64,000 bases of DNA from an uncultured Ruminococcus sp. GTDB lineage: Bacteria > Bacillota > Clostridia > Lachnospirales > Lachnospiraceae. Location: the NCBI GenBank assembly GCA_904418845.1, contig CAJFQC010000004.1, positions 62,001 to 126,000 of the forward strand. The letters are read 5' to 3'. The number at the start of each line of letters is the position of its first letter. Positions within the stretch are counted from its first letter, which is position 1. The position numbers and the translations under genes are program-made. Positions 1 to 64,000 of the stretch are shown piece after piece. A model generated the notes under the pieces. It was not told the origin of the DNA. It searched no databases and saw only the letters and a list, made by a program, of their open reading frames with translations.

Positions 1-1
1 C

Positions 2-301
2 GGAATTGTCAGGGCGAAAGATTTCGATGATGCAGTGGAGAAGGCGGTGTGGCTGGAGCATGGCAATCGTCATTCTGCACATATTCATTCCAAAAATATT
101 GATCACATCACAAAATACGCAAAAGCGGTCGATACAGCGATTCTTGTAAAAAATGCTCCTTCTTATGCCGCTCTGGGGTTTGGCGGAGAAGGATACTGCA
201 CATTTACGATCGCGAGCAGAACAGGCGAAGGCCTTACCAGCGCGAGTACTTTTACAAAAAGAAGACGCTGTGTAATGTCTGACAGTTTATGTATTCGGTA
301 G
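2..301 (+). CDS. CoA-acylating aldehyde dehydrogenase, BMC-associated (PduP/EutE-like), C-terminal fragment
   Basis: Frame open from base 2 (GIVRAKDFDDAVEKAVWLEHGNRHSAHIHSKN...GFGGEGYCTFTIASRTGEGLTSASTFTKRRRCV), typical C-terminus of PduP/EutE-type enzymes; 5' end outside window. Confidence 0.85.
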   Translation, partial: GIVRAKDFDDAVEKAVWLEHGNRHSAHIHSKNIDHITKYAKAVDTAILVKNAPSYAALGFGGEGYCTFTIASRTGEGLTSASTFTKRRRCVMSDSLCIR

Positions 302-316
302 ATGGAGGAAAACGAC

Positions 317-1528
317 ATGGATATAAACCAGGTTAATGTAGAAGCTATTGTGAAATCTGTTCTGGAAGGCATGCTTGAGCAGCAGGGCAGTGCAAAACCG
401 GAAGGAGCAGGAACAGCCGGACCTATTCCTGCTACAGCAAAGGTTGCGATGCTGACAGCACTGGAAAAATATGAAATAAAAGAGTTTCCGATTCCCGAGC
501 TTGGGGATGATGATATTCTCGTAAAAGTAGAGGGGTGCGGCATATGCGGTACGGACGCTCATGAGTTTAAGAGGGACCCCTTTGGCCTGATCCCGCTTGT
601 TCTCGGCCATGAAGGGACCGGCGAGATTGTCAAAATGGGGAAAAACGTGAAGAAAGACAGTGCGGGAAAAGAACTGAAAATCGGGGATAAAGTTGTAACG
701 TGCATGATCTTTAAAGACAATCCGGATATTACAATGTTTGATCTGAATAAGCAGAATATCGGCGGTGCAGATGTATACGGACTTCTTCCCGACGACGAAA
801 TACATCTGAATGGATGGTTTTCGAATTACATACTAATCCGGGGCGGTTCCACTGTATTTAATGTCAGTGATCTGGATCTGGATTCCCGTATACTGATTGA
901 ACCATGCGCAGTTCTGGTACATGCGGTGGAGAGAGCAAAAAGTACGGGGATTCTGAGATTTAACAGCAGAGTGGTTGTTCAGGGCTGCGGCCCTATCGGA
1001 TTGATCTGCATTGCCGTCCTTCGCACGATGGGAATTGAAAATATCACAGCGATCGACGGAGAGCAGAAACGACTTGACTTTGCGAAAGAAATGGGCGCTT
1101 CCCGGTCAATCAATTTTAAGGATTACAACGGGATTGAAGCGTTGTCTGACGCGGTTGCAGGATGCTTCGGCGGTCATTTGGCAGACTTTGCGTTTCAGTG
1201 TACGGGCTCACCGGCGGCCCATTCCAATATCTACAAATTCATCAGGAACGGCGGCGGGCTCTGTGAACTGGGATTCTTTATCAACGGTGGAGACGCTACG
1301 ATCAATCCGCATTTTGATATATGTTCCAAAGAGCTTACGGTTGTCGGATCATGGGTATACACGTTGAGAGATTATGCAACGACATTCGATTTCCTGAAGA
1401 GAGCAAAAGGAATCGGGCTTCCCATGAGCAGACTTATCACTCACAGATTCCCGTTAGAGCAGATCAACGAAGCGCATATTACAAACCTGAAAATGGAAGG
1501 TTTAAAAATTGCCATTGTAAATGAGTAG
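317..1528 (+). CDS. Zinc-dependent alcohol dehydrogenase (BMC-associated) with N-terminal encapsulation-peptide-like helix
   Basis: GCGICGTDAHEF, GHEGTGEIV and GCGPIGLICI motifs of medium-chain ADH; GGAGG 5' of ATG 317 favours this start over 302. Confidence 0.85.
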   Translation: MDINQVNVEAIVKSVLEGMLEQQGSAKPEGAGTAGPIPATAKVAMLTALEKYEIKEFPIPELGDDDILVKVEGCGICGTDAHEFKRDPFGLIPLVLGHEGTGEIVKMGKNVKKDSAGKELKIGDKVVTCMIFKDNPDITMFDLNKQNIGGADVYGLLPDDEIHLNGWFSNYILIRGGSTVFNVSDLDLDSRILIEPCAVLVHAVERAKSTGILRFNSRVVVQGCGPIGLICIAVLRTMGIENITAIDGEQKRLDFAKEMGASRSINFKDYNGIEALSDAVAGCFGGHLADFAFQCTGSPAAHSNIYKFIRNGGGLCELGFFINGGDATINPHFDICSKELTVVGSWVYTLRDYATTFDFLKRAKGIGLPMSRLITHRFPLEQINEAHITNLKMEGLKIAIVNE

Positions 1529-1544
1529 GCAGGAGAGAGTGTTC

Positions 1545-1862
1545 ATGGGAGAAGCGGTTGGCATCGTAGAATTGTTTGGCCTGGTCGCGGCGTTTGCGGC
1601 CGCGGATGCCGGATGTAAAGCGGGAAACGTAACTTTGGAAAATTTTGATAAAAATAAACCGGCGAATGCAGACGAGCTTCCCGTGCCGCTTATAGTTGCC
1701 GTGAAATTCCGCGGCAGTGTGACTGATGTAACAGCGGCTGTAGAGGCGGCGGTAAACAGGGCAAATGAAATTTCAGGTGTTATTACAACACACATCATAC
1801 CAAGACCGGAAGCTGATACGGAGAAAATGTTAAAGATCAGCGGTTTTGATAAAACAAAGTAA
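1545..1862 (+). CDS. BMC-domain shell protein (BMC-H with insertion)
   Basis: MGEAVGIVELFGLVAAFAAADAGCKAGNVTL...HIIPRPEADTEKML BMC fold motif; SD AGGAGAG before ATG 1545. Confidence 0.9.
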   Translation: MGEAVGIVELFGLVAAFAAADAGCKAGNVTLENFDKNKPANADELPVPLIVAVKFRGSVTDVTAAVEAAVNRANEISGVITTHIIPRPEADTEKMLKISGFDKTK

Positions 1863-1898
1863 GCAATTAAAATTTTAAATATTCAGGAGGAATACAGA

Positions 1899-2174
1899 AT
1901 GGTACAGCAGGCATTAGGAATGGTAGAAACAAGAGGACTGACAGCAGCAATTGAGGCGGCAGATGCAATGACAAAATCTGCTGAAGTGACACTGGTTGGA
2001 ACAGAGAAGATCGGATCCGGACTGGTAACTGTTATGGTACGCGGGGACGTTGGAGCTGTAAAGGCCGCCGTAGAAGCAGGAACCGACGCTGCTTCCAGAT
2101 TAGGCGAACTTGTAGCGGCGCATGTAATCCCAAGACCTCACAGTGACGTAGAAAAGATCCTTCCGACGATCTAA
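1899..2174 (+). CDS. BMC-domain hexameric shell protein (PduA/EutM-like)
   Basis: [30 protein letters not shown]...[31 protein letters not shown]. Confidence 0.95.
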
Positions 2175-2206
2175 ACGGGATCATTCGAAACGAAGGAGTA
2201 TATTTC

Positions 2207-2491
2207 ATGGGAAAATCATACGGGCTCATAGAAATTCCGAGTACGACGGCGGCAATTGATGTTCTTGACATTATGGTGAAATCCGCTGATGTTGAATTCG
2301 TTACATGGGAAAAGAAACTTGGCGGAAGGCTTGTTACAATTATTGTGCAGGGCACTGTTTCTGCAGTTGCTTCTGCGGTTGAAGCGGCTGCGGAACATGC
2401 GATAAAAAAGCCGGTTGCGAAAGCGATCATTGCAAATCCCCATGAAGAGATTGTAAGAATCATTAATCAAAGCGCCAGTCGCTTGAGGTAG
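2207..2491 (+). CDS. BMC-domain shell protein
   Basis: GLIEIPSTTAAIDVLDIMVKSADVEFV...GRLVTIIVQGTVSAVASAVEAA. Confidence 0.9.
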   Translation: MGKSYGLIEIPSTTAAIDVLDIMVKSADVEFVTWEKKLGGRLVTIIVQGTVSAVASAVEAAAEHAIKKPVAKAIIANPHEEIVRIINQSASRLR

Positions 2492-2503
2492 GAGGCAGAA
2501 AGT

Positions 2504-2908
2504 ATGGCCGAAGAAAAAAAGGTTGAAGAAAAACAGGCGGCAAAGGCACGCCCAGCCAGGGCAAAGGCTCCGTCAAAGACGGTTCAGAGAGTAAAAAAAC
2601 AGGTTCAGGAACAACCGAAGGAGGAATACAGAATGGTACAACAGGCGTTAGGAATGGTGGAAACAAGGGGTTTGGTAGCAGCGATCGAAGCGGCGGACAC
2701 AATGTTAAAATCTGCAAACGTTGTGCTGGCCGGAACAGAAAAAATCGGCTCCGGCCTCGTGAGTGTTATGGTACGCGGAGATGTAGGCGCGGTAAAATCG
2801 GCTGTTGAAGCCGGAGCCGCAAATGCGTCAAGACTTGGTGAACTGGTGGCAACGCACGTAATTCCGAGACCTCATAATGATGTGGAAAAAATCCTTCCTC
2901 CAATTTAG
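2504..2908 (+). CDS. BMC-domain shell protein with 43-aa Lys/Ala-rich N-terminal extension; internal SD/ATG at 2633
   Basis: C-terminal 91 aa nearly identical to the 1899..2174 product; preceded in frame by [43 protein letters not shown]. Confidence 0.9.
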
Positions 2909-2920
2909 ACAGAATCAATA

Positions 2921-2956
2921 TTTTCAGACGGCGTTAACCGTAACGCCGTCTGAAAA
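2921..2956 (+). other. Intercistronic 16-bp perfect hairpin (no T-tract)
   Basis: TTTTCAGACGGCGTTA-ACCG-TAACGCCGTCTGAAAA between shell gene and pduL. Confidence 0.8.
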
Positions 2957-2986
2957 ATTAATCAAAGAGAAAAGGCGGATTCAATT

Positions 2987-3631
2987 ATGGAAAACAGCAA
3001 TATTGAATTGATCACCAGGCTTGTTTTAGAGGAAATTAAAAAAAAGGATAATACCGGCAATGGTTTTCTTGTACCAGTAGGCGTATCAGCAAGACATGTC
3101 CACCTTACTCAGAAACATGTGGAAGCACTGTTCGGAAAAGGATATGAACTCACAAAGAAAAAAGAACTGATGGGCGGCCAGTTTGCCGCGAATGAGGTGG
3201 TCACTATCGTTGGCCTGAAGCTCAGAGCAATTGAAAACGTAAGAGTGCTGGGGCCGGTGAGAAGCAGTTCGCAGGTGGAAATTTCCGCAACAGATGCGGT
3301 GAGGCTGGGAATTAAGGCGCCTGTCAGGCTTTCCGGAGATATCAAAGGTTCGGCTCCGGTAGCTGTTGTCGGACCAAAAGGGGTGCTGTATCTGGAAGAA
3401 GGCTGTATTGTGGCGAAAAGACATATTCATATGCCGCCGAAAGATGCCCGGGCTGCCGGAGTTTCTGACGGAGACATTGTATCCGTAAAAGCTGATAATG
3501 ACAGAGAAACCGTATTTCATCAGGTACATATCCGGGTGGATGAGAGTTTTACTCTTGAGATGCATATAGATACGGATGAAGCGAATGCTGCAAGAATTTC
3601 TACCGGGCAGACGGTATCTATCATGAAATAA
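2987..3631 (+). CDS. pduL: Phosphate propanoyltransferase PduL
   Basis: VPVGVSARHVHLTQ and CIVAKRHIHMPPKDA motifs; N-terminal amphipathic helix NIELITRLVLEEIKKK. Confidence 0.93.
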   Translation: MENSNIELITRLVLEEIKKKDNTGNGFLVPVGVSARHVHLTQKHVEALFGKGYELTKKKELMGGQFAANEVVTIVGLKLRAIENVRVLGPVRSSSQVEISATDAVRLGIKAPVRLSGDIKGSAPVAVVGPKGVLYLEEGCIVAKRHIHMPPKDARAAGVSDGDIVSVKADNDRETVFHQVHIRVDESFTLEMHIDTDEANAARISTGQTVSIMK

Positions 3632-3656
3632 ACGCCAGGATCGTTGGGAGGTAGCT

Positions 3657-3923
3657 ATGCTCGCAGGCAAAGTTGTGGGAAGTGTTGTTTCTACAAGAAA
3701 AAATGACAGATTAATAGGAAATAAATTTATGGTCGTTGAGATCATCGGGAAAATACAGGACAGGGGGCGGCAATTGATTGCAATTGATAATATCGGAGCC
3801 GGGATCGGCGAGTATGTTCTTGTGGCGCTGGGAAGTGCCGCCCGGATAGGCTGCGGTATGGCCGATGCTCCGGTGGACGCGGCGATCGTTGGGATCATTG
3901 ATGATGGGACCAGACTGGAGTAG
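3657..3923 (+). CDS. EutN/CcmL-family BMC vertex protein
   Basis: MLAGKVVGSVVSTRKNDRLIGNKFMVVEII...GIGEYVLVALGSAAR; 88 aa. Confidence 0.93.
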   Translation: MLAGKVVGSVVSTRKNDRLIGNKFMVVEIIGKIQDRGRQLIAIDNIGAGIGEYVLVALGSAARIGCGMADAPVDAAIVGIIDDGTRLE

Positions 3924-3932
3924 TGAAAGCTT

Positions 3933-5279
3933 ATGGATATAAAAGAGTTAAGTAAGATGTTGCAGCAAAGCGGAATTGTCGGCGCCGGCGGCGCCGGATT
4001 TCCTACATATGCAAAGCTGGTTGAGAGCGCGGAGACGATTATACTGAACTGTGCGGAATGTGAGCCTTTGCTGAAACTGCACAGACAGCTTCTTGAAAAA
4101 TATGCCCGGGAGATCGTGGAAACATTCTATCTGATCGGTCAGACAGTGGGCGCAAAGGATATTGTGATCGGAATAAAGAAAGCATATAAAAAGACCATTG
4201 AGGCGCTGAATGAGTGTATCGGAGATTATGATGGTGTCAGGCTGGGACTCCTTGATGAAGTTTACCCCGCAGGTGATGAAGTTGTTCTGATCTATGAAGT
4301 GACAGGGAAAACAGTCCGCCCAGGCGGACTCCCGATTGAAAGCGGCGTGGCTGTATTTAATGTGGAAACAATATATAATGTGTACCGGGCGATGAAGCAG
4401 GAGACACCGGTCATAGATAAACTTGTATCTGTGGTCGGAGAGGTTGAGCATCCTGTGACCGTAAGGGTTCCGATCGGCTGTACGATAGACGAAGTTGTTG
4501 CAATGTCAGGCGGTGTAACAACAAAAGACGCGGTCTACTTTGTCGGAGGGCCGATGATGGGAAGCATCGGAACAGGCGCCCAGCCTGTCACAAAAACAAC
4601 GAATGCGATTCTTGTGCTTCCGGGTGATCACCTTATTATTCAGTCAAAAAGAAGGAAAGCGTCGATTGACCTAAAGAGGGCTGCCGCTTCCTGTTGTCAG
4701 TGTAATATGTGTACGGATCTCTGTCCGAGAAACCAGTTGGGACATCCCGTCGAACCACATAAGTTCATGCGTGCCGCGACATGTAAGGATATTCAGGATC
4801 CGGAGATTTTTGTGAATACTATGTTCTGCTGTTCATGCGGACTGTGTGAGCTTTATTCCTGTATGCAGGGGCTTGCACCGAGAACACTGATGACCGAATA
4901 TAAAGCCGGGTTAAGAGCGGCAGGACTAAAACCGCCTCAGGCGACTGCAAAACCTGTCGGAAAAGAGCGTGAGTACCGTAAGATTCCGATGAAACGGCTG
5001 ATGGCAAGACTGGATCTGACAAAATATGACAGAGAAGCACCACTTAATGATGTGGCTGCTGATGTACGAAAAGTAAGAGTCATGCTTGGTCAGCATATCG
5101 GTGCGCCTGCCCTGGCAATTGTAAAAGCGGGGGATAAAGTTGAACGCGGACAGGTGATCGCAGAACCGGGAAAAGGACTAAGTGTTGCAATTCACGCATC
5201 TATCAGCGGAAAAGTTATGGAAGTTAACGAAAAATATGTTATGATAGAAAAGCAGGAGGGACGTGTACCAAATGAGTAA
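3933..5279 (+). CDS. PduS/RnfC-like 4Fe-4S BMC electron-transfer protein
   Basis: GIVGAGGAGFPTYAKL N-terminus; CCQCNMCTDLCPRNQLGHPVEPHK and CCSCGLCELYSC cysteine motifs. Confidence 0.9.
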   Translation: MDIKELSKMLQQSGIVGAGGAGFPTYAKLVESAETIILNCAECEPLLKLHRQLLEKYAREIVETFYLIGQTVGAKDIVIGIKKAYKKTIEALNECIGDYDGVRLGLLDEVYPAGDEVVLIYEVTGKTVRPGGLPIESGVAVFNVETIYNVYRAMKQETPVIDKLVSVVGEVEHPVTVRVPIGCTIDEVVAMSGGVTTKDAVYFVGGPMMGSIGTGAQPVTKTTNAILVLPGDHLIIQSKRRKASIDLKRAAASCCQCNMCTDLCPRNQLGHPVEPHKFMRAATCKDIQDPEIFVNTMFCCSCGLCELYSCMQGLAPRTLMTEYKAGLRAAGLKPPQATAKPVGKEREYRKIPMKRLMARLDLTKYDREAPLNDVAADVRKVRVMLGQHIGAPALAIVKAGDKVERGQVIAEPGKGLSVAIHASISGKVMEVNEKYVMIEKQEGRVPNE

Positions 5280-5820
5280 GGCGATTGGAATGGTAGAGTA
5301 TAAAACTGTATCTGCGGGAGTCGTTGCGGCGGATGCGATGGTAAAGACTTCTGATATCAGTATTATCGAAGCACAGACGGTATGTCCCGGAAAATATATA
5401 GTGATCATCACAGGTGATCTCAGTGCAGTGGACGCGGCAGTGAACAGTGCGAGAGTGCAGCACGAGGAACATCTGATCAGCAGTTTTATTCTCGGAAATC
5501 CACACGAGTCGATCTTTCCGGCGATTTACGGAGCTGCTCAGATAGAAGAGGTCTCGGCTCTGGGAATACTGGAAACTTATGATGCGGCGACTATGATCGT
5601 TGCAGCAGATGAGGCTGCAAAAACTGCGTTGGTTGATCTGATTGAACTCCGGCTGGCAAGAGGAATGTGCGGAAAGTCTTATATGTTTTTGTCCGGAGAA
5701 ATCGCTGCTGTGGAGGCAGCCATCGCGCGCGCGAAAAATACAGTGGCAAAGGAAGGTATGTACCTGGATTCTTCGGTGATCGCTCATCCTGACGAACAAA
5801 TAAGGAAAGCAATTCTTTAG
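5272..5820 (+). CDS. Tandem BMC-domain trimeric shell protein, PduT-like
   Basis: Two BMC repeats (AIGMVEYKTVSAGVVAADAM...; ALGILETYDAATMIVAADEA...); Cys38 in TVCPGKY; start 5272 preceded by AGGAGGG. Confidence 0.9.
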   Translation: MSKAIGMVEYKTVSAGVVAADAMVKTSDISIIEAQTVCPGKYIVIITGDLSAVDAAVNSARVQHEEHLISSFILGNPHESIFPAIYGAAQIEEVSALGILETYDAATMIVAADEAAKTALVDLIELRLARGMCGKSYMFLSGEIAAVEAAIARAKNTVAKEGMYLDSSVIAHPDEQIRKAIL

Positions 5821-5840
5821 ATTACGGGAGGAATGAGAGT

Positions 5841-6605
5841 ATGCTTGCAATAGAGAGACGAAATGCAATATTAGAGAAACTTCAGACAGAGAAACGTGTC
5901 GTAGTCGGCGAACTCAGTGAAATGTATCATGTTTCTGAGGAGACGATACGGCGCGATCTTGATAAGCTCGAGAATGATGGATATGCTATCAAGAGTTATG
6001 GCGGCGCTGTCCTGAATGAAAATTCAAACTTCGAGCTTCCATTTAATGTCAGAAAGAACAGAAATGTTCTCGGAAAACAGAAAATTGCGTCTCTGATCGG
6101 CGGGATGGTCAACGACGGCGAAAATATAATACTGGATGCCAGTTCAACTGCCGGTACTATTGCAAAGATTTTGAAAGACAAAAAAAATATTACCATTATC
6201 ACTAATTCTCTGGAGATATCAATCGAATTGATGGAGTATCCGAACTGCAGGGTGATCACAACCGGCGGAGAGACTTCAAGTAAATATTTTGCACTTGTCG
6301 GCCCCCTCACCGACCGGGCGATCAGAGCTTATTATGCAGACCGTGCGATTATATCAGCCAAGGGCCTGGACATGGACGCGGGGTTTACAGACAGTGAGGA
6401 CAGGCATGCGAATAACAAACTTACCATGCTCCAGTGCGCAAAGCAGAAAATACTTGCGGTAGACAGTTCGAAGTTTGATAAGATCGCGTTTTGTAAAGTA
6501 GGTGATCTTCAGGATATTGATATGATCGTAACCGATAAAAAACCGGATGACGGATGGCTTCGGGAATTAAAGGAGCTGAATGTAGAGTGCGTTTATCCTG
6601 AATAG
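5841..6605 (+). CDS. DeoR/GlpR-family transcriptional regulator
   Basis: MLAIERRNAILEKLQTEKRVVVGELSEMYHVSEETIRRDLDKLENDGYAIKSYGGAVL classic DeoR HTH. Confidence 0.95.
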   Translation: MLAIERRNAILEKLQTEKRVVVGELSEMYHVSEETIRRDLDKLENDGYAIKSYGGAVLNENSNFELPFNVRKNRNVLGKQKIASLIGGMVNDGENIILDASSTAGTIAKILKDKKNITIITNSLEISIELMEYPNCRVITTGGETSSKYFALVGPLTDRAIRAYYADRAIISAKGLDMDAGFTDSEDRHANNKLTMLQCAKQKILAVDSSKFDKIAFCKVGDLQDIDMIVTDKKPDDGWLRELKELNVECVYPE

Positions 6606-6630
6606 AATTTGCTGAATTGAATAAATGATC

Positions 6631-6672
6631 AAAAAACAGTCGGATCAGGAATACGTGTCCGACTGTTTTTTT
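6631..6672 (+). terminator. Rho-independent terminator after the DeoR gene / BMC operon
   Basis: AACAGTCGGA...TCCGACTGTTTTTTTG stem with T-run. Confidence 0.85.
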
Positions 6673-6684
6673 GATAAAGAAAAC

Positions 6685-6745
6685 AAAAACCAATAAAATA
6701 AAATATATAATAAACGATTTTAGAGATAAAAACCAATAAAATAAA
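6685..6745 (+). promoter_or_regulatory. Two 18-bp direct repeats AAAAACCAATAAAATAAA (6685-6702, 6728-6745), candidate operator
   Basis: Exact repeat, 43 bp start to start, just upstream of the ABC transporter promoter. Confidence 0.6.
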
Positions 6746-6776
6746 CATAACATCATAAAAAAATAACAATTCAAGG

Positions 6777-6805
6777 TTGATCAAAACACAGACATATGTT
6801 ATAAT
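6777..6805 (+). promoter_or_regulatory. Putative sigma-A promoter (TTGATC-N17-TATAAT, extended -10 TGT)
   Basis: -35 6777-6782, -10 6800-6805, upstream of sugar ABC transporter operon. Confidence 0.7.
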
Positions 6806-6838
6806 TCATTTCAGAAAAGAGATACGAAATTATGCAAA

Positions 6839-8362
6839 ATGCAAAAAGAGGAAAAGGAGCTTTTGGATGTGAATGACGTAATCTTAAAAATGGAGAATAT
6901 CGAAAAGCGGTTTTCTGGTGTACATGCACTAAAATCTGTGCAGTTTGAGCTTCGGGCGGGCGAGGTACATGCCCTTATGGGAGAAAACGGGGCCGGAAAA
7001 TCCACACTTGTAAAGATCCTTTGCGGAATCTATAAAAGAGACGGAGGTGAGGTGACATACTTTTCAAAGCCGGTTCATTTTGCCAATATTGCCGAGTCTC
7101 AGAAAGCAGGGATCAGCGTGATCCATCAGGAGCTTAACATGATGAATCATCTTACTGTTGCGCAGAATATCTATGTGGGAAGAGAGCCTAAAAAGGGCAT
7201 TATGATCGATGATAAAAAGATGGAAGAGGACACAGCGGAGCTGTTTCGAAAAATCGGAGTAAATATTGACCCGTCGGTTCCTCTGGGAACATTAACAGTA
7301 GGAAAGCAGCAGATGGTTGAGATTGCGAAAGCGGTTTCTCATGACTGTAAACTTCTTGTTCTCGACGAACCCACCGCCGCTCTTACACAACCTGAAGTTG
7401 AAGAACTTTTTAAGATTATGAAGGATCTGAAAGCCAAAGGCATTGGTATGATCTATATCTCTCATCGAATGGATGAGATTACGCGGATCTCTGACAGAGT
7501 TACTGTGATGCGTGACGGCGAATATGTAAATACTGTCAATACTGCCGAAACAACAAAGGACGAGATCGTAAAAATGATGGTCGGCCGAGTGGTTTACGGA
7601 GATAAGAAAGAAAAAAGCGCCGTTCCGGAAGATGCGCCGGTTGTGCTTGAAGTAAAAAATCTTAATGCGGGGAAAGAAGTAAAAGATGTCAGCTTTAAGC
7701 TGCGCAAAGGTGAAATTCTCGGATTTGCGGGGCTGATGGGTGCCGGAAGAACGGAAACGGCACGTGCGATTTACGGCGCGGACTTCAAAAGCTCCGGCGA
7801 GATCTATATTAACGGCAGGAAGGTTGATATACATACTCCCGAACAGGCTGTCCGAAACGGAATCTGCTATTTGTCTGAAGACAGAAAACAATATGGCCTG
7901 ATGCTTGATAAATCCGTCACAGATAATACGGTTGTCGCCTCAGTTGATAAATTTACCAGCGGCGGATGGATTAATGATTCTGAAATGTCCCGGGAGTCTG
8001 AAAAGTTCAATAAGATACTTCGGACAAAAACTCCTTCAATGGAACAGATCTTAAAAAAGCTTTCAGGCGGAAATCAGCAGAAGGTAATCGTTGCAAGATG
8101 GCTTATGAAAGACTGTGACATTTTTATCTTTGACGAACCCACAAGAGGAATTGACATCGGAGCGAAGAGTGAAATGTACGAACTGATGGAGCAGCTTGCC
8201 TCAGAGGGGAAATCGATCATCATGATTTCGTCAGAGCTTACCGAAATCCAGCGGTTAAGCGACAGGGTTGTGGTAATGTGCGAAGGAAGGATAACAGGAG
8301 AAATCGATATTGCCGACGCAACTCAGGAGGAAATAATGAAATACGCAACAATGCGGGACTAG
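6839..8362 (+). CDS. Sugar ABC transporter ATP-binding protein (RbsA/MglA-like, two ATPase domains)
   Basis: GENGAGKSTLVKIL, LLVLDEPTAALT, LSGGNQQKVIVARWL, FDEPTRGIDIG; start codon uncertain. Confidence 0.93.
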   Translation: MQKEEKELLDVNDVILKMENIEKRFSGVHALKSVQFELRAGEVHALMGENGAGKSTLVKILCGIYKRDGGEVTYFSKPVHFANIAESQKAGISVIHQELNMMNHLTVAQNIYVGREPKKGIMIDDKKMEEDTAELFRKIGVNIDPSVPLGTLTVGKQQMVEIAKAVSHDCKLLVLDEPTAALTQPEVEELFKIMKDLKAKGIGMIYISHRMDEITRISDRVTVMRDGEYVNTVNTAETTKDEIVKMMVGRVVYGDKKEKSAVPEDAPVVLEVKNLNAGKEVKDVSFKLRKGEILGFAGLMGAGRTETARAIYGADFKSSGEIYINGRKVDIHTPEQAVRNGICYLSEDRKQYGLMLDKSVTDNTVVASVDKFTSGGWINDSEMSRESEKFNKILRTKTPSMEQILKKLSGGNQQKVIVARWLMKDCDIFIFDEPTRGIDIGAKSEMYELMEQLASEGKSIIMISSELTEIQRLSDRVVVMCEGRITGEIDIADATQEEIMKYATMRD

Positions 8363-8411
8363 CAGCAATTTTGTGTTAAAGACAAATTTAAAAGTGAAAG
8401 GACATAGTAAC

Positions 8412-9401
8412 ATGAAATTAAATGAAAAAGGACGCGCACAGTTCAAATTACAGCAAAATATCATCATTCTGATCGCTATGATCGTGCTGGTCATTGTGTT
8501 CAGCGCGCTGAATTCAAGCTTTATTGACCAGTATAATCTTGTAAGTATGGCACAGTCGCTTGCTCCGTACGCTGTATTGAGCCTTGGCGTTACATTTGTA
8601 ATTGCGACAGGCGGAATCGATCTTTCTATCGGAACAGTCTGTATAGCATCCGCTGTTGTTGCGGGAAAGCTTTACACAACAGAAACGATTCCACTTGCCA
8701 TGACGATTCCGGTTATGTGCGGAATCGGACTTCTGATCGGGCTTGTCAACGGACTTCTCATTGCAAAGGCGAAAGTTCCGAACTTTATCGCAACACTGGG
8801 CACGATGATGTTCGCAAGAGGATTTTCAGCGCTGCTTGTTTCGGACCCGAATATTTTCTTCCCGACAAATACATGGTACAACAAGCTTTTCTCCAATGCG
8901 AACGGAATTCCGACAGGTATTATCTGGGTGCTTTTTTTCATGGTGATCTGTATGTATATCATGTATAAGAACAAAGTGGGAAGATACATTCTCGCAATCG
9001 GAAGCAATGAAGAAGCTACAAGACTTTCCGGTATCAATACAGACAAATATAAAATCATTGCATACGTGATCTCAGGACTTGCAGCCGGCATCGCGGGAAT
9101 CTTCTGGTCGGCTTCATTCCCAACCGTAGCTGCGGCGACCGGAAATGGAATGGAGCTTGATGCGATCGCAGGCGTATATATCGGCGGAACAAGTGCGGCC
9201 GGCGGTGTCGCATCTGTATCAGGCTCTGTGATCGGAGCAGCGCTCCTGGTTGTTATCAGAAACGGTCTGAACATGGCTCTTGCGAGATTTAATTTAAATC
9301 TGAATTCTACATATGTAACTTATGTACTGACAGGTATTATCGTAGTAGTTGCTGTTTTGATGGATATTATCAAGACAAACAGAGCAAGCAAAAAGGCATG
9401 A
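8412..9401 (+). CDS. Sugar ABC transporter permease (RbsC-like)
   Basis: VLSLGVTFVIATGGIDLSIGTV, AIGSNEEATRLSGINTDKYK; SD GAAAGGA before ATG 8412. Confidence 0.93.
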   Translation: MKLNEKGRAQFKLQQNIIILIAMIVLVIVFSALNSSFIDQYNLVSMAQSLAPYAVLSLGVTFVIATGGIDLSIGTVCIASAVVAGKLYTTETIPLAMTIPVMCGIGLLIGLVNGLLIAKAKVPNFIATLGTMMFARGFSALLVSDPNIFFPTNTWYNKLFSNANGIPTGIIWVLFFMVICMYIMYKNKVGRYILAIGSNEEATRLSGINTDKYKIIAYVISGLAAGIAGIFWSASFPTVAAATGNGMELDAIAGVYIGGTSAAGGVASVSGSVIGAALLVVIRNGLNMALARFNLNLNSTYVTYVLTGIIVVVAVLMDIIKTNRASKKA

Positions 9402-9465
9402 TTTTGTCTGGCAAAAATTGAATTATAATCCCAAAGGATTATAAATATAAAGAGGAGGTATTTTT

Positions 9466-10551
9466 ATGAAAAACAAAAGAAGGGCAATCGCAATGCTGCT
9501 TTCTACGGCGCTCATGATGGGAGCGTTGGCAGGCTGTGGAAACAACGGCGGTGGAAGCGGCAGTGGCAGTGAAGGAGGCGGAGAATCATCAGACGGCGGA
9601 AAAACAATCGCAGTTATTGCGAAAGGAGAATCTCATGCTTTCTGGCAGTCTGTAAAAGCAGGCGCGGAAGCTGCCGCGGAAGAGAAAGGCTATGACATGA
9701 CTTTCCGCGGTCCGGCAAGCGAAAGCGCAAAGGATCTTCCTTCACAGAAAGAAATGCTTCAGACTGCTCTTTCCAGCAACGCAGACGGTATTGTGATCGG
9801 AACGATCGGCGAGGGATTCACGGATATGCTCGCACAGGCATATGACAAGGATATTCCGGTTGTCCAGTTTGATTCAGGCGTATGGGAAAACGATATTAAA
9901 GCGCTTGACGATATGGGCAAGAATCCGATTGTATCTCATGTAGCTACGAGCAATACTCTTGCAGCGGGACTGGCGGCAGAGAACTTCTTTGAAGCGATTA
10001 AAGAAGATATCGCGGCTTCAGACGGAAATTATGTAGTTGGCATTATCCAGCATGACGAAACACAGACAGGTATCGACCGCGCCGGCGGCTTCGAAGAGAA
10101 ATTTGCTGAACTTGCAGATGCAGACGAAACAACAAAAGGAAAATATAAGATTGAAAAAGAAGTAAAACCGGGTGACGCTGACAATGCATACAAGGCGGCG
10201 CTTGAAGCTCTTTATGAAAAAGGTGCGAAAGCTATCTTCATGTCAAATGAGGGCGTTGTAAAACAGGTATCTGATGCGATCGCGGCTGCAGGCGGAAAAT
10301 ACGATGATGTTAAATTCTGCGGATTTGATGCGGGTACAAAACAGATTGAATGGATGAAAGCTGAATCAGGAGCAAAACTTATCGGTTCTGTTGCCCAGGA
10401 TTCTTATCAGATCGGATATGATGCTGTAATGCAGTGTATCAACGCTATCGAAGGAAGCACTGTTGAGGAAAAAGTTGACATCGCCGGTGCATGGTGGGAT
10501 GCAACAAACGTTGATGAGATGAAAGAAAAGAATCTCGTTTACGAGGGATAA
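9466..10551 (+). CDS. Sugar ABC transporter substrate-binding lipoprotein (RbsB-like)
   Basis: Lipobox LAGC at N-terminus; periplasmic-binding-protein fold features (IAVIAKGESHAFWQSVKAGAEAAAEEKGYDMTFRGP). Confidence 0.93.
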   Translation: MKNKRRAIAMLLSTALMMGALAGCGNNGGGSGSGSEGGGESSDGGKTIAVIAKGESHAFWQSVKAGAEAAAEEKGYDMTFRGPASESAKDLPSQKEMLQTALSSNADGIVIGTIGEGFTDMLAQAYDKDIPVVQFDSGVWENDIKALDDMGKNPIVSHVATSNTLAAGLAAENFFEAIKEDIAASDGNYVVGIIQHDETQTGIDRAGGFEEKFAELADADETTKGKYKIEKEVKPGDADNAYKAALEALYEKGAKAIFMSNEGVVKQVSDAIAAAGGKYDDVKFCGFDAGTKQIEWMKAESGAKLIGSVAQDSYQIGYDAVMQCINAIEGSTVEEKVDIAGAWWDATNVDEMKEKNLVYEG

Positions 10552-10566
10552 CATGCAATTTAATGA

Positions 10567-10592
10567 GGGAACCGGAGCCGGTTCCCTTTTTT
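10567..10592 (+). terminator. Rho-independent terminator
   Basis: GGGAACCGGAGCCGGTTCCCTTTTTT. Confidence 0.85.
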
Positions 10593-10719
10593 AAAAGAAA
10601 ATATCTGAATATTATTTTGGATATTTTCCCGGGACTGTTCCCTTGTATTTCTTACAATGTTTTAATAAAGCATGATTCGGCTTTGAAACCGGATGTGCAG
10701 ATCTGAGAGGAGGAAGACA

Positions 10720-12198
10720 TTGAGACAAGACAGAAAACAGGTGCTGGCATTTGATTTCGGGGCGTCCAGCGGAAGAGCCATACTTGCCTCACTGGAGGAC
10801 GGGAAAATTGTCATGGAAGAAGTGCATCGGTTTTCAAATGATCCTGTATTTATCGGAAATACAATGTACTGGGATACGTTAAGACAGTTTTTCGAAATTA
10901 AGCAGGGTATGTTGAAAGCAAAGCAGAAAGGCGGCTTTGAAAGCGTAGGAATAGACACCTGGGGCGTTGACTTCGGACTTCTCGATGAACACGGCGCGCT
11001 GCTGGAAAGCGCCGTACATTACAGAGATGACCGTACACTGGGGAGACAGGAGGAAGTTTTCAAAGTAATGCCCAAAGATGAACTGTATGAACTTACAGGT
11101 GTTCAGTTTGAAAATTTCAATACTGTTTTCCAGCTATATTCCCTTGTCCAGGACCGTCCGTGGCTTCTGGAGCGCGCAGACAAGCTGCTGTTAACACCGG
11201 ATCTATTTAATTATTTCCTGACAGGTGAAAAAAAGGCAGAATATACAATGTCTACGACCACACAGCTTATGGACATCAGGAACAAGGAATGGTCTGACAA
11301 GATTCTGAATCGGCTTTCAATTCCCCGGAAGCTGTTCCCTGAGATCATCCTCAGCGGAACAGTTGTGGGAACGATCGATCAGAAGATCTGTGATGAGTTA
11401 GGCATTGCGCCGGCAAAGGTTGTGGCCGTTGCAAGTCATGACACACAGAGCGCAGTTGCAGCAGTCCCTACTCAGGAGGATGATTTTATTTTTATCAGCT
11501 GCGGAACATGGAGCCTGTTCGGAACGGAATTAAAGAGTCCCGTAATCGGAAAAGAATCTTACGAGCTAAACGTAAGTAATGAAGGCGGATACGGCGGTAC
11601 CTACAACTTCCTGAAAAATATTATCGGTCTGTGGCTCGCGCAGGAAAGCAGACGCCAGTGGGCAAGAGAAGGGAAGGACTACAGTTTCGGGGAACTGGAA
11701 CAGCTTGCCAGGAAAGCAGAACCGTTTTTAAGCTTTATAGATCCGGATTCTCCAGAATTCAATTCCGCGGGAGATATCCCGGGAAGAATCCGTGCCTTTT
11801 GCGAAAGAACCGGCCAGAAGGTTCCGCAGACCCAGGGGGATATTATGTGCTGCATCAATCAGAGCCTCGCTTTGAAATACAGATATACACTTGAACAGAT
11901 AGAGGCATGCACAGGGAAACAGTTCCCCATGATCAATATGATCGGCGGCGGAATCCAGAGCGGGCTGCTCTGCCAGATGACCGCAAGCGCCAGCAAAAGA
12001 AAAGTACTTGCAGGCCCGGTGGAAGCCACGGCCCTTGGAAATATTGCGGTTCAGATGATGTCTCTCGGAGAAATCAAGAATCTTAAAGAGGCGCGCAGGA
12101 TCATTGCAGATTCGGAACAGACATATGAGTATCTGCCGAAAGACGGTCAAAAATGGGATACTGCATATGAGAAGTTTAAATCAATCATTCAAAAGTAA
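10720..12198 (+). CDS. FGGY-family carbohydrate kinase (rhamnulokinase-type, probable fuculokinase in this context)
   Basis: [44 protein letters not shown] 10720 with GAGGAGG SD (ATG 10693 alternative). Confidence 0.85.
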
Positions 12199-12211
12199 GG
12201 AGGAAATCAAA

Positions 12212-14005
12212 ATGGCAGAAAACAGATTAATCGGCGGATATCCGGTTATCGGAATCCGTCCTACCATCGATGGAAGAAGAGGTGCGTTAAAAGTACGTGA
12301 AGGCCTCGAAGATCAGACAATGGGTATGGCGAAAGCAGCCGCGAAGTTGTTTGAAGAAAATCTGCGCTATTCAAATGGAGAGCCGGTGAAGGTCGTGCTC
12401 GCCGACACAACGATCGGACGTGTGGCAGAGTCCGCAGCCTGTGCTGAAAAATTCAGAAGAGAAGGCGTAGATATTACACTGACTGTTACACCGTGCTGGT
12501 GCTATGGTTCTGAGACAATGGATATGGATCCGCAGACGATTAAAGGCGTGTGGGGACTGAATGCAACAGAAAGGCCGGGAGCCGTATATCTGGCATCTGT
12601 TCTTGCGACCCATGCGCAGAAGGGACTTCCGGCATTTGGCATTTACGGACATGATGTTGTGGATGCGGATGATGATTCCGTTCCGGAAGATGTAAAAGAG
12701 AAACTTTTAAGATTTGGCCGTGCGGCCGTTGCGGCAGCATCAATGAGAGGAAAATCATACCTTCAGATCGGATCGATCTGTATGGGAATCGGAGGATCGA
12801 TCATTGATTCTGACTTTATCGAGTCTTATCTGGGCATGCGCGTTGAATCTGTTGACGAGGTTGAGATCATCAGACGTATGACAGAAGGTATTTACGATAA
12901 GGCTGAATTTGAAAAAGCGCTGGCATGGGCAAAAGAAAAATGCCGGATCGGCTTTGACAAAAACCCGGACGAACTTAAAATGAGCGACGAAAAGAAGGCG
13001 GAGCAATTTGAATTCGTTGTTAAAATGGCAGTGATCATTAAAGATCTGATGAATGGAAACAGCAATCTTCCGGCAGGATGCGAGGAAGAAATGGTAGGAC
13101 ATAACGCCATTGCGGCCGGATTCCAGGGACAGAGACAATGGACGGATTTCTACCCGAACGGGGACTTTGCGGAAGCAATTCTGAACAGCTCTTTTGACTG
13201 GAATGGTGCGAGGGAACCATATATTCTGGCCACAGAGAATGATGTTCTGAACGGGCTCGGCATGCTTTTTATGAAACTGCTTACAAACCGGGCGCAGATT
13301 TTTGCTGATGTGCGTACATACTGGAGTTCGGATGCAGTGAAACGTGTGACTGGTTATGAACTGGAAGGCAAGGCGAAAGAGGCGGACGGATTCATCCATC
13401 TGATCAACTCCGGCGCCGCGTGTCTGGATGCGAACGGGCAGTCTAAAGATGCTGAAGGAAGCGGAACAATGAAACCGTGGTATGAGGTGACAGAGGCAGA
13501 TCAGGACGCAATGCTCGCGGCTACAACATGGAATCCGGCAGATAACGGATATTTCCGCGGCGGCGGCTTCTCTTCAAGATTCCTGACAGAAGCCCAGATG
13601 CCCTGCACAATGATCCGTCTGAATCTTGTAAAAGGTCTTGGACCGGTCCTTCAGATCGCGGAAGGATGGACGGTCAAGCTTCCGGACGAAGTTTCAGACA
13701 AGCTTTGGAAGAGGACAGACTATACGTGGCCGTGCACATGGTTTGCACCGAGATGTACCGGTGAGGGCGCGTTTAAGACAGCTTATAATGTTATGAACAA
13801 CTGGGGCGCAAACCACGGCGCTATTTCCTATGGGCATATCGGGGCAGATCTGATCACAATGTGTTCGATGCTGAGGATTCCTGTATGCATGCATAATGTT
13901 CCGGAAAAGGATATTTTCAGGCCGGCTGCATGGAATGCGTTCGGAATGGACAAAGAAGGACAGGATTACAGAGCGTGCGCTGCATACGGACCGCTGTATA
14001 AATAA
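12212..14005 (+). CDS. fucI: L-fucose isomerase
   Basis: [87 protein letters not shown] 12212 with AAGGAGG. Confidence 0.95.
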
Positions 14006-14037
14006 CGGATTACCGGAGAAAGGATGTTCAGGAAAAG

Positions 14038-14484
14038 ATGTTAAAAGGAATTCCTTCTATTTTATCACCGGAGTTATTAAAGGTGCTCTGTGAAATGGGC
14101 CACAGCGACCGTCTTGTAATTGCGGACGGCAATTTCCCTTCCGAATCTATGGGAAAAGACGCTGTCGTCATCCGTATGGACGGGCATGGGGTTCCGGAAA
14201 TCCTTGATGCTGTACTTCAGGTATTTCCGCTGGATACTTATACAGATAAACCGGTGAATTTAATGGAACTTATGCCACAGGATGTGGGAAAAGTTGAGGC
14301 GTCGATCTGGGATACTTATAAGGAGATAGTTTCCCGGCATGACTCCAGAGGTGCAGATGCGGTAGGAAATATCGAACGTTTTGCGTTTTACGAGGAAGCG
14401 AAGAAGGTATACTGTATCATTGCAACAGGGGAAACAGCGATTTATGCCAATGTAATGCTGCAAAAAGGCGTTGTCATCAACTAA
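14038..14484 (+). CDS. fucU: RbsD/FucU-family L-fucose mutarotase
   Basis: MLKGIPSILSPELLKVLCEMGHSDRLVIADGNFPSES. Confidence 0.93.
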   Translation: MLKGIPSILSPELLKVLCEMGHSDRLVIADGNFPSESMGKDAVVIRMDGHGVPEILDAVLQVFPLDTYTDKPVNLMELMPQDVGKVEASIWDTYKEIVSRHDSRGADAVGNIERFAFYEEAKKVYCIIATGETAIYANVMLQKGVVIN

Positions 14485-14503
14485 CAGAATAACCGAGACA
14501 GCA

Positions 14504-14558
14504 GTAAGGAGCTTCAGATGGGTATTGACTTATCCTCTGAAGTTCCTTTATTCTTTTA
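14504..14558 (+). terminator. Probable terminator after fucU
   Basis: AAGGAGCTTCAGA...TCTGAAGTTCCTTT imperfect stem followed by T-rich sequence. Confidence 0.5.
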
Positions 14559-14586
14559 TCTGTAAAAAATATGCAGGGAGGGTTTC

Positions 14587-16185
14587 ATGCTCAGAATCAG
14601 CCAGCTCATACTTCCGGTGGGACATACGCCGGAGCAGTTGAGGAAAAAGTTATTGCGCACAGCACATATGAAAGAAAATGAATTGAAAAGCTTTGCCATA
14701 CGCAGACGTTCTCTTGACGCGAGAAAAAAACCGGAGCTGTATTATGTCTATACAGTGGACTTTTCCGCAGAAAATGAAAACCGTGTTATCAGGCAGACAA
14801 AAGGAAAGGCACAGAAAGTCACGGAAAAGCCATATCACGTGCCGAAACATGGCACAGAGTCCCTTAAAGAGCGCCCGGTTATTATCGGAAGCGGTCCGGC
14901 GGGTTTATTCTGCGCCTATCTTCTGGCAATCGAAGGATATTCTCCTCTTATTGTAGAGCGTGGAGCGCCTGTCCGTGAGCGCAGGAAAGACATAGAGCGT
15001 TTCTGGGAGACAGGGGTGCTTGACACAGCCTCAAATGTCCAGTTCGGCGAGGGCGGCGCAGGGACATTCTCCGATGGGAAGCTGAATACAATGGTAAAAG
15101 ATCTGGCGGGGAGAAACCGCTATGTGCTGGAAATCTTTGTAAAGTTCGGAGCGCCCGGAGAGATACTGTGGGAACAGAAGCCGCATATAGGGACAGATAT
15201 ACTGATCGGCGTGGTAGAGGCTATGCGAGGGGAGATCCTCCGTCTGGGCGGCGAATTCCGCTTCCGCAGTCAAGTCACGGATATTCTTCCAAAGGAAAAC
15301 TGTATCGTGATAAACAATGAGGAAAAGATCAGGACAGAAGCTGCTGTCCTTGCAATAGGACACAGCGCAAGAGATACGTTTTCCATGCTATACGGCAGAG
15401 GCTTTTCCATGGAGGCGAAATCCTTTGCAGTAGGAGTGCGTGTTGAACATCCGCAGCGCATGATAGACACAGTAACTTACGGAAGAGAAGAAAGAGGCGT
15501 GCTGGGCGCGGCAGCCTACAAGCTGACAGAAAAGATGGACAACGGAAGGGGAGTATACACCTTCTGTATGTGTCCGGGCGGCTATGTTGTCAATGCTTCC
15601 TCAGAAGAAGGCTGTCTGGCGGTCAACGGCATGAGTTATCATGACCGGGCAGGAGAGAACGCCAACAGCGCGGTCATTGTGACTGTCACAAAAGAGGATT
15701 ACGGTTCAGACCACCCGCTTTCGGGGGTGGAATTTCAGCGCCGGCTGGAACGGCGGGCCTGGGAGGAAGGAAAAGGGAATGTACCTGTCCAGAGATTCGC
15801 GGACTTCTGCGAAGGGAAAGCAACTGAAAGACCAGGACATATCAGACCAAATATCAAGGGGGCTTATCAGTTTGGAAATGTAAGAAACATCTTCCCGGAG
15901 GAGATCGCAGAATCGCTGGAAAAAGGAATCAGGGGAATGGACCGCAGGATACACGGATTCGCGGATGACGATACGCTTCTGTCCGGCGTGGAGAGCAGGA
16001 CCTCTTCTCCTGTCAGGATCACAAGGGGAGAAGACTTCACCGCTAATGTTCCATGGGTCTATCCCTGCGGCGAGGGAGCGGGATACGCGGGTGGAATCAC
16101 CTCCGCGGCGATGGACGGGATGAAGGTGGCCGAGGCCATCATACGCAGGTATGCAAATCAGTATTCACAGAATTTTAATCCTTAA
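14587..16185 (+). CDS. FAD-dependent dehydrogenase (COG2509-like)
   Basis: VIIGSGPAGLFCAYLLAIEGYSPLIVERG; NVQFGEGGAGTFSDGKL; CGEGAGYAGGITSAAMDG. Confidence 0.85.
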   Translation: MLRISQLILPVGHTPEQLRKKLLRTAHMKENELKSFAIRRRSLDARKKPELYYVYTVDFSAENENRVIRQTKGKAQKVTEKPYHVPKHGTESLKERPVIIGSGPAGLFCAYLLAIEGYSPLIVERGAPVRERRKDIERFWETGVLDTASNVQFGEGGAGTFSDGKLNTMVKDLAGRNRYVLEIFVKFGAPGEILWEQKPHIGTDILIGVVEAMRGEILRLGGEFRFRSQVTDILPKENCIVINNEEKIRTEAAVLAIGHSARDTFSMLYGRGFSMEAKSFAVGVRVEHPQRMIDTVTYGREERGVLGAAAYKLTEKMDNGRGVYTFCMCPGGYVVNASSEEGCLAVNGMSYHDRAGENANSAVIVTVTKEDYGSDHPLSGVEFQRRLERRAWEEGKGNVPVQRFADFCEGKATERPGHIRPNIKGAYQFGNVRNIFPEEIAESLEKGIRGMDRRIHGFADDDTLLSGVESRTSSPVRITRGEDFTANVPWVYPCGEGAGYAGGITSAAMDGMKVAEAIIRRYANQYSQNFNP

Positions 16186-16261
16186 TCCCTATACACAAAA
16201 AATAAATTGTGATAAAATAAATCACTGTATTGTATCATCGCACTGATCGAAGGATCAAGAT

Positions 16262-16960
16262 ATGGAAAAAAACAATACGATTAAAGACATGTATCACGGA
16301 GACCGGCCCTATGAAAAATGTGAGCAGTTCGGGGCTAAGAATCTGACGGACGCTGAACTGTTTGCCGTGCTCTTGCGCACAGGGACAAGAGGAGAGAATT
16401 CGCTTGCCCTGGCGCATAGAATTCTTTGTTCGGAAACTTCGGAACGAGGGCTTCTGAATATCCACCGCTGGGATATGGACAGTCTTATGCGTGTCCGTGG
16501 AATCGGGAAAGTGAAGGCAATCCAGATTTTGTGCCTGTCTGAGCTTGCAAAGCGGATGGCGAGGGCATCAGCTATGCAGGAACTTGATTTTTCTTCACCC
16601 CGGACTATCGCGCAGTATTATATGGAGGATATGAGGCACAGGGAAAAGGAAGTGCTTAAGCTTCTTCTCCTGAATACAAGATCCAGATTAATCGGAGAGA
16701 GTGAAATATCGGTAGGCACTGTCAATATGGCGCTGATCTCTCCGCGGGAGCTTTTCCTTGAGGCGCTCAGAAGGAACGCTGTTTCCATTATCCTGCTGCA
16801 CAATCATCCGAGTGGAGATCCGGAGCCAAGCAGGGAGGATGTCCGTATAACCGGACGCATATACGAGGCAGGGGCCTTGATTGGGATCGAACTTCTGGAC
16901 CATATTATCATAGGGGACAACCGTTTTGCCAGTTTGAAAGAGAGAGGGCTCTTTCCTTGA
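16262..16960 (+). CDS. radC: RadC-family (JAMM/MPN) protein
   Basis: ILLHNHPSGDPEPSREDVRIT motif, HhH RVRGIGKVKAIQIL. Confidence 0.93.
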   Translation: MEKNNTIKDMYHGDRPYEKCEQFGAKNLTDAELFAVLLRTGTRGENSLALAHRILCSETSERGLLNIHRWDMDSLMRVRGIGKVKAIQILCLSELAKRMARASAMQELDFSSPRTIAQYYMEDMRHREKEVLKLLLLNTRSRLIGESEISVGTVNMALISPRELFLEALRRNAVSIILLHNHPSGDPEPSREDVRITGRIYEAGALIGIELLDHIIIGDNRFASLKERGLFP

Positions 16961-17004
16961 AGGTCACGGCCGGGACAGGGCGTTATATAAAAGGGGTAGT
17001 ACAA

Positions 17005-18030
17005 ATGCTGGGGAATGTTTATGGTCTTGATCTGGGAACTTATGAGATCAAGATATTTGATAAGAAGAAAGACCGGATATGGCCGGAGAAGAATGCCATA
17101 GCCATGAAAAATAAAAAATATGTCTTTGCCGTAGGGAATGAAGCTTATGAGATGTATGAAAAATCACCTGCCGATGTGCAGGTTATATTTCCTATGAAAA
17201 ACGGTGTCATCGCTCATTTTGATGATATGCAGTACCTGCTGGGAAGCCTGCTTGGAAATGAACGGCATTTTGCCAGAGGCGACAAATACATGATGGCCGT
17301 TCCTACGGATGTGACCGAGGTGGAGAAAAAGGCATTTTTTGATCTTGTGTATCACTCGGAGGCGAAAGCAAAATCCGTCCGTATCGTAGAGCGGGGGCTG
17401 GCGGATGCTGTCGGCTTCGGTATTGATGTGCTTAAAGAGAAAGGCGTCTTTGTGGCCAATTTCGGCGGAGGAACAACAGAACTTTCTGTTCTCTCCTCGG
17501 GCGGCATGGTTATGAACCGTCTCCTGAAAATCGGAGGAGAGGACTTTGACCTTGCGATTGTTGGATTAGTCAGGCACAGCAAAGATTTCCTGATCGGCAG
17601 GCTTACGGCGGAAAAGCTGCGTCGGGAATTCGGAATCTTTGACCAGAGCACAGAGGCAGCGATCACAGTATCCGGCAGGGATCTCATCTCTGGCGTCCCC
17701 GCACAGACAGACATATCAATCAGTCTGGTGCGTGCCGCTATGAAGGAACCTATTGAAGAATGCGTCCAGTCAATCCGCTCCATGATCGACCGGACGCCTC
17801 CGGATGTAAGAAACGCGATTCTGGAAAAAGGGATCTGTCTGACAGGGGGCATAGCAAACTTAAAAGGACTTTCTACATACTTAAGAGAAAGCACAGGGCT
17901 TAACGTGATGACAATGGCTGAACCGGAGCTGTGTGCCGTAAGAGGACTGCAGAAGATCATATCAAACAAGGAATATTATAAGAAACTGACATATTCCATG
18001 ACAGATGAAGATTACAGGTGGTTAAGATGA
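17005..18030 (+). CDS. MreB-like rod-shape protein (divergent)
   Basis: Actin-fold motifs DLGTYEIKIF, FGGGTTELSVLS, LTGGIANLKGL; directly upstream of mreC/mreD. Confidence 0.85.
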   Translation: MLGNVYGLDLGTYEIKIFDKKKDRIWPEKNAIAMKNKKYVFAVGNEAYEMYEKSPADVQVIFPMKNGVIAHFDDMQYLLGSLLGNERHFARGDKYMMAVPTDVTEVEKKAFFDLVYHSEAKAKSVRIVERGLADAVGFGIDVLKEKGVFVANFGGGTTELSVLSSGGMVMNRLLKIGGEDFDLAIVGLVRHSKDFLIGRLTAEKLRREFGIFDQSTEAAITVSGRDLISGVPAQTDISISLVRAAMKEPIEECVQSIRSMIDRTPPDVRNAILEKGICLTGGIANLKGLSTYLRESTGLNVMTMAEPELCAVRGLQKIISNKEYYKKLTYSMTDEDYRWLR

Positions 18031-18896
18031 AAAGAAAGAATCATACTTCATATACAAACAGGTATATCCTTCTTGGGCTGTCCATATTCTGTGCGCTCAT
18101 GATGCTTTTGTCCTCCTTTTCGGATAAAGTTGCGGGACCTTTCCGGGCATTTGCCAATATCACGGTGATTCCGCTCCAGCAGGGAATCAACCATATCGGG
18201 GGCTGGATGGGTGATATGAAAGATAATTTTTCGACCCTGAAACAGCTTCAGGCGGAAAATGAAAAGCTTCAGGAGCAGGTTGATGCCCTGACGACGGAAA
18301 ATAATTATCTCCAGGAAGAACGTTACGAATACGAACGGCTTCAGGAGCTCTATAAGCTGGATCAGCAGTACGCGGAGTATGAAAAGACTGCTGCACATGT
18401 CATCGGAAAAGATTCCGGCAACTGGTTCTCCACATTTACCATTGACAAGGGACGCGTCGACGGCATTGCTGTGGATATGAATGTGCTTGCAGGAAGCGGT
18501 CTGGTGGGGATTGTAACGGAAGTAGGCCCCACATGGGCAAAAGTGCGGTCCATTATTGATGATGCCAATAATATCAGTGGAATGGTGCTCTCCACATCAG
18601 ATACCTGTATCGTCAGCGGTGACCTTTCACTTATGAGTACCGGCCAGATCTCCTTTGATCAGATGGAAAACAATGACAATGTAGTGGCAGTGGGTGATCA
18701 GATCGTCACCTCCTATATCAGTGATAAATATCTACAGGGAATATTGATCGGCTCTGTGAGTGAGATCAATGTAGATTCCAACAACCTGACCCGTTCCGGA
18801 TATATTATACCTGCGGTGGATTTCCGCAATATTCAGGAAGTTCTCGTAATCACAACGACGAAAGCAGAGCTCACAGGCGAGGGACAGACAGAATAG
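18027..18896 (+). CDS. mreC: Rod shape-determining protein MreC
   Basis: Signal anchor plus coiled coil (LKQLQAENEKLQEQVDALTTENNYLQEE), VNAGSGLVGIV-type region; ATGA overlap with mreB-like gene. Confidence 0.9.
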   Translation: MKRKNHTSYTNRYILLGLSIFCALMMLLSSFSDKVAGPFRAFANITVIPLQQGINHIGGWMGDMKDNFSTLKQLQAENEKLQEQVDALTTENNYLQEERYEYERLQELYKLDQQYAEYEKTAAHVIGKDSGNWFSTFTIDKGRVDGIAVDMNVLAGSGLVGIVTEVGPTWAKVRSIIDDANNISGMVLSTSDTCIVSGDLSLMSTGQISFDQMENNDNVVAVGDQIVTSYISDKYLQGILIGSVSEINVDSNNLTRSGYIIPAVDFRNIQEVLVITTTKAELTGEGQTE

Positions 18897-18907
18897 GAGA
18901 GATTTTT

Positions 18908-19441
18908 ATGAAAATGATCAAGACGAGGCGCATCGTCGTGACGGCAGTCATTGTACTGGCCACATATATCCTGCAATGTTCAGTCTTTCCGGCGCTTGCC
19001 GTCGCAAATATCAAGCCGAACCTGATGCTGGTCGTAACCGCTTCTTTCGGCTTCATGCGCGGGCCGAGAGAGGGGATGCTCGTGGGGTTCGCCTCCGGCC
19101 TTTTGATTGATATCCAGTATGGAGATATGATCGGTTTTTACGCGCTGATCTATCTGCTGGCAGGATATATAAATGGAATGTTTGAGCAGATGTATTTTGA
19201 CGAGGACATCAAGCTGCCCCTGTTTTTGATAGCGGGCAGTGACTTTATATACGGAATTGCCGTTTATTTTCTTATGTTCTTATTAAGGAGTGACTTTGAT
19301 TTTCTTTATTATCTGAACCGGATTATTATTCCGGAGGCGATCTATACAATTGTGATCACATTGGTTTTATATCCACTGCTCTTATATATCAACCACAGAT
19401 TGGAAGCAGAAGAGAAAAGGAGTGCAAGTAAATTTGTTTAG
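18908..19441 (+). CDS. mreD: Rod shape-determining protein MreD
   Basis: Multi-TM 177 aa, IKPNLMLVVTASFGFMRGPREGMLVGFASGLLIDIQYG; position after mreC. Confidence 0.9.
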   Translation: MKMIKTRRIVVTAVIVLATYILQCSVFPALAVANIKPNLMLVVTASFGFMRGPREGMLVGFASGLLIDIQYGDMIGFYALIYLLAGYINGMFEQMYFDEDIKLPLFLIAGSDFIYGIAVYFLMFLLRSDFDFLYYLNRIIIPEAIYTIVITLVLYPLLLYINHRLEAEEKRSASKFV

Positions 19442-22298
19442 AGAGATCATTGACCGTATGAAAGAAGCATTTGACTATATATTAAAATCCAGGCTTGTCG
19501 TGCTTATTGTCGTCTTCTGCCTGACCTCCTCGGTGCTGATCGGCAGACTGTTCTATCTGCAGATTGTAAAAGGACAATACTACCTTGAGAATTATGAGCT
19601 GCAGATCAGAAAGACAAGACAGATTGATGCGACAAGAGGAAATATCTATGACAGGAACGGTAATCTCCTCGCCTACAATGAGCTTGCCTATTCCGTCACT
19701 ATTGAAGACACAGTGTCAACGGACATAAGCTCAGAGGAAAAGAATAAGATCATCAATGAGATTCTTGACAAGGTCCTCACTATTGTTGAGGCAAACGGTG
19801 ATTCAGTTATCGACAGTTTCGGCATCATTTTAGATTCCTCGGGGAACTATCAGTTTGCGGAGACAAATGAAACCCGGAGGCTTCGTTTTGTGGCGGATGT
19901 CTATGGGGAAAGATATACCGACGATCTGACAGAAGAGCAGAAAGGGCAGTCCGCGGGTGAACTCATCCATTATCTCTGCACAAAGCGTTATGGCATTGAC
20001 GACGGCGAAAATGATCCTGCATATGTTCTGAAGATGGTCAACATGAGATATGCCATGGGACTTAACAGTTATACGCAATATCTTACGACAACACTTGCTT
20101 CGGATGTCAGTGATAAGACCGCGGCGGCTATCATGGAAAACCAGTCGTCGCTTAAAGGAGTGGACATAGAAGAGGATTCTCTTAGAAGGTATGTGGACGG
20201 TGAATATTTTGCGTCCATCATCGGATACACCGGACAGATATCCCAGGAGGAGTATGATGCCCTGGATGAGGATGTCAAGGACAGATACTCTCTGTCAGAT
20301 GTCGTTGGAAAATCAGGGATTGAACAGGCATTTGACAGTGTTCTCCAAGGTGAAAAAGGAGAGACTACATTTTATGTGGATAATCTTGGCAAGGTTATAG
20401 ACACCGTCAGTTCAACAGATCCCAAGGCAGGCAACGACGTCTATCTGACTATCGACAAGAATATCCAGATGACGGCATACAACCTGCTGGAGGAAAAGCT
20501 GGCGGGAATTGTTTTAAGCAAGCTTCGGAATATCCTGGACTATGACCCTGCAAATGCAGGCGGGGCCGATAATATTATTATCCCTGTGGGGGATGCATAC
20601 TATGCGTTTATTGCCAACGGCATCACGGATATGAACCATCTGGGAAGCGAGAAGGCGGGCAGCGCTGAAAGGGCTATTTATGCTGTATTTACTAAAAAGA
20701 GGGAAAGCACTTTAAATGAGCTGAAAAATCATTTTGAAAATCCAAATGCGCCCGCATATAAAGATCTTTCCAACGAAATGCAGGCATATATGGATTATGT
20801 CTGCGACACGGTTTTAAAGGAATACACCGGAGTGCTGCTCTCTGACCAGATTGATTCAGAGGACGAGACGCAGATCGCATGGGCAAAGGAGGAAACGATC
20901 AGCCTTTATACGTATTTGAACTATGCGATCTCACAGAACTGGATCGATACATCAAAGCTGGAAGGAGGCACTTACTCCAGTTCAGACGAGATATATCAAA
21001 GCCTGATCACCTACCTGCAAGAATATTTATCAGAGGACAGTAATTTCGACAAACTTCTCTATAAATATCTTATAAAATCAGGGAGTATCACCGGGAATCA
21101 GATCTGTGCGGCCGCTTACGAACAGGGGAATGTCCCTATGGACGAGGATACTTATAACAATCTCTTAAGCGGTGCGTCAGACGCGTATTACTGGCTTTAC
21201 AGCAAGATACAGTCTCTTGAGATCACACCGGGACAATTAGGGCTTGAACCTTGTTCCGGGGGGATTGTGGTGACAGATCCCAATTCAGGATCCGTGCTTG
21301 CCTGTGTTTCCTACCCGGGATACGACAACAATCGTCTGGCCAATACAATGGATTCGGCCTATTACAACAAACTGAACACAGGGCTGGCAAGGATCTTTTA
21401 TAACAGGGCAACGCAGGAACTGACCGCCCCGGGATCTACTTACAAGATGGTCTCCTCAACAGCGGGCCTGGAGGAGGGCGTGATCAGTACGGGTTCTACG
21501 ATTTACTGCAGCGGAATATTTGAAACAGTTACGCCCAACCCGAAGTGCTGGATCTATCCCAACGGGGGACATGGTTCCCTGAATGTTGTGCAGGCGATCC
21601 GCCACTCATGTAATGTATTCTTCTATCAGATGGGATATGACTTAAGTATTGATCAGGATGGAAATTATGACAGTGATCTGGGAACGGACAGGCTTGCCAA
21701 ATATGCCTCGCTCTATGGGCTGGGAGAGAAGTCAGGCCTTGAGATACCGGAAGCAGAACCGCATCTGTCCGATGAATACTCGATCCAGTCGGCTATCGGA
21801 CAGGGAAATAACAGTTTCACGGTCAGCCAGTTGAACCGTTATGTTACTGCGGTGGCAAACAGCGGCACTGTCTATGACCTGACCCTGATCGATAAGACGA
21901 CGGATTCGAATGGAAAGCTTATCAAGGACTATGCGGCTGAGGTCGTGAACGATATCAGCAGTGAGATCAGTTCCGCCACATGGGAAGCAATCCATGAAGG
22001 AATGCGGCAGATGGTAAGCAGTTCCAGTATATTTACAGGACTTGATTTCTCAATGGCAGGAAAGACAGGAACTGCCCAGCATAATGACCAGCATGCGGAT
22101 CACGTGCTTTTCGTAGGATATGCGCCCGCGGAATCACCGGAGCTGTCCGTTGCCGTCCGTATCACATATGGATATAATTCCGGTTACTCCGCCGAGATCG
22201 GCAGAGATATCGCAAAAGTGTACTTTAATCCGGAAGCTGTAAATGACGTTGTAACAGGACAGGCCGCACAACTTGGAGCAGGTATCGAAGGCGACTAA
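19434..22298 (+). CDS. mrdA: Penicillin-binding protein 2-type transpeptidase (unusually long, about 950 aa)
   Basis: TRGNIYDRNGNLLAYNE, active site APGSTYKM, SCNVFFYQMG, KTGTAQ; start TTG 19434 or GTG 19422. Confidence 0.88.
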   Translation: MFREIIDRMKEAFDYILKSRLVVLIVVFCLTSSVLIGRLFYLQIVKGQYYLENYELQIRKTRQIDATRGNIYDRNGNLLAYNELAYSVTIEDTVSTDISSEEKNKIINEILDKVLTIVEANGDSVIDSFGIILDSSGNYQFAETNETRRLRFVADVYGERYTDDLTEEQKGQSAGELIHYLCTKRYGIDDGENDPAYVLKMVNMRYAMGLNSYTQYLTTTLASDVSDKTAAAIMENQSSLKGVDIEEDSLRRYVDGEYFASIIGYTGQISQEEYDALDEDVKDRYSLSDVVGKSGIEQAFDSVLQGEKGETTFYVDNLGKVIDTVSSTDPKAGNDVYLTIDKNIQMTAYNLLEEKLAGIVLSKLRNILDYDPANAGGADNIIIPVGDAYYAFIANGITDMNHLGSEKAGSAERAIYAVFTKKRESTLNELKNHFENPNAPAYKDLSNEMQAYMDYVCDTVLKEYTGVLLSDQIDSEDETQIAWAKEETISLYTYLNYAISQNWIDTSKLEGGTYSSSDEIYQSLITYLQEYLSEDSNFDKLLYKYLIKSGSITGNQICAAAYEQGNVPMDEDTYNNLLSGASDAYYWLYSKIQSLEITPGQLGLEPCSGGIVVTDPNSGSVLACVSYPGYDNNRLANTMDSAYYNKLNTGLARIFYNRATQELTAPGSTYKMVSSTAGLEEGVISTGSTIYCSGIFETVTPNPKCWIYPNGGHGSLNVVQAIRHSCNVFFYQMGYDLSIDQDGNYDSDLGTDRLAKYASLYGLGEKSGLEIPEAEPHLSDEYSIQSAIGQGNNSFTVSQLNRYVTAVANSGTVYDLTLIDKTTDSNGKLIKDYAAEVVNDISSEISSATWEAIHEGMRQMVSSSSIFTGLDFSMAGKTGTAQHNDQHADHVLFVGYAPAESPELSVAVRITYGYNSGYSAEIGRDIAKVYFNPEAVNDVVTGQAAQLGAGIEGD

Positions 22299-22314
22299 GA
22301 GATGGGGGATGGAT

Positions 22315-22959
22315 ATGGACAGGCTGGTAACGATCAGAAGCAGCCGGTACGGGCTGGATATCGAACTGGAGGAAAAGGCTGACTTTGAAATGCTGCTCGA
22401 TATTCTCTCCGAAAAATTTAAGGAGTCTGCCCGTTTTTTCAAAGATGCGAAGATGGCGCTCAGCTTCAGCGGGAGGCCGCTCAGCCGCGAAGAAGAGGAA
22501 CGCATCCTTGATATCATAAGTGAATATACACAGATCGATATTCTCTGCGTAGTTGAACAGAACGATAAAAATGAACTGCTGTACAGAAGCATTGTGGAAC
22601 AGTCTCTTTCCGAAAAAGAAAAAGGAGAGGGGCAGTTCTACAGAGGGACTTTAAGAAAGAGGCAGGTGCTGGAATCAGAGGCCGGCATCGTTATCCTCGG
22701 GGACGTCGAACCGGAGGCACGTGTTATCGCAAGAGGCAGCATTATCGTAGTTGGAACACTCTACGGTGCGGCCCATGCAGGTGCAGCCGGCGACAGAGAT
22801 GCGTTCGTCGTGGCTCTGTCCATGCAGCCCAGACACCTTCGCATTGCGGATGTGGAGGCAAAGAGGCAGCTTATTTATCAGGAGAGCATGAGTATAAAAG
22901 GCCCCAAGATCGCTGTGATCGACGGGAACCGCATCTATCTCGATCCCCTTGTGGATTGA
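22315..22959 (+). CDS. minC: Septum site-determining protein MinC
   Basis: C-terminal beta-helix GDVEPEARVIARGSIIVVGTLYGAAHAGAAGD; upstream of minD. Confidence 0.9.
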   Translation: MDRLVTIRSSRYGLDIELEEKADFEMLLDILSEKFKESARFFKDAKMALSFSGRPLSREEEERILDIISEYTQIDILCVVEQNDKNELLYRSIVEQSLSEKEKGEGQFYRGTLRKRQVLESEAGIVILGDVEPEARVIARGSIIVVGTLYGAAHAGAAGDRDAFVVALSMQPRHLRIADVEAKRQLIYQESMSIKGPKIAVIDGNRIYLDPLVD

Positions 22960-22990
22960 CCGTTAAAAGTTTTTTAGGAGGAAAAGCAGC

Positions 22991-23782
22991 ATGGGAGAGG
23001 TTATCGTCATTACATCAGGAAAAGGCGGGGTCGGTAAAACGACAACGACGGCAAATATCGGAATCGGGTTATCAAACCTCGGAAAAAAGGTCATCGTCAT
23101 CGACACGGATCTGGGACTCCGCAACTTAGACGTGGTTATGGGACTGGAAAACCGGATTGTATACAATATAGTGGACGTCATAGAAGGGAGCTGCCGGTTA
23201 AAACAGGCGCTGATCAAGGATAAAAGATTTCCTGAGCTCTATCTGCTCCCCTCCGCACAGACAAAAGATAAATCCAGTGTCTCGCCGGAACAGATGAAAA
23301 AACTTATAGAAGATATCAGAGATGAATTTGACTTCATCCTGCTGGACTGTCCGGCCGGGATTGAGCAGGGATTTCAGAACGCGATCGCAGGAGCGGACCG
23401 CTCGATTGTGGTGACCACCCCGGAAGTCTCGGCAATCCGCGACGCGGACCGCATCCTCGGCCTTCTTGAGTCCGCCGGGATACGCAGGAACGACCTTCTG
23501 ATCAACCGTCTGAGGATTGATATGGTGCGAAAGGGAGATATGATGTCCGTGGAGGATGTCACTGAGATCCTGGCCGTAGATCTGCTGGGAGTGATCCCTG
23601 ATGACGAGCAGGTTGTCATTGCCACCAATCAGGGCGAGCCCGTAGTAGGGGAGGAGTGCCTCGCAGGAAGAGCTTACATAGATATATGCAGAAGACTGGC
23701 AGGAGAGGACATACCCATCGAAGATTATTCAAAGCCGGAAGGCCTGCTGGAAAAGATCTCCAGTCTGTTCCACAGGAATTAG
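22991..23782 (+). CDS. minD: Septum site-determining protein MinD
   Basis: VITSGKGGVGKTTTTANIG deviant Walker A; C-terminal amphipathic LLEKISSLFHRN. Confidence 0.97.
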   Translation: MGEVIVITSGKGGVGKTTTTANIGIGLSNLGKKVIVIDTDLGLRNLDVVMGLENRIVYNIVDVIEGSCRLKQALIKDKRFPELYLLPSAQTKDKSSVSPEQMKKLIEDIRDEFDFILLDCPAGIEQGFQNAIAGADRSIVVTTPEVSAIRDADRILGLLESAGIRRNDLLINRLRIDMVRKGDMMSVEDVTEILAVDLLGVIPDDEQVVIATNQGEPVVGEECLAGRAYIDICRRLAGEDIPIEDYSKPEGLLEKISSLFHRN

Positions 23783-23794
23783 GAGGACACGCAT

Positions 23795-24004
23795 ATGAGT
23801 GTACATTCTGTTTCTGTTGCAAAAGAAAGACTGAAAAACCTGCTTATCTCGGACCGGATGCAGTGTTCGCCGGAGGCGGCGGACAGGCTGGCCGGTGATC
23901 TTTACCACACAGTCTCAAAATACATGGAGATCAAGAGGGAGAATTTTGACATCACAGTAACACGAACAGATATACATATAAAATACATGGGAGAAAAGAA
24001 TTGA
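23795..24004 (+). CDS. minE: Cell division topological specificity factor MinE (short)
   Basis: SVAKERLKNLLISDRM...VSKYMEIKRENFDITV; between minD and rodA. Confidence 0.88.
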   Translation: MSVHSVSVAKERLKNLLISDRMQCSPEAADRLAGDLYHTVSKYMEIKRENFDITVTRTDIHIKYMGEKN

Positions 24005-25137
24005 AGTCTATTTTAAAAAATATCAAGCTGCATTATCACCTGAAAGAATATCGCTTTAGTCTGGCGGCGCTTGTGATTGTGCTTTCCATTATCGGTGTAT
24101 TTATGGTAAGGAGCGCCAGGCCTGACCTGATGGGCAGACAGATCATAGGAGTGGTCCTTGGGGCCATCGCTATGGTCGTCATATCCCTGATCGACTATAA
24201 ATGGATTTTAAACCTGTACTGGCCCATCTACATTTTTAATCTAGTCCTTTTGGCGGCAGTATGGATCCCCGGACTGGGCGTAGTGGTAAACGGGGCGCGG
24301 CGCTGGCTGAATCTGGGATTTACCCAGCTCCAGCCGTCGGATCTGACGAAGATCCTTATGATCTTATTTTTTGCCAGATTCCTCGCGGACAGGGAGAAAG
24401 ATATCAGCCGTCCGAAGGTTATTCTCCAGGCAGCGGCCCTTATTGTGCCGTCACTTGCCATGATATACAGCCAGCCGAATCTTTCGACGACTATCTGTAT
24501 CGCCGGACTGTTCTGCGCACTGATGTTCCTTGGAGGATTGAGCTATAAATTCGTCGGTACAGTGCTTGCCATTACGGTTCCTGCAGTGATCCTGTTCCTT
24601 GTGATCGCAGTGCAGCCCAACCAGCCGATTCTCAAGGACTATCAGCAGGACCGCATCCTTGCATGGCTGGAACCGGAGGAGTATGCCAGCGCAGAATCTT
24701 ACCAGCAGCTAAATTCCCTGCGGGCCATCGGTTCCGGGCAGCTCTCGGGGAAAGGATATAATAACGATGATACGATGTCTGTGAAAAACGGAAACTTCGT
24801 TCTGGAGCCTCAGACAGACTTTATTTTTGCTATAATCGGTGAGGAATTAGGATTTGTGGGTTGTTGTGCTGTCATTTTTTTGCTATTATTGATTGTGATA
24901 AGTTGTATTTTGACCGGCTTAAGAGCGAAAGACACCGAGGGACGTATCATCTGCGGCGGAGTAGCCGCACTGATAGGGATACAAAGCTTTATCAATATCG
25001 GTGTGGCGACGATGATACTTCCGAATACCGGTCTGTCGCTCCCATTCGTAAGTTATGGACTGACCTCTCTTGTATGCTTTTTTATGGGGATTGGTTTTGT
25101 ACTTAATGTCGGCTTGCAGCCTAACAAATATCAGTAA
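24001..25137 (+). CDS. rodA: RodA/FtsW-family SEDS glycosyltransferase
   Basis: GARRWLNLGFTQLQPSDLTKI; DFIFAIIGEELGFVG; LPFVSYG. Confidence 0.93.
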   Translation: MKSILKNIKLHYHLKEYRFSLAALVIVLSIIGVFMVRSARPDLMGRQIIGVVLGAIAMVVISLIDYKWILNLYWPIYIFNLVLLAAVWIPGLGVVVNGARRWLNLGFTQLQPSDLTKILMILFFARFLADREKDISRPKVILQAAALIVPSLAMIYSQPNLSTTICIAGLFCALMFLGGLSYKFVGTVLAITVPAVILFLVIAVQPNQPILKDYQQDRILAWLEPEEYASAESYQQLNSLRAIGSGQLSGKGYNNDDTMSVKNGNFVLEPQTDFIFAIIGEELGFVGCCAVIFLLLLIVISCILTGLRAKDTEGRIICGGVAALIGIQSFINIGVATMILPNTGLSLPFVSYGLTSLVCFFMGIGFVLNVGLQPNKYQ

Positions 25138-25151
25138 GGAGAGGGACGGTT

Positions 25152-25547
25152 ATGAATATCGGACTGATCGCACATGATGCGAAAAAAAAACTGATGCAGA
25201 ATTTTTGTATCGCATACCGCGGAATCCTCAGCAAACACGACCTTTGTGCTACTGAGACAACAGGAATGCTCGTGGAGAGTGTGACGAACCTGAGCATCCA
25301 CAAATTTCTTGCCGGGCATCTTGGGGGAAAACAGCAGCTCGGATCTGAGATCGAGCACAACAACATTGATCTGCTCATCTTTTTCCGTGACCCGCTTTCA
25401 CCCCGGTCCCATGAACCGGATGTAAATGATATCGTAAAACTATGTGATATGTATAATATACCGATCGCTACAAATATTGCGACGGCGGAGGCGCTTATTC
25501 TGGCGCTTGACAGAGGAGATCTAGACTGGCGTGAGATGTACAAATAA
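25152..25547 (+). CDS. mgsA: Methylglyoxal synthase
   Basis: NIGLIAHDAKKKLMQNFCIAY...LGGKQQLGSEIEHNNIDLLIFFRDPL; NIATAEALI. Confidence 0.95.
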   Translation: MNIGLIAHDAKKKLMQNFCIAYRGILSKHDLCATETTGMLVESVTNLSIHKFLAGHLGGKQQLGSEIEHNNIDLLIFFRDPLSPRSHEPDVNDIVKLCDMYNIPIATNIATAEALILALDRGDLDWREMYK

Positions 25548-26565
25548 TACAAGGATTTATAAAAAAAGGCAGCAGAGACAGAGAAGAAGGAGAAGGCAGG
25601 CAAGAGCGGCGGCTCTTTTGATCTCGCTGATCATTCTGGCCGGTGCGGGCGCCCTGGGCGGCTTTATTCTCTGGGACAATTCGAAAAATTATACGTTATC
25701 CTATGAACAGACTGCCTATAACAAAGCTCTGTATCAGGGAGAGTTGTTTGCGCGGGATTTGTGCGTGTCCTCAGAAGAAGTGGCTCTGGAGGGATTCGAA
25801 CCGGACAGCGAGCTCCACTCGGCGGGACTTTTTGACCTGTCGCAGGAAAAAGTTCTGTGCGGATATAAGATATTTGATCAGGCCTATCCTGCCAGTACGA
25901 CAAAGATTTTGACTGCGTATCTGGCTTTTAAATACGGAAATGTGGACGATACAGTTACTGTCAGCGAGCATGCGACAGATTTCGGCTGGGACTCGTCTTT
26001 GGCCGGATTAAAGCCGGGAGACACGCTGACCCTGTATGATCTTCTGTGTGGTCTTATGATACGTTCAGGAAATGACTGTGCAACAGCTATCGCAGAATAT
26101 ATATCAGGAAGCGAAGAAGCCTTCGTAGAGCTGATGAACACAGAAGCAGCGGCCCTCGGCGCGACAGGCACGCATTTTGCCAATCCCCATGGACTTCATG
26201 CGGATGACCACTATACGACCGCCTATGATCTGTATCTGATCTTTAATGAGTGCATCAAGGACCAGCGTTTCATGGAGATCATCTCCATGGATTCTTACTC
26301 TGCGGATATCACTGATGCCGGCGGCACAGTCCGCACGGAGACATGGACCCCGACAAATTATTACGCGTCCGGCAATGCCACAGCGCCGGATAATGTCCGC
26401 GTCATAGGAGGTAAGACTGGGACGGAAGATCTGGCGGGCAACTGTCTCATCCTGTATAATGAAAATACAGAGGGAAATCCTTTTGTCTCTGTCATCATGG
26501 GGGCCCCGGATAAGACTACACTGTATGAAGAGATGAATCAGTTGTTTTCAGCGGGGATCATCTAA
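25531..26565 (+). CDS. D-alanyl-D-alanine carboxypeptidase (SLK family)
   Basis: YPASTTKILTAYLAF (SxxK), RSGNDCATAIAEY (SxN), GGKTGTEDLAGNC (KTG). Confidence 0.93.
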   Translation: MRCTNNTRIYKKRQQRQRRRRRQARAAALLISLIILAGAGALGGFILWDNSKNYTLSYEQTAYNKALYQGELFARDLCVSSEEVALEGFEPDSELHSAGLFDLSQEKVLCGYKIFDQAYPASTTKILTAYLAFKYGNVDDTVTVSEHATDFGWDSSLAGLKPGDTLTLYDLLCGLMIRSGNDCATAIAEYISGSEEAFVELMNTEAAALGATGTHFANPHGLHADDHYTTAYDLYLIFNECIKDQRFMEIISMDSYSADITDAGGTVRTETWTPTNYYASGNATAPDNVRVIGGKTGTEDLAGNCLILYNENTEGNPFVSVIMGAPDKTTLYEEMNQLFSAGII

Positions 26566-26584
26566 AAGAGCACATTGTATGTAA

Positions 26585-26628
26585 AGCCTTCCGTGGTCCT
26601 GAAGGTTCGGGGCCGGAAGGCTCTTTAT
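26585..26628 (+). terminator. Probable terminator
   Basis: AGCCTTCCG...CGGAAGGCTCTTTAT stem. Confidence 0.65.
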
Positions 26629-26638
26629 ATAATATATT

Positions 26639-26842
26639 CTATTCCGACATCCCTCTGATCCTTCCGAAGAAACTGATCAGATACAGTCCGCACAGTCCGA
26701 CGATAGTATAGATGATTCTCGACAGCCAGCTTAAGTTTCCAAACAGGAATGCCACCAGGTCGAATCTGAAGATCCCCACCAGCAGCCAGTTGAGCGCCCC
26801 CATGATCACAAGCGTCAGAGCAGTGTAATCAAACCATTTCAT
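26639..26842 (-). CDS. DUF378-family small membrane protein
   Basis: MKWFDYTALTLVIMGALNWLLVGIFRFDLVAFLFG...RIIYTIVGLCGLY; AAGGAGGAG SD on minus strand. Confidence 0.9.
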   Translation of the reverse strand: MKWFDYTALTLVIMGALNWLLVGIFRFDLVAFLFGNLSWLSRIIYTIVGLCGLYLISFFGRIRGMSE

Positions 26843-26960
26843 TCGATCTCCTCCTTTTTGAATATTTACAATATCTGTATTATTACCTTAAAAACTGGAA
26901 ATATACATCAAAAAATGCTATACTTATTTAGCTATTGATTACAGGAGGTGCCGTCTGATT

Positions 26961-28358
26961 TTGACATCAGGAAAGAGAAAGTCCACTAACATAAAGACTT
27001 ATAAAAATAAAAAAGAATTAAACTTAGGGCTCCTTTTGTTTGCGGTTGTGTTCATATACCTTGTGGTTACGGTGGTCATGTATCTTACGGGAGAAAATAT
27101 CTCTGTTTATGAAGTGCGTAAGGGAAGTATCGTAAAGGATAACTCTTACACCGGACTTATTATCCGTCAGGAGAGCGCAGTCATGACAGAGGCGGCGGGA
27201 TATATCAATTATTATCAGAACGAGAACACCAAGGTTAAGGCAGGAACATATATCTATGCGCTCTCCCCTGAGAAGCTTGATACATCGAAAGCCTCCGAAG
27301 AGGATACCGCCGCTGCGGCAGAGCTTAATCCGGAGATTCAGGCAGGGATTATATTTCAGATACAAAATTTCAATGAAAATTACCATCCGGAGGATTTCAG
27401 CGCTGTCTACTCACTTAAAAATGAAATCAGTGCATCGCTTCAAGAAGCGTTTAGTTCCAGATGCACAGATCATCTTAGCACGCTGATCTCTGAAAGTGGA
27501 TTTGATGTGACATCATACGCTACCCCTCAGGACGGTGTTGTGGCATTCACAGTGGATGGGTATGAGTCTCTGACAAAGGATACGTTTACAAAAGAAAATT
27601 TTGACCGGTCTGTCTATGAAAGCACCGTACTCTCTGATCAGATGAAAGCAGAACAGGGAAGCCCGGCATACCGGCTTATTACGAGTGAAAACTGGTCCGT
27701 GATCGTACCGCTTGATAAGGAGACGGCCGAGGATTTAAAAAAAGAGGAAGTTACCAGCATCAGAGTCCGGATTGACAAGGACAGTGAAACACTGTGGGCT
27801 GATTTTTCTGTTCTGTCGAAAGACGGCGACTATTATGGCTGTCTTGATTTTGATAATTCAATGATCCGCTATGCGGAAGACCGTTATTTAAATGTAGAAC
27901 TGATCCTTGAAGATGAGAGCGGGCTGAAAATTCCAAAATCTTCTGTTGTTGAAGAAAAGTTCTTCGTCATACCGGAAGACTACATTACAAACGGAGGCAA
28001 CAGCTCTTCTGACGGTGTGATGGTGAAAAACAAAAACGGAGAAGTGGAATTCCATGCGATCGATATCTACGGCAGCGCTGAGGATGGAGAAGTGTGCGTC
28101 AGCAGAGACGATATCAAAGAAGGAACTGTGCTGGTCAAACCAGAAGCATCGGAGACATATACGATCGGAAAAACAAAGTCTTTGCAAGGCGTCTACAATA
28201 TTAATAAGGGATATGCGGTGTTTAAGAGAGTCACGATCCTCTGTGAGAACGATGAGTATTATATTGTTCGGGAAGGGGACAGCTATGGGCTTTACAACTA
28301 TGACCATATCGTGCAGAACGGGTCCAGCGTCAGCTCGGAGGAAGTTGTTTTCCAGTAA
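26961..28358 (+). CDS. HlyD-like membrane-anchored protein
   Basis: N-terminal TM, VRKGSIVKDNSYTGLIIRQESAVMTEAAGYINYYQNENTKVKAGTYIY biotinyl-lipoyl-like region; TTG start after AGGAGGTG. Confidence 0.65.
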   Translation: MTSGKRKSTNIKTYKNKKELNLGLLLFAVVFIYLVVTVVMYLTGENISVYEVRKGSIVKDNSYTGLIIRQESAVMTEAAGYINYYQNENTKVKAGTYIYALSPEKLDTSKASEEDTAAAAELNPEIQAGIIFQIQNFNENYHPEDFSAVYSLKNEISASLQEAFSSRCTDHLSTLISESGFDVTSYATPQDGVVAFTVDGYESLTKDTFTKENFDRSVYESTVLSDQMKAEQGSPAYRLITSENWSVIVPLDKETAEDLKKEEVTSIRVRIDKDSETLWADFSVLSKDGDYYGCLDFDNSMIRYAEDRYLNVELILEDESGLKIPKSSVVEEKFFVIPEDYITNGGNSSSDGVMVKNKNGEVEFHAIDIYGSAEDGEVCVSRDDIKEGTVLVKPEASETYTIGKTKSLQGVYNINKGYAVFKRVTILCENDEYYIVREGDSYGLYNYDHIVQNGSSVSSEEVVFQ

Positions 28359-28396
28359 CGAATCATCTGTTAAAGCATATTCAAGGAGGAGATACA

Positions 28397-29089
28397 GTGC
28401 TTAGAGAAAATCTTCAGGAGACAGAGGAAAGAATAGCGGCCGCGTGCAGCCGGGCGGGAAGGGATCGGAGCGAGGTGACACTGGTGTCAGTCAGCAAGAC
28501 AAAACCCGTGCAGATGCTCCGGGAGGCATATGAGCTCGGGGTCCGTGTGTTCGGTGAGAATAAGGTGCAGGAGATACGTGATAAATATGAGCTTCTGCCA
28601 AAGGATATCGAATGGCATATGATCGGACATCTCCAGACAAACAAAGTAAAATATATTGTAGATAAGGTAAAACTGATCCACTCGGTAGATTCTTTGAAAT
28701 TAGCGGAAGTGATAGAAAAAGAGGCTGCTAAGCATGACTGTATCGTGGATATTCTGCTGGAAGTAAATGTGGCGGAGGAAACTAGTAAATTTGGCCTGAA
28801 AACAGTAGAAGTTATCCCGTTTGCGAAAAAAATTGCACAATTTTCTCATATAAATATGCGCGGTCTTATGACAATTGCACCATTTGTTGATGATCCCGAG
28901 AAAAATCGCACAATTTTCAGAGATTTACATAAATTATATGTTGACATAAAGAAAAAAAACATTGATAATGGTACTGTGAGCATACTTTCTATGGGGATGA
29001 CCAATGATTATGAAGTGGCGATCGAGGAGGGGGCTACCATGGTTCGGATCGGCACAGGAATTTTTGGTGCCAGAGACTACAACATCTGA
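28397..29089 (+). CDS. YggS-family PLP homeostasis protein
   Basis: VTLVSVSKTKPVQMLREAYELGVRVFGENKVQE...WHMIGHLQTNK; SMGMTNDYEVAIEEGATMVRIGTGIFG. Confidence 0.95.
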   Translation: MLRENLQETEERIAAACSRAGRDRSEVTLVSVSKTKPVQMLREAYELGVRVFGENKVQEIRDKYELLPKDIEWHMIGHLQTNKVKYIVDKVKLIHSVDSLKLAEVIEKEAAKHDCIVDILLEVNVAEETSKFGLKTVEVIPFAKKIAQFSHINMRGLMTIAPFVDDPEKNRTIFRDLHKLYVDIKKKNIDNGTVSILSMGMTNDYEVAIEEGATMVRIGTGIFGARDYNI

Positions 29090-29159
29090 TGTAGTTTTCT
29101 GGAAGAGAGTATGAAATAAAAATTGCGTATTCAAAAAACGCAAGATAGGAGTGTAAAAA

Positions 29160-29705
29160 ATGGGTGTATTTGATAAATTTCTGGACATCATGAAATTGAA
29201 TGATGATGACTATGATGATGATTTCTATGATGAGGAGGATTACCTCGACGAGGAGGAATTTGAAGAGAAGCCTCAGCGCCGTTCATTATTTGGGAAGAAG
29301 AATACGAAGGGAGATAACTTCGATGATTTTGATATGGAGGAGGACAAAAAGTTCCAGCCTTCAGCGTCTAATAAAGTAACACCGATGAGACATCCGGCCG
29401 CAAGAAAAGGCGGCAACATGGAGGTTTGTGTTGTAAAACCGTCTTCAGTAGATGATTCCAGGGAGATCACAGAAACGCTTCTTTCCGGGCGCACTGTTAT
29501 CCTGAATCTGGAGGGAATGGATCTTGAGATCGCACAGCGTATCATAGACTTTATTTCAGGCGCTACATTTGCGATCAGCGGTAACCTTCAGAAGATTTCA
29601 AACTATATCTTCCTTGTGACACCTACAAATGTCGATATCTCAGGTGATCTTCAGGATCTCCTCGGCGGTTCTATGGAAACACCGAGCATGAGAGGAAGAT
29701 ATTAA
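29160..29705 (+). CDS. sepF: Cell division protein SepF
   Basis: Acidic N-terminus and VVKPSSVDDSREITETLLSGRTVILNLEGMDLEIAQRIIDFISG. Confidence 0.94.
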   Translation: MGVFDKFLDIMKLNDDDYDDDFYDEEDYLDEEEFEEKPQRRSLFGKKNTKGDNFDDFDMEEDKKFQPSASNKVTPMRHPAARKGGNMEVCVVKPSSVDDSREITETLLSGRTVILNLEGMDLEIAQRIIDFISGATFAISGNLQKISNYIFLVTPTNVDISGDLQDLLGGSMETPSMRGRY

Positions 29706-29711
29706 TCCATC

Positions 29712-30512
29712 ATGTATAAGCCGGGTGAAGAAAAGGATCTCCTGCTGCTTGAGAAGCGGTTTGCAGAACTTTCAAGGATTGCATATCAGCGGGATATCAT
29801 AACATTTACAGATTTTCTGAATCTGAAAGAACAGAATATCTTACATACGCTGCCAAAAGACAGATTGTCTACAAGAATTGTATCTTTTGGCGGCTATGGT
29901 ATGGCAGAGCGTCAGATGGCGGCATTTATCCCTGATGCTCTTTATTTGCGTTACGGGAAAAAGGAACTGGAACCAGACAAGATCGGGTTTCCTTTTGATG
30001 CTTTAAAGATCGCGCCTCTCAACCGTAAATTCTCGGAAGAGTTGAGTCACAGAGACTATCTGGGAGCCGTCTTAAATCTTGGCATAGAACGGTCTAGGAC
30101 AGGGGATATCCTGACATATGAGGAGGAGGCTCTGCTCTTTGTGCATAAAGACATGACAGAGCTGATCTGTTCTGAACTGACCCGCGTCCGCCATACTCCG
30201 GTTCGTTCCGAGACCGTTTCCCCGGCAAAGATCGGCTACACTCCCAAGTACGAAGAGATCAGAGGCACCGTGGCGTCTGTCAGGCTTGACAGCTTGCTCT
30301 CAGTCGCTTTTTCTTCCTCAAGGACAAAGCTTACAGGCTTGATCGAGGGCGCTAAAGTATATGTAAACGGGCGCCTTGTCACGAGCAATGGTTATCAGCC
30401 CCAGGAAGGAGATGTCATCTCAGTGCGAGGAATGGGAAAATTCTCTTATGTGGGAGCGGGAGCGCCTACAAGAAAGAAGCGCCTCGGCGTGGTCATACAT
30501 CGGTATGTATAA
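29712..30512 (+). CDS. YlmH-family RNA-binding (S4 domain) protein
   Basis: FTDFLNLKEQNIL...FGGYGMAERQMAAFIPD; S4 domain SLLSVAFSSSRTKLTGLIEGAKVYVNGRLV. Confidence 0.92.
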   Translation: MYKPGEEKDLLLLEKRFAELSRIAYQRDIITFTDFLNLKEQNILHTLPKDRLSTRIVSFGGYGMAERQMAAFIPDALYLRYGKKELEPDKIGFPFDALKIAPLNRKFSEELSHRDYLGAVLNLGIERSRTGDILTYEEEALLFVHKDMTELICSELTRVRHTPVRSETVSPAKIGYTPKYEEIRGTVASVRLDSLLSVAFSSSRTKLTGLIEGAKVYVNGRLVTSNGYQPQEGDVISVRGMGKFSYVGAGAPTRKKRLGVVIHRYV

Positions 30513-30543
30513 TACAGAAACTATAGAAGGACGGTTGACAGAA

Positions 30544-31074
30544 ATGGATAATATCAATAACATCAGTACAAAGACATCTGCACCGGCGGTTTATCTGATT
30601 TCACTGATTGGATTTGCAGCGGCAGTAGTATTAGACCAGTTTACAAAATATATGGCGATCACAACCCTCAAAGATCAGCCGGCATATGTGCTGATAGACG
30701 GTATATTCGAGCTTCGATATCTGGAAAACCGTGGCGCTGCCTTTGGCATGATGCAGAATATGCAGTATATTTTTGTAATCGGCGCGGTCATTATCTGCAC
30801 AGTTATTGTCATTTTATACAGGCGTATGCCTGCGCAGCGCCGGTACATCCCGCTGCGCATATGCGCGGTACTTCTCTGTGCTGGTGCCGTGGGAAATGTA
30901 ATCGACCGGATCCGCCTCAATTATGTGGTTGATTTTTTCTATTTCAGATTGATCGATTTTCCGATCTTTAATGTGGCGGACTGTTATGTAGTCGTTGCAT
31001 GTATTATATTCGTGCTCCTCATTCTGTTTTATTACCGTGAGGAGGATGATTTTAGTTTCCTGAGCAGAAAATAA
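30544..31074 (+). CDS. lspA: Lipoprotein signal peptidase
   Basis: VLDQFTKYMA, LENRGAAFGM, GAVGNVIDRIRLNYVVDFF, FNVADCYV. Confidence 0.95.
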   Translation: MDNINNISTKTSAPAVYLISLIGFAAAVVLDQFTKYMAITTLKDQPAYVLIDGIFELRYLENRGAAFGMMQNMQYIFVIGAVIICTVIVILYRRMPAQRRYIPLRICAVLLCAGAVGNVIDRIRLNYVVDFFYFRLIDFPIFNVADCYVVVACIIFVLLILFYYREEDDFSFLSRK

Positions 31075-31132
31075 TGGACAGTAATTGTAAACTGTGCATT
31101 TTGGTTTCACAGAAGAAAGGATTTGTACTGTC

Positions 31133-32050
31133 ATGAAAGAGATCCGGCTTACAGGCGACTGCCCGGGGGAAAGGGTCGACAGGTTTTTAAGCGAAAATAT
31201 GGCGGACCTTTCCCGTTCTTATATCCAAAAACTTTTAAAAGATGGAAGTATCCTTGTCAATGGGCGGTCGGTAAAAGCAAATTATAAAATCAATGAAGAT
31301 GATGAGATCACTATACAAATACCGGATCCGGAAGTGCTGGATATCCTTCCTGAAAATATTCCTCTTGATATCCTGTACGAGGACGATGATATCCTCGTCG
31401 TCAACAAGCCCAAAGGCATGGTTGTGCACCCATCTCCCGGCCATTACAGCCACACATTGGTCAATGCCGTACTATTTCACTGCAAAGGGCGCCTTTCCGG
31501 CATAAACGGGGTCTTAAGACCCGGCATTGTCCACCGGATAGATAAGGATACGACCGGATCACTCCTTATCTGTAAAAATGACAGATCCCATCAAATCCTT
31601 GCCGGGGCTTTAAAGGAGCATTCTATCACAAGGCGGTACCATGCCATTGTGCATGGGAATCTGAAAGAGGATACAGGGACAGTCAATGCTCCCATCGGCA
31701 GACATCCTGTTGACCGCAAAAAAATGAGTACAAAAGCGCCGGGCGGCAGACATGCGGTAACACATTATAAAGTGTTGGAACGCTTTGGCGACTACACATA
31801 TATTGAGTGCAAACTGGAGACAGGGAGAACACACCAGATCCGTGTTCATATGGCAGACATAGGCCACCCGGTATTGGGAGACGCGGTATATGGTCCGGCG
31901 AAATGTCCGTTTAAACTGGAAGGACAGACACTTCACGCGAAGATACTTGGGTTTATTCATCCTTCTGCCGGAGAATATATGGAATTTGACGCACCTCTTC
32001 CTGAGTATTTTGTCTCGCTCTTAGAACGGCTCCGTATACGAAGAGGATAA
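31133..32050 (+). CDS. RluD-family pseudouridine synthase
   Basis: S4 domain plus GIVHRIDKDTTGSLLICKND and LETGRTHQIRVHMA. Confidence 0.95.
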   Translation: MKEIRLTGDCPGERVDRFLSENMADLSRSYIQKLLKDGSILVNGRSVKANYKINEDDEITIQIPDPEVLDILPENIPLDILYEDDDILVVNKPKGMVVHPSPGHYSHTLVNAVLFHCKGRLSGINGVLRPGIVHRIDKDTTGSLLICKNDRSHQILAGALKEHSITRRYHAIVHGNLKEDTGTVNAPIGRHPVDRKKMSTKAPGGRHAVTHYKVLERFGDYTYIECKLETGRTHQIRVHMADIGHPVLGDAVYGPAKCPFKLEGQTLHAKILGFIHPSAGEYMEFDAPLPEYFVSLLERLRIRRG

Positions 32051-32170
32051 ATTTTAATTAAAGATTGTAATATGGATTCAATTTAGCTATAATAGTCATA
32101 TAAGATGTGATTGGATACTTATTTTTTATGCAAAATCACAATTTATCTGACGTAAAGGAGAGTGGCTATC

Positions 32171-32818
32171 ATGAAAACAAATACGATCATTACTATTGGA
32201 AGAGAGTTCGGAAGCGCCGGAAGAGAGATCGGCTACAAAGTGGCAGATGCCTTCGGGATAAAACTGTATGACAAGGAGATGCTTGCGCGTGCCGCGAAAG
32301 AGAGCGGGATCTGTGAGGAGATCTTTGAATCGCATGATGAGAAACCGACGAACAGTTTTCTCTATTCTCTCGTGATGGACACTTATTCCATGGGATATTC
32401 AGGGAATACATATACAGATATGCCCATCAACCATAAAGTCTTTCTCGCTCAGTTTGACGCGATCAAGAAGATTGCAGATGAAGGCCCCTGTATTCTTGTG
32501 GGGCGCTGCGCGGACTATGCGCTGGAATCTTACAAAAATGTGGTCAGCGTCTTTATCCACGCAGACATGGCTTCCCGCATCCGCAGGATTGCCAGAATCT
32601 ATGATCTGACCGATGCAAAGGCAAAAGACATGATCTTAAAGACTGATAAAAAAAGAGCGAGCTATTATAATTATTATACGAACAAAAAGTGGTCGGATGC
32701 TGAGAGCTACGAACTGTGTCTGACCAGTTCTGAGCTCGGAATAGAAGGAACCGCAAAGGCCATCATTGATTACGTTAACTTAAAGGAAAATATCAAAAGA
32801 GAGGACCGTATTATATAA
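32171..32818 (+). CDS. Cytidylate kinase-like family protein
   Basis: TIITIGREFGSAGREIGYKVADAFGIKLYDKEML; CILVGRCADYAL; Walker-A variant. Confidence 0.88.
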   Translation: MKTNTIITIGREFGSAGREIGYKVADAFGIKLYDKEMLARAAKESGICEEIFESHDEKPTNSFLYSLVMDTYSMGYSGNTYTDMPINHKVFLAQFDAIKKIADEGPCILVGRCADYALESYKNVVSVFIHADMASRIRRIARIYDLTDAKAKDMILKTDKKRASYYNYYTNKKWSDAESYELCLTSSELGIEGTAKAIIDYVNLKENIKREDRII

Positions 32819-32898
32819 AATGATTTTAAAACAGCTATAAAAATAATTAGAATAATATCTCCCGGCACATGGATATCTTAATATGTACCAGGAGATAT

Positions 32899-33651
32899 TT
32901 AAACGTTTTTTCTTTCTTCAGGCTTCCGTATAATGCGTTCCGGCCATCCGGAGATATCTCCTGTGACGATCGCATGGAACATGCGTTCCCGTACGCCGGG
33001 ATTTTCCTCGTTAAGCTGACGCAGCAGTTCCTTGGCATACTGCCGTTTAGTGTGGCCGTCCACCGGGCATTTGCTTTTTACTACGGGAAGATCATATTTA
33101 TTCTTAAAGCCAATCACGTCCATCTCATCTACGAACATGAGCGGGCGAATCACTGTAAGATCCATACGGTCTAAGTATGTTCTCGGAGAAAATGAATGGA
33201 AACGGCCCTCAAAGATCAGTGAGAGAAGCATTGTCTCGATGATATCGTCCTTGTGATGCGCGTATGCCACTTTGTTGCATCCCATTTCCCTGACCGCCTG
33301 ATTGAGCGCACCTTTTCTCATCTTTGCACACAGAGAACAGGGGTTGTTCTCTTTGCGCACATTAAAAAGGATATTATAAATATCAGACCCGACAATGCGG
33401 TAGGGAACATCCAGTTCTTTACACAAGGACTGGACAGGAGACAAATCAAAATCTTTGAATCCAAGGTCTACCGTGATCGCGCTTATCTGGAATTTTCTGG
33501 GGTAAAAACGCTTCAGGCCATGAAGCGCGTAGAGCAGTGTCAGGCTGTCTTTCCCACCGGAGATTCCCACGGCAATATGATCGCCCTCCTGGATCATATC
33601 ATATTCATCGACGGCTTTTCGTGTGTAGCTTAATAAACGCTGTAACTGCAT
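32899..33651 (-). CDS. TtcA/TilS-type ATP pyrophosphatase (tRNA thiolation family)
   Basis: IAVGISGGKDSLTLLYAL PP-loop; PCSLCAKMRKGAL; YAHHKDDIIETMLLSL. Confidence 0.88.
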   Translation of the reverse strand: MQLQRLLSYTRKAVDEYDMIQEGDHIAVGISGGKDSLTLLYALHGLKRFYPRKFQISAITVDLGFKDFDLSPVQSLCKELDVPYRIVGSDIYNILFNVRKENNPCSLCAKMRKGALNQAVREMGCNKVAYAHHKDDIIETMLLSLIFEGRFHSFSPRTYLDRMDLTVIRPLMFVDEMDVIGFKNKYDLPVVKSKCPVDGHTKRQYAKELLRQLNEENPGVRERMFHAIVTGDISGWPERIIRKPEERKNV

Positions 33652-33785
33652 TTGTATATTTCCTTTCTTATACAGAAGTTATTTCAGACGGCAGACAGGA
33701 TTTTAACCAGGCGTGCCATTTTTATATTATACTTATCCATGGCTGTAAATACAAGCAAAAGAAGATAAGGGGCTGACTTTTAGTT

Positions 33786-35798
33786 ATGAAGCAAGTAAAA
33801 ATCCCACAATTTCATGATCAGGCAGAGAGCGTGCGCAATCAGTTTGTGCAGGCACTCCCTGTTATTGTGTTTTTTCTGTTCATGTTTTACAGTGTGATTT
33901 TTCTTTTCGGGATAGAGTACACAATGGTAGTGTCGCTGGGAACGCTTATTTTCCAGGTGAATTACAAGAAGAAAAACACATATGAACAGCTTCTTCTCCT
34001 GATACCGCATCATGTGTTTCTCATGGTGCTTGCATATGCTGCCACATGGAATCTGCCGCTTTGCCTTATTTTGAACCTGGCTGTTCCGTTCTGGCTCATT
34101 TTTTCCAAGTCATCACAGTTTAATCAGCTTGGATACTTCTCCGGTTTAATGACTTTCGCATTTATGCAGTTTATGCATGTGGACTGGAATGGATTTCTTG
34201 TGCAGCTTGAAGCAATGACACTTTGCAGCATCTCCAGTGTCATCGCCATCCTGATATATATTATGCTGGATAAGAAGTCTGCAGGTATCGGAACTGAACG
34301 AAAAGTAATGCATTTGATGGGATGCATCATGAAAAAATTCTTAGATAATGAGGATTTCCGAGAGGATCTTACAGAGCTTTTCCAGTATCAGAGAGGCATA
34401 TACCAGGAGGCTCATCAACAAAGGGGAAAAAAACACGTAGTCACCTCTGAAGGGAAACTGAAATATATGTTCGCTATCCTTACGCAAAGGACAGTGTATA
34501 TGATTGCTAACCAGAGTCCTTTTATCAAACCTGCCAACGACGAGGAAAAAAACTATGCTCATATACTGGCAGACTATATGATACAGGCGGGGAATACAGA
34601 TTTCCTGTCCGGTGAAAGGACGGATGAAATACGAAGCTTAGAGGAGAAGGGGCGGCGTCTGCTCCACCGTGCAGAGCAGGAGAAAGAGGATTTTTATAAG
34701 TCGATGACGAACTTTTTCCGAATGTTTCTGTTCATCCTATATCAGGCAAAAAGAAAAGATGAGAGCAATATGCTTATGGACGAACACTGGGAGATTCCGC
34801 CTGATCAGAGATTAAAAGAGAGGATCTTAGCGCATTTCCGTCCGGACACATTCGAGATGCGGTTCGCCCTGAGAATGAGCGTTGTCCTGATGACCGGCAT
34901 GACGGTGAATATGCTCTTTGACGAGGGACATTCTTACTGGTTTGTGATGAATGCTTTTCTCCTCCTTCGCCCCATGTATGAGGACAGCAACCACAGGATG
35001 CTCACCCGTTTTACAGGCACGGCGGCCGGATGTGTCCTTGTGACGCTCCTTTTACCATTCTGCACAAGCTTTGCTTCTCATCTTATCATCGCGGGTATCA
35101 TGGTGGTCTGCATGTATACGGCCACTCCGGGAACAACTATTCATGCAGTTTTTGTCACCTGTTTTGCGCTCACGGTAACAACGCTGGCAATGGGAGAGAC
35201 TTCAGCGGCATTTCTCCGCATGGCATATGTCGTTGCGGCAGTACTTTTCGTGCTGGTTATAAACAGGTTTTTCTTCCCAACCAGCCTGGGGAGCCAGTTC
35301 CGATACAATTTCCAGATGATCTTTCATATGCATCATATGTACCTGCGTATTCTGGAAAATGCATTGACAGAGCCATTGGACTACTGGAGACTCTGTGACG
35401 CGCAGATTCAGTACCATATGGTTCACGCACAGATCAGGCAGGACCTGCCCAAGATAGAAAAAGAGAAGGAAAAGCAGGAGTATTACTATAATATTTTATC
35501 TGTTACATGGCGTATGGCGTCCGAAATACAGCAGATGTTCTTCCATGTAAAATATAAAAAAGGAACTCTGGAGGAGAGGCGGATCATGGAGCAGTATATC
35601 TATTATACAGATCACGTACTCAACCAGATTCAGGAAATGCTTCATCTGAAGAAAGAAAAACGGATCAAAAATATAGAAGGAATGAAATATCAGCGTTATA
35701 TCGAAGGAAGACCAGACTTGTCCGAACTGATGGCGCAGTACGCCCGCAATCTGTCCAGATTATATGTGATTGTGCTCAGGAGATATCGGCAGCCTTAA
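33786..35798 (+). CDS. FUSC-family membrane protein (aromatic-acid-exporter-like)
   Basis: 670 aa, two TM blocks, FEMRFALRMSVVLMTGMTVNMLFDEGHSYWFVMNAFLLLRPMYEDSNHRMLTRFTGTAAGC. Confidence 0.8.
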   Translation: MKQVKIPQFHDQAESVRNQFVQALPVIVFFLFMFYSVIFLFGIEYTMVVSLGTLIFQVNYKKKNTYEQLLLLIPHHVFLMVLAYAATWNLPLCLILNLAVPFWLIFSKSSQFNQLGYFSGLMTFAFMQFMHVDWNGFLVQLEAMTLCSISSVIAILIYIMLDKKSAGIGTERKVMHLMGCIMKKFLDNEDFREDLTELFQYQRGIYQEAHQQRGKKHVVTSEGKLKYMFAILTQRTVYMIANQSPFIKPANDEEKNYAHILADYMIQAGNTDFLSGERTDEIRSLEEKGRRLLHRAEQEKEDFYKSMTNFFRMFLFILYQAKRKDESNMLMDEHWEIPPDQRLKERILAHFRPDTFEMRFALRMSVVLMTGMTVNMLFDEGHSYWFVMNAFLLLRPMYEDSNHRMLTRFTGTAAGCVLVTLLLPFCTSFASHLIIAGIMVVCMYTATPGTTIHAVFVTCFALTVTTLAMGETSAAFLRMAYVVAAVLFVLVINRFFFPTSLGSQFRYNFQMIFHMHHMYLRILENALTEPLDYWRLCDAQIQYHMVHAQIRQDLPKIEKEKEKQEYYYNILSVTWRMASEIQQMFFHVKYKKGTLEERRIMEQYIYYTDHVLNQIQEMLHLKKEKRIKNIEGMKYQRYIEGRPDLSELMAQYARNLSRLYVIVLRRYRQP

Positions 35799-35800
35799 GC

Positions 35801-36886
35801 TCATACTTCCCTTAATTTGACAGCATCCGCGGCTTTTCGGCGCCGGTTCTCATCGATGGCGGCATAGTGCTTTTTCGTTGTGTTTACATCCTTGTGTCCG
35901 AGAACGTCCGCTACAAGATAGATATCGCCTGTTTCCTTATAAAGCGCCGTTCCATAGGTACTGCGGAGCTTGTGAGGAGTGATCTTTTTATTTGGTGTAA
36001 CCTGGCGGGCATATTTTTTTACCATGTTCTCAACCGCCTGAACGCCCATGCGCTTTCTCTGCGTGGAGAGAAAGAGTGCGTTTTCATGGCCCGGAAGCGG
36101 GAGAGTAGTCTTTCTCGTCGTATAGAGATATGTTTTCAGCGCGTTTTCTACCTCTTCACCAAAATAGACGACCATCTCGTTTCCGCCTTTTCGTGTCACC
36201 TTTACGCCGTTGTTCTTAAAATCAACATCCTGTATGTCCAGCCCGACACATTCGGAGACACGGATTCCCGTGCCAAGAAGGAGCGTCAGGATTGCAAGAT
36301 CACGGTTTTTTGTCTTTTCAAAATACGCTTTTCGCTGTCCGGTAAGATCATCGCCGCCATGATCTACATAATCCAGCAATTTGGCAACCTCGTCAGTATC
36401 CAGACGTATGATGGCTTTTTCATGGAGCTTCGGCATATCTACAAGAAGCGTCGGATTATTTGTGATTGCCTGTCTTTTATAGAAATATCCGTAAAAACTT
36501 CTGAGGGCTGACATTTTACGCGCAAGACCTTTTTCCGTGTTGGTGACCTGTTTGTTTTCCTTATTTTCATAGACTTTCAGGTATTCCTGATATTCCTCGA
36601 TATCGACAGGCTGAAGCCGCTCCAGATCGGCAAGTGTGAACTGATCTACTGTGTAATTCTTATAAAATGGATTATTTTCCATTAAAAAATGAAAAAAAAC
36701 ACGGATATCATATGCGTAAGAAATTCTTGTCCTTGCGGATGTAGTCGGCTCAACAGCACGAAAATAATCTTTTGCAAAAGGCGGAAGCGTTTTTAATATC
36801 TGCCGCAGCCGTAATGTGTTGTCAATATATTTTTGTTCATGATAGGTCCTTGTGTCTGAATTGTTTTCACTGATTGATTTCCCCAT
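35801..36886 (-). CDS. Tyrosine recombinase (XerC/XerD-like)
   Basis: LTLLLGTGIRVSECVGLDIQDVDF, HKLRSTYGTALYKETGDIYLVADVLGHKDVNTTKKHYA catalytic R-H-R..H-Y signature. Confidence 0.92.
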   Translation of the reverse strand: MGKSISENNSDTRTYHEQKYIDNTLRLRQILKTLPPFAKDYFRAVEPTTSARTRISYAYDIRVFFHFLMENNPFYKNYTVDQFTLADLERLQPVDIEEYQEYLKVYENKENKQVTNTEKGLARKMSALRSFYGYFYKRQAITNNPTLLVDMPKLHEKAIIRLDTDEVAKLLDYVDHGGDDLTGQRKAYFEKTKNRDLAILTLLLGTGIRVSECVGLDIQDVDFKNNGVKVTRKGGNEMVVYFGEEVENALKTYLYTTRKTTLPLPGHENALFLSTQRKRMGVQAVENMVKKYARQVTPNKKITPHKLRSTYGTALYKETGDIYLVADVLGHKDVNTTKKHYAAIDENRRRKAADAVKLREV

Positions 36887-37143
36887 AACATTTATCCCCT
36901 TATAATTTATTACACAAAATACTCTGTCGGAGCTGCTGTATTAACTATTTACTGTCAGACTCACAGTTATTATACCATATATGTCTTTTTATGTCTATAT
37001 CTTTTGGAAAAATCAGTATTTGTCGTATAGATTGGTTTGTATATAAGATCAGCCGGAAAGTTATCTTCTTCTGGATCATGATGCTTTCCGGCTGTCCTGG
37101 AGTGTAATATATCAATACATAGGGATGTATATTGATACCGGAA

Positions 37144-37476
37144 TTACTTAAATTCTGGAGATTCATATGCGATCACCAGGTGCATGCCCGCCTGGATCTG
37201 ATCTGATGAAAGGTTGTTCATATCCTTTAGTACCCGGACATATTCAGATGTGGAATCATATTCGGAAGTCATCGTATCCTCGGCAATATCCCACAGTGTG
37301 TCTCCTGGCTGTATCTCAACACTCTTATAATAAGTATAAACCGTATTCCCCGCGTTCTCATGGGCGGAAACAAGAAATGCTCCGCAAGTCATAGAGCTGA
37401 CTAACGCAATAATAACTGCTGCGCACAAATTACGAACCCTGTTTCTTAATCCGGGTTTTGATACTTTTTTTCTCAT
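37144..37476 (-). CDS. LysM-domain exported protein, YneA-like SOS division-inhibitor candidate
   Basis: 110 aa, N-terminal TM, single LysM (VEIQPGDTLWDIAEDTMT...IQAGMHLVI); divergent from lexA with LexA boxes between. Confidence 0.75.
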   Translation of the reverse strand: MRKKVSKPGLRNRVRNLCAAVIIALVSSMTCGAFLVSAHENAGNTVYTYYKSVEIQPGDTLWDIAEDTMTSEYDSTSEYVRVLKDMNNLSSDQIQAGMHLVIAYESPEFK

Positions 37477-37618
37477 GATCGTTCTCCCCTTTTATCCTGT
37501 GTATCCCGCGGAATTTAAAGCTGATTCCGCATAATACGTCTGCCGTCGATATTCTCAAAAGTTTCTCCAATTATGAAAAATGATCAAACCAAAAATTGTA
37601 TACAAGTATACTTTATAT

Positions 37619-37722
37619 CGAACATTTATTCCTGTCGAACATCCGTTCTTTATTTGTATTATATTATACGAACAGACGTTTGTCAACAGGTAAATCGAAC
37701 ATATTTTCGCAACAAGTGTTTG
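37619..37722. promoter_or_regulatory. Cluster of up to five LexA/SOS-box-like sites in lexA-yneA-like intergenic region
   Basis: CGAACATTTATTCC 37619, CGAACATCCGTTCT 37636, CGAACAGACGTTTG 37669, CGAACATATTTTCG 37696, GCAACAAGTGTTTG 37709; Firmicute consensus CGAACRNRYGTTYG. Confidence 0.8.
37658..37686 (-). promoter_or_regulatory. Consensus promoter TTGACA-N17-TATAAT for LysM gene
   Basis: Minus strand: -35 at 37681-37686, -10 at 37658-37663; SOS box 37669-37682 lies across -35/spacer. Confidence 0.8.
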
Positions 37723-37748
37723 CTTTTTTCTGTGTGCTGTGCTAATAT
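37720..37748 (+). promoter_or_regulatory. lexA promoter TTGCTT-N17-TAATAT
   Basis: -35 37720-37725, -10 37743-37748; overlaps SOS-like box 37709-37722. Confidence 0.65.
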
Positions 37749-37778
37749 ATCTTTAACAAAGTTGTTTCGGAGGAAATT

Positions 37779-38396
37779 ATGGCACAGGGTAAGATAAGTA
37801 AAAAACAGCAGGAAATATTAGAGTATATCAAATCACAGATATTACAGAGAGGCTTTCCGCCTGCGGTTCGTGAGATCTGTGAGGCGGTTGGATTAAAATC
37901 GACCTCTTCTGTCCACTCTCACCTTGAGACGCTGGAGAAAAACGGTTATATCCGACGCGATCCCACGAAACCGAGAGCGATAGAGATACTGGACGATGAT
38001 TTTAATCTTGTTCGAAGAGAGATGGTAAATGTGCCGATCATTGGAAGAGTCGCCGCAGGGCAGCCGATTCTCGCGGAGGAAAATATTGAAGACTACTTCC
38101 CGTTCCCCGCAGAGCGTATGCCGAACAGGCAGACGTTTCTCCTTAAGGTAAAGGGAGAAAGTATGATCAATGCCGGAATTCTAGACGGGGATTACGTTCT
38201 TGTAGAGGAAGCCAAAACAGCTTCTAACGGCAGTATGGTCGTTGCGCTTATTGACGACGGCGCCACAGTCAAGAGGTTCTATAAAGAAGAAGGCGTTTTC
38301 CGCCTCCAGCCGGAAAATGACTTCATGGACCCTATTATCGTGAAAGAAGTTTCAATTCTCGGTAAAGTGATCGGTGTAATGAGATTTTTCAAATGA
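37779..38396 (+). CDS. lexA: SOS repressor LexA
   Basis: [50 protein letters not shown]; cleavage site [24 protein letters not shown]. Confidence 0.97.
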
Positions 38397-38412
38397 CAGA
38401 TTAGAAGAAACG

Positions 38413-38463
38413 AGAAGATCATGTACTGTATGGGACATTACTTCCCATGATACATGATCTTCT
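38413..38463. terminator. Bidirectional terminator between lexA and bioA
   Basis: AGAAGATCATGTA...TACATGATCTTCT 13-bp stem between convergent genes. Confidence 0.75.
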
Positions 38464-38483
38464 TTATAATATTTGCCCATCTT

Positions 38484-39698
38484 TCAACTGACAGTTGTAT
38501 TTTCAGAGAACCACTCTTTCATCGTATCGAGAACCTTGATAAGTTCCTTTTCTTCTATCACATACGGCACCATCGCATACATATAATTCAAAAACGGACG
38601 GCTGAACACTCCTCTCTCATATGCGAACTGCTGATAGCCTTTGATGGAAGCAGAGTCATATACCTCGATGCACATACAGCCGCCCATGATGCGGATTTCT
38701 TTGATCCGGGGATCGGAAAAACCTTTCATTTCACGGCGGGTAATCTCCTCGATCCTGCGGATCTTCGACATATAATCTTCCTGTTCAAACAGTTCAATGG
38801 ATTTCAATGCGACACTGCAGGCCAGGGCATTCCCCATGAATGTGGGCCCGTGCATCAGAGCGTGTTCAGGATCATCATCATAAAAGCCGTAATATACTTT
38901 ATGATTAGCTACTGTAGCGGCATGACCGATATACCCTCCGGTCAATGCTTTGCCGAGGACTAAAATATCGGGCAGGACCAGATCCGCTGCAAACCGGTTC
39001 CCTGTGCGTCCAAATCCGGTTGCTACTTCATCGAAAATAAGGAGGACGCCGTACTGATCACAAAGCTCTCTTGCACGCTCTAAAAAGGAAATATCATACA
39101 TCCGCATACCGCCGGCTCCCTGAAGCAGTGGTTCCACGATAAAGCAGTTCAAACGGTCATGATACTCGGCGAATGCTTCTTCCAGCGCGTCTGTTTTTGT
39201 GGGAATGTGGACAACATACTTGCTTTTGCCATATGCATTTAAGACAAAATGATAGTCCTCGTCATCTCCCACTTCCATCGTTTTAAAGGTATCGCCATGA
39301 TAAGCATGTTCCAGCGCCAGTACCATGGTACGCTGAGTTTCTCCCTTGTTCATATAATATTGCAGAGCCATTTTCAGAGCAACTTCAACGGCAACACTGC
39401 CAGAATCTGAAAAGAAACAGTAATCCAGATCGCCCGGAAGCCAGCTTTGCAGCTTGCCGGACAGCTTCTGCGCCGGTTCATGAGTGAGTCCGCCCAGCAT
39501 CACATGCGCAAATTTTCCCATCTGTGTTTCGATCGCTTTATTGAGCGCCGGGTGACTGTAACCGTGAATGACGCTCCACCATGAGGATACGGAATCGATC
39601 AGTTTCTGATCTTCAGTACAAAGATAAACGCCCTCTGCATTTATGATCTTATAAGGAGTTTTCATTGTTTTCATCTGTTCGTAAGGATACCAGATCAT
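38484..39698 (-). CDS. bioA: Adenosylmethionine-8-amino-7-oxononanoate aminotransferase
   Basis: WWSVIHGYSHPALNKAIE, LLIFDEVATGFGRTGNRFA, LGKALTGGYIGHAAT; neighbours bioD/bioB. Confidence 0.95.
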   Translation of the reverse strand: MIWYPYEQMKTMKTPYKIINAEGVYLCTEDQKLIDSVSSWWSVIHGYSHPALNKAIETQMGKFAHVMLGGLTHEPAQKLSGKLQSWLPGDLDYCFFSDSGSVAVEVALKMALQYYMNKGETQRTMVLALEHAYHGDTFKTMEVGDDEDYHFVLNAYGKSKYVVHIPTKTDALEEAFAEYHDRLNCFIVEPLLQGAGGMRMYDISFLERARELCDQYGVLLIFDEVATGFGRTGNRFAADLVLPDILVLGKALTGGYIGHAATVANHKVYYGFYDDDPEHALMHGPTFMGNALACSVALKSIELFEQEDYMSKIRRIEEITRREMKGFSDPRIKEIRIMGGCMCIEVYDSASIKGYQQFAYERGVFSRPFLNYMYAMVPYVIEEKELIKVLDTMKEWFSENTTVS

Positions 39699-39714
39699 TT
39701 TTATTCCCTTCCTT

Positions 39715-40398
39715 TCACTCATACAGTGCTTCTAATATTTCGAACGGAATCTCCAGGTCTGTGTCGCCGTCCCTGACACAGGCTATGACTTTTAAGCCTG
39801 TCATCGTTTCGCACATAAAAAGGTTATCTTCATGCAGTCTGTTTCCGGGCTCATAATGGTTGAAGATGATGCCTTTTACCGGAATATTGTGAGCTTTCAT
39901 ATACTCCGCTGTCAGCACGACGGAATTGATCGTTCCCAGTCCGGCGTCCGCGATGAGCAGGCAGTTTAAATCCCGTGCCCTGATAAAATCCTCTAACTGG
40001 ATTTTCTGATCGTCAAAACGCAGCGGACAAAGGATGCCGCCAGAGCCCTCTGCCGTGACATAGTCGTATCTGCGGCATACATCATCGAATGTCTGAAGAA
40101 CTTTTTCCATATCAATCGGATTTCCTTCAATCTGAGATGCCAGATGAGGGGAAACTGCTGTCTCGTATACATACGGGCACATCTCTCCAAGAGGCTCCCC
40201 AATGCCGGAAACTGTTTTTACATGCAGAGCGTCCCCCGGGATCAGGCTGCCATCCGGTCTGCGGTCATTTCCGCTCATCGCCGCTTTATAATAAGCGGCG
40301 TTTTTCTTGTTATCCTGAAATTTTTTTAAGATCAGACCAGCCACATAAGTCTTTCCGATATCTGTTCCGGTCCCTGTGATAAATAAATTCTTACTCAT
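39715..40398 (-). CDS. bioD: Dethiobiotin synthetase
   Basis: MSKNLFITGTGTDIGKTYVAGLILKKF; VTAEGSGGILCPLRFD. Confidence 0.96.
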   Translation of the reverse strand: MSKNLFITGTGTDIGKTYVAGLILKKFQDNKKNAAYYKAAMSGNDRRPDGSLIPGDALHVKTVSGIGEPLGEMCPYVYETAVSPHLASQIEGNPIDMEKVLQTFDDVCRRYDYVTAEGSGGILCPLRFDDQKIQLEDFIRARDLNCLLIADAGLGTINSVVLTAEYMKAHNIPVKGIIFNHYEPGNRLHEDNLFMCETMTGLKVIACVRDGDTDLEIPFEILEALYE

Positions 40399-41362
40399 TG
40401 CAAAGTCTAACCTCGTATCCTAACTCTTTTAACATTTCCATATCGGTTTTCGTAGTAATCCCGGCGGTTGTCAGCATATCGCCTGAGATAGCGGCGTTCG
40501 CGCCGGAAGTAAAACAGCTCTTCCCCTTGTCCGCAAGCAGTCCCCTGCCGCCGGCAAGCCGTATAGAAGCTTTGGGCAGAATAAAACGATAAACCGCAAC
40601 GATCCGTCTCATATCTTCTTCGGTCAGTTTCGGATTATTTTCAAAAGGCGTGCCGGGGATCGGATTTAACATATTTACGGGAACACTTTTGATCCCCAGT
40701 TCCCTCAGCGTCAGTGCCATATCGATCCGGTCCTCAATGCTTTCGCCAAGTCCCATGATCCCGCCGCTGCACACGGAAAGCCCTGCCGCCTGTGCTGCGC
40801 GGATAGCTTCTATCTTATCGTCAAAAGTATGGGTGGTGCAGACATTTGGGAAATTACGTCGTGAGGTTTCCAGATTATTATGTACGCGCGTCGCTCCCGC
40901 ATCTTTTAATTTCCGGAACTGTTCTTCATTTAGCAGACCGAAAGAGACACAGACAGAAATTCCGACTTCATCCTTGATCTTCCGCACGGTTCCGCACATT
41001 TGATCAACTTCTGAATCTGAGAGACGTTTCCCCGATGTTACAATAGAATAACGGAGGACTCCCTGGTCATGATTTACCTTTGCCTGTCCTGTGATCTCCT
41101 CATCCGAAAGCAGAGGATACTCTGCCGTATCAGTGTGATTGTGGGCAGACTGTGCGCAGAATTTACAGTTTTCAGAGCAGCGTCCGCTTTTCCCGTTAAT
41201 GATGGTGCAGATGTCAAACTGGTCCGCGCAAAACTTCCTGCGGATCCGATCCGCACTCTCACACAGCCCGCTAAGAGGCTGCTCATACAGACACATTGCT
41301 TCTTCTTTGGTGATCTGGTCACCATTTAATACTTTATCCGTTAATCTTTCTAACTCTGTCAT
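40391..41362 (-). CDS. bioB: Biotin synthase
   Basis: GRCSENCKFCAQSAHNHT radical SAM motif; RVHNNLETSRRNFPNVCTTHTFDDKIEAI. Confidence 0.97.
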   Translation of the reverse strand: MTELERLTDKVLNGDQITKEEAMCLYEQPLSGLCESADRIRRKFCADQFDICTIINGKSGRCSENCKFCAQSAHNHTDTAEYPLLSDEEITGQAKVNHDQGVLRYSIVTSGKRLSDSEVDQMCGTVRKIKDEVGISVCVSFGLLNEEQFRKLKDAGATRVHNNLETSRRNFPNVCTTHTFDDKIEAIRAAQAAGLSVCSGGIMGLGESIEDRIDMALTLRELGIKSVPVNMLNPIPGTPFENNPKLTEEDMRRIVAVYRFILPKASIRLAGGRGLLADKGKSCFTSGANAAISGDMLTTAGITTKTDMEMLKELGYEVRLCNE

Positions 41363-41398
41363 AGTTTGTCACATCCTGTTCTGTTTTATATATAGGGA

Positions 41399-42382
41399 TC
41401 AGTCTTTTGTGAAACGGACACTGATCTCGCCTGATGAATAGCAGTCTTCTGTTCCATCAGCATATTTCACCAACAAGCGGCATTGATCGTCAATTCCCAG
41501 TACAAGGGCATCCGTCGATCTATCAGTGGACAATAAGGCGACTTGTTTTCCAACTACAAAACTGCGTTTTTGATACTGCCCCACATATTTCTCCTGATCC
41601 GCTCTATGATAATAGAAATAAAATCGGTTCAAAAATTCAGAGACTATACGGTTTTTAGCGTCGTCCTGCTGTGTTTGCAAAACAGATCCTGCTATATCCT
41701 CCAGGTCCTTTGGGAAACCGTTTTCCGGCTGATAAAGGTTGATTCCGATTCCTAATACAGCGTATTCAAGCAGTCCGCTTTCGAGGTTGAAAGAACCTTC
41801 TGTTAAAATACCGCAGACTTTTTTTCCTCGGACATAAATATCATTTACCCATTTGATTTCTGCCTTTTGATCTGACACAGCCTCGATCGCCTCACATATG
41901 GCTACAGCCGCCATGGTAGTTATCCTGACTGCCTGTTCGCCGGTATAATTCTTTGGACGGAGCAGAAGACTCATATAAATCCCTGTATCGCGGGGCGAAA
42001 AGAAGCTGCGGCCCAATCTTCCCCTGCCGCAAGTCTGCTCATTTGCCAGGATCATACATCCCTCCGGCACTCCGCTGTTCGCTTTGTCGCGGACAAGCGC
42101 ATTAGTTGATGAGGCGGTTTGCAGAACTGAAATATCTGATCCTTTGATATCAGAACAGAGATATTTCCTGATCCCCTGCACAGATAAAATATCGGTTTTT
42201 TCCGAAAGGCAATACCCCTTGTTTGTCACAGCGTCGATCGCATAGCCGTCGCTCTGAAGAGCTTTTACTGCTTTCCAGACAGCAGCCCTGGATACGGACA
42301 GCCTTTGCGCGATATCTTCTCCTGAGAAATAAATGCCGCGATTTTTCTCAAAAAGTTCAAGAATCTTTTCCTTTGTCGCCAC
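41399..42382 (-). CDS. birA: Biotin-[acetyl-CoA-carboxylase] ligase / biotin repressor
   Basis: N-terminal HTH, QTCGRGRLGRSFFSPRDTGIYMSLLLRP, KWVNDIYVRGKKVCGILTEG; GTG start with GAGGTG SD. Confidence 0.93.
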   Translation of the reverse strand: MATKEKILELFEKNRGIYFSGEDIAQRLSVSRAAVWKAVKALQSDGYAIDAVTNKGYCLSEKTDILSVQGIRKYLCSDIKGSDISVLQTASSTNALVRDKANSGVPEGCMILANEQTCGRGRLGRSFFSPRDTGIYMSLLLRPKNYTGEQAVRITTMAAVAICEAIEAVSDQKAEIKWVNDIYVRGKKVCGILTEGSFNLESGLLEYAVLGIGINLYQPENGFPKDLEDIAGSVLQTQQDDAKNRIVSEFLNRFYFYYHRADQEKYVGQYQKRSFVVGKQVALLSTDRSTDALVLGIDDQCRLLVKYADGTEDCYSSGEISVRFTKD

Positions 42383-42422
42383 TTTATCACCTCGCCAATT
42401 CAATATAGCATATAAGAATTCA

Positions 42423-42456
42423 ATTGTAAATCCATAATATGTAAACGGTTTACAAT
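42423..42456. promoter_or_regulatory. Candidate BirA operator overlapping birA-bio promoter
   Basis: ATTGTAAATC-N14-GGTTTACAAT; minus-strand -35 TTTACA (42425-42430), N17, -10 TATATT (42402-42407). Confidence 0.7.
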
Positions 42457-42466
42457 CATATAACAA

Positions 42467-42508
42467 AAAGCGCCTGCATGAGACTTTTTTCTTCTCATGC
42501 AGACGCTC
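42467..42508 (-). terminator. Terminator downstream of rsfS
   Basis: Minus strand GCGTCTGCATGAGA...TCTCATGCAGGCGCTTTTTG. Confidence 0.85.
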
Positions 42509-42519
42509 GACCTTATAAT

Positions 42520-42870
42520 CTATAATTCTTCTATGGCAATATTCTTTCCGTCCTGCCAGATCCTCTCCAGATCATAGAACAGACGGTTTTCCTTGTCAAA
42601 TACATGGACAATGATATCGCCAAAATCAAGAAGAACCCAGCTTCCCGACGCCTGTCCTTCTCTCTGCCTGAGAGCGTATCCGGCCTTATGAAGTTCTTCT
42701 TCCACGTTGTCCACAAGAGCATTGACCTGACTGTCACTGCTGCCGTTGGCAATAATAAAATAATCAGCAAGGACAGAGATACCTGTGATATCGATGATCT
42801 TGATATCCTCACCCTTTTTATCGTTCAATGCATTATAAGCAATACGTGCCATTTCTTTAGACTGGTTCAT
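42520..42870 (-). CDS. rsfS: Ribosomal silencing factor RsfS
   Basis: DIKIIDITGISVLADYFIIANGSSDSQVNALVDNVEE...GSWVLLDFGDIIVHVF. Confidence 0.96.
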   Translation of the reverse strand: MNQSKEMARIAYNALNDKKGEDIKIIDITGISVLADYFIIANGSSDSQVNALVDNVEEELHKAGYALRQREGQASGSWVLLDFGDIIVHVFDKENRLFYDLERIWQDGKNIAIEEL

Positions 42871-42885
42871 GCTGTTCCTCCTCTT

Positions 42886-43458
42886 TTATTTTTCATAATA
42901 TTTATATGTGCTGACCGTCATAGGATCTGCCGGTTTGCCGCCATCCGTAAGATACTGTACTGTCCGCTGAGCGGAAAGATATACAGCACGGTCAATATCC
43001 TGAAATACAACGCCGCGGATCTCCCCAAGGCCGGGAATCTCTTTGCGGTTCGGCTCGATATAATCCGCGATATAAATAATTTTTTCAAGCATGGTCATGC
43101 CCGGACGGCCAGTTGTGTGGTAACGGACTGCGTCCAGTACTGCCTGATCCTTGATACCGTACTCATATTCCGCAAGATAAGCGCCCAGCTTTGCATGAAT
43201 GAGCGCGGGCATATCCAGTTCAGATTCTGTAAGACTGATGCCATGCTTTTCACATAATTTGATCTGCTCCTTCATCGGACAATATTTGCCGCAGTCATGA
43301 AGAAGTCCCGCGGTAAGAGCCTTCTGAACGTCTGTACCATAACACATGGCAAGGGACGACGCGGTATACATCACGCCGATCGTATGCTCATATCGTTCTT
43401 TTTTTAATTTTTTGTGAAGTGTTTTCCTGATTTCTGTCAACCGCTCTGTCATAAACAT
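42886..43458 (-). CDS. YqeK-family HD-domain hydrolase
   Basis: ERYEHTIGVMYTASSLAMCYG...GLLHDCGKYCP; adjacent to nadD/rsfS. Confidence 0.93.
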   Translation of the reverse strand: MFMTERLTEIRKTLHKKLKKERYEHTIGVMYTASSLAMCYGTDVQKALTAGLLHDCGKYCPMKEQIKLCEKHGISLTESELDMPALIHAKLGAYLAEYEYGIKDQAVLDAVRYHTTGRPGMTMLEKIIYIADYIEPNRKEIPGLGEIRGVVFQDIDRAVYLSAQRTVQYLTDGGKPADPMTVSTYKYYEK

Positions 43459-44069
43459 TACCCTCTCTTCTTATAGAGCTGGTGGCTTTTTATATAATCA
43501 GCCACCGCATCCGGCACCATGTAACGCACGCTCAGATCAAGGGAAGCACGTCTCCGAATGGTAGTGGATGAGATTTCCACAAGAGGCGCCCTTAAAAGCT
43601 CGATACGCGCTCCATAACGCTCCCTCAGATAATCGATTTGAAGCTGCATGCTCTGAGCGTCCTTATCATCACGCATGGCGGCAAGGATTGTACAGGCGGG
43701 GAAGATCTCCCGGAAATTTCTCCACTCCTCGATTGCAAAAAGGGAGTCTGCGCCGAGAATAAAATAAAGCTCCTTTTCCGGATAACGCCTGTGTAACTCT
43801 TTGAGTGTACTGTATGTGTATGAGTGATCCTCTGTGTGTGCTTCGTAAAGATTGACGCAAAAATGCGGGTTATCCCGGACCGCAAGTTTTACCATCTCGA
43901 TTCGGTGGTGCATCGCTTCCTCCGAGTGCTCCGCCACTTTGTGGGGCGGATTTCTGTTTGGCATGAACCAGATCTCATCCATATGGAAATCTTCATAAGC
44001 AAATTCACCTAACAGCAGATGCCCGATATGGATAGGATCGAATGTTCCTCCCATAATACCGATCTTCAT
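43458..44069 (-). CDS. nadD: Nicotinate-nucleotide adenylyltransferase
   Basis: MKIGIMGGTFDPIHIGHLLLGEFA; ISSTTIRRR. Confidence 0.96.
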   Translation of the reverse strand: MKIGIMGGTFDPIHIGHLLLGEFAYEDFHMDEIWFMPNRNPPHKVAEHSEEAMHHRIEMVKLAVRDNPHFCVNLYEAHTEDHSYTYSTLKELHRRYPEKELYFILGADSLFAIEEWRNFREIFPACTILAAMRDDKDAQSMQLQIDYLRERYGARIELLRAPLVEISSTTIRRRASLDLSVRYMVPDAVADYIKSHQLYKKRG

Positions 44070-44119
44070 AGAGTCCTTCCCTCCGATCTTTTTCTCCGCC
44101 TTTATACGTTTCCAAGTCT

Positions 44120-44413
44120 CTATAATGGAAGATTAATCTTCTTTTTATCGTCCTTGCCTTCTCTGTAGAGAACGATCTTCTTGCCGATCACCTGAACGAC
44201 CTGTGAACGGGTGCGCTCTGCGATGAGTTCAGCCAATTCCCTCGGGTCGTCAGCGCAGTTCTTGAGCACGCTTACTTTAATGAGCTCCCGCGCTGCGAGC
44301 GCTTCGGATATGGCTTCTGTAAGTCCCGGCGTCATACTGGATTTCCCGACCTGGAAGATGGGTTCCATAGTCATGGCAAGACTTTTTAAATATGCTCTCT
44401 GTTTTGTCGTCAT
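44120..44413 (-). CDS. YhbY-family ribosome assembly RNA-binding protein
   Basis: MTTKQRAYLKSLAMTMEPIFQVGKSSMTPGL...VQVIGKKIVLYR. Confidence 0.94.
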   Translation of the reverse strand: MTTKQRAYLKSLAMTMEPIFQVGKSSMTPGLTEAISEALAARELIKVSVLKNCADDPRELAELIAERTRSQVVQVIGKKIVLYREGKDDKKKINLPL

Positions 44414-44423
44414 TTTATGCTCC

Positions 44424-45707
44424 TTATTTATAGTAATCAAATTGCAGACCGTACATCCTTACGGTATCGCCTTCCTGGATTCCTTTGGTTTCCAGCTCAT
44501 TGAGAATGCCTGTCTCCTTTAAGAACTTCTGGAAGAAGGCAAAGCCTTTCTCGGAATCCAGATTCGTATAACCGAGCATCTTCTCGATCTTCGGCCCTTC
44601 TACAACATACATCCCGTCTTCCACTTCCACTGTATAAGGAAGCTCTTCATAGATCAGCTCATCCTCCGGGAAATACTCCTGCTCAAATACAACAGGTGTG
44701 CGGTCCAGTTTATCGAGTTCTGCGCTTACATAATAGAGAAGTTCAGACACACCTTTTCCTGTTGCGCCGGAAATAGGGAATACCTTGATTCCCTGCGGCT
44801 CAAATTCTTTTTTCAGGCGCTCTGTCGGATCATCTTCCGGCGCATAGATCAGGTCTGTCTTATTGGCCGCGATGACCTGCGGACGCTCTGCGATCTCGGG
44901 ATTGTAAGCTTTCAGCTCCTCGTTGATCTTGTAAATGTCATCCACAGGATCTCTTCCCTCAGATCCTGCGGCATCCACCACGTGGATCATGAGCTTTGTA
45001 CGCTCGATATGGCGTAAAAACTCATGCCCTAATCCCACGCCCTCGGAAGCGCCTTCGATGAGACCTGGGATGTCTGCCATAACAAATCCGTTGGCGCCGT
45101 CCAGGTCAACCACTCCCAGATTCGGGTTCAGCGTAGTGAAATGATAATTGGCGATCTTCGGGTCCGCGTTCGTGACACGGGAAAGCAGCGTGGATTTTCC
45201 TACATTAGGGAATCCGATCAAGCCTACATCCGCAATCACTTTCAGCTCAAGCTGGACCTCCAGCTCTTTCGCCGGCTGTCCCGGCTGCGCATACTTTGGC
45301 ACCTGCATGGTCGCTGTGGCAAAATGCTGGTTGCCCAGACCGCCCTTGCCGCCTTTTAATACAACCTGCCGGCGGTTATCACCTGACATGTCGGCAATGA
45401 CCTTGCCTGTAACTGCCTCTTTGATAACAGTCCCTTCCGGAACAGAGAGGATCAGATCTTTCCCGTCTTTTCCGTGGCATCTTCTCTTTCCGCCCGGTTC
45501 TCCGTCTCCGGCGGCATATTTTCTTTTATGGCGGTAATCCGAAAGGGTATTAAGGCCTTCATCTACCACAAAGATAAGGTCTCCTCCCCGTCCACCGTCG
45601 CCGCCGTCGGGGCCGCCGTTAGGGACATACAGTTCTCTGCGAAAACTGCAGTGCCCGTCGCCGCCCTTGCCTGAGCGGATATAGATTTTCGCTCTGTCTG
45701 CAAACAT
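44424..45707 (-). CDS. obgE: GTPase ObgE/CgtA
   Basis: MFADRAKIYIRSGKGGDGHCSFRRELYVPNGGPDGGDGGRGG; GFPNVGKSTLLS. Confidence 0.97.
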   Translation of the reverse strand: MFADRAKIYIRSGKGGDGHCSFRRELYVPNGGPDGGDGGRGGDLIFVVDEGLNTLSDYRHKRKYAAGDGEPGGKRRCHGKDGKDLILSVPEGTVIKEAVTGKVIADMSGDNRRQVVLKGGKGGLGNQHFATATMQVPKYAQPGQPAKELEVQLELKVIADVGLIGFPNVGKSTLLSRVTNADPKIANYHFTTLNPNLGVVDLDGANGFVMADIPGLIEGASEGVGLGHEFLRHIERTKLMIHVVDAAGSEGRDPVDDIYKINEELKAYNPEIAERPQVIAANKTDLIYAPEDDPTERLKKEFEPQGIKVFPISGATGKGVSELLYYVSAELDKLDRTPVVFEQEYFPEDELIYEELPYTVEVEDGMYVVEGPKIEKMLGYTNLDSEKGFAFFQKFLKETGILNELETKGIQEGDTVRMYGLQFDYYK

Positions 45708-45770
45708 ATTTTAATCTCCTGCCTAAAGACTTCGCGCGGTTTGTCCGCGCGTTAGTCGTTTCCTTTTTAT

Positions 45771-45803
45771 AAAAGCCCCAGACTACTGTCTGGGGCTTTT
45801 TCT
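45771..45803 (-). terminator. Intrinsic terminator/attenuator between rpmA and obgE
   Basis: AAAAGCCCCAGA-CTACTG-TCTGGGGCTTTT stem with flanking T/A runs. Confidence 0.8.
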
Positions 45804-45842
45804 TCTGGTTACTGTTATGCAAGTGGAATATTTCCAGTTCGG

Positions 45843-46127
45843 TTATTCAGCTACCGGATAGATAGAGACCTGTTTCTTGTCTCTTCCCTTTCTTTCATAT
45901 CTCACTACACCATCAACAAGCGCGAACAAAGTATCGTCTCCGCCGCGTCCTACATTCAGGCCCGGATGGATCTTTGTTCCGCGCTGTCTGTAAAGGATGT
46001 TTCCGGCTTTTACGAACTGTCCGTCCGCTCTCTTAGCGCCCAGTCTCTTAGACTCGGAATCACGTCCGTTCTTTGTAGAACCAACTCCCTTTTTATGAGC
46101 AAAAAACTGAAGATTCATTTTCATCAT
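45843..46127 (-). CDS. rpmA: 50S ribosomal protein L27 with Prp-cleavable N-terminus
   Basis: [32 protein letters not shown]. Confidence 0.97.
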
Positions 46128-46132
46128 GGTAC

Positions 46133-46465
46133 TCACACCTCCTTGAAAATCATGTCAATGTATGGTTCGTAATCATTGTCCTCTTCTATCTCTTCCAGAC
46201 CCAGGATCATGGAATCAAGAAGAAGCGCAGCATCGTGTGACGGGATCTGCGCGAAACGGAAAGTGATACTTCCGCTCTCTTCATCACTGACACAGCTTGT
46301 CTTGTCATCTGTAAAATGATCGATAGAATTGATCGCATTGATAACAAGCGCCGAAGCTGCCGCGCATACAATATCCTTTCCGGGATCGTCGTATCCGGCG
46401 TGTCCTGTGACGTCAAATCCTGTGTATTCATGCCGGCTGGTCTTATAAACTGTCACCCTGATCAT
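46133..46465 (-). CDS. prp: Ribosomal-processing cysteine protease Prp
   Basis: [27 protein letters not shown] (His/Cys catalytic motifs) between rplU and rpmA. Confidence 0.94.
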
Positions 46466-46477
46466 ACGGACTTTAGA

Positions 46478-46786
46478 TTAAGCGTTGATCTTCTCAATCT
46501 TAACAGCTGTGTACTGCTGTCTGTGTCCGTTTTTCTTATGGTATCCAGTTTTTCTCTTATACTTGTAAACGATGACTTTCTTGCCTTTGCCGTCGCCGAT
46601 CACGGAAGCTGTGACTGTTGCACCTTCAACAGTCGGTGTCCCGACAACGAGCTTGTCATTGTTTACAGCGAGCACCTGGTCAAATGTATAAGTCTCTCCA
46701 GCTTCAACACCAAGTTTTTCTACTTTAATGATATCGCCTTCAGCTACTTTGTACTGTTTACCACCTGTTGCTATAATCGCGTACAT
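46478..46786 (-). CDS. rplU: 50S ribosomal protein L21
   Basis: [25 protein letters not shown]...[19 protein letters not shown]. Confidence 0.97.
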
Positions 46787-46805
46787 ATGTGCGGCATACT
46801 GTTGT

Positions 46806-46835
46806 AGTATAGCATATGGTTTTTCCTAAAGTCAA
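46806..46835 (-). promoter_or_regulatory. Candidate promoter for rplU-prp-rpmA
   Basis: Minus strand TTGACT (46830-46835), N18, TATACT (46806-46811). Confidence 0.55.
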
Positions 46836-46855
46836 TAGGAATCCGGCTTTTTCTG

Positions 46856-47260
46856 CTATTTTTTCAACCTGTCATAGCAATATTCAATAATACTCTTCCT
46901 TGTGACAATTCCAATGAATTTCTTCTGATCATCGACTACGGGAACAAAATTCTGATTCATGGCTTTTCTTAAAAGATCTTCCATATCTGAATCAGCAGAT
47001 ACCGGTTCATAATCTGCTTTCCTTGGAAAGTCCTGTATGAAGATATTTTCCGCTTCCTTTAAGTTTAGATTCGTATAGTGCTTGATCCCCCAAAGAAGGT
47101 CTCCCTCAGTGATCGTTCCCACATATTCACCTTCTTTGTTCAGCATGGGAATAGACGCGTATTTATGATACTCCATCGTCTCAAGTACCTGACGGAGGGT
47201 GCCATGGTCATATACATACGCTGTCTCGCTCTTCGGTTTTAAAAAGAACAAAATGTTCAT
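46856..47260 (-). CDS. CBS-domain pair protein
   Basis: TLRQVLETMEYHKYASIPMLNKEGEYVGTITEGDLL and NFVPVVDDQKKFIGIVTRKSIIEY. Confidence 0.9.
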   Translation of the reverse strand: MNILFFLKPKSETAYVYDHGTLRQVLETMEYHKYASIPMLNKEGEYVGTITEGDLLWGIKHYTNLNLKEAENIFIQDFPRKADYEPVSADSDMEDLLRKAMNQNFVPVVDDQKKFIGIVTRKSIIEYCYDRLKK

Positions 47261-47335
47261 TTTATCTGATGTCCACCTTTCTTATCGAAAAAGGTATTTT
47301 TTTTAAGTGTCTCAAACCGTGTCCTGCGCTGTCTG

Positions 47336-48655
47336 TCAGATCTGTGTAAGGACAAAGATCTCATACAGCGCACGGATCGCGTTTTTAAAGTCATCGTGCT
47401 TTACTCCGACGATAATGTTAAGCTCACTTGAGCCCTGATCGATCATCTTCACATTGATGTGCGCATGTGCCAGCGCGGAGAATATCCGTCCTGCCGTACC
47501 TCGTGTGGATTTCATTCCGCGTCCTACGACCGCTACAAGAGCAAGCTCAGATTCTAATTCTATATGATCCGGCTGTACCGCTCTGTGTATGTCCGCGATG
47601 ATCTTCTGCTCTTTCTCTTCGAAAGCGCTTTTGTTTACGAATATCGTCATAGTATCGATTCCTGACGGCATGTGCTCAATGGAAACACCGTTGTCCTCAA
47701 ATACCTGAAGCACCTTGCGGCAGAATCCGATCTCGGAGTTCATCATCGCTTTCTCAATGGTAATCGCAGCAAATCCGTCTGTCCCGGCGATACCTGTGAT
47801 CGTGTATTTCGGCTGGCGGCATGTGCTCTCCACGATAAGAGTTCCTTTATCTTCGGGAGCGTTCGTGTTGCGGATATTGATAGGAATACCGGCCTTTCTT
47901 ACCGGGAAAATCGCGTCTTCATGGAGAACGCTGGCGCCCATGTAAGAGAGCTCTCTAAGCTCCTTGTATGTGATTGTTTCAATGGATTTCGGATTCTTTA
48001 CGATACGGGGATCCGCAATAAGGAAACCTGATACGTCTGTCCAGTTTTCATACAGATCTGCGTGTACGGCAAGGGCCACGAGAGATCCGGTGATGTCAGA
48101 CCCGCCTCTGGAGAAAGTCACTACCGTACCGTCTGACTTCGCACCGTAGAATCCCGGAATGACTGCTGTATGCATACTTTCCAGTTTCTCCCGGAGAAGC
48201 CGGTCCGTCTCTTTATCGTCAAAAGCGCCGTTATCATCAAACCGAACGACCTCCGCCGCGTCAACAAACTCAAATCCAAGATAAGCAGCCATGATTTTGC
48301 CGTTTAAGAACTCGCCGCGGGATGCAGCATAATCAGAGCCGGCCTTTATGCGGAAATTTTCTTCGATCATCTCAAAGTCATTGTCCAGTGAGAAATTCAG
48401 GTCCAGGCCATCAATAATCTCCTGATATCTCGCCCTGATATCGGCGAGCTGCTCTGCAAAGCTTTCTCCTTTCTCAGCGGTTTCATAACAGGCATACAGC
48501 ATATCTGTTACTTTGACGTCGCTTGAAAAGCGTTTGCCGGGAGCTGAAGGCACCACATAGCGTCTGTTCTCATCCTCATGGATGATATCTCCCACTTTCT
48601 CGAACTGTTCCGCGCTTGCAAGGGAGCTTCCGCCGAACTTTACTACTTTCTTCAT
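47336..48655 (-). CDS. Aspartate kinase (ACT domains)
   Basis: MKKVVKFGGSSLASAEQF; FSRGGSDITGSLVALAV; ACT region IGFCRKVLQVFEDNGVSIEHMPSGIDTMTIFV; GGAGGAAG SD. Confidence 0.95.
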   Translation of the reverse strand: MKKVVKFGGSSLASAEQFEKVGDIIHEDENRRYVVPSAPGKRFSSDVKVTDMLYACYETAEKGESFAEQLADIRARYQEIIDGLDLNFSLDNDFEMIEENFRIKAGSDYAASRGEFLNGKIMAAYLGFEFVDAAEVVRFDDNGAFDDKETDRLLREKLESMHTAVIPGFYGAKSDGTVVTFSRGGSDITGSLVALAVHADLYENWTDVSGFLIADPRIVKNPKSIETITYKELRELSYMGASVLHEDAIFPVRKAGIPINIRNTNAPEDKGTLIVESTCRQPKYTITGIAGTDGFAAITIEKAMMNSEIGFCRKVLQVFEDNGVSIEHMPSGIDTMTIFVNKSAFEEKEQKIIADIHRAVQPDHIELESELALVAVVGRGMKSTRGTAGRIFSALAHAHINVKMIDQGSSELNIIVGVKHDDFKNAIRALYEIFVLTQI

Positions 48656-48766
48656 TCTCTTTCTTCCTCCAAATGTAGAAATATCATACGAACAAGATCC
48701 TCCCCTATAAACATGCAAGACCGGAAAAGAGGACCGGCGCCGGTCAGACGTACTCATGGTATCATA

Positions 48767-49999
48767 TTATAACGCTTCTTTACCAGCTTGTAAATGAAAA
48801 TTTTCCTCTTCATACAGCGGTTTTCGGACTTTTTTCCTCGTGACCTCCACCAGGCCCAGAGGCGTGATATCTACAAGTGACGCCTGGATTGGGTCCTTTG
48901 CAAGACAAAATCGGAATTCCCGCAGGAGCTGCTGTGTATTCTCATCGGATTCCATATTGATAAAATCAACGATAATGATCCCCGACAGATTCCTCAGCCT
49001 TATCTGCCTTGCCGCTTCTTTCGCCGCTTCTAAATTTACCTTCAAGGCTCCTGCTTCGCTGTCCGCCCTGCTCCTTGCTTTGGCGGCGGCTTTCCCAGAA
49101 TTTACGTCTATGACAGTCAGGGCTTCTGTGGGCTGGATGATAAGATATCCGCCGGTCTTAAGCCACGCCCGTTCCCGCATAGCCTTCTCAAGCGCGGTCT
49201 GCGTGCTGTATAATTTGCCAAGAGGAAAATCCGGGTCGTCATAAAGCTTCAGAAGCTCCAGCTTATCCGGAAATTCAGAACGAAAATACGATTGTATTCT
49301 TGTATACAATTCCTTATCACCAACGACGATCTCTTCCATTCCATCCATATAGACATTTTTTAAATCTGAAATATAAGAAGGCGGAGCTGATTTCAGACAG
49401 GAAAAACAAGTCCGCGTAGCGGCCGCGTAAAACAAAGACTCATATTCTTCTTTAAGAGTATCAATCTCTGCGGTCACTTCTTCAAAAGGAACATCCTTTG
49501 CATTTGTCCGTACAATGATGCCGAAGCGGTCATTCTGATAACCGCTCAATTTTCCCTTATATCCGTCTCTCTGTGTTTTCGGTATTTTGGAAGATACCCC
49601 GATCCGTGTATTTCCGTGAGTAAGCACTGCATATCTCCCTGTAAAACTGATATTTCCCGTCACTGTGGGCGCTTTGTTTTTTGCCGCTTCCCGACTGATC
49701 TGAACAACGAGCTCATCACCGATGCATAGATCCCTATTACCGGACTTGCGAGTAAAGAAAGAGTCTTTTGCATCTTTCATGTCATAGTAACAGTTAACGC
49801 CCTTTTCGATCTCAATAAAGGCCGCGCCTATATTAGGAACAATATTTTTTACCTTTCCCACATAGATGTCTCCCAGTCTGTGAGCGCCCGAAGCATCCCC
49901 GTCGGAGGAAGCGCTGTGTATCTCAACGATATCTCCGTCCTCCAGAAAATACGTCCTTATACGGTTGTCTCTTTTTTCGATCAGGATCTTGCGCTCCAC
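48767..49999 (-). CDS. Ribonuclease E/G family protein
   Basis: GDIYVGKVKNIVPNIGAAFIEI S1-like; ALTVIDVNSGKAAAKARSRADSEAGALKVNLEAAKEAARQIRLRNLSGIIIVDFI. Confidence 0.95.
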   Translation of the reverse strand: MERKILIEKRDNRIRTYFLEDGDIVEIHSASSDGDASGAHRLGDIYVGKVKNIVPNIGAAFIEIEKGVNCYYDMKDAKDSFFTRKSGNRDLCIGDELVVQISREAAKNKAPTVTGNISFTGRYAVLTHGNTRIGVSSKIPKTQRDGYKGKLSGYQNDRFGIIVRTNAKDVPFEEVTAEIDTLKEEYESLFYAAATRTCFSCLKSAPPSYISDLKNVYMDGMEEIVVGDKELYTRIQSYFRSEFPDKLELLKLYDDPDFPLGKLYSTQTALEKAMRERAWLKTGGYLIIQPTEALTVIDVNSGKAAAKARSRADSEAGALKVNLEAAKEAARQIRLRNLSGIIIVDFINMESDENTQQLLREFRFCLAKDPIQASLVDITPLGLVEVTRKKVRKPLYEEENFHLQAGKEAL

Positions 50000-50043
50000 T
50001 GTTTCCCTCCTTAAAAAAGAATCTTTCTATAATCCCCTGTTAG

Positions 50044-50781
50044 TTATACACGAATATCGGTTCCCAGATCCTCAAGTGATACGAGTTTTTCCGCCTCATC
50101 CTCAGCTGTGTCTGCATACATCTCAAGTCTGTGATATGCAAATGTAATATGACTGTTTCTGTCTTCCGGTGCGTTGTCGCTGCCCGCCGCAAGACCGATC
50201 TGTGTAAGGTAAGTATCCATGACAAGATCAGGCTTTAAATTCTCTCTGCTTCCTGCCGCCAGTTTAAGGAAGACACTTTCATTCATGAATGCCCAGTCAT
50301 AGATCATGGGACGGATATCCACTTCTTTCTCACTGCGTTTCGTCTGCTTGATAACGCGTATCTCCGGCTGTGAAATAAAACTCTCAAAGCTTTCCTTCCA
50401 GTTCCCGGGAAGAAGTCCGTTCTTCAGGGATACAAGATAGTCCGCCGCGGCAAGAATCGTCATACCACTCTGCTTTTTCCCGTCCGGGATCTGCCTGAGA
50501 CTTATGACCTCGATCCCTTCCACGCACTCTGCGTTCATCCGCCTTACCGCCTCTGCGCTGTCCACGGGAGCCGTCAGTTCGATATCCATATATTCTCCGT
50601 CACTTGTAAGCCCGATCCCCAGAGGGCTGGCAAAGGACATGATCATATGAGGACTGTATCCCCCTGTAAATGCGATCGGGATATCCGCGCGGCGCATGAG
50701 CTTCTGAAAGAAACGCATCACGTCCAGATGTCCGATAAAGCGCATAGCGCCATATTTCTTAAATTTAATTCTTGCCTTCAT
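50044..50781 (-). CDS. DUF2344 / TIGR03936-type radical-SAM-linked protein
   Basis: MKARIKFKKYGAMRFIGHLDVMRFFQKLMRRADIPIAFTGGYSPHMIMSFASPLGIG. Confidence 0.92.
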   Translation of the reverse strand: MKARIKFKKYGAMRFIGHLDVMRFFQKLMRRADIPIAFTGGYSPHMIMSFASPLGIGLTSDGEYMDIELTAPVDSAEAVRRMNAECVEGIEVISLRQIPDGKKQSGMTILAAADYLVSLKNGLLPGNWKESFESFISQPEIRVIKQTKRSEKEVDIRPMIYDWAFMNESVFLKLAAGSRENLKPDLVMDTYLTQIGLAAGSDNAPEDRNSHITFAYHRLEMYADTAEDEAEKLVSLEDLGTDIRV

Positions 50782-52630
50782 AACAGACACCTCCTCCAAA
50801 TGCCGCCGCGCCGCAGCCGGAACACTGCATCCGACAGTTTGGCGTAACTTCTGCGTTCATGGCACGCTCCCATTCTTTTCGGAGGAAGCGTCTGCTCACG
50901 CCGATGTCAATAAAATCCCAGGGAAAGAGCTCATCTGCATCTCTCTGGCGCAGATTATAAAAGCTAATTTCAATTCCTGTATTCTTAAATGCCTGCATCC
51001 ACAGATCATTGCGGAAGCTCTCTGTCCATGAATCAAAGAGACAGCCAAGTCGGTATGCTTCCTCGATGACTGCGCCTACTTTACGGTCGCCTCTTGCCAT
51101 GACGCCCTCAAGAACCGTAGTCTGGGCATCGTGCCAGTTGTATTTTAAGCTCTTGCGGTTTAACTGTGCGTTGAATTCCTCTTTCACGACAGAAGCCCGT
51201 CTCATATATTCCTCCGCCGGGAACATCGTCGCCCACTGGAAGGGTGTAAACGGCTTAGGCACGAAGAAAGAAGAGCTTGCCGTGATCTGGCACTTTCCAT
51301 TTCTCTGCTCTTTTGGAATCTCGTAGTATCTGCGTGCCACCCGGTCTGACAGCCACGCGATCTCTCGCATATCTTCTTCCGCCTCTGTAGGAAGGCCGAG
51401 CATGAAGTACAGCTTCACCTTATTCCAGCCTCCTTCAAAAGCCTGTCCGGCGCCGCTCAGGATATCTTCCTCAGTCAGTCCCTTGTTGATGACATTACGC
51501 ATCCTCTGGGAGCCCGCTTCCGGGGCGAAGGTCAGACTGCTCTTGCGGATGTCCTGCACCTTGCTCATCACATCAAGAGAAAACGCGTCGATGCGGAGCG
51601 ACGGCAGGGAAATATTGATCCCCTTATCCTTAAACTCATCAATGAGAAAAATGACCAGTTCTTTAAGTTCAGAATAGTCGCTGGAGCTCAAAGAGCTCAG
51701 AGAAATCTCCTCGTGTCCGGTGTTTTTCAACATGGTACGGGCATATTCTTTTAACTTATCCACATTACGCTCTCTTGTCGGACGGTAGATCATCCCTGCC
51801 TGACAGAAACGGCAGCCCCTGATACATCCTCTCTGAATCTCAAGGACAACGCGATCCTGAGTCGCCTTGATAAAAGGAACGACCGGTTTCATCGGGTATG
51901 GGCAGTCCGTCACATCCATGACGACCTGTTTTTTCACTGTTGCCGGCGCATGTGCATTGTTCGGCGCAAACGCCTTCAACGTACCGTCTTCGTTATATTC
52001 CACATCATAAAACCCGGGCACATACAGACCTTTGACCCGCGCCGCCCTCTCAAGGAATTCTCTTCTGCTTTTCCCGGACCCTTTCCAGTCTTTGTAGGCG
52101 TCAAGAAGCTCGTCGTAGACTGTCTCGCCCTCTCCCATGTAAAAGATGTCAAAAAACTCAGCCAACGGCTCCGGATTGTAGGTGCACGGGCCGCCGCCGA
52201 TAACAATGGGATCCGCCTCCGTACGGTCCTTTGCGTGAAGCGGAATATGGCTCAGTTCCAATACCTGAAGAATATTCGTGTAGCACATCTCAAACTGGAT
52301 GGTGATACCGAGGAAGTCAAACTCACGGACCGGCTCCTGTGATTCCAGTGCAAAGAGCGGGATATTCTTCTCTCTCATCACCTTGTCAAGATCCAGCCAG
52401 GGAGAGTACACTCGCTCGCACCACACGTCCTCTCTGCGGTTAAACATGTCATAAAGAATCTGGATACCGAGATGGGACATCCCAATCTCGTATACATCCG
52501 GAAAGCACATGACAAAGCGGATGTCCACCTGATCCTTGTTCTTCATCACGGAGTTTACCTCGCCGCCGATGTAGCGCGCAGGTTTTTCGATTTTTAGTAA
52601 TATTTCATCACTTAAAGCCAGTTTCCTCAT
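50765..52630 (-). CDS. TIGR03960-family B12-binding/radical SAM protein
   Basis: VVLEIQRGCIRGCRFCQAGMIYRP; VDIRFVMCFPDVYEIGMSHLGIQILYD. Confidence 0.93.
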   Translation of the reverse strand: MRKLALSDEILLKIEKPARYIGGEVNSVMKNKDQVDIRFVMCFPDVYEIGMSHLGIQILYDMFNRREDVWCERVYSPWLDLDKVMREKNIPLFALESQEPVREFDFLGITIQFEMCYTNILQVLELSHIPLHAKDRTEADPIVIGGGPCTYNPEPLAEFFDIFYMGEGETVYDELLDAYKDWKGSGKSRREFLERAARVKGLYVPGFYDVEYNEDGTLKAFAPNNAHAPATVKKQVVMDVTDCPYPMKPVVPFIKATQDRVVLEIQRGCIRGCRFCQAGMIYRPTRERNVDKLKEYARTMLKNTGHEEISLSSLSSSDYSELKELVIFLIDEFKDKGINISLPSLRIDAFSLDVMSKVQDIRKSSLTFAPEAGSQRMRNVINKGLTEEDILSGAGQAFEGGWNKVKLYFMLGLPTEAEEDMREIAWLSDRVARRYYEIPKEQRNGKCQITASSSFFVPKPFTPFQWATMFPAEEYMRRASVVKEEFNAQLNRKSLKYNWHDAQTTVLEGVMARGDRKVGAVIEEAYRLGCLFDSWTESFRNDLWMQAFKNTGIEISFYNLRQRDADELFPWDFIDIGVSRRFLRKEWERAMNAEVTPNCRMQCSGCGAAAFGGGVCYEGKN

Positions 52631-52896
52631 ATAGAACCTCTCTTGTTTACTACGATGTCAGTACTTTACAATACTTTTCCTTTATCGTTAATCATCATGA
52701 ATCAAACCCTTTAGATGATATAATCCGAATTATTATATACCTTGTGCGGAAGAACTTCAAGCAAATATTTCTCCTTAATCCTTACGTATATCTTCCACTT
52801 CTTTCCTTCTTAAATTGTCATATGCATTCTCTCAGATTTTAACTTTTTGCCTTTTTCTAAGAAGTCTGCTATACATAAAAAAGACACCAAAAACCA

Positions 52897-53976
52897 CTAA
52901 AGTTTCTGCTGTCTTTCTTTCAGTCGGGCAATCTCCTGATATTTTTCCAGATAGTTCACAATATCTCTGACCTCGATTAATGTTTTCTTGTATTCGCCAA
53001 TTTCAAAAATGTTATTAAACTGTTTTTCGGCCTGCTGATAAACTTTTTTCGGCACTTCTTCCAATTCCAAATATTCGCAAATTTCCTTGTAATAGTCCTC
53101 GTCTGTGACAGGTTGCTTCCGCTGATTATATGGATATTGCCTTAAATGCTTAATAGCCGCTTTAGTCCAATCCTGGTTGGCACATTTAACGTTTTTTACT
53201 GTTTTATCAAAAAAATATTTCCCAATCTCTTCCAAATCCTCATATTGAAACAGCTCTTTATCATCATCTTTACGCAGCTTTACAATATATCTCTCTATCT
53301 CAATAATTCCTGCATATATATAAGGTGTAAGTGTGTGTAAAAATGCAAAATAATTCTTAAACCAGTTCCCGTTATCTCCTGTTTTTGAAAAAATAATTAA
53401 TTGAATCAATAAATCTGATAAATCAGCGTATAATTTATAGATTTTGAATTTGATAGTATTATTAATAATATTAAAAAGAATATATAAATTGTAAGAGCGT
53501 TCAAATTCAGTGTCCACAGTAAAATCTGCAACCATTTCATTATAAAATTCTAACAGATCATTTCTTTTATAATGGTTAATATAATATTCTTCTATTGCAG
53601 TAAACACTGCACATTTTCCTGCTGAATTAATAGGAAATTTCCTCATATGTTCTTTAAGCAAAGAGACTTGATCCTCATCTGAAATAATATGTGCAAAATA
53701 TTTTCCAATAGCCAACCAATTCTGATTTACAGCAGGAGATTCCGTAACTTTCAAAAATCCCTCAAATGCATCATATGCCTTCACCAAAGACAATAACTCT
53801 AAAATTCGAATAACTTTATTATACTCTTTTGCATCTTTATACTGGGGCATGACCTTTAACTCTTGAGTTAACTTGTCAAACAACAGCTTTGCTGCCTCTG
53901 ACTGATTTCCCTTTATACAAGAAAACGCGTCCTCTATGTCGTCTAAAATAATATCCAGTGCATTTTCCATTTCCAT
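52897..53976 (-). CDS. Hypothetical helical protein of unknown family (AT-rich gene)
   Basis: 360-codon ORF with AAGGAAGTG SD; predicted mostly alpha-helical by inspection; no recognisable motif. Confidence 0.75.
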   Translation of the reverse strand: MEMENALDIILDDIEDAFSCIKGNQSEAAKLLFDKLTQELKVMPQYKDAKEYNKVIRILELLSLVKAYDAFEGFLKVTESPAVNQNWLAIGKYFAHIISDEDQVSLLKEHMRKFPINSAGKCAVFTAIEEYYINHYKRNDLLEFYNEMVADFTVDTEFERSYNLYILFNIINNTIKFKIYKLYADLSDLLIQLIIFSKTGDNGNWFKNYFAFLHTLTPYIYAGIIEIERYIVKLRKDDDKELFQYEDLEEIGKYFFDKTVKNVKCANQDWTKAAIKHLRQYPYNQRKQPVTDEDYYKEICEYLELEEVPKKVYQQAEKQFNNIFEIGEYKKTLIEVRDIVNYLEKYQEIARLKERQQKL

Positions 53977-54209
53977 CACAAATCACTTCCTTAATTTAAG
54001 CTATAATGTTTAAATATATTAAACTAGATAGAGATAAAAATCGATATGTATGGGTAGGAGTACACTTTATTGTGTCTACTGTCTCAAACACAATTTTGAG
54101 TTTTCTCCTTAAATCTAGTTTCATTCACCATCAATCCGTCAAATAATTATAGCACAAATCCGTGTCATGGAGTATAATCAATGTGGATTAAGAAAGGAGC
54201 TGTTTATTA

Positions 54210-54820
54210 ATGGATAACAGATACCGCAGAGATCACGAGATGGCTTACAATGCCGATGAGAGCATCATCGCCGAGCAGCTTAGGACGAAAAAAGCGATCA
54301 GAGAATACAACAAAGTCATGCCTTTTGAACCTGAGAAAGGCATGTCCTGCCTGGACAGCGCCGGGCTGAATCACAGGGAGAACGTTTATTTTGAACCTCC
54401 TTTCCACTGTGAATACGGCTCTCATATCACGCTGGGAGAGAATTTCTACGCAAATACCGGGTGTGTCATGCTGGATGTGGCTCAGATCACCATCGGGAAA
54501 AATGTGATGTTCGGTCCCAATGTTTCTATCTACACAGCCGGACACCCCATCCATCCTGACAGCCGCAATTCCGGTTACGAATACGGAATTCCCGTAACCA
54601 TCGGAGACAATGTGTGGATCGGCGGAAGCTGCGTCGTCCTGCCCGGCGTGACCATCGGGGATAATGCCGTGATCGGCGCGGGCAGCGTGGTGACAAAAGA
54701 CATTCCGGCAAATGTATGCGCTGCAGGGTGATCCGAAAGATTACAGAGGCAGACAAACCGTTTTATTATAAAGACCGCAGATTCGATGACGAAGTGTGGG
54801 ATAAGATCAACGGACGGTGA
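54210..54820 (+). pseudogene. Maltose O-acetyltransferase-like (hexapeptide) gene with apparent C-terminal frameshift
   Basis: ORF 54210-54731 ends ...KDIPANVCAAG*; the canonical continuation VIRKITEADKPFYYKDRRFDDEVWDKINGR* is read from 54728 in another frame. Confidence 0.8.
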
Positions 54821-55578
54821 GTCCCCCCCTTATCTATCTTCTGAACACCCCTTTCTTTCTCAATCAGACGCTCCACAAAGGGTGACGCAGGATGTTCGAG
54901 GATCATCTCAGGAGTATCGTACTGAATGATCTCTCCCTGATCCATGACAAGAACTTTTGTACCCAGTTTCAGCGCTTCTGAAATATCGTGAGTCACAAAA
55001 AGAACCGTGATCCCTGTTTTTTCATAAATGCGGCGCAGCTCATCCTGCAGCTGTCCCCGCGTGATCTCGTCCACAGCGCCAAAGGGCTCATCCATAAGAA
55101 GCAGTTCCGGTGACGCCGCTAATGCTCTGGCAATACCGACTCTCTGCTGCTGTCCGCCGGACAGTTCATCCGGGTAACGCTCCTTTAACTCTGGAGAAAG
55201 ACCGACGATATCCATCCATTTATCCACCGCCTGCTTTGTCCTTTTCTTGTCTTTTTTATTGAGCAGGCTTGGAACATATGAAATATTCTCCTCCACCGTC
55301 ATATGTGGGAACAAGACACTGCCCTGTATAGCATAGCCGATATTTCTGCGAAGCTTTGTCATATCCTTTCCCCGAATGGATACGCCGTCCAGCAGGATCT
55401 CTCCCTTGTCCGGCTCTATGAGTCCGTTGATCATCTTAAGAACAGTCGTCTTCCCGCATCCTGATGATCCGATCATCGTGACAAATGCTCCCGTTGGAAC
55501 CGTAAGGTTAAAGTCGTCAAGCACGGTATTTTGCTCGTATGATTTTGAGATATGTCTTAGTTCTACTACAGCAGACAT
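54766..55578 (-). CDS. Glycine betaine/choline-type ABC transporter ATP-binding protein (OpuCA-like)
   Basis: MIGSSGCGKTTVLKMINGLIEPDKGEI; LSGGQQQRVGIARALAASPELLLMDEPFGAVDEITR. Confidence 0.92.
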   Translation of the reverse strand: MSAVVELRHISKSYEQNTVLDDFNLTVPTGAFVTMIGSSGCGKTTVLKMINGLIEPDKGEILLDGVSIRGKDMTKLRRNIGYAIQGSVLFPHMTVEENISYVPSLLNKKDKKRTKQAVDKWMDIVGLSPELKERYPDELSGGQQQRVGIARALAASPELLLMDEPFGAVDEITRGQLQDELRRIYEKTGITVLFVTHDISEALKLGTKVLVMDQGEIIQYDTPEMILEHPASPFVERLIEKERGVQKIDKGGTHRPLILSHTSSSNLRSL

Positions 55579-55645
55579 GCAGAACCCTCCTTTTCGTTAT
55601 TTGATAAATATGCCACGGCTGTGCCACCTGATCATGCACATGCCA

Positions 55646-57184
55646 CTACTCCACGAGCCCCTTTTCCATCAGAAACTTTTCCGCTGCATCCCGGGGCTCT
55701 TCTCCTTTTGTCTCCACCGCGTAATTCAATCGCGCCATATCGGCATCCGTCAAGATTCCAGTCACTTTCTCAAATACGCCGTTTAATTCCGGGTGCTCTT
55801 CCAGCACATCCGTGCGGATGATATTCCCGCATAAATAGGACGGGTAAAATCCCTTGTCATCCTCTAATACCACCGCGTCGGACACACTGAGCTGTCCGTC
55901 TGTGGTAAAAATGACCATGACATCAATCTGTTCCTGTTCAAGAGCCTGGTATTTCAGACCGATATCCAGATCCATGGTCTGTTTGAAATTGAGCCTGTAA
56001 GCGTCACAGAGCGCGTCATAGCCGTCCTCCCGTTCAAAGAAGTCATATTCCGCTCCGAGAATGAGCTCATCTGATACTGCCGACAGGTCTGAATAGGTCT
56101 TAAGGCCGTACTTGTCTGCTATCTCCTTTCGCACTACAAGCCCATAAGTATTGTTAAATCCATACATCCCGGCCCAGTCCATATCGTATTTCTCCCGGTA
56201 TTCCTGACGCATGAGGTCAAACTGGTCTTCTGTGTAAATGTCCTCTCTCTTTAGCACCATATTCCATGCTGTTCCTGTATACTCCGGATACAGATCGAAC
56301 TCTCCGCTCTCCATGGCGGGCTGGATATTGGAGGTGCCTCCGCCCACACCCTGCGTGATCTCCACATCAAGGTCAGTATCCTGCTCGATCAGGATATCCA
56401 GCATTTCTCCAAGGATGTACTGTTCGGTCATTGGTTTGGTGGCAATGTGGATAGTCTCTTTCCCCTGAGGGCGGAACAGGGCGGTTATCAGAACTGCCAG
56501 GGCGAGGACCGCAACGGCTATGCTCATGATCCGGTTCTGCTCTTTCGCTTTCCTGCTTCTCAACTTCATCCGCCGTTCCACAAATCCGAGAAGGAAATCA
56601 ACGGCCAGCGCCAGTACGGCGATCAGAAGGCTTCCCGCCATAGTCATTGGCGTGTTGTTCGTCGTGATACCGCGGTAGATTGCCACGCCGAGACCTCCGG
56701 CTCCGATGAAGGATGCAATACCGGCAAGGGCGATAGTCATGGTAACCATGCCGCGGATACCGGACATGATAACCGGAAGGGCAAGGGGCAGACGGACACG
56801 GAATAGTATCTGTGCCCTCGTACTTCCCATTCCCTTTGCCGCCTCTATGACGGCAGGTTCAACATTGGTCAGGCCTGTGTAAGTATTGCGGACCATAGGA
56901 AGCAGGGCATACACAGTCAGCGCGATGATGGCCGTCACATTTCCCACGCCCGAAAACGGGATCAAAAAACCCAGCATAGAGATCGATGGAATCGTATAGA
57001 GGAAGTTGACGATTCCAAGCGTCAGCTTCGCGCTTCTTTGAAACTCACTGATAAGGATTCCCGCGATCCCGCCAAGAAGGACGGCGATCACGATGGCCGC
57101 GGCGGAGATCCCGATGTGTTCCAGCAGAAGATTCAAAAAGAAGTCTGCTCTTTCTGTAAGTGTATTTATGATCGATTGAAGCAT
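55646..57184 (-). CDS. OpuC-type permease fused to substrate-binding domain
   Basis: N-terminal ABC permease (EAAKGMGSTRAQILFRVRLPLALPVIMSGIRG); C-terminal IHIATKPMTEQYILGEMLDILIEQ...EYTGTAWN. Confidence 0.93.
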   Translation of the reverse strand: MLQSIINTLTERADFFLNLLLEHIGISAAAIVIAVLLGGIAGILISEFQRSAKLTLGIVNFLYTIPSISMLGFLIPFSGVGNVTAIIALTVYALLPMVRNTYTGLTNVEPAVIEAAKGMGSTRAQILFRVRLPLALPVIMSGIRGMVTMTIALAGIASFIGAGGLGVAIYRGITTNNTPMTMAGSLLIAVLALAVDFLLGFVERRMKLRSRKAKEQNRIMSIAVAVLALAVLITALFRPQGKETIHIATKPMTEQYILGEMLDILIEQDTDLDVEITQGVGGGTSNIQPAMESGEFDLYPEYTGTAWNMVLKREDIYTEDQFDLMRQEYREKYDMDWAGMYGFNNTYGLVVRKEIADKYGLKTYSDLSAVSDELILGAEYDFFEREDGYDALCDAYRLNFKQTMDLDIGLKYQALEQEQIDVMVIFTTDGQLSVSDAVVLEDDKGFYPSYLCGNIIRTDVLEEHPELNGVFEKVTGILTDADMARLNYAVETKGEEPRDAAEKFLMEKGLVE

Positions 57185-57221
57185 TGTGTGTTCCTCCTGT
57201 CTCTGTCAGTTAATATCTGTA

Positions 57222-57833
57222 CTACAATCTTTCGACCGCTCCTGCCGGGCAGCTTTCCTGACACAGCCCGCAGTGCAGACAGTGATGCGGGTCGATCTGA
57301 TACGGGCTGCCTTCTAAGATGCATTTCTGAGGACAGACTTTCGCGCATGCGCCGCATCCGATGCAGTCCTCTGTAATGCAGAAACCCTTACGTTCCTTCT
57401 CTTCTTTTCCAAGAGGGAAGGTCTCTCTGTAAACAGACCCTTTTCCAAGATCAAAAAATTCAATCTGCCCTGATTCTATGCAGAATGGCTCTAAAATATA
57501 TCTGCTCTCTCCGGGATAGACCTGATTCATGGACGGATTCTCCTCAAAGATGCGGTCGATCCATTTCTTTTGGTCTTCCAGTTTTTCCACAGTTCCGTCT
57601 AGGCGGATCATCTGGTATTTATCATTCATGGCAGCAATCGCTGTTCGGTGGGTTGTGGTGATCTCCTGATAGAAATTCTTTCCTCTCGCAGTGCAGAAAT
57701 ATAGCTTCTCACCCTCTGTCAGCATAACGTCGATGATGCGGATCTGGGGCTGTCCTTTCCCGTCCACAGTAGCAAATGCCACATCCTTTATTTCTCTTAA
57801 CATCCTGATACAATCCTGTGCAGTCATATACAT
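57222..57833 (-). CDS. Pyridoxamine 5'-phosphate oxidase-like flavoprotein with C-terminal 2x[4Fe-4S] domain
   Basis: IKDVAFATVDGKGQPQIRIIDVML; CIGCGACAKVCPQKCILEGSPYQIDPHHCLHCGLCQESCPAGAV. Confidence 0.88.
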   Translation of the reverse strand: MYMTAQDCIRMLREIKDVAFATVDGKGQPQIRIIDVMLTEGEKLYFCTARGKNFYQEITTTHRTAIAAMNDKYQMIRLDGTVEKLEDQKKWIDRIFEENPSMNQVYPGESRYILEPFCIESGQIEFFDLGKGSVYRETFPLGKEEKERKGFCITEDCIGCGACAKVCPQKCILEGSPYQIDPHHCLHCGLCQESCPAGAVERL

Positions 57834-58057
57834 GATCCCATCCTTTCTTTTCCAAGGCTGTTTTTTATCGTTGACAAGGATATTGTAAGACGGTAAGGAC
57901 ATATCGTAAAGTAAGCACAATATTGTGGCGTAGTTACCTTTAAGAAACTATTGCCGTCTTTCCATAAGAAAACAAATTCATATTGGCTCTATTATAGCGC
58001 ATAAAAAATATTTTCAAGAGTATTTTGACAAATCTTGTAAAACTTTTTCAGCCTTTC

Positions 58058-58086
58058 TTGACTCGTACTATTTGCGGTGATATTCT
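58058..58086 (+). promoter_or_regulatory. Putative promoter of hxlR-like gene (TTGACT-N17-TATTCT)
   Basis: Hexamers at 58058-58063 and 58081-58086. Confidence 0.5.
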
Positions 58087-58178
58087 ATGTCTGTATAGAA
58101 AAATTGTCATGCAAACGTATTTTTGCATATTAGTTTCAAAAAGATACTGTAACACTGCTGTCAGGAAAGGATCTTGTT

Positions 58179-58508
58179 ATGGCTGTGATAAAAGAACTGC
58201 CGGCTTGTCCGGTTGAGACGACTCTAATGCTGATCGGGGATAAATGGAAGGTGCTGATCCTGCGGGATCTAATGCCCGGAAAAAAACGGTTCGGAGAATT
58301 AAAGAAGTCGATCGGGAATGTGTCCCAGAAAGTGCTGACTTCCCAGCTTCGCGCCATGGAAGAAAACGGCCTGGTCAGCCGCAGGGTTTACGCGGAGATT
58401 CCGCCAAGGGTGGAATACTCTCTGACAGAGCTTGGGCGAAGCCTTGAGCCAATCCTTGATTCGATGAAAAGCTGGGGCGAAGAATACAAGGCGAAGAACG
58501 CCGGGTAA
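58179..58508 (+). CDS. HxlR-family transcriptional regulator
   Basis: CPVETTLMLIGDKWKVLILRDLMPGKKRFGELKKSIGNVSQKVLTSQLRAMEENGLVSRRVYAEIPPRVEYSLTELG. Confidence 0.96.
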   Translation: MAVIKELPACPVETTLMLIGDKWKVLILRDLMPGKKRFGELKKSIGNVSQKVLTSQLRAMEENGLVSRRVYAEIPPRVEYSLTELGRSLEPILDSMKSWGEEYKAKNAG

Positions 58509-58524
58509 ACAATAGAGAATATGG

Positions 58525-58582
58525 GAATCCCCCTGCCGGCAGAGATAATACACGCGATTATATTCTGCCGGCAGGGGGATTC
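58525..58582. terminator. Strong bidirectional hairpin between convergent hxlR-like and sirtuin genes
   Basis: 19-bp perfect stem GAATCCCCCTGCCGGCAGA / TCTGCCGGCAGGGGGATTC. Confidence 0.75.
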
Positions 58583-58597
58583 TATGTTTCATTTTAT

Positions 58598-59488
58598 TCA
58601 GGGTGAATCAGACTGCTGACGACTGATTTGTTCCAGAACGGCTCCGATATCCTCATCTATGCAGACTGCCCGTCCTCGAATCTCATTTGGCGCATACGCT
58701 TCTCCCTGATTGACGCACGCATAGATGGCTTTCGGACTCTGTGCAGTCATCTGCCAGAACGGGTATTTGATAATCCCCGGGGTATTCATCCCCACGCCCA
58801 GTTCCAGATAGAGCACACGATGTCCATAGTGTTTGTGTATAAAATCCTCATACCGTGAGGCGGCGGCATGCCACCCTTCATCCTCTGCAAATGTATTGTC
58901 CGAACGCAGGTTCATGGTCATTGGGCTGCCGCATTTGGGACAGTGCGGAATCAGTTCTGACGGAATACGCATATCCTTCTGCCGTTCGATCATCTGGCGG
59001 ACGGTCTCTTCATTGTCATATGTCTTTTGATGGCATGGCCTGTTGCACTGCCACAGTCCGTAATCTCCCTGTGTATAGAAAAGCCTGTCTCTATCAAATC
59101 CTGCAAGCTGGAACTGATGATCTACATTGGTCGTAAGGACAAAATAATCTTTTCCCTTTACAAGATGGAGCAGATCATCATAGGCAGTTCCCGGCGCCTT
59201 TATATACCGGTTTACGAAAATATGACGGCTCCACCACGCCCAGTATTCCTCCTGCGTTTCAAAAGGATAAAACCCGCCGGAATACATATCCCTGATCCCA
59301 TATCGCCGTCTGAAATCGCTGAAATATTTCTCAAAACGTTCTCCAGAATAGGTCAGACCCGCAGATGCGGACAGTCCTGCTCCTGCCCCCACGACGATAC
59401 CTTCTGCCTTTTCAATCGACTCTGCCAGCCGGGCGGCCTGATCAGAGGAGTTCACGGTAGATTCCGGCGTCGATATCTTTGAAAACAT
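58598..59488 (-). CDS. Sir2-family protein, SirTM-like (class M sirtuin)
   Basis: VVGAGAGLSASAGLTYSGERFEKYF; TTNVDHQFQLAGFD; Zn Cys pairs CNRPC and CPKCG; paired with macrodomain gene. Confidence 0.9.
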   Translation of the reverse strand: MFSKISTPESTVNSSDQAARLAESIEKAEGIVVGAGAGLSASAGLTYSGERFEKYFSDFRRRYGIRDMYSGGFYPFETQEEYWAWWSRHIFVNRYIKAPGTAYDDLLHLVKGKDYFVLTTNVDHQFQLAGFDRDRLFYTQGDYGLWQCNRPCHQKTYDNEETVRQMIERQKDMRIPSELIPHCPKCGSPMTMNLRSDNTFAEDEGWHAAASRYEDFIHKHYGHRVLYLELGVGMNTPGIIKYPFWQMTAQSPKAIYACVNQGEAYAPNEIRGRAVCIDEDIGAVLEQISRQQSDSP

Positions 59489-60224
59489 TGAATATCACCT
59501 TTCTTATAGAAGTTTTTTCTTTTAAAAATTCCTTTACTGTCTGGACTGCGATCGCAGCGGCCTCCTTGTTCGGAAAATGGTACTCCCCTGTGGAGATACA
59601 GCAGAAAGCCACGGTCTCAAGCCCATGCTCCGCAGCCAGCGCAAGGCAGGAACGGTAACAGGATGCCAGATCTGCCCTGTTTTCCTGCGTGACATGTCCC
59701 TGCACAACAGGGCCGACCGTATGCAAAATATAAGGTGCGGGGAGATTATAACCCCCGGTCAGTTTCGCCCGGCCGTTTGGCTCAGGATACCCCTGCGCGT
59801 TCATGATACGATTACATTCATCCCGGAGCTGTAATCCGGCAGCAGAATGAATCGCATTGTCAATACATCCGTGACATGGACAAAAACAGCCGAGAAGCGA
59901 GCTGTTGTCTGCGTCCACTATGGCATCCGCCTTTAATCTTGTAATATCCCCCTGCCACAGTACCAGACGGGGGTCTGTTAAAGAGACGGGAAGTTCATCT
60001 GCATCGATCACGCCCTTTTCCTCCCGCTCCGCGGACAAAAGCACATTCTGAACTTTCAGAAAATCCGCCCGCAGCGGCATAGGCGGACGTACATTCATCA
60101 GACTGCGCAGAAGCCGCCTCTGGCCTGTCTCGTCTTTTCGAAACTGCTCTGCCTGTATTCTGTAAGCCGGAAGTTCTTCGAGTAAGATTTTGATAAGAAA
60201 TTGCATCTGCTCTTTACGGTTCAT
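59442..60224 (-). CDS. Zn-containing macrodomain protein (protein-ADP-ribose hydrolase)
   Basis: LKADAIVDADNSSLLGCFCPCHGCIDNAIHSAAGLQLRDEC; LPAPYILHTVGPVV; FCCISTGEYHFPNKEAA. Confidence 0.92.
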   Translation of the reverse strand: MNRKEQMQFLIKILLEELPAYRIQAEQFRKDETGQRRLLRSLMNVRPPMPLRADFLKVQNVLLSAEREEKGVIDADELPVSLTDPRLVLWQGDITRLKADAIVDADNSSLLGCFCPCHGCIDNAIHSAAGLQLRDECNRIMNAQGYPEPNGRAKLTGGYNLPAPYILHTVGPVVQGHVTQENRADLASCYRSCLALAAEHGLETVAFCCISTGEYHFPNKEAAAIAVQTVKEFLKEKTSIRKVIFNVFKDIDAGIYRELL

Positions 60225-60336
60225 TTGCTGTCACCTCTTTGAACACATTGTAAGGCGACGCTGACGCCAAGTAAAGTACGCACTTTTTTGTAACTAAGCC
60301 CTGCGTTTGGTACTATTGCTGATTTTACGGACTTTT

Positions 60337-60996
60337 TCAGGAGAGAATTTTTCTCTTTTTTATGCCGCGCAGCTTAAGATTTTGTATACGATCAATTAAA
60401 AAAGAGGAGATAGTAACCGTTATAACGGAAAACGCAATACGAGAAAAAGGAATATAGGTTAGGGAAAGTCCGAGTACCACAAAATCCGTAAACATATACG
60501 CCCGGGACAGACGCCAGTGAGTCAGGTGGGAAATAGTAAGTGCCAGCGCGTCGTCTCCTCCGCTTGAACCGCCCTGCCGCACGATCATCCCCACGCCCAC
60601 ACCGACAAAGATCCCTCCGCTTACGGTGGCTAATAACGGATAAGCGGACAGGTCAGGCAGCATGGGCGGGAACAATTCCCATAGCTTATAAAACAAAGAT
60701 ACACTGGCAGTTGACAGGATCGATACTTTAATAAATCTGCCGCCCAAATATTTGAAAGCGAGCAGATAACAGGAAATATCCAGTATCGGTGTGATGATAG
60801 CGGGTGAAATCCCAAGCCAATGCCCGGTTAAAAGCATCATGCCAATTACTCCGCCTTCTGTAATACCCGTTTGCTGATGAATATTATGAATACCAAAGGA
60901 GCATATTGCTGCCCCAATCATAATAAAAGCAGCCATTTTCCATGACAGTCCCTCTGCAATTTTACGCACAGAAATAAAAAACCAAGATTTTAACAC
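60337..60996 (-). CDS. YitT-family membrane protein
   Basis: FGIHNIHQQTGITEGGVIGMMLLTGHWLGISPAIITPILDISCYLLAFKYLGGRF; GGSSGGDDALALTISH; GTG start with AAGGAGG. Confidence 0.9.
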   Translation of the reverse strand: MLKSWFFISVRKIAEGLSWKMAAFIMIGAAICSFGIHNIHQQTGITEGGVIGMMLLTGHWLGISPAIITPILDISCYLLAFKYLGGRFIKVSILSTASVSLFYKLWELFPPMLPDLSAYPLLATVSGGIFVGVGVGMIVRQGGSSGGDDALALTISHLTHWRLSRAYMFTDFVVLGLSLTYIPFSRIAFSVITVTISSFLIDRIQNLKLRGIKKRKILS

Positions 60997-61031
60997 AAAA
61001 AGCCTCCTTGTATTATATCCTTATAAAAGGT

Positions 61032-61062
61032 ATAATAAAGAATATAGTAACTATAGTGTCAA
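61032..61062 (-). promoter_or_regulatory. MerR-type promoter with 19-bp spacer driving YitT-family gene
   Basis: Minus strand TTGACA (61057-61062), N19 containing dyad ATAGTTACTAT, TATTAT (61032-61037). Confidence 0.75.
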
Positions 61063-61071
61063 GGGGGCAAT

Positions 61072-61902
61072 ATGGATAATTTATTTTCAATTGGAGAGTT
61101 GTCGAAATATCAGAATATTTCTAAACAGACTCTGATTTTTTACGATAAAATCGGTCTGTTCCGTCCTGCTTATGTAGACCCGAATAACGGTTATCGCTAT
61201 TATAGTTCCCAGCAGATTGACTATTTGGACACTATTCTGATTATGAAAAAAATCGGTTTCTCTCTGACGGAAATTCGGGAACATATGCAGCATTATAATA
61301 TCGACAGCAGTCTGATTGCTTTGAGAAAACAGATTACAGCTATTGATCGCCACATCCAGGAACTTCGTTTGATTCGAAGCCGGTTGCTGCATCGCTGCAC
61401 TCAAATGGAGAACGCAAAAATATATAAAGAAAAAGAAAATCCGGTTATAATCGAAAAAATGGATGCACAATACATTTTGTTTCACGAAGTGGAAGAGCCA
61501 TACAGTTTGCGGGAAATCAGCATTGCAACAAAAAAATGTTTTGCCGATTCTTTTCAGAAGGGGTTGCCAATCTTTTTTCAATGTGGTGTGGTCGTCCCTT
61601 CCCGGCACATTATTGAGGAACGGTTTACCGAAGCCTCATTTGCGTTCCTTCCGATCGAAGAAACGAATCAAGTCAGTAACATCAAACGTCTTCCGGCCGG
61701 AGAATGTGTAAGCGTCTACCATGTCGGAAATTATCTGTCTATTGGGCGTTCTTATCAAAAAATTTTGGATTATTGTAAATTTCATTCTATACAGATTGTA
61801 TCGGATTCCTATGAGTTCTGTATTAATGACTATATCACGACTTATGATGAAAACGAGTACATTACCAAAATTATGTTTTATATCAAAACATCTGAAGATT
61901 AA
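61072..61902 (+). CDS. MerR-family transcriptional regulator with C-terminal effector-binding domain (BltR/BmrR-like)
   Basis: LFSIGELSKYQNISKQTLIFYDKIGLFRPAYVDPNNGYRYYSSQQIDYLDTI. Confidence 0.94.
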   Translation: MDNLFSIGELSKYQNISKQTLIFYDKIGLFRPAYVDPNNGYRYYSSQQIDYLDTILIMKKIGFSLTEIREHMQHYNIDSSLIALRKQITAIDRHIQELRLIRSRLLHRCTQMENAKIYKEKENPVIIEKMDAQYILFHEVEEPYSLREISIATKKCFADSFQKGLPIFFQCGVVVPSRHIIEERFTEASFAFLPIEETNQVSNIKRLPAGECVSVYHVGNYLSIGRSYQKILDYCKFHSIQIVSDSYEFCINDYITTYDENEYITKIMFYIKTSED

Positions 61903-61913
61903 ATAACAGTAAA

Positions 61914-62177
61914 ACTCTGCACCAGGAAGATGGAGCCTGGCAGGCTATCCTAGGGGTGAATACTTCGCCAAAGCACCAGAAAAAAGGATATGCCTCCCAA
62001 ATTATGTAGCGGGTAATAGCGGACGCACAAACGCAAGAACGGAAAGGCTGTGTGTTGACCTGCAAACAGGCTCTTATCGGTTACTATGAGAAGCTTGGAT
62101 TTCAGAATACAGGAAAATCCCAATCTGCCCTTCCCGGGCAGATATGGTACGACATGATTCTGTTTTTTAAAAAAGAA
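61914..62177 (+). pseudogene. GNAT acetyltransferase remnant (5'-truncated, internal TAG)
   Basis: LHQEDGAWQAILGVNTSPKHQKKGYASQIM*RVIADAQTQERKGCVLTCKQALIGYYEKLGFQNTGKSQSALPGQIWYDMILFF; TAG at 62007-62009. Confidence 0.8.
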
Positions 62178-62204
62178 TATGTACGGATTTTCTTACCCAT
62201 AGTA

Positions 62205-63179
62205 TTACCCCAGATATTTTTCAAAGAATGTTGTCATTTTATCAAACGGGATCATATCTGTCTGATCATACAGATCTGTGTGTACCGCGTCCGGAATGAT
62301 CATCAATTCTTTGTTGTCACCCTTTAACATGGAATAAGCATCTTTACTGAAATAACAGGAATGTGCTTTCTCGCCGTGAATGAGGAGCGCGGCGCTTCGG
62401 ATCTCATCGGCATACTGCAGGACTGGCATATTCAGGAAAGATAAAGAAGACGTTACATTCCACCCACCGTTGGAGTTCAGGGAACGCTTGTGGTATCCGC
62501 GGTCTGTCTTGTAATAGTCGTAATAATCTTTCACAAAGAAAGGCGCGTCCTCCGGCAGAACGTCTGCAACACCACCTGCAAGAGCATAACTTCCGTTTTT
62601 ATAATCCACTATCCTCTGAGCGTTCAGCGATTTGCGCTTTTCATAGCGGGCCTCTTCAGAATCTTCCCCATCAAAATATCCTTTCGCGTTTACCCGGGTC
62701 ATATCGTACATAGTGGATGCCACAGTAGCTTTGATCCGCGTATCGATGGCCGCAGCGTTTAAAGCCATTCCTCCCCATCCGCAAATACCGATGATGCCGA
62801 TCTTCCCAGGATCCACATTTTCCTGAACTGAAAGGAAATCAACCGCAGCCTGGAAGTCCTCTGTATTGATATCCGGGGATGCCACATATCTGGGAGTTCC
62901 CCCGCTCTCCCCTGTGTAGGACGGGTCAAAAGCAATGGCCAGAAAACCTCTCTTCGCCATTTCCTGAGCATAAAGACCGGAAGCCTGCTCCTTCACCGCA
63001 CCGAAAGGACCGCTGACCGCAATCGCCGCCAGACTTCCTTTCGTGTCTTTCGGTTCATACAGATCCGCCGCCAGAGTGATTCCGTAACGGTTGTGAAAAG
63101 TTACTTTTTTATGATTTACTTCATCGCTTTTGGGAAAAGTCTTATCCCATTCTTCTGCTAAAATCAATTTTTCTTCCAT
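62205..63179 (-). CDS. Alpha/beta hydrolase
   Basis: VTFHNRYGITLAADLYEPKD; IGIIGICGWGGMALNAAAID; IPDAVHTDLYDQ. Confidence 0.88.
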   Translation of the reverse strand: MEEKLILAEEWDKTFPKSDEVNHKKVTFHNRYGITLAADLYEPKDTKGSLAAIAVSGPFGAVKEQASGLYAQEMAKRGFLAIAFDPSYTGESGGTPRYVASPDINTEDFQAAVDFLSVQENVDPGKIGIIGICGWGGMALNAAAIDTRIKATVASTMYDMTRVNAKGYFDGEDSEEARYEKRKSLNAQRIVDYKNGSYALAGGVADVLPEDAPFFVKDYYDYYKTDRGYHKRSLNSNGGWNVTSSLSFLNMPVLQYADEIRSAALLIHGEKAHSCYFSKDAYSMLKGDNKELMIIPDAVHTDLYDQTDMIPFDKMTTFFEKYLG

Positions 63180-63363
63180 TTCAAACTCCTCCGTTATGTT
63201 CTCGTTCTTTTTTTCATGTTTGTTGTAATCCTTTGATCGTGAAATAGCTAATACTTATTTTCTATCTTTAGATATTTGAAATATAAATATCTCTGTCGAC
63301 TTACACACTTTACTGTACCGGGATACAAAGTGAAAAATGTTTATACAAAAGTCCTCTGTATTC

Positions 63364-63897
63364 CTATAAACTTCTCCCAAACTCATATGCCTTCTCCAGG
63401 AATCCGCTTGCTTTGGTCATCCCGACTGTGCCGCATCCTCCACCCAGAATCTCACCCATGTTTTCAAAATTCATATACCTGCATATGGTCTCATAGTGTG
63501 CCTGTATATCCTTCATCGTCCAGTCCGCATTGTCCCATGCAGCCACGATCAGACCTGTCTTAAGCCTTTTTGCCGACAGTTTTCCGTTGAAGCTGTAAAA
63601 ACGGTCAATGACCAATTTAAGCTGTGCAGAAACTCCGAAGTAATACAGCGGCGTTACAAATACTGCCATATCCGCATCTAATATCATATTGCGGAGTTCT
63701 GCCATGTCGTCTTTCTGCACACAAAGACCGGACATCCCGCACGCCTCGCATCCGAGACAGGGATGGATCTTCGCATGTCCCGCATCGAATTCCGTAATCT
63801 CATGTCTTGCTTCTTCTGAGCCTTTTATAAATGCATCCGCCAGCAGATTTGAAGAACCGTGCTTATGCGGACTGCTTTTTATTACAAGTATCTTCAT
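63364..63897 (-). CDS. Flavodoxin-family / NADPH-dependent FMN reductase-like protein
   Basis: MKILVIKSSPHKHGSSNLLADAFIKGSEEA; CLGCEACGMSGLCVQKDDM; FVTPLYYFGVSAQLKLVIDRFY. Confidence 0.9.
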   Translation of the reverse strand: MKILVIKSSPHKHGSSNLLADAFIKGSEEARHEITEFDAGHAKIHPCLGCEACGMSGLCVQKDDMAELRNMILDADMAVFVTPLYYFGVSAQLKLVIDRFYSFNGKLSAKRLKTGLIVAAWDNADWTMKDIQAHYETICRYMNFENMGEILGGGCGTVGMTKASGFLEKAYEFGRSL

Positions 63898-63932
63898 AAT
63901 AATCCAGCCTCCTTATTCAGACCAGCTATGGC

Positions 63933-64000
63933 CTACAGTCCCAGTTCTCCCATCCAGCTCTTGATCTGTGCTTCGGATGTTGTCACGCTCATCCTTTTGC
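63933..64000 (-). CDS. C-terminal fragment of a further minus-strand CDS running off the window
   Basis: Minus-strand frame ...RMSVTTSEAQIKSWMGELGL* ending at 63933; too short to assign family. Confidence 0.4.
   Translation of the reverse strand, partial: KRMSVTTSEAQIKSWMGELGL

Follow-up and report, generated by a model that had tools for sequence, protein, structure and literature searches.

Among the described microcompartment (BMC) loci, those of the GRM5 type are closest to the one analysed here; PMC4207490 lists a DeoR-family gene for GRM5 loci. The GRM5 locus of Clostridium phytofermentans (Cphy_1174-1187) has the same gene content and carries its regulator gene last, but its fucose transporter genes, unlike those described below, lie elsewhere (PMC3557285, PMC4207490). 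PMC3557285 reports that the BMC operon is upregulated 15-87 fold on fucose and rhamnose, that its regulator rises about twofold, and that the fucose transporter responds to fucose only. On this account, control of the transporter by a GRM5-type regulator is not universal, since the BMC genes follow both sugars and the transporter follows one. Our literature search, which included the available parts of both papers, found no operator for a GRM5 regulator, and the literature found does not describe the DNA-level switching of these microcompartment genes.

DeoR-family control of 6-deoxyhexose genes has been described in the RhaR regulons of Chloroflexales, Rhizobiales, Thermotogales and others, where the operators are imperfect direct repeats with a 10-11 bp period; L-rhamnulose acts as the releasing effector of C. 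aurantiacus RhaR (PMC3870299). The system proposed here resembles these regulons in its family of regulator, in its 10-11 bp repeats and, in some relatives, in its rhaD-type targets. It differs in the half-site (TCGAAA in C. aurantiacus, AAACMAAYA here) and in its main predicted targets, the BMC operon being joined in this genome by the fucose-uptake genes. No rhaD (TIGR02624) was found in the genome, and the system would therefore not be a RhaR regulon that controls rhamnose catabolic genes of its own genome.

Results

The BMC locus and its regulator

We analysed a 64-kb stretch of DNA (the window, C4:62001-126000), part of a 2.4-Mb draft genome that is 95% complete. The window opens within a fucose/rhamnose BMC operon, and its first 15 kb contain the following features:

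1-5820, strand +: 3' portion of the fucose/rhamnose BMC operon, whose dehydratase and aldolase genes precede the window (locus L009)
5841-6605, strand +: gene for a DeoR-family regulator of 254 aa (Pfam domains), the final gene of the BMC operon
6631-6671, strand +: terminator-like hairpin 3' of the regulator gene, a 14-bp perfect inverted repeat and T tract
6685-6702, strand +: operator-like copy 1, AAAAACCAATAAAATAAA, exact repeat
6728-6745, strand +: operator-like copy 2, AAAAACCAATAAAATAAA, exact repeat; the matrix match runs on to 6748
6777-6805, strand +: sigma-A type promoter TTGATC-N17-TATAAT with TG before the -10 (promoter scan); the sequence around the -10 is almost unchanged in the relative L040
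6839-14484, strand +: operon behind this promoter (ORFs), encoding a sugar ABC transporter, a rhamnulokinase-like kinase, L-fucose isomerase and a FucU-type mutarotase

The locus has the GRM5 gene set, with a glycyl-radical diol dehydratase and its activase, a class II aldolase, PduS, shell genes and DeoR. We named these genes from their ORFs and from the order conserved in two close relatives (loci L040 and L041) and other relatives; family scans at the BMC locus were confined to the dehydrogenase, PduT and DeoR. The HTH_DeoR (1.9e-16) and DeoRC (3.9e-47) domains of the regulator both pass the Pfam cut-off, which places it in the DeoR/GlpR family. It fell below the cut-off for every named NCBIfam equivalog scanned (AgaR, SrlR, GlpR, L-fucose operon activator and others), the top one, AgaR, reaching 188 of 260 bits. 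No other DeoRC-domain protein was found in the genome. Homologues of the regulator are present in 69 of 299 family genomes and in 32 of 58 congeners, and in most relatives the orthologue directly follows PduS-PduT.

The ABC transporter of the downstream operon consists of an ATPase, a permease and a binding protein, and the gene order of the operon is identical in L040 and L041. The ATPase, binding protein, kinase and FucI were named with NCBIfam, and the permease and mutarotase by ORF and conserved order, without a family scan. The kinase (10693-12198) matched rhamnulokinase best (457.6 bits, cut-off 528), rather than L-fuculokinase.

A repeated sequence upstream of the transporter operon

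The original prediction held that AAAAACCAATAAAATAAA occurs twice, 43 bp apart, between the regulator gene and the transporter promoter, and that the two copies are candidate operators, bound cooperatively on one face of the DNA by the DeoR-like protein or another local regulator. The coordinates and the start-to-start spacing of 43 bp are as claimed, and so is the layout, with the hairpin after the DeoR gene, then the repeats and then the TTGATC-N17-TATAAT promoter 31 bp past copy 2. Our terminator scan, which has a loop limit of 8, did not call the hairpin. Across the window, no other exact direct repeat with copies within 100 bp of each other reaches 16 bp. When the intergenic region was shuffled, an 18-bp repeat appeared in 1 of 400 first-order and 0 of 400 second-order shuffles. 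At up to 3 mismatches the window holds no further match to AAAAACCAATAAAATAAA; at least two matches were seen in 1 of 100 shuffles. The repeat stretch is 83% A+T, and promoter-like sites in the region are no more frequent than in shuffles.

The motif at BMC promoters

The 13-bp core of the repeat, AAAACCAATAAAA, has three exact matches in the 2.4-Mb genome: at 6686 and 6729 in the window, and at C4:59990 (L009:9990), just 5' of the class II aldolase gene in the BMC operon. Allowing one mismatch, we obtained 16 genome matches vs 5 for the reversed pattern. For the 18-mer at up to 2 mismatches there was a single extra genome site, C4:56090 (L009:6090), in the gap that separates a ParA-like gene from the first gene of the BMC operon, the one for the glycyl-radical diol dehydratase; there the core has one mismatch. 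A search ahead of this gene had been proposed as a check, and it turned up this near-copy. The related BMC-operon sites, from matrix and pattern matches, are:

L009:6090-6110
L009:6164-6184, inverted
L009:9989-10009

In relatives, the motif is a tandem RAAAACCAATARAAAC(C)AACA with the half-site AAACMAAYA and a period of 10 bp. It precedes the BMC aldolase and/or dehydratase genes in dozens of loci, almost always on the coding strand and, in most congeners, about 115 bp upstream of the aldolase start. BMC promoters thus carry imperfect direct repeats with the 10-11 bp period of DeoR-type tandem operators. IolR of Bacillus subtilis, a DeoR-family protein that controls inositol genes, has the half-site consensus WRAYCAADARD; AAACCAATAAA fits this consensus, a likeness that we take as a lead only.

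From regions upstream of relatives' genes, with our genome and L040 excluded from training, we built a 21-bp matrix, near RAAAACCAATARAAACMAMA, in which two half-sites follow each other at a 10-bp interval. With the full matrix, the aldolase site of our genome scored 26.1 bits, window 6728 16.7 bits, window 6685 13.2 bits and the dehydratase site 11.7 bits; the held-out aldolase site reached 26-28 bits over the full matrix and one trained on congeners only. When the congener-only matrix was applied to other genera, about half of the dehydratase/aldolase promoters scored 14-21 bits and the remainder 3-13 bits, and 28 control promoters of sugar ABC transporters gave at most 6.6 bits. Conservation of the motif in related genomes, on which the original prediction had in part been staked, is borne out by the relatives' BMC promoters and the held-out genera.

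The best match in the window away from the cluster (52879-52899, 16.7 bits) lies in a stretch resembling a terminator hairpin, AAAGACA...TGTCTTT; the reversed matrix scores it equally, and we attribute it to chance. In one relative (G148; L222 near position 1500), a further copy of the motif precedes a gene whose product, longer than 450 aa, resembles class II aldolases and may be a two-domain enzyme.

The motif follows the regulator

A strict form of the pattern was found in 18 of the 32 congeners that have the regulator and in none of the 26 that lack it (reversed-pattern controls, 1 and 1; Fisher p 1e-6), and a somewhat different pattern in 14 of 69 family genomes with the regulator vs 7 of 230 without (controls, 2 and 5; Fisher p 1e-5), although both p values overstate significance because the genomes are related. 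The 14 regulator-bearing congeners without a strict match have weaker variants, or sites that are not resolved. Those of the seven regulator-less family matches that were inspected precede mostly unrelated genes. Unlinked matches in two further genomes, G321 and G335, lie in or beside the gene for an unrelated large membrane protein and were set aside as chance.

As most regulator genes lie in BMC loci, the presence of a BMC confounds this link. In G339 and G350, however, the regulator gene is an orphan with no recognised sugar gene adjoining, and a strong site is found at an unlinked position; in G339 this site is 5' of a rhamnulose-1-phosphate aldolase-like gene, and G350 shares the neighbouring genes. 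An unlinked rhaD-like gene in G317 carries a pair of sites spaced 32 bp apart. RhaD was named in these three genomes by reading protein sequences, without a family scan. Three loci with regulator paralogues and no BMC genes nearby (L191, L192 and L194) carry sites upstream of the regulator gene itself; no strong site turned up close to this gene in L193 or in the two orphan-regulator loci. Because orphan-regulator genomes and BMC-less paralogues carry sites, the link between motif and regulator does not require the BMC: the motif follows the regulator rather than the BMC. We regard it as very probable that at BMC promoters the motif is the operator of the DeoR-family protein. The basic operator would be a tandem of imperfect half-sites, about AAACMAAYA, every 10 bp.

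Organization of the BMC promoters

Many aldolase promoters share an arrangement in which the tandem site is followed by about 10 bp, TTGACW, the 17-bp spacer AATGTGGGATTGTGTGG, TAATAT, a few bases and AGAAACAACACAAAACAAA. The promoter parts come from a pattern scan, which picked an unrelated promoter in several loci. The spacer consensus is conserved across genera (L009:9989-10060 and the aldolase upstream regions of L071-L104), which is seldom the case for the sequence separating -35 from -10. Its reverse complement resembles the half-site, and we infer that the spacer may itself be bound by the regulator. The aldolase promoter of our genome combines the upstream site with TTGACA-TGTGTGGTTTTGTGTGT-TATTAT. 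At the dehydratase gene, the inverted match at L009:6164 lies immediately before a TATAAT, where the promoter scan called no promoter.

The transporter copies and rival explanations

In both window copies, the first half-site matches the motif exactly and the second is degenerate. Their score was reached by 3 of 500 region shuffles with the full matrix and by 22 of 500 with the genus-trained matrix, and the reversed matrix gave 14.3 bits nearby, at 6679. In L040, whose regulator is 93% identical, TAAAAACCAATAAAA of copy 2 is unchanged, and copy 1 is present in diverged form 44 bp ahead of it, before the transporter; both are kept despite a gene inserted between deoR and the transporter. This insert (L040:10770-11950) resembles iron-containing alcohol dehydrogenases. 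In L041 (regulator 69% and transporter ATPase 86% identical), the aldolase promoter has the motif and none was found at the transporter, such that the transporter copies are conserved in one of the two close relatives examined. The motif-less promoter of L041 (L041:11857-11931) appears to be flanked by an inverted pair, TTGCACAATAA / TTATTGTGCAA, and an apparent AraC-like gene follows the regulator on the opposite strand; together these suggest that the L041 transporter may be under different control.

The reading of the repeats as DeoR operators holds in that they share their core with a conserved BMC-promoter motif that tracks the regulator even where the two are unlinked, and in that the adjacent regulator is the sole DeoRC protein found. 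It does not hold for the operator unit, which consists of tandem half-sites 10 bp apart and not of 18-mers 43 bp apart. The case is weaker at the transporter than at the BMC, because the second half-sites are degenerate, the scores against shuffles are modest and L041 has no motif there. The claim of helical phasing fared worse: a 43-44 bp spacing is confined to this genome and L040, and other site pairs are about 32 or 60-65 bp apart. We consider specific phased cooperativity over 43 bp doubtful. On balance, the two window repeats are likely to be operators of the adjacent DeoR-family regulator.

Other readings of the repeats start from their composition and position. A stretch so rich in A+T, directly 5' of a promoter, might stimulate transcription without a specific protein, as a UP element or as phased, bent A-tracts. 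UP elements usually lie closer to the promoter than these repeats do, and a CC-containing core that is common to BMC promoters and tracks the regulator gene, as reversed-pattern controls do not, would be hard to explain by composition; we consider this very improbable. Another local regulator is less probable still. The type of an operator does not by itself identify the protein, and AraC-type motifs with a 21-bp periodicity are known (PMC3870299), so that direct repeats about 21 bp apart would make 43 bp about two units. Yet the unit of the motif is 10 bp, the motif follows the DeoR gene to unlinked places, and no AraC-like gene was recognised by reading, rather than by family scan, the ORFs of 1-20,000 and of 14 kb around the BMC start.

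A closer rival accepts the BMC motif as the DeoR operator and regards the transporter copies as decayed or as look-alikes, with the transporter controlled otherwise. The degenerate second half-sites, the modest scores and the motif-less transporter of L041 all favour it, as does the separate control of transporter and BMC in C. phytofermentans (PMC3557285). Against it stand the 13-mer core, otherwise found in the genome only at the BMC aldolase promoter, and the conservation of copy 2 in L040, where a gene was inserted behind deoR; nor was a second DeoRC protein found in the genome. We think this explanation unlikely and favour DeoR operators at the transporter as well.

Discussion

The predicted regulon is small and probably joins the fucose/rhamnose microcompartment with fucose uptake. 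By analogy with its family, the DeoR protein would bind the predicted operators and repress in the absence of sugar; its release would come from a 6-deoxy-ketose phosphate derived from fucose or rhamnose. At BMC aldolase promoters, the site 5' of the -35, the inverted copy in the spacer and the copy after the -10 may act jointly. Measured from the presumed start, the two transporter sites are some 75 and 118 bp away on the upstream side, so repression there would require oligomer contact or looping; the sites may instead serve activation.

More tentatively, a single DeoR-family regulator might coordinate the entire deoxysugar microcompartment and, in some species, uptake or rhamnulose-phosphate aldolase, in answer to a signal common to fucose and rhamnose. 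It would do so through a composite switch at the aldolase promoter, made up of a tandem operator 5' of the -35, an inverted operator in the spacer (AATGTGGGATTGTGTGG) and another past the -10.

In Lachnospiraceae, fucose/rhamnose microcompartments convert deoxysugars of host and plant origin to propanediol and products derived from it. With an operator and a regulon predicted in concrete form, the control of their genes becomes directly testable, and a candidate sugar-inducible promoter is at hand. The predicted operator would also allow regulated genes to be found in uncultured relatives.
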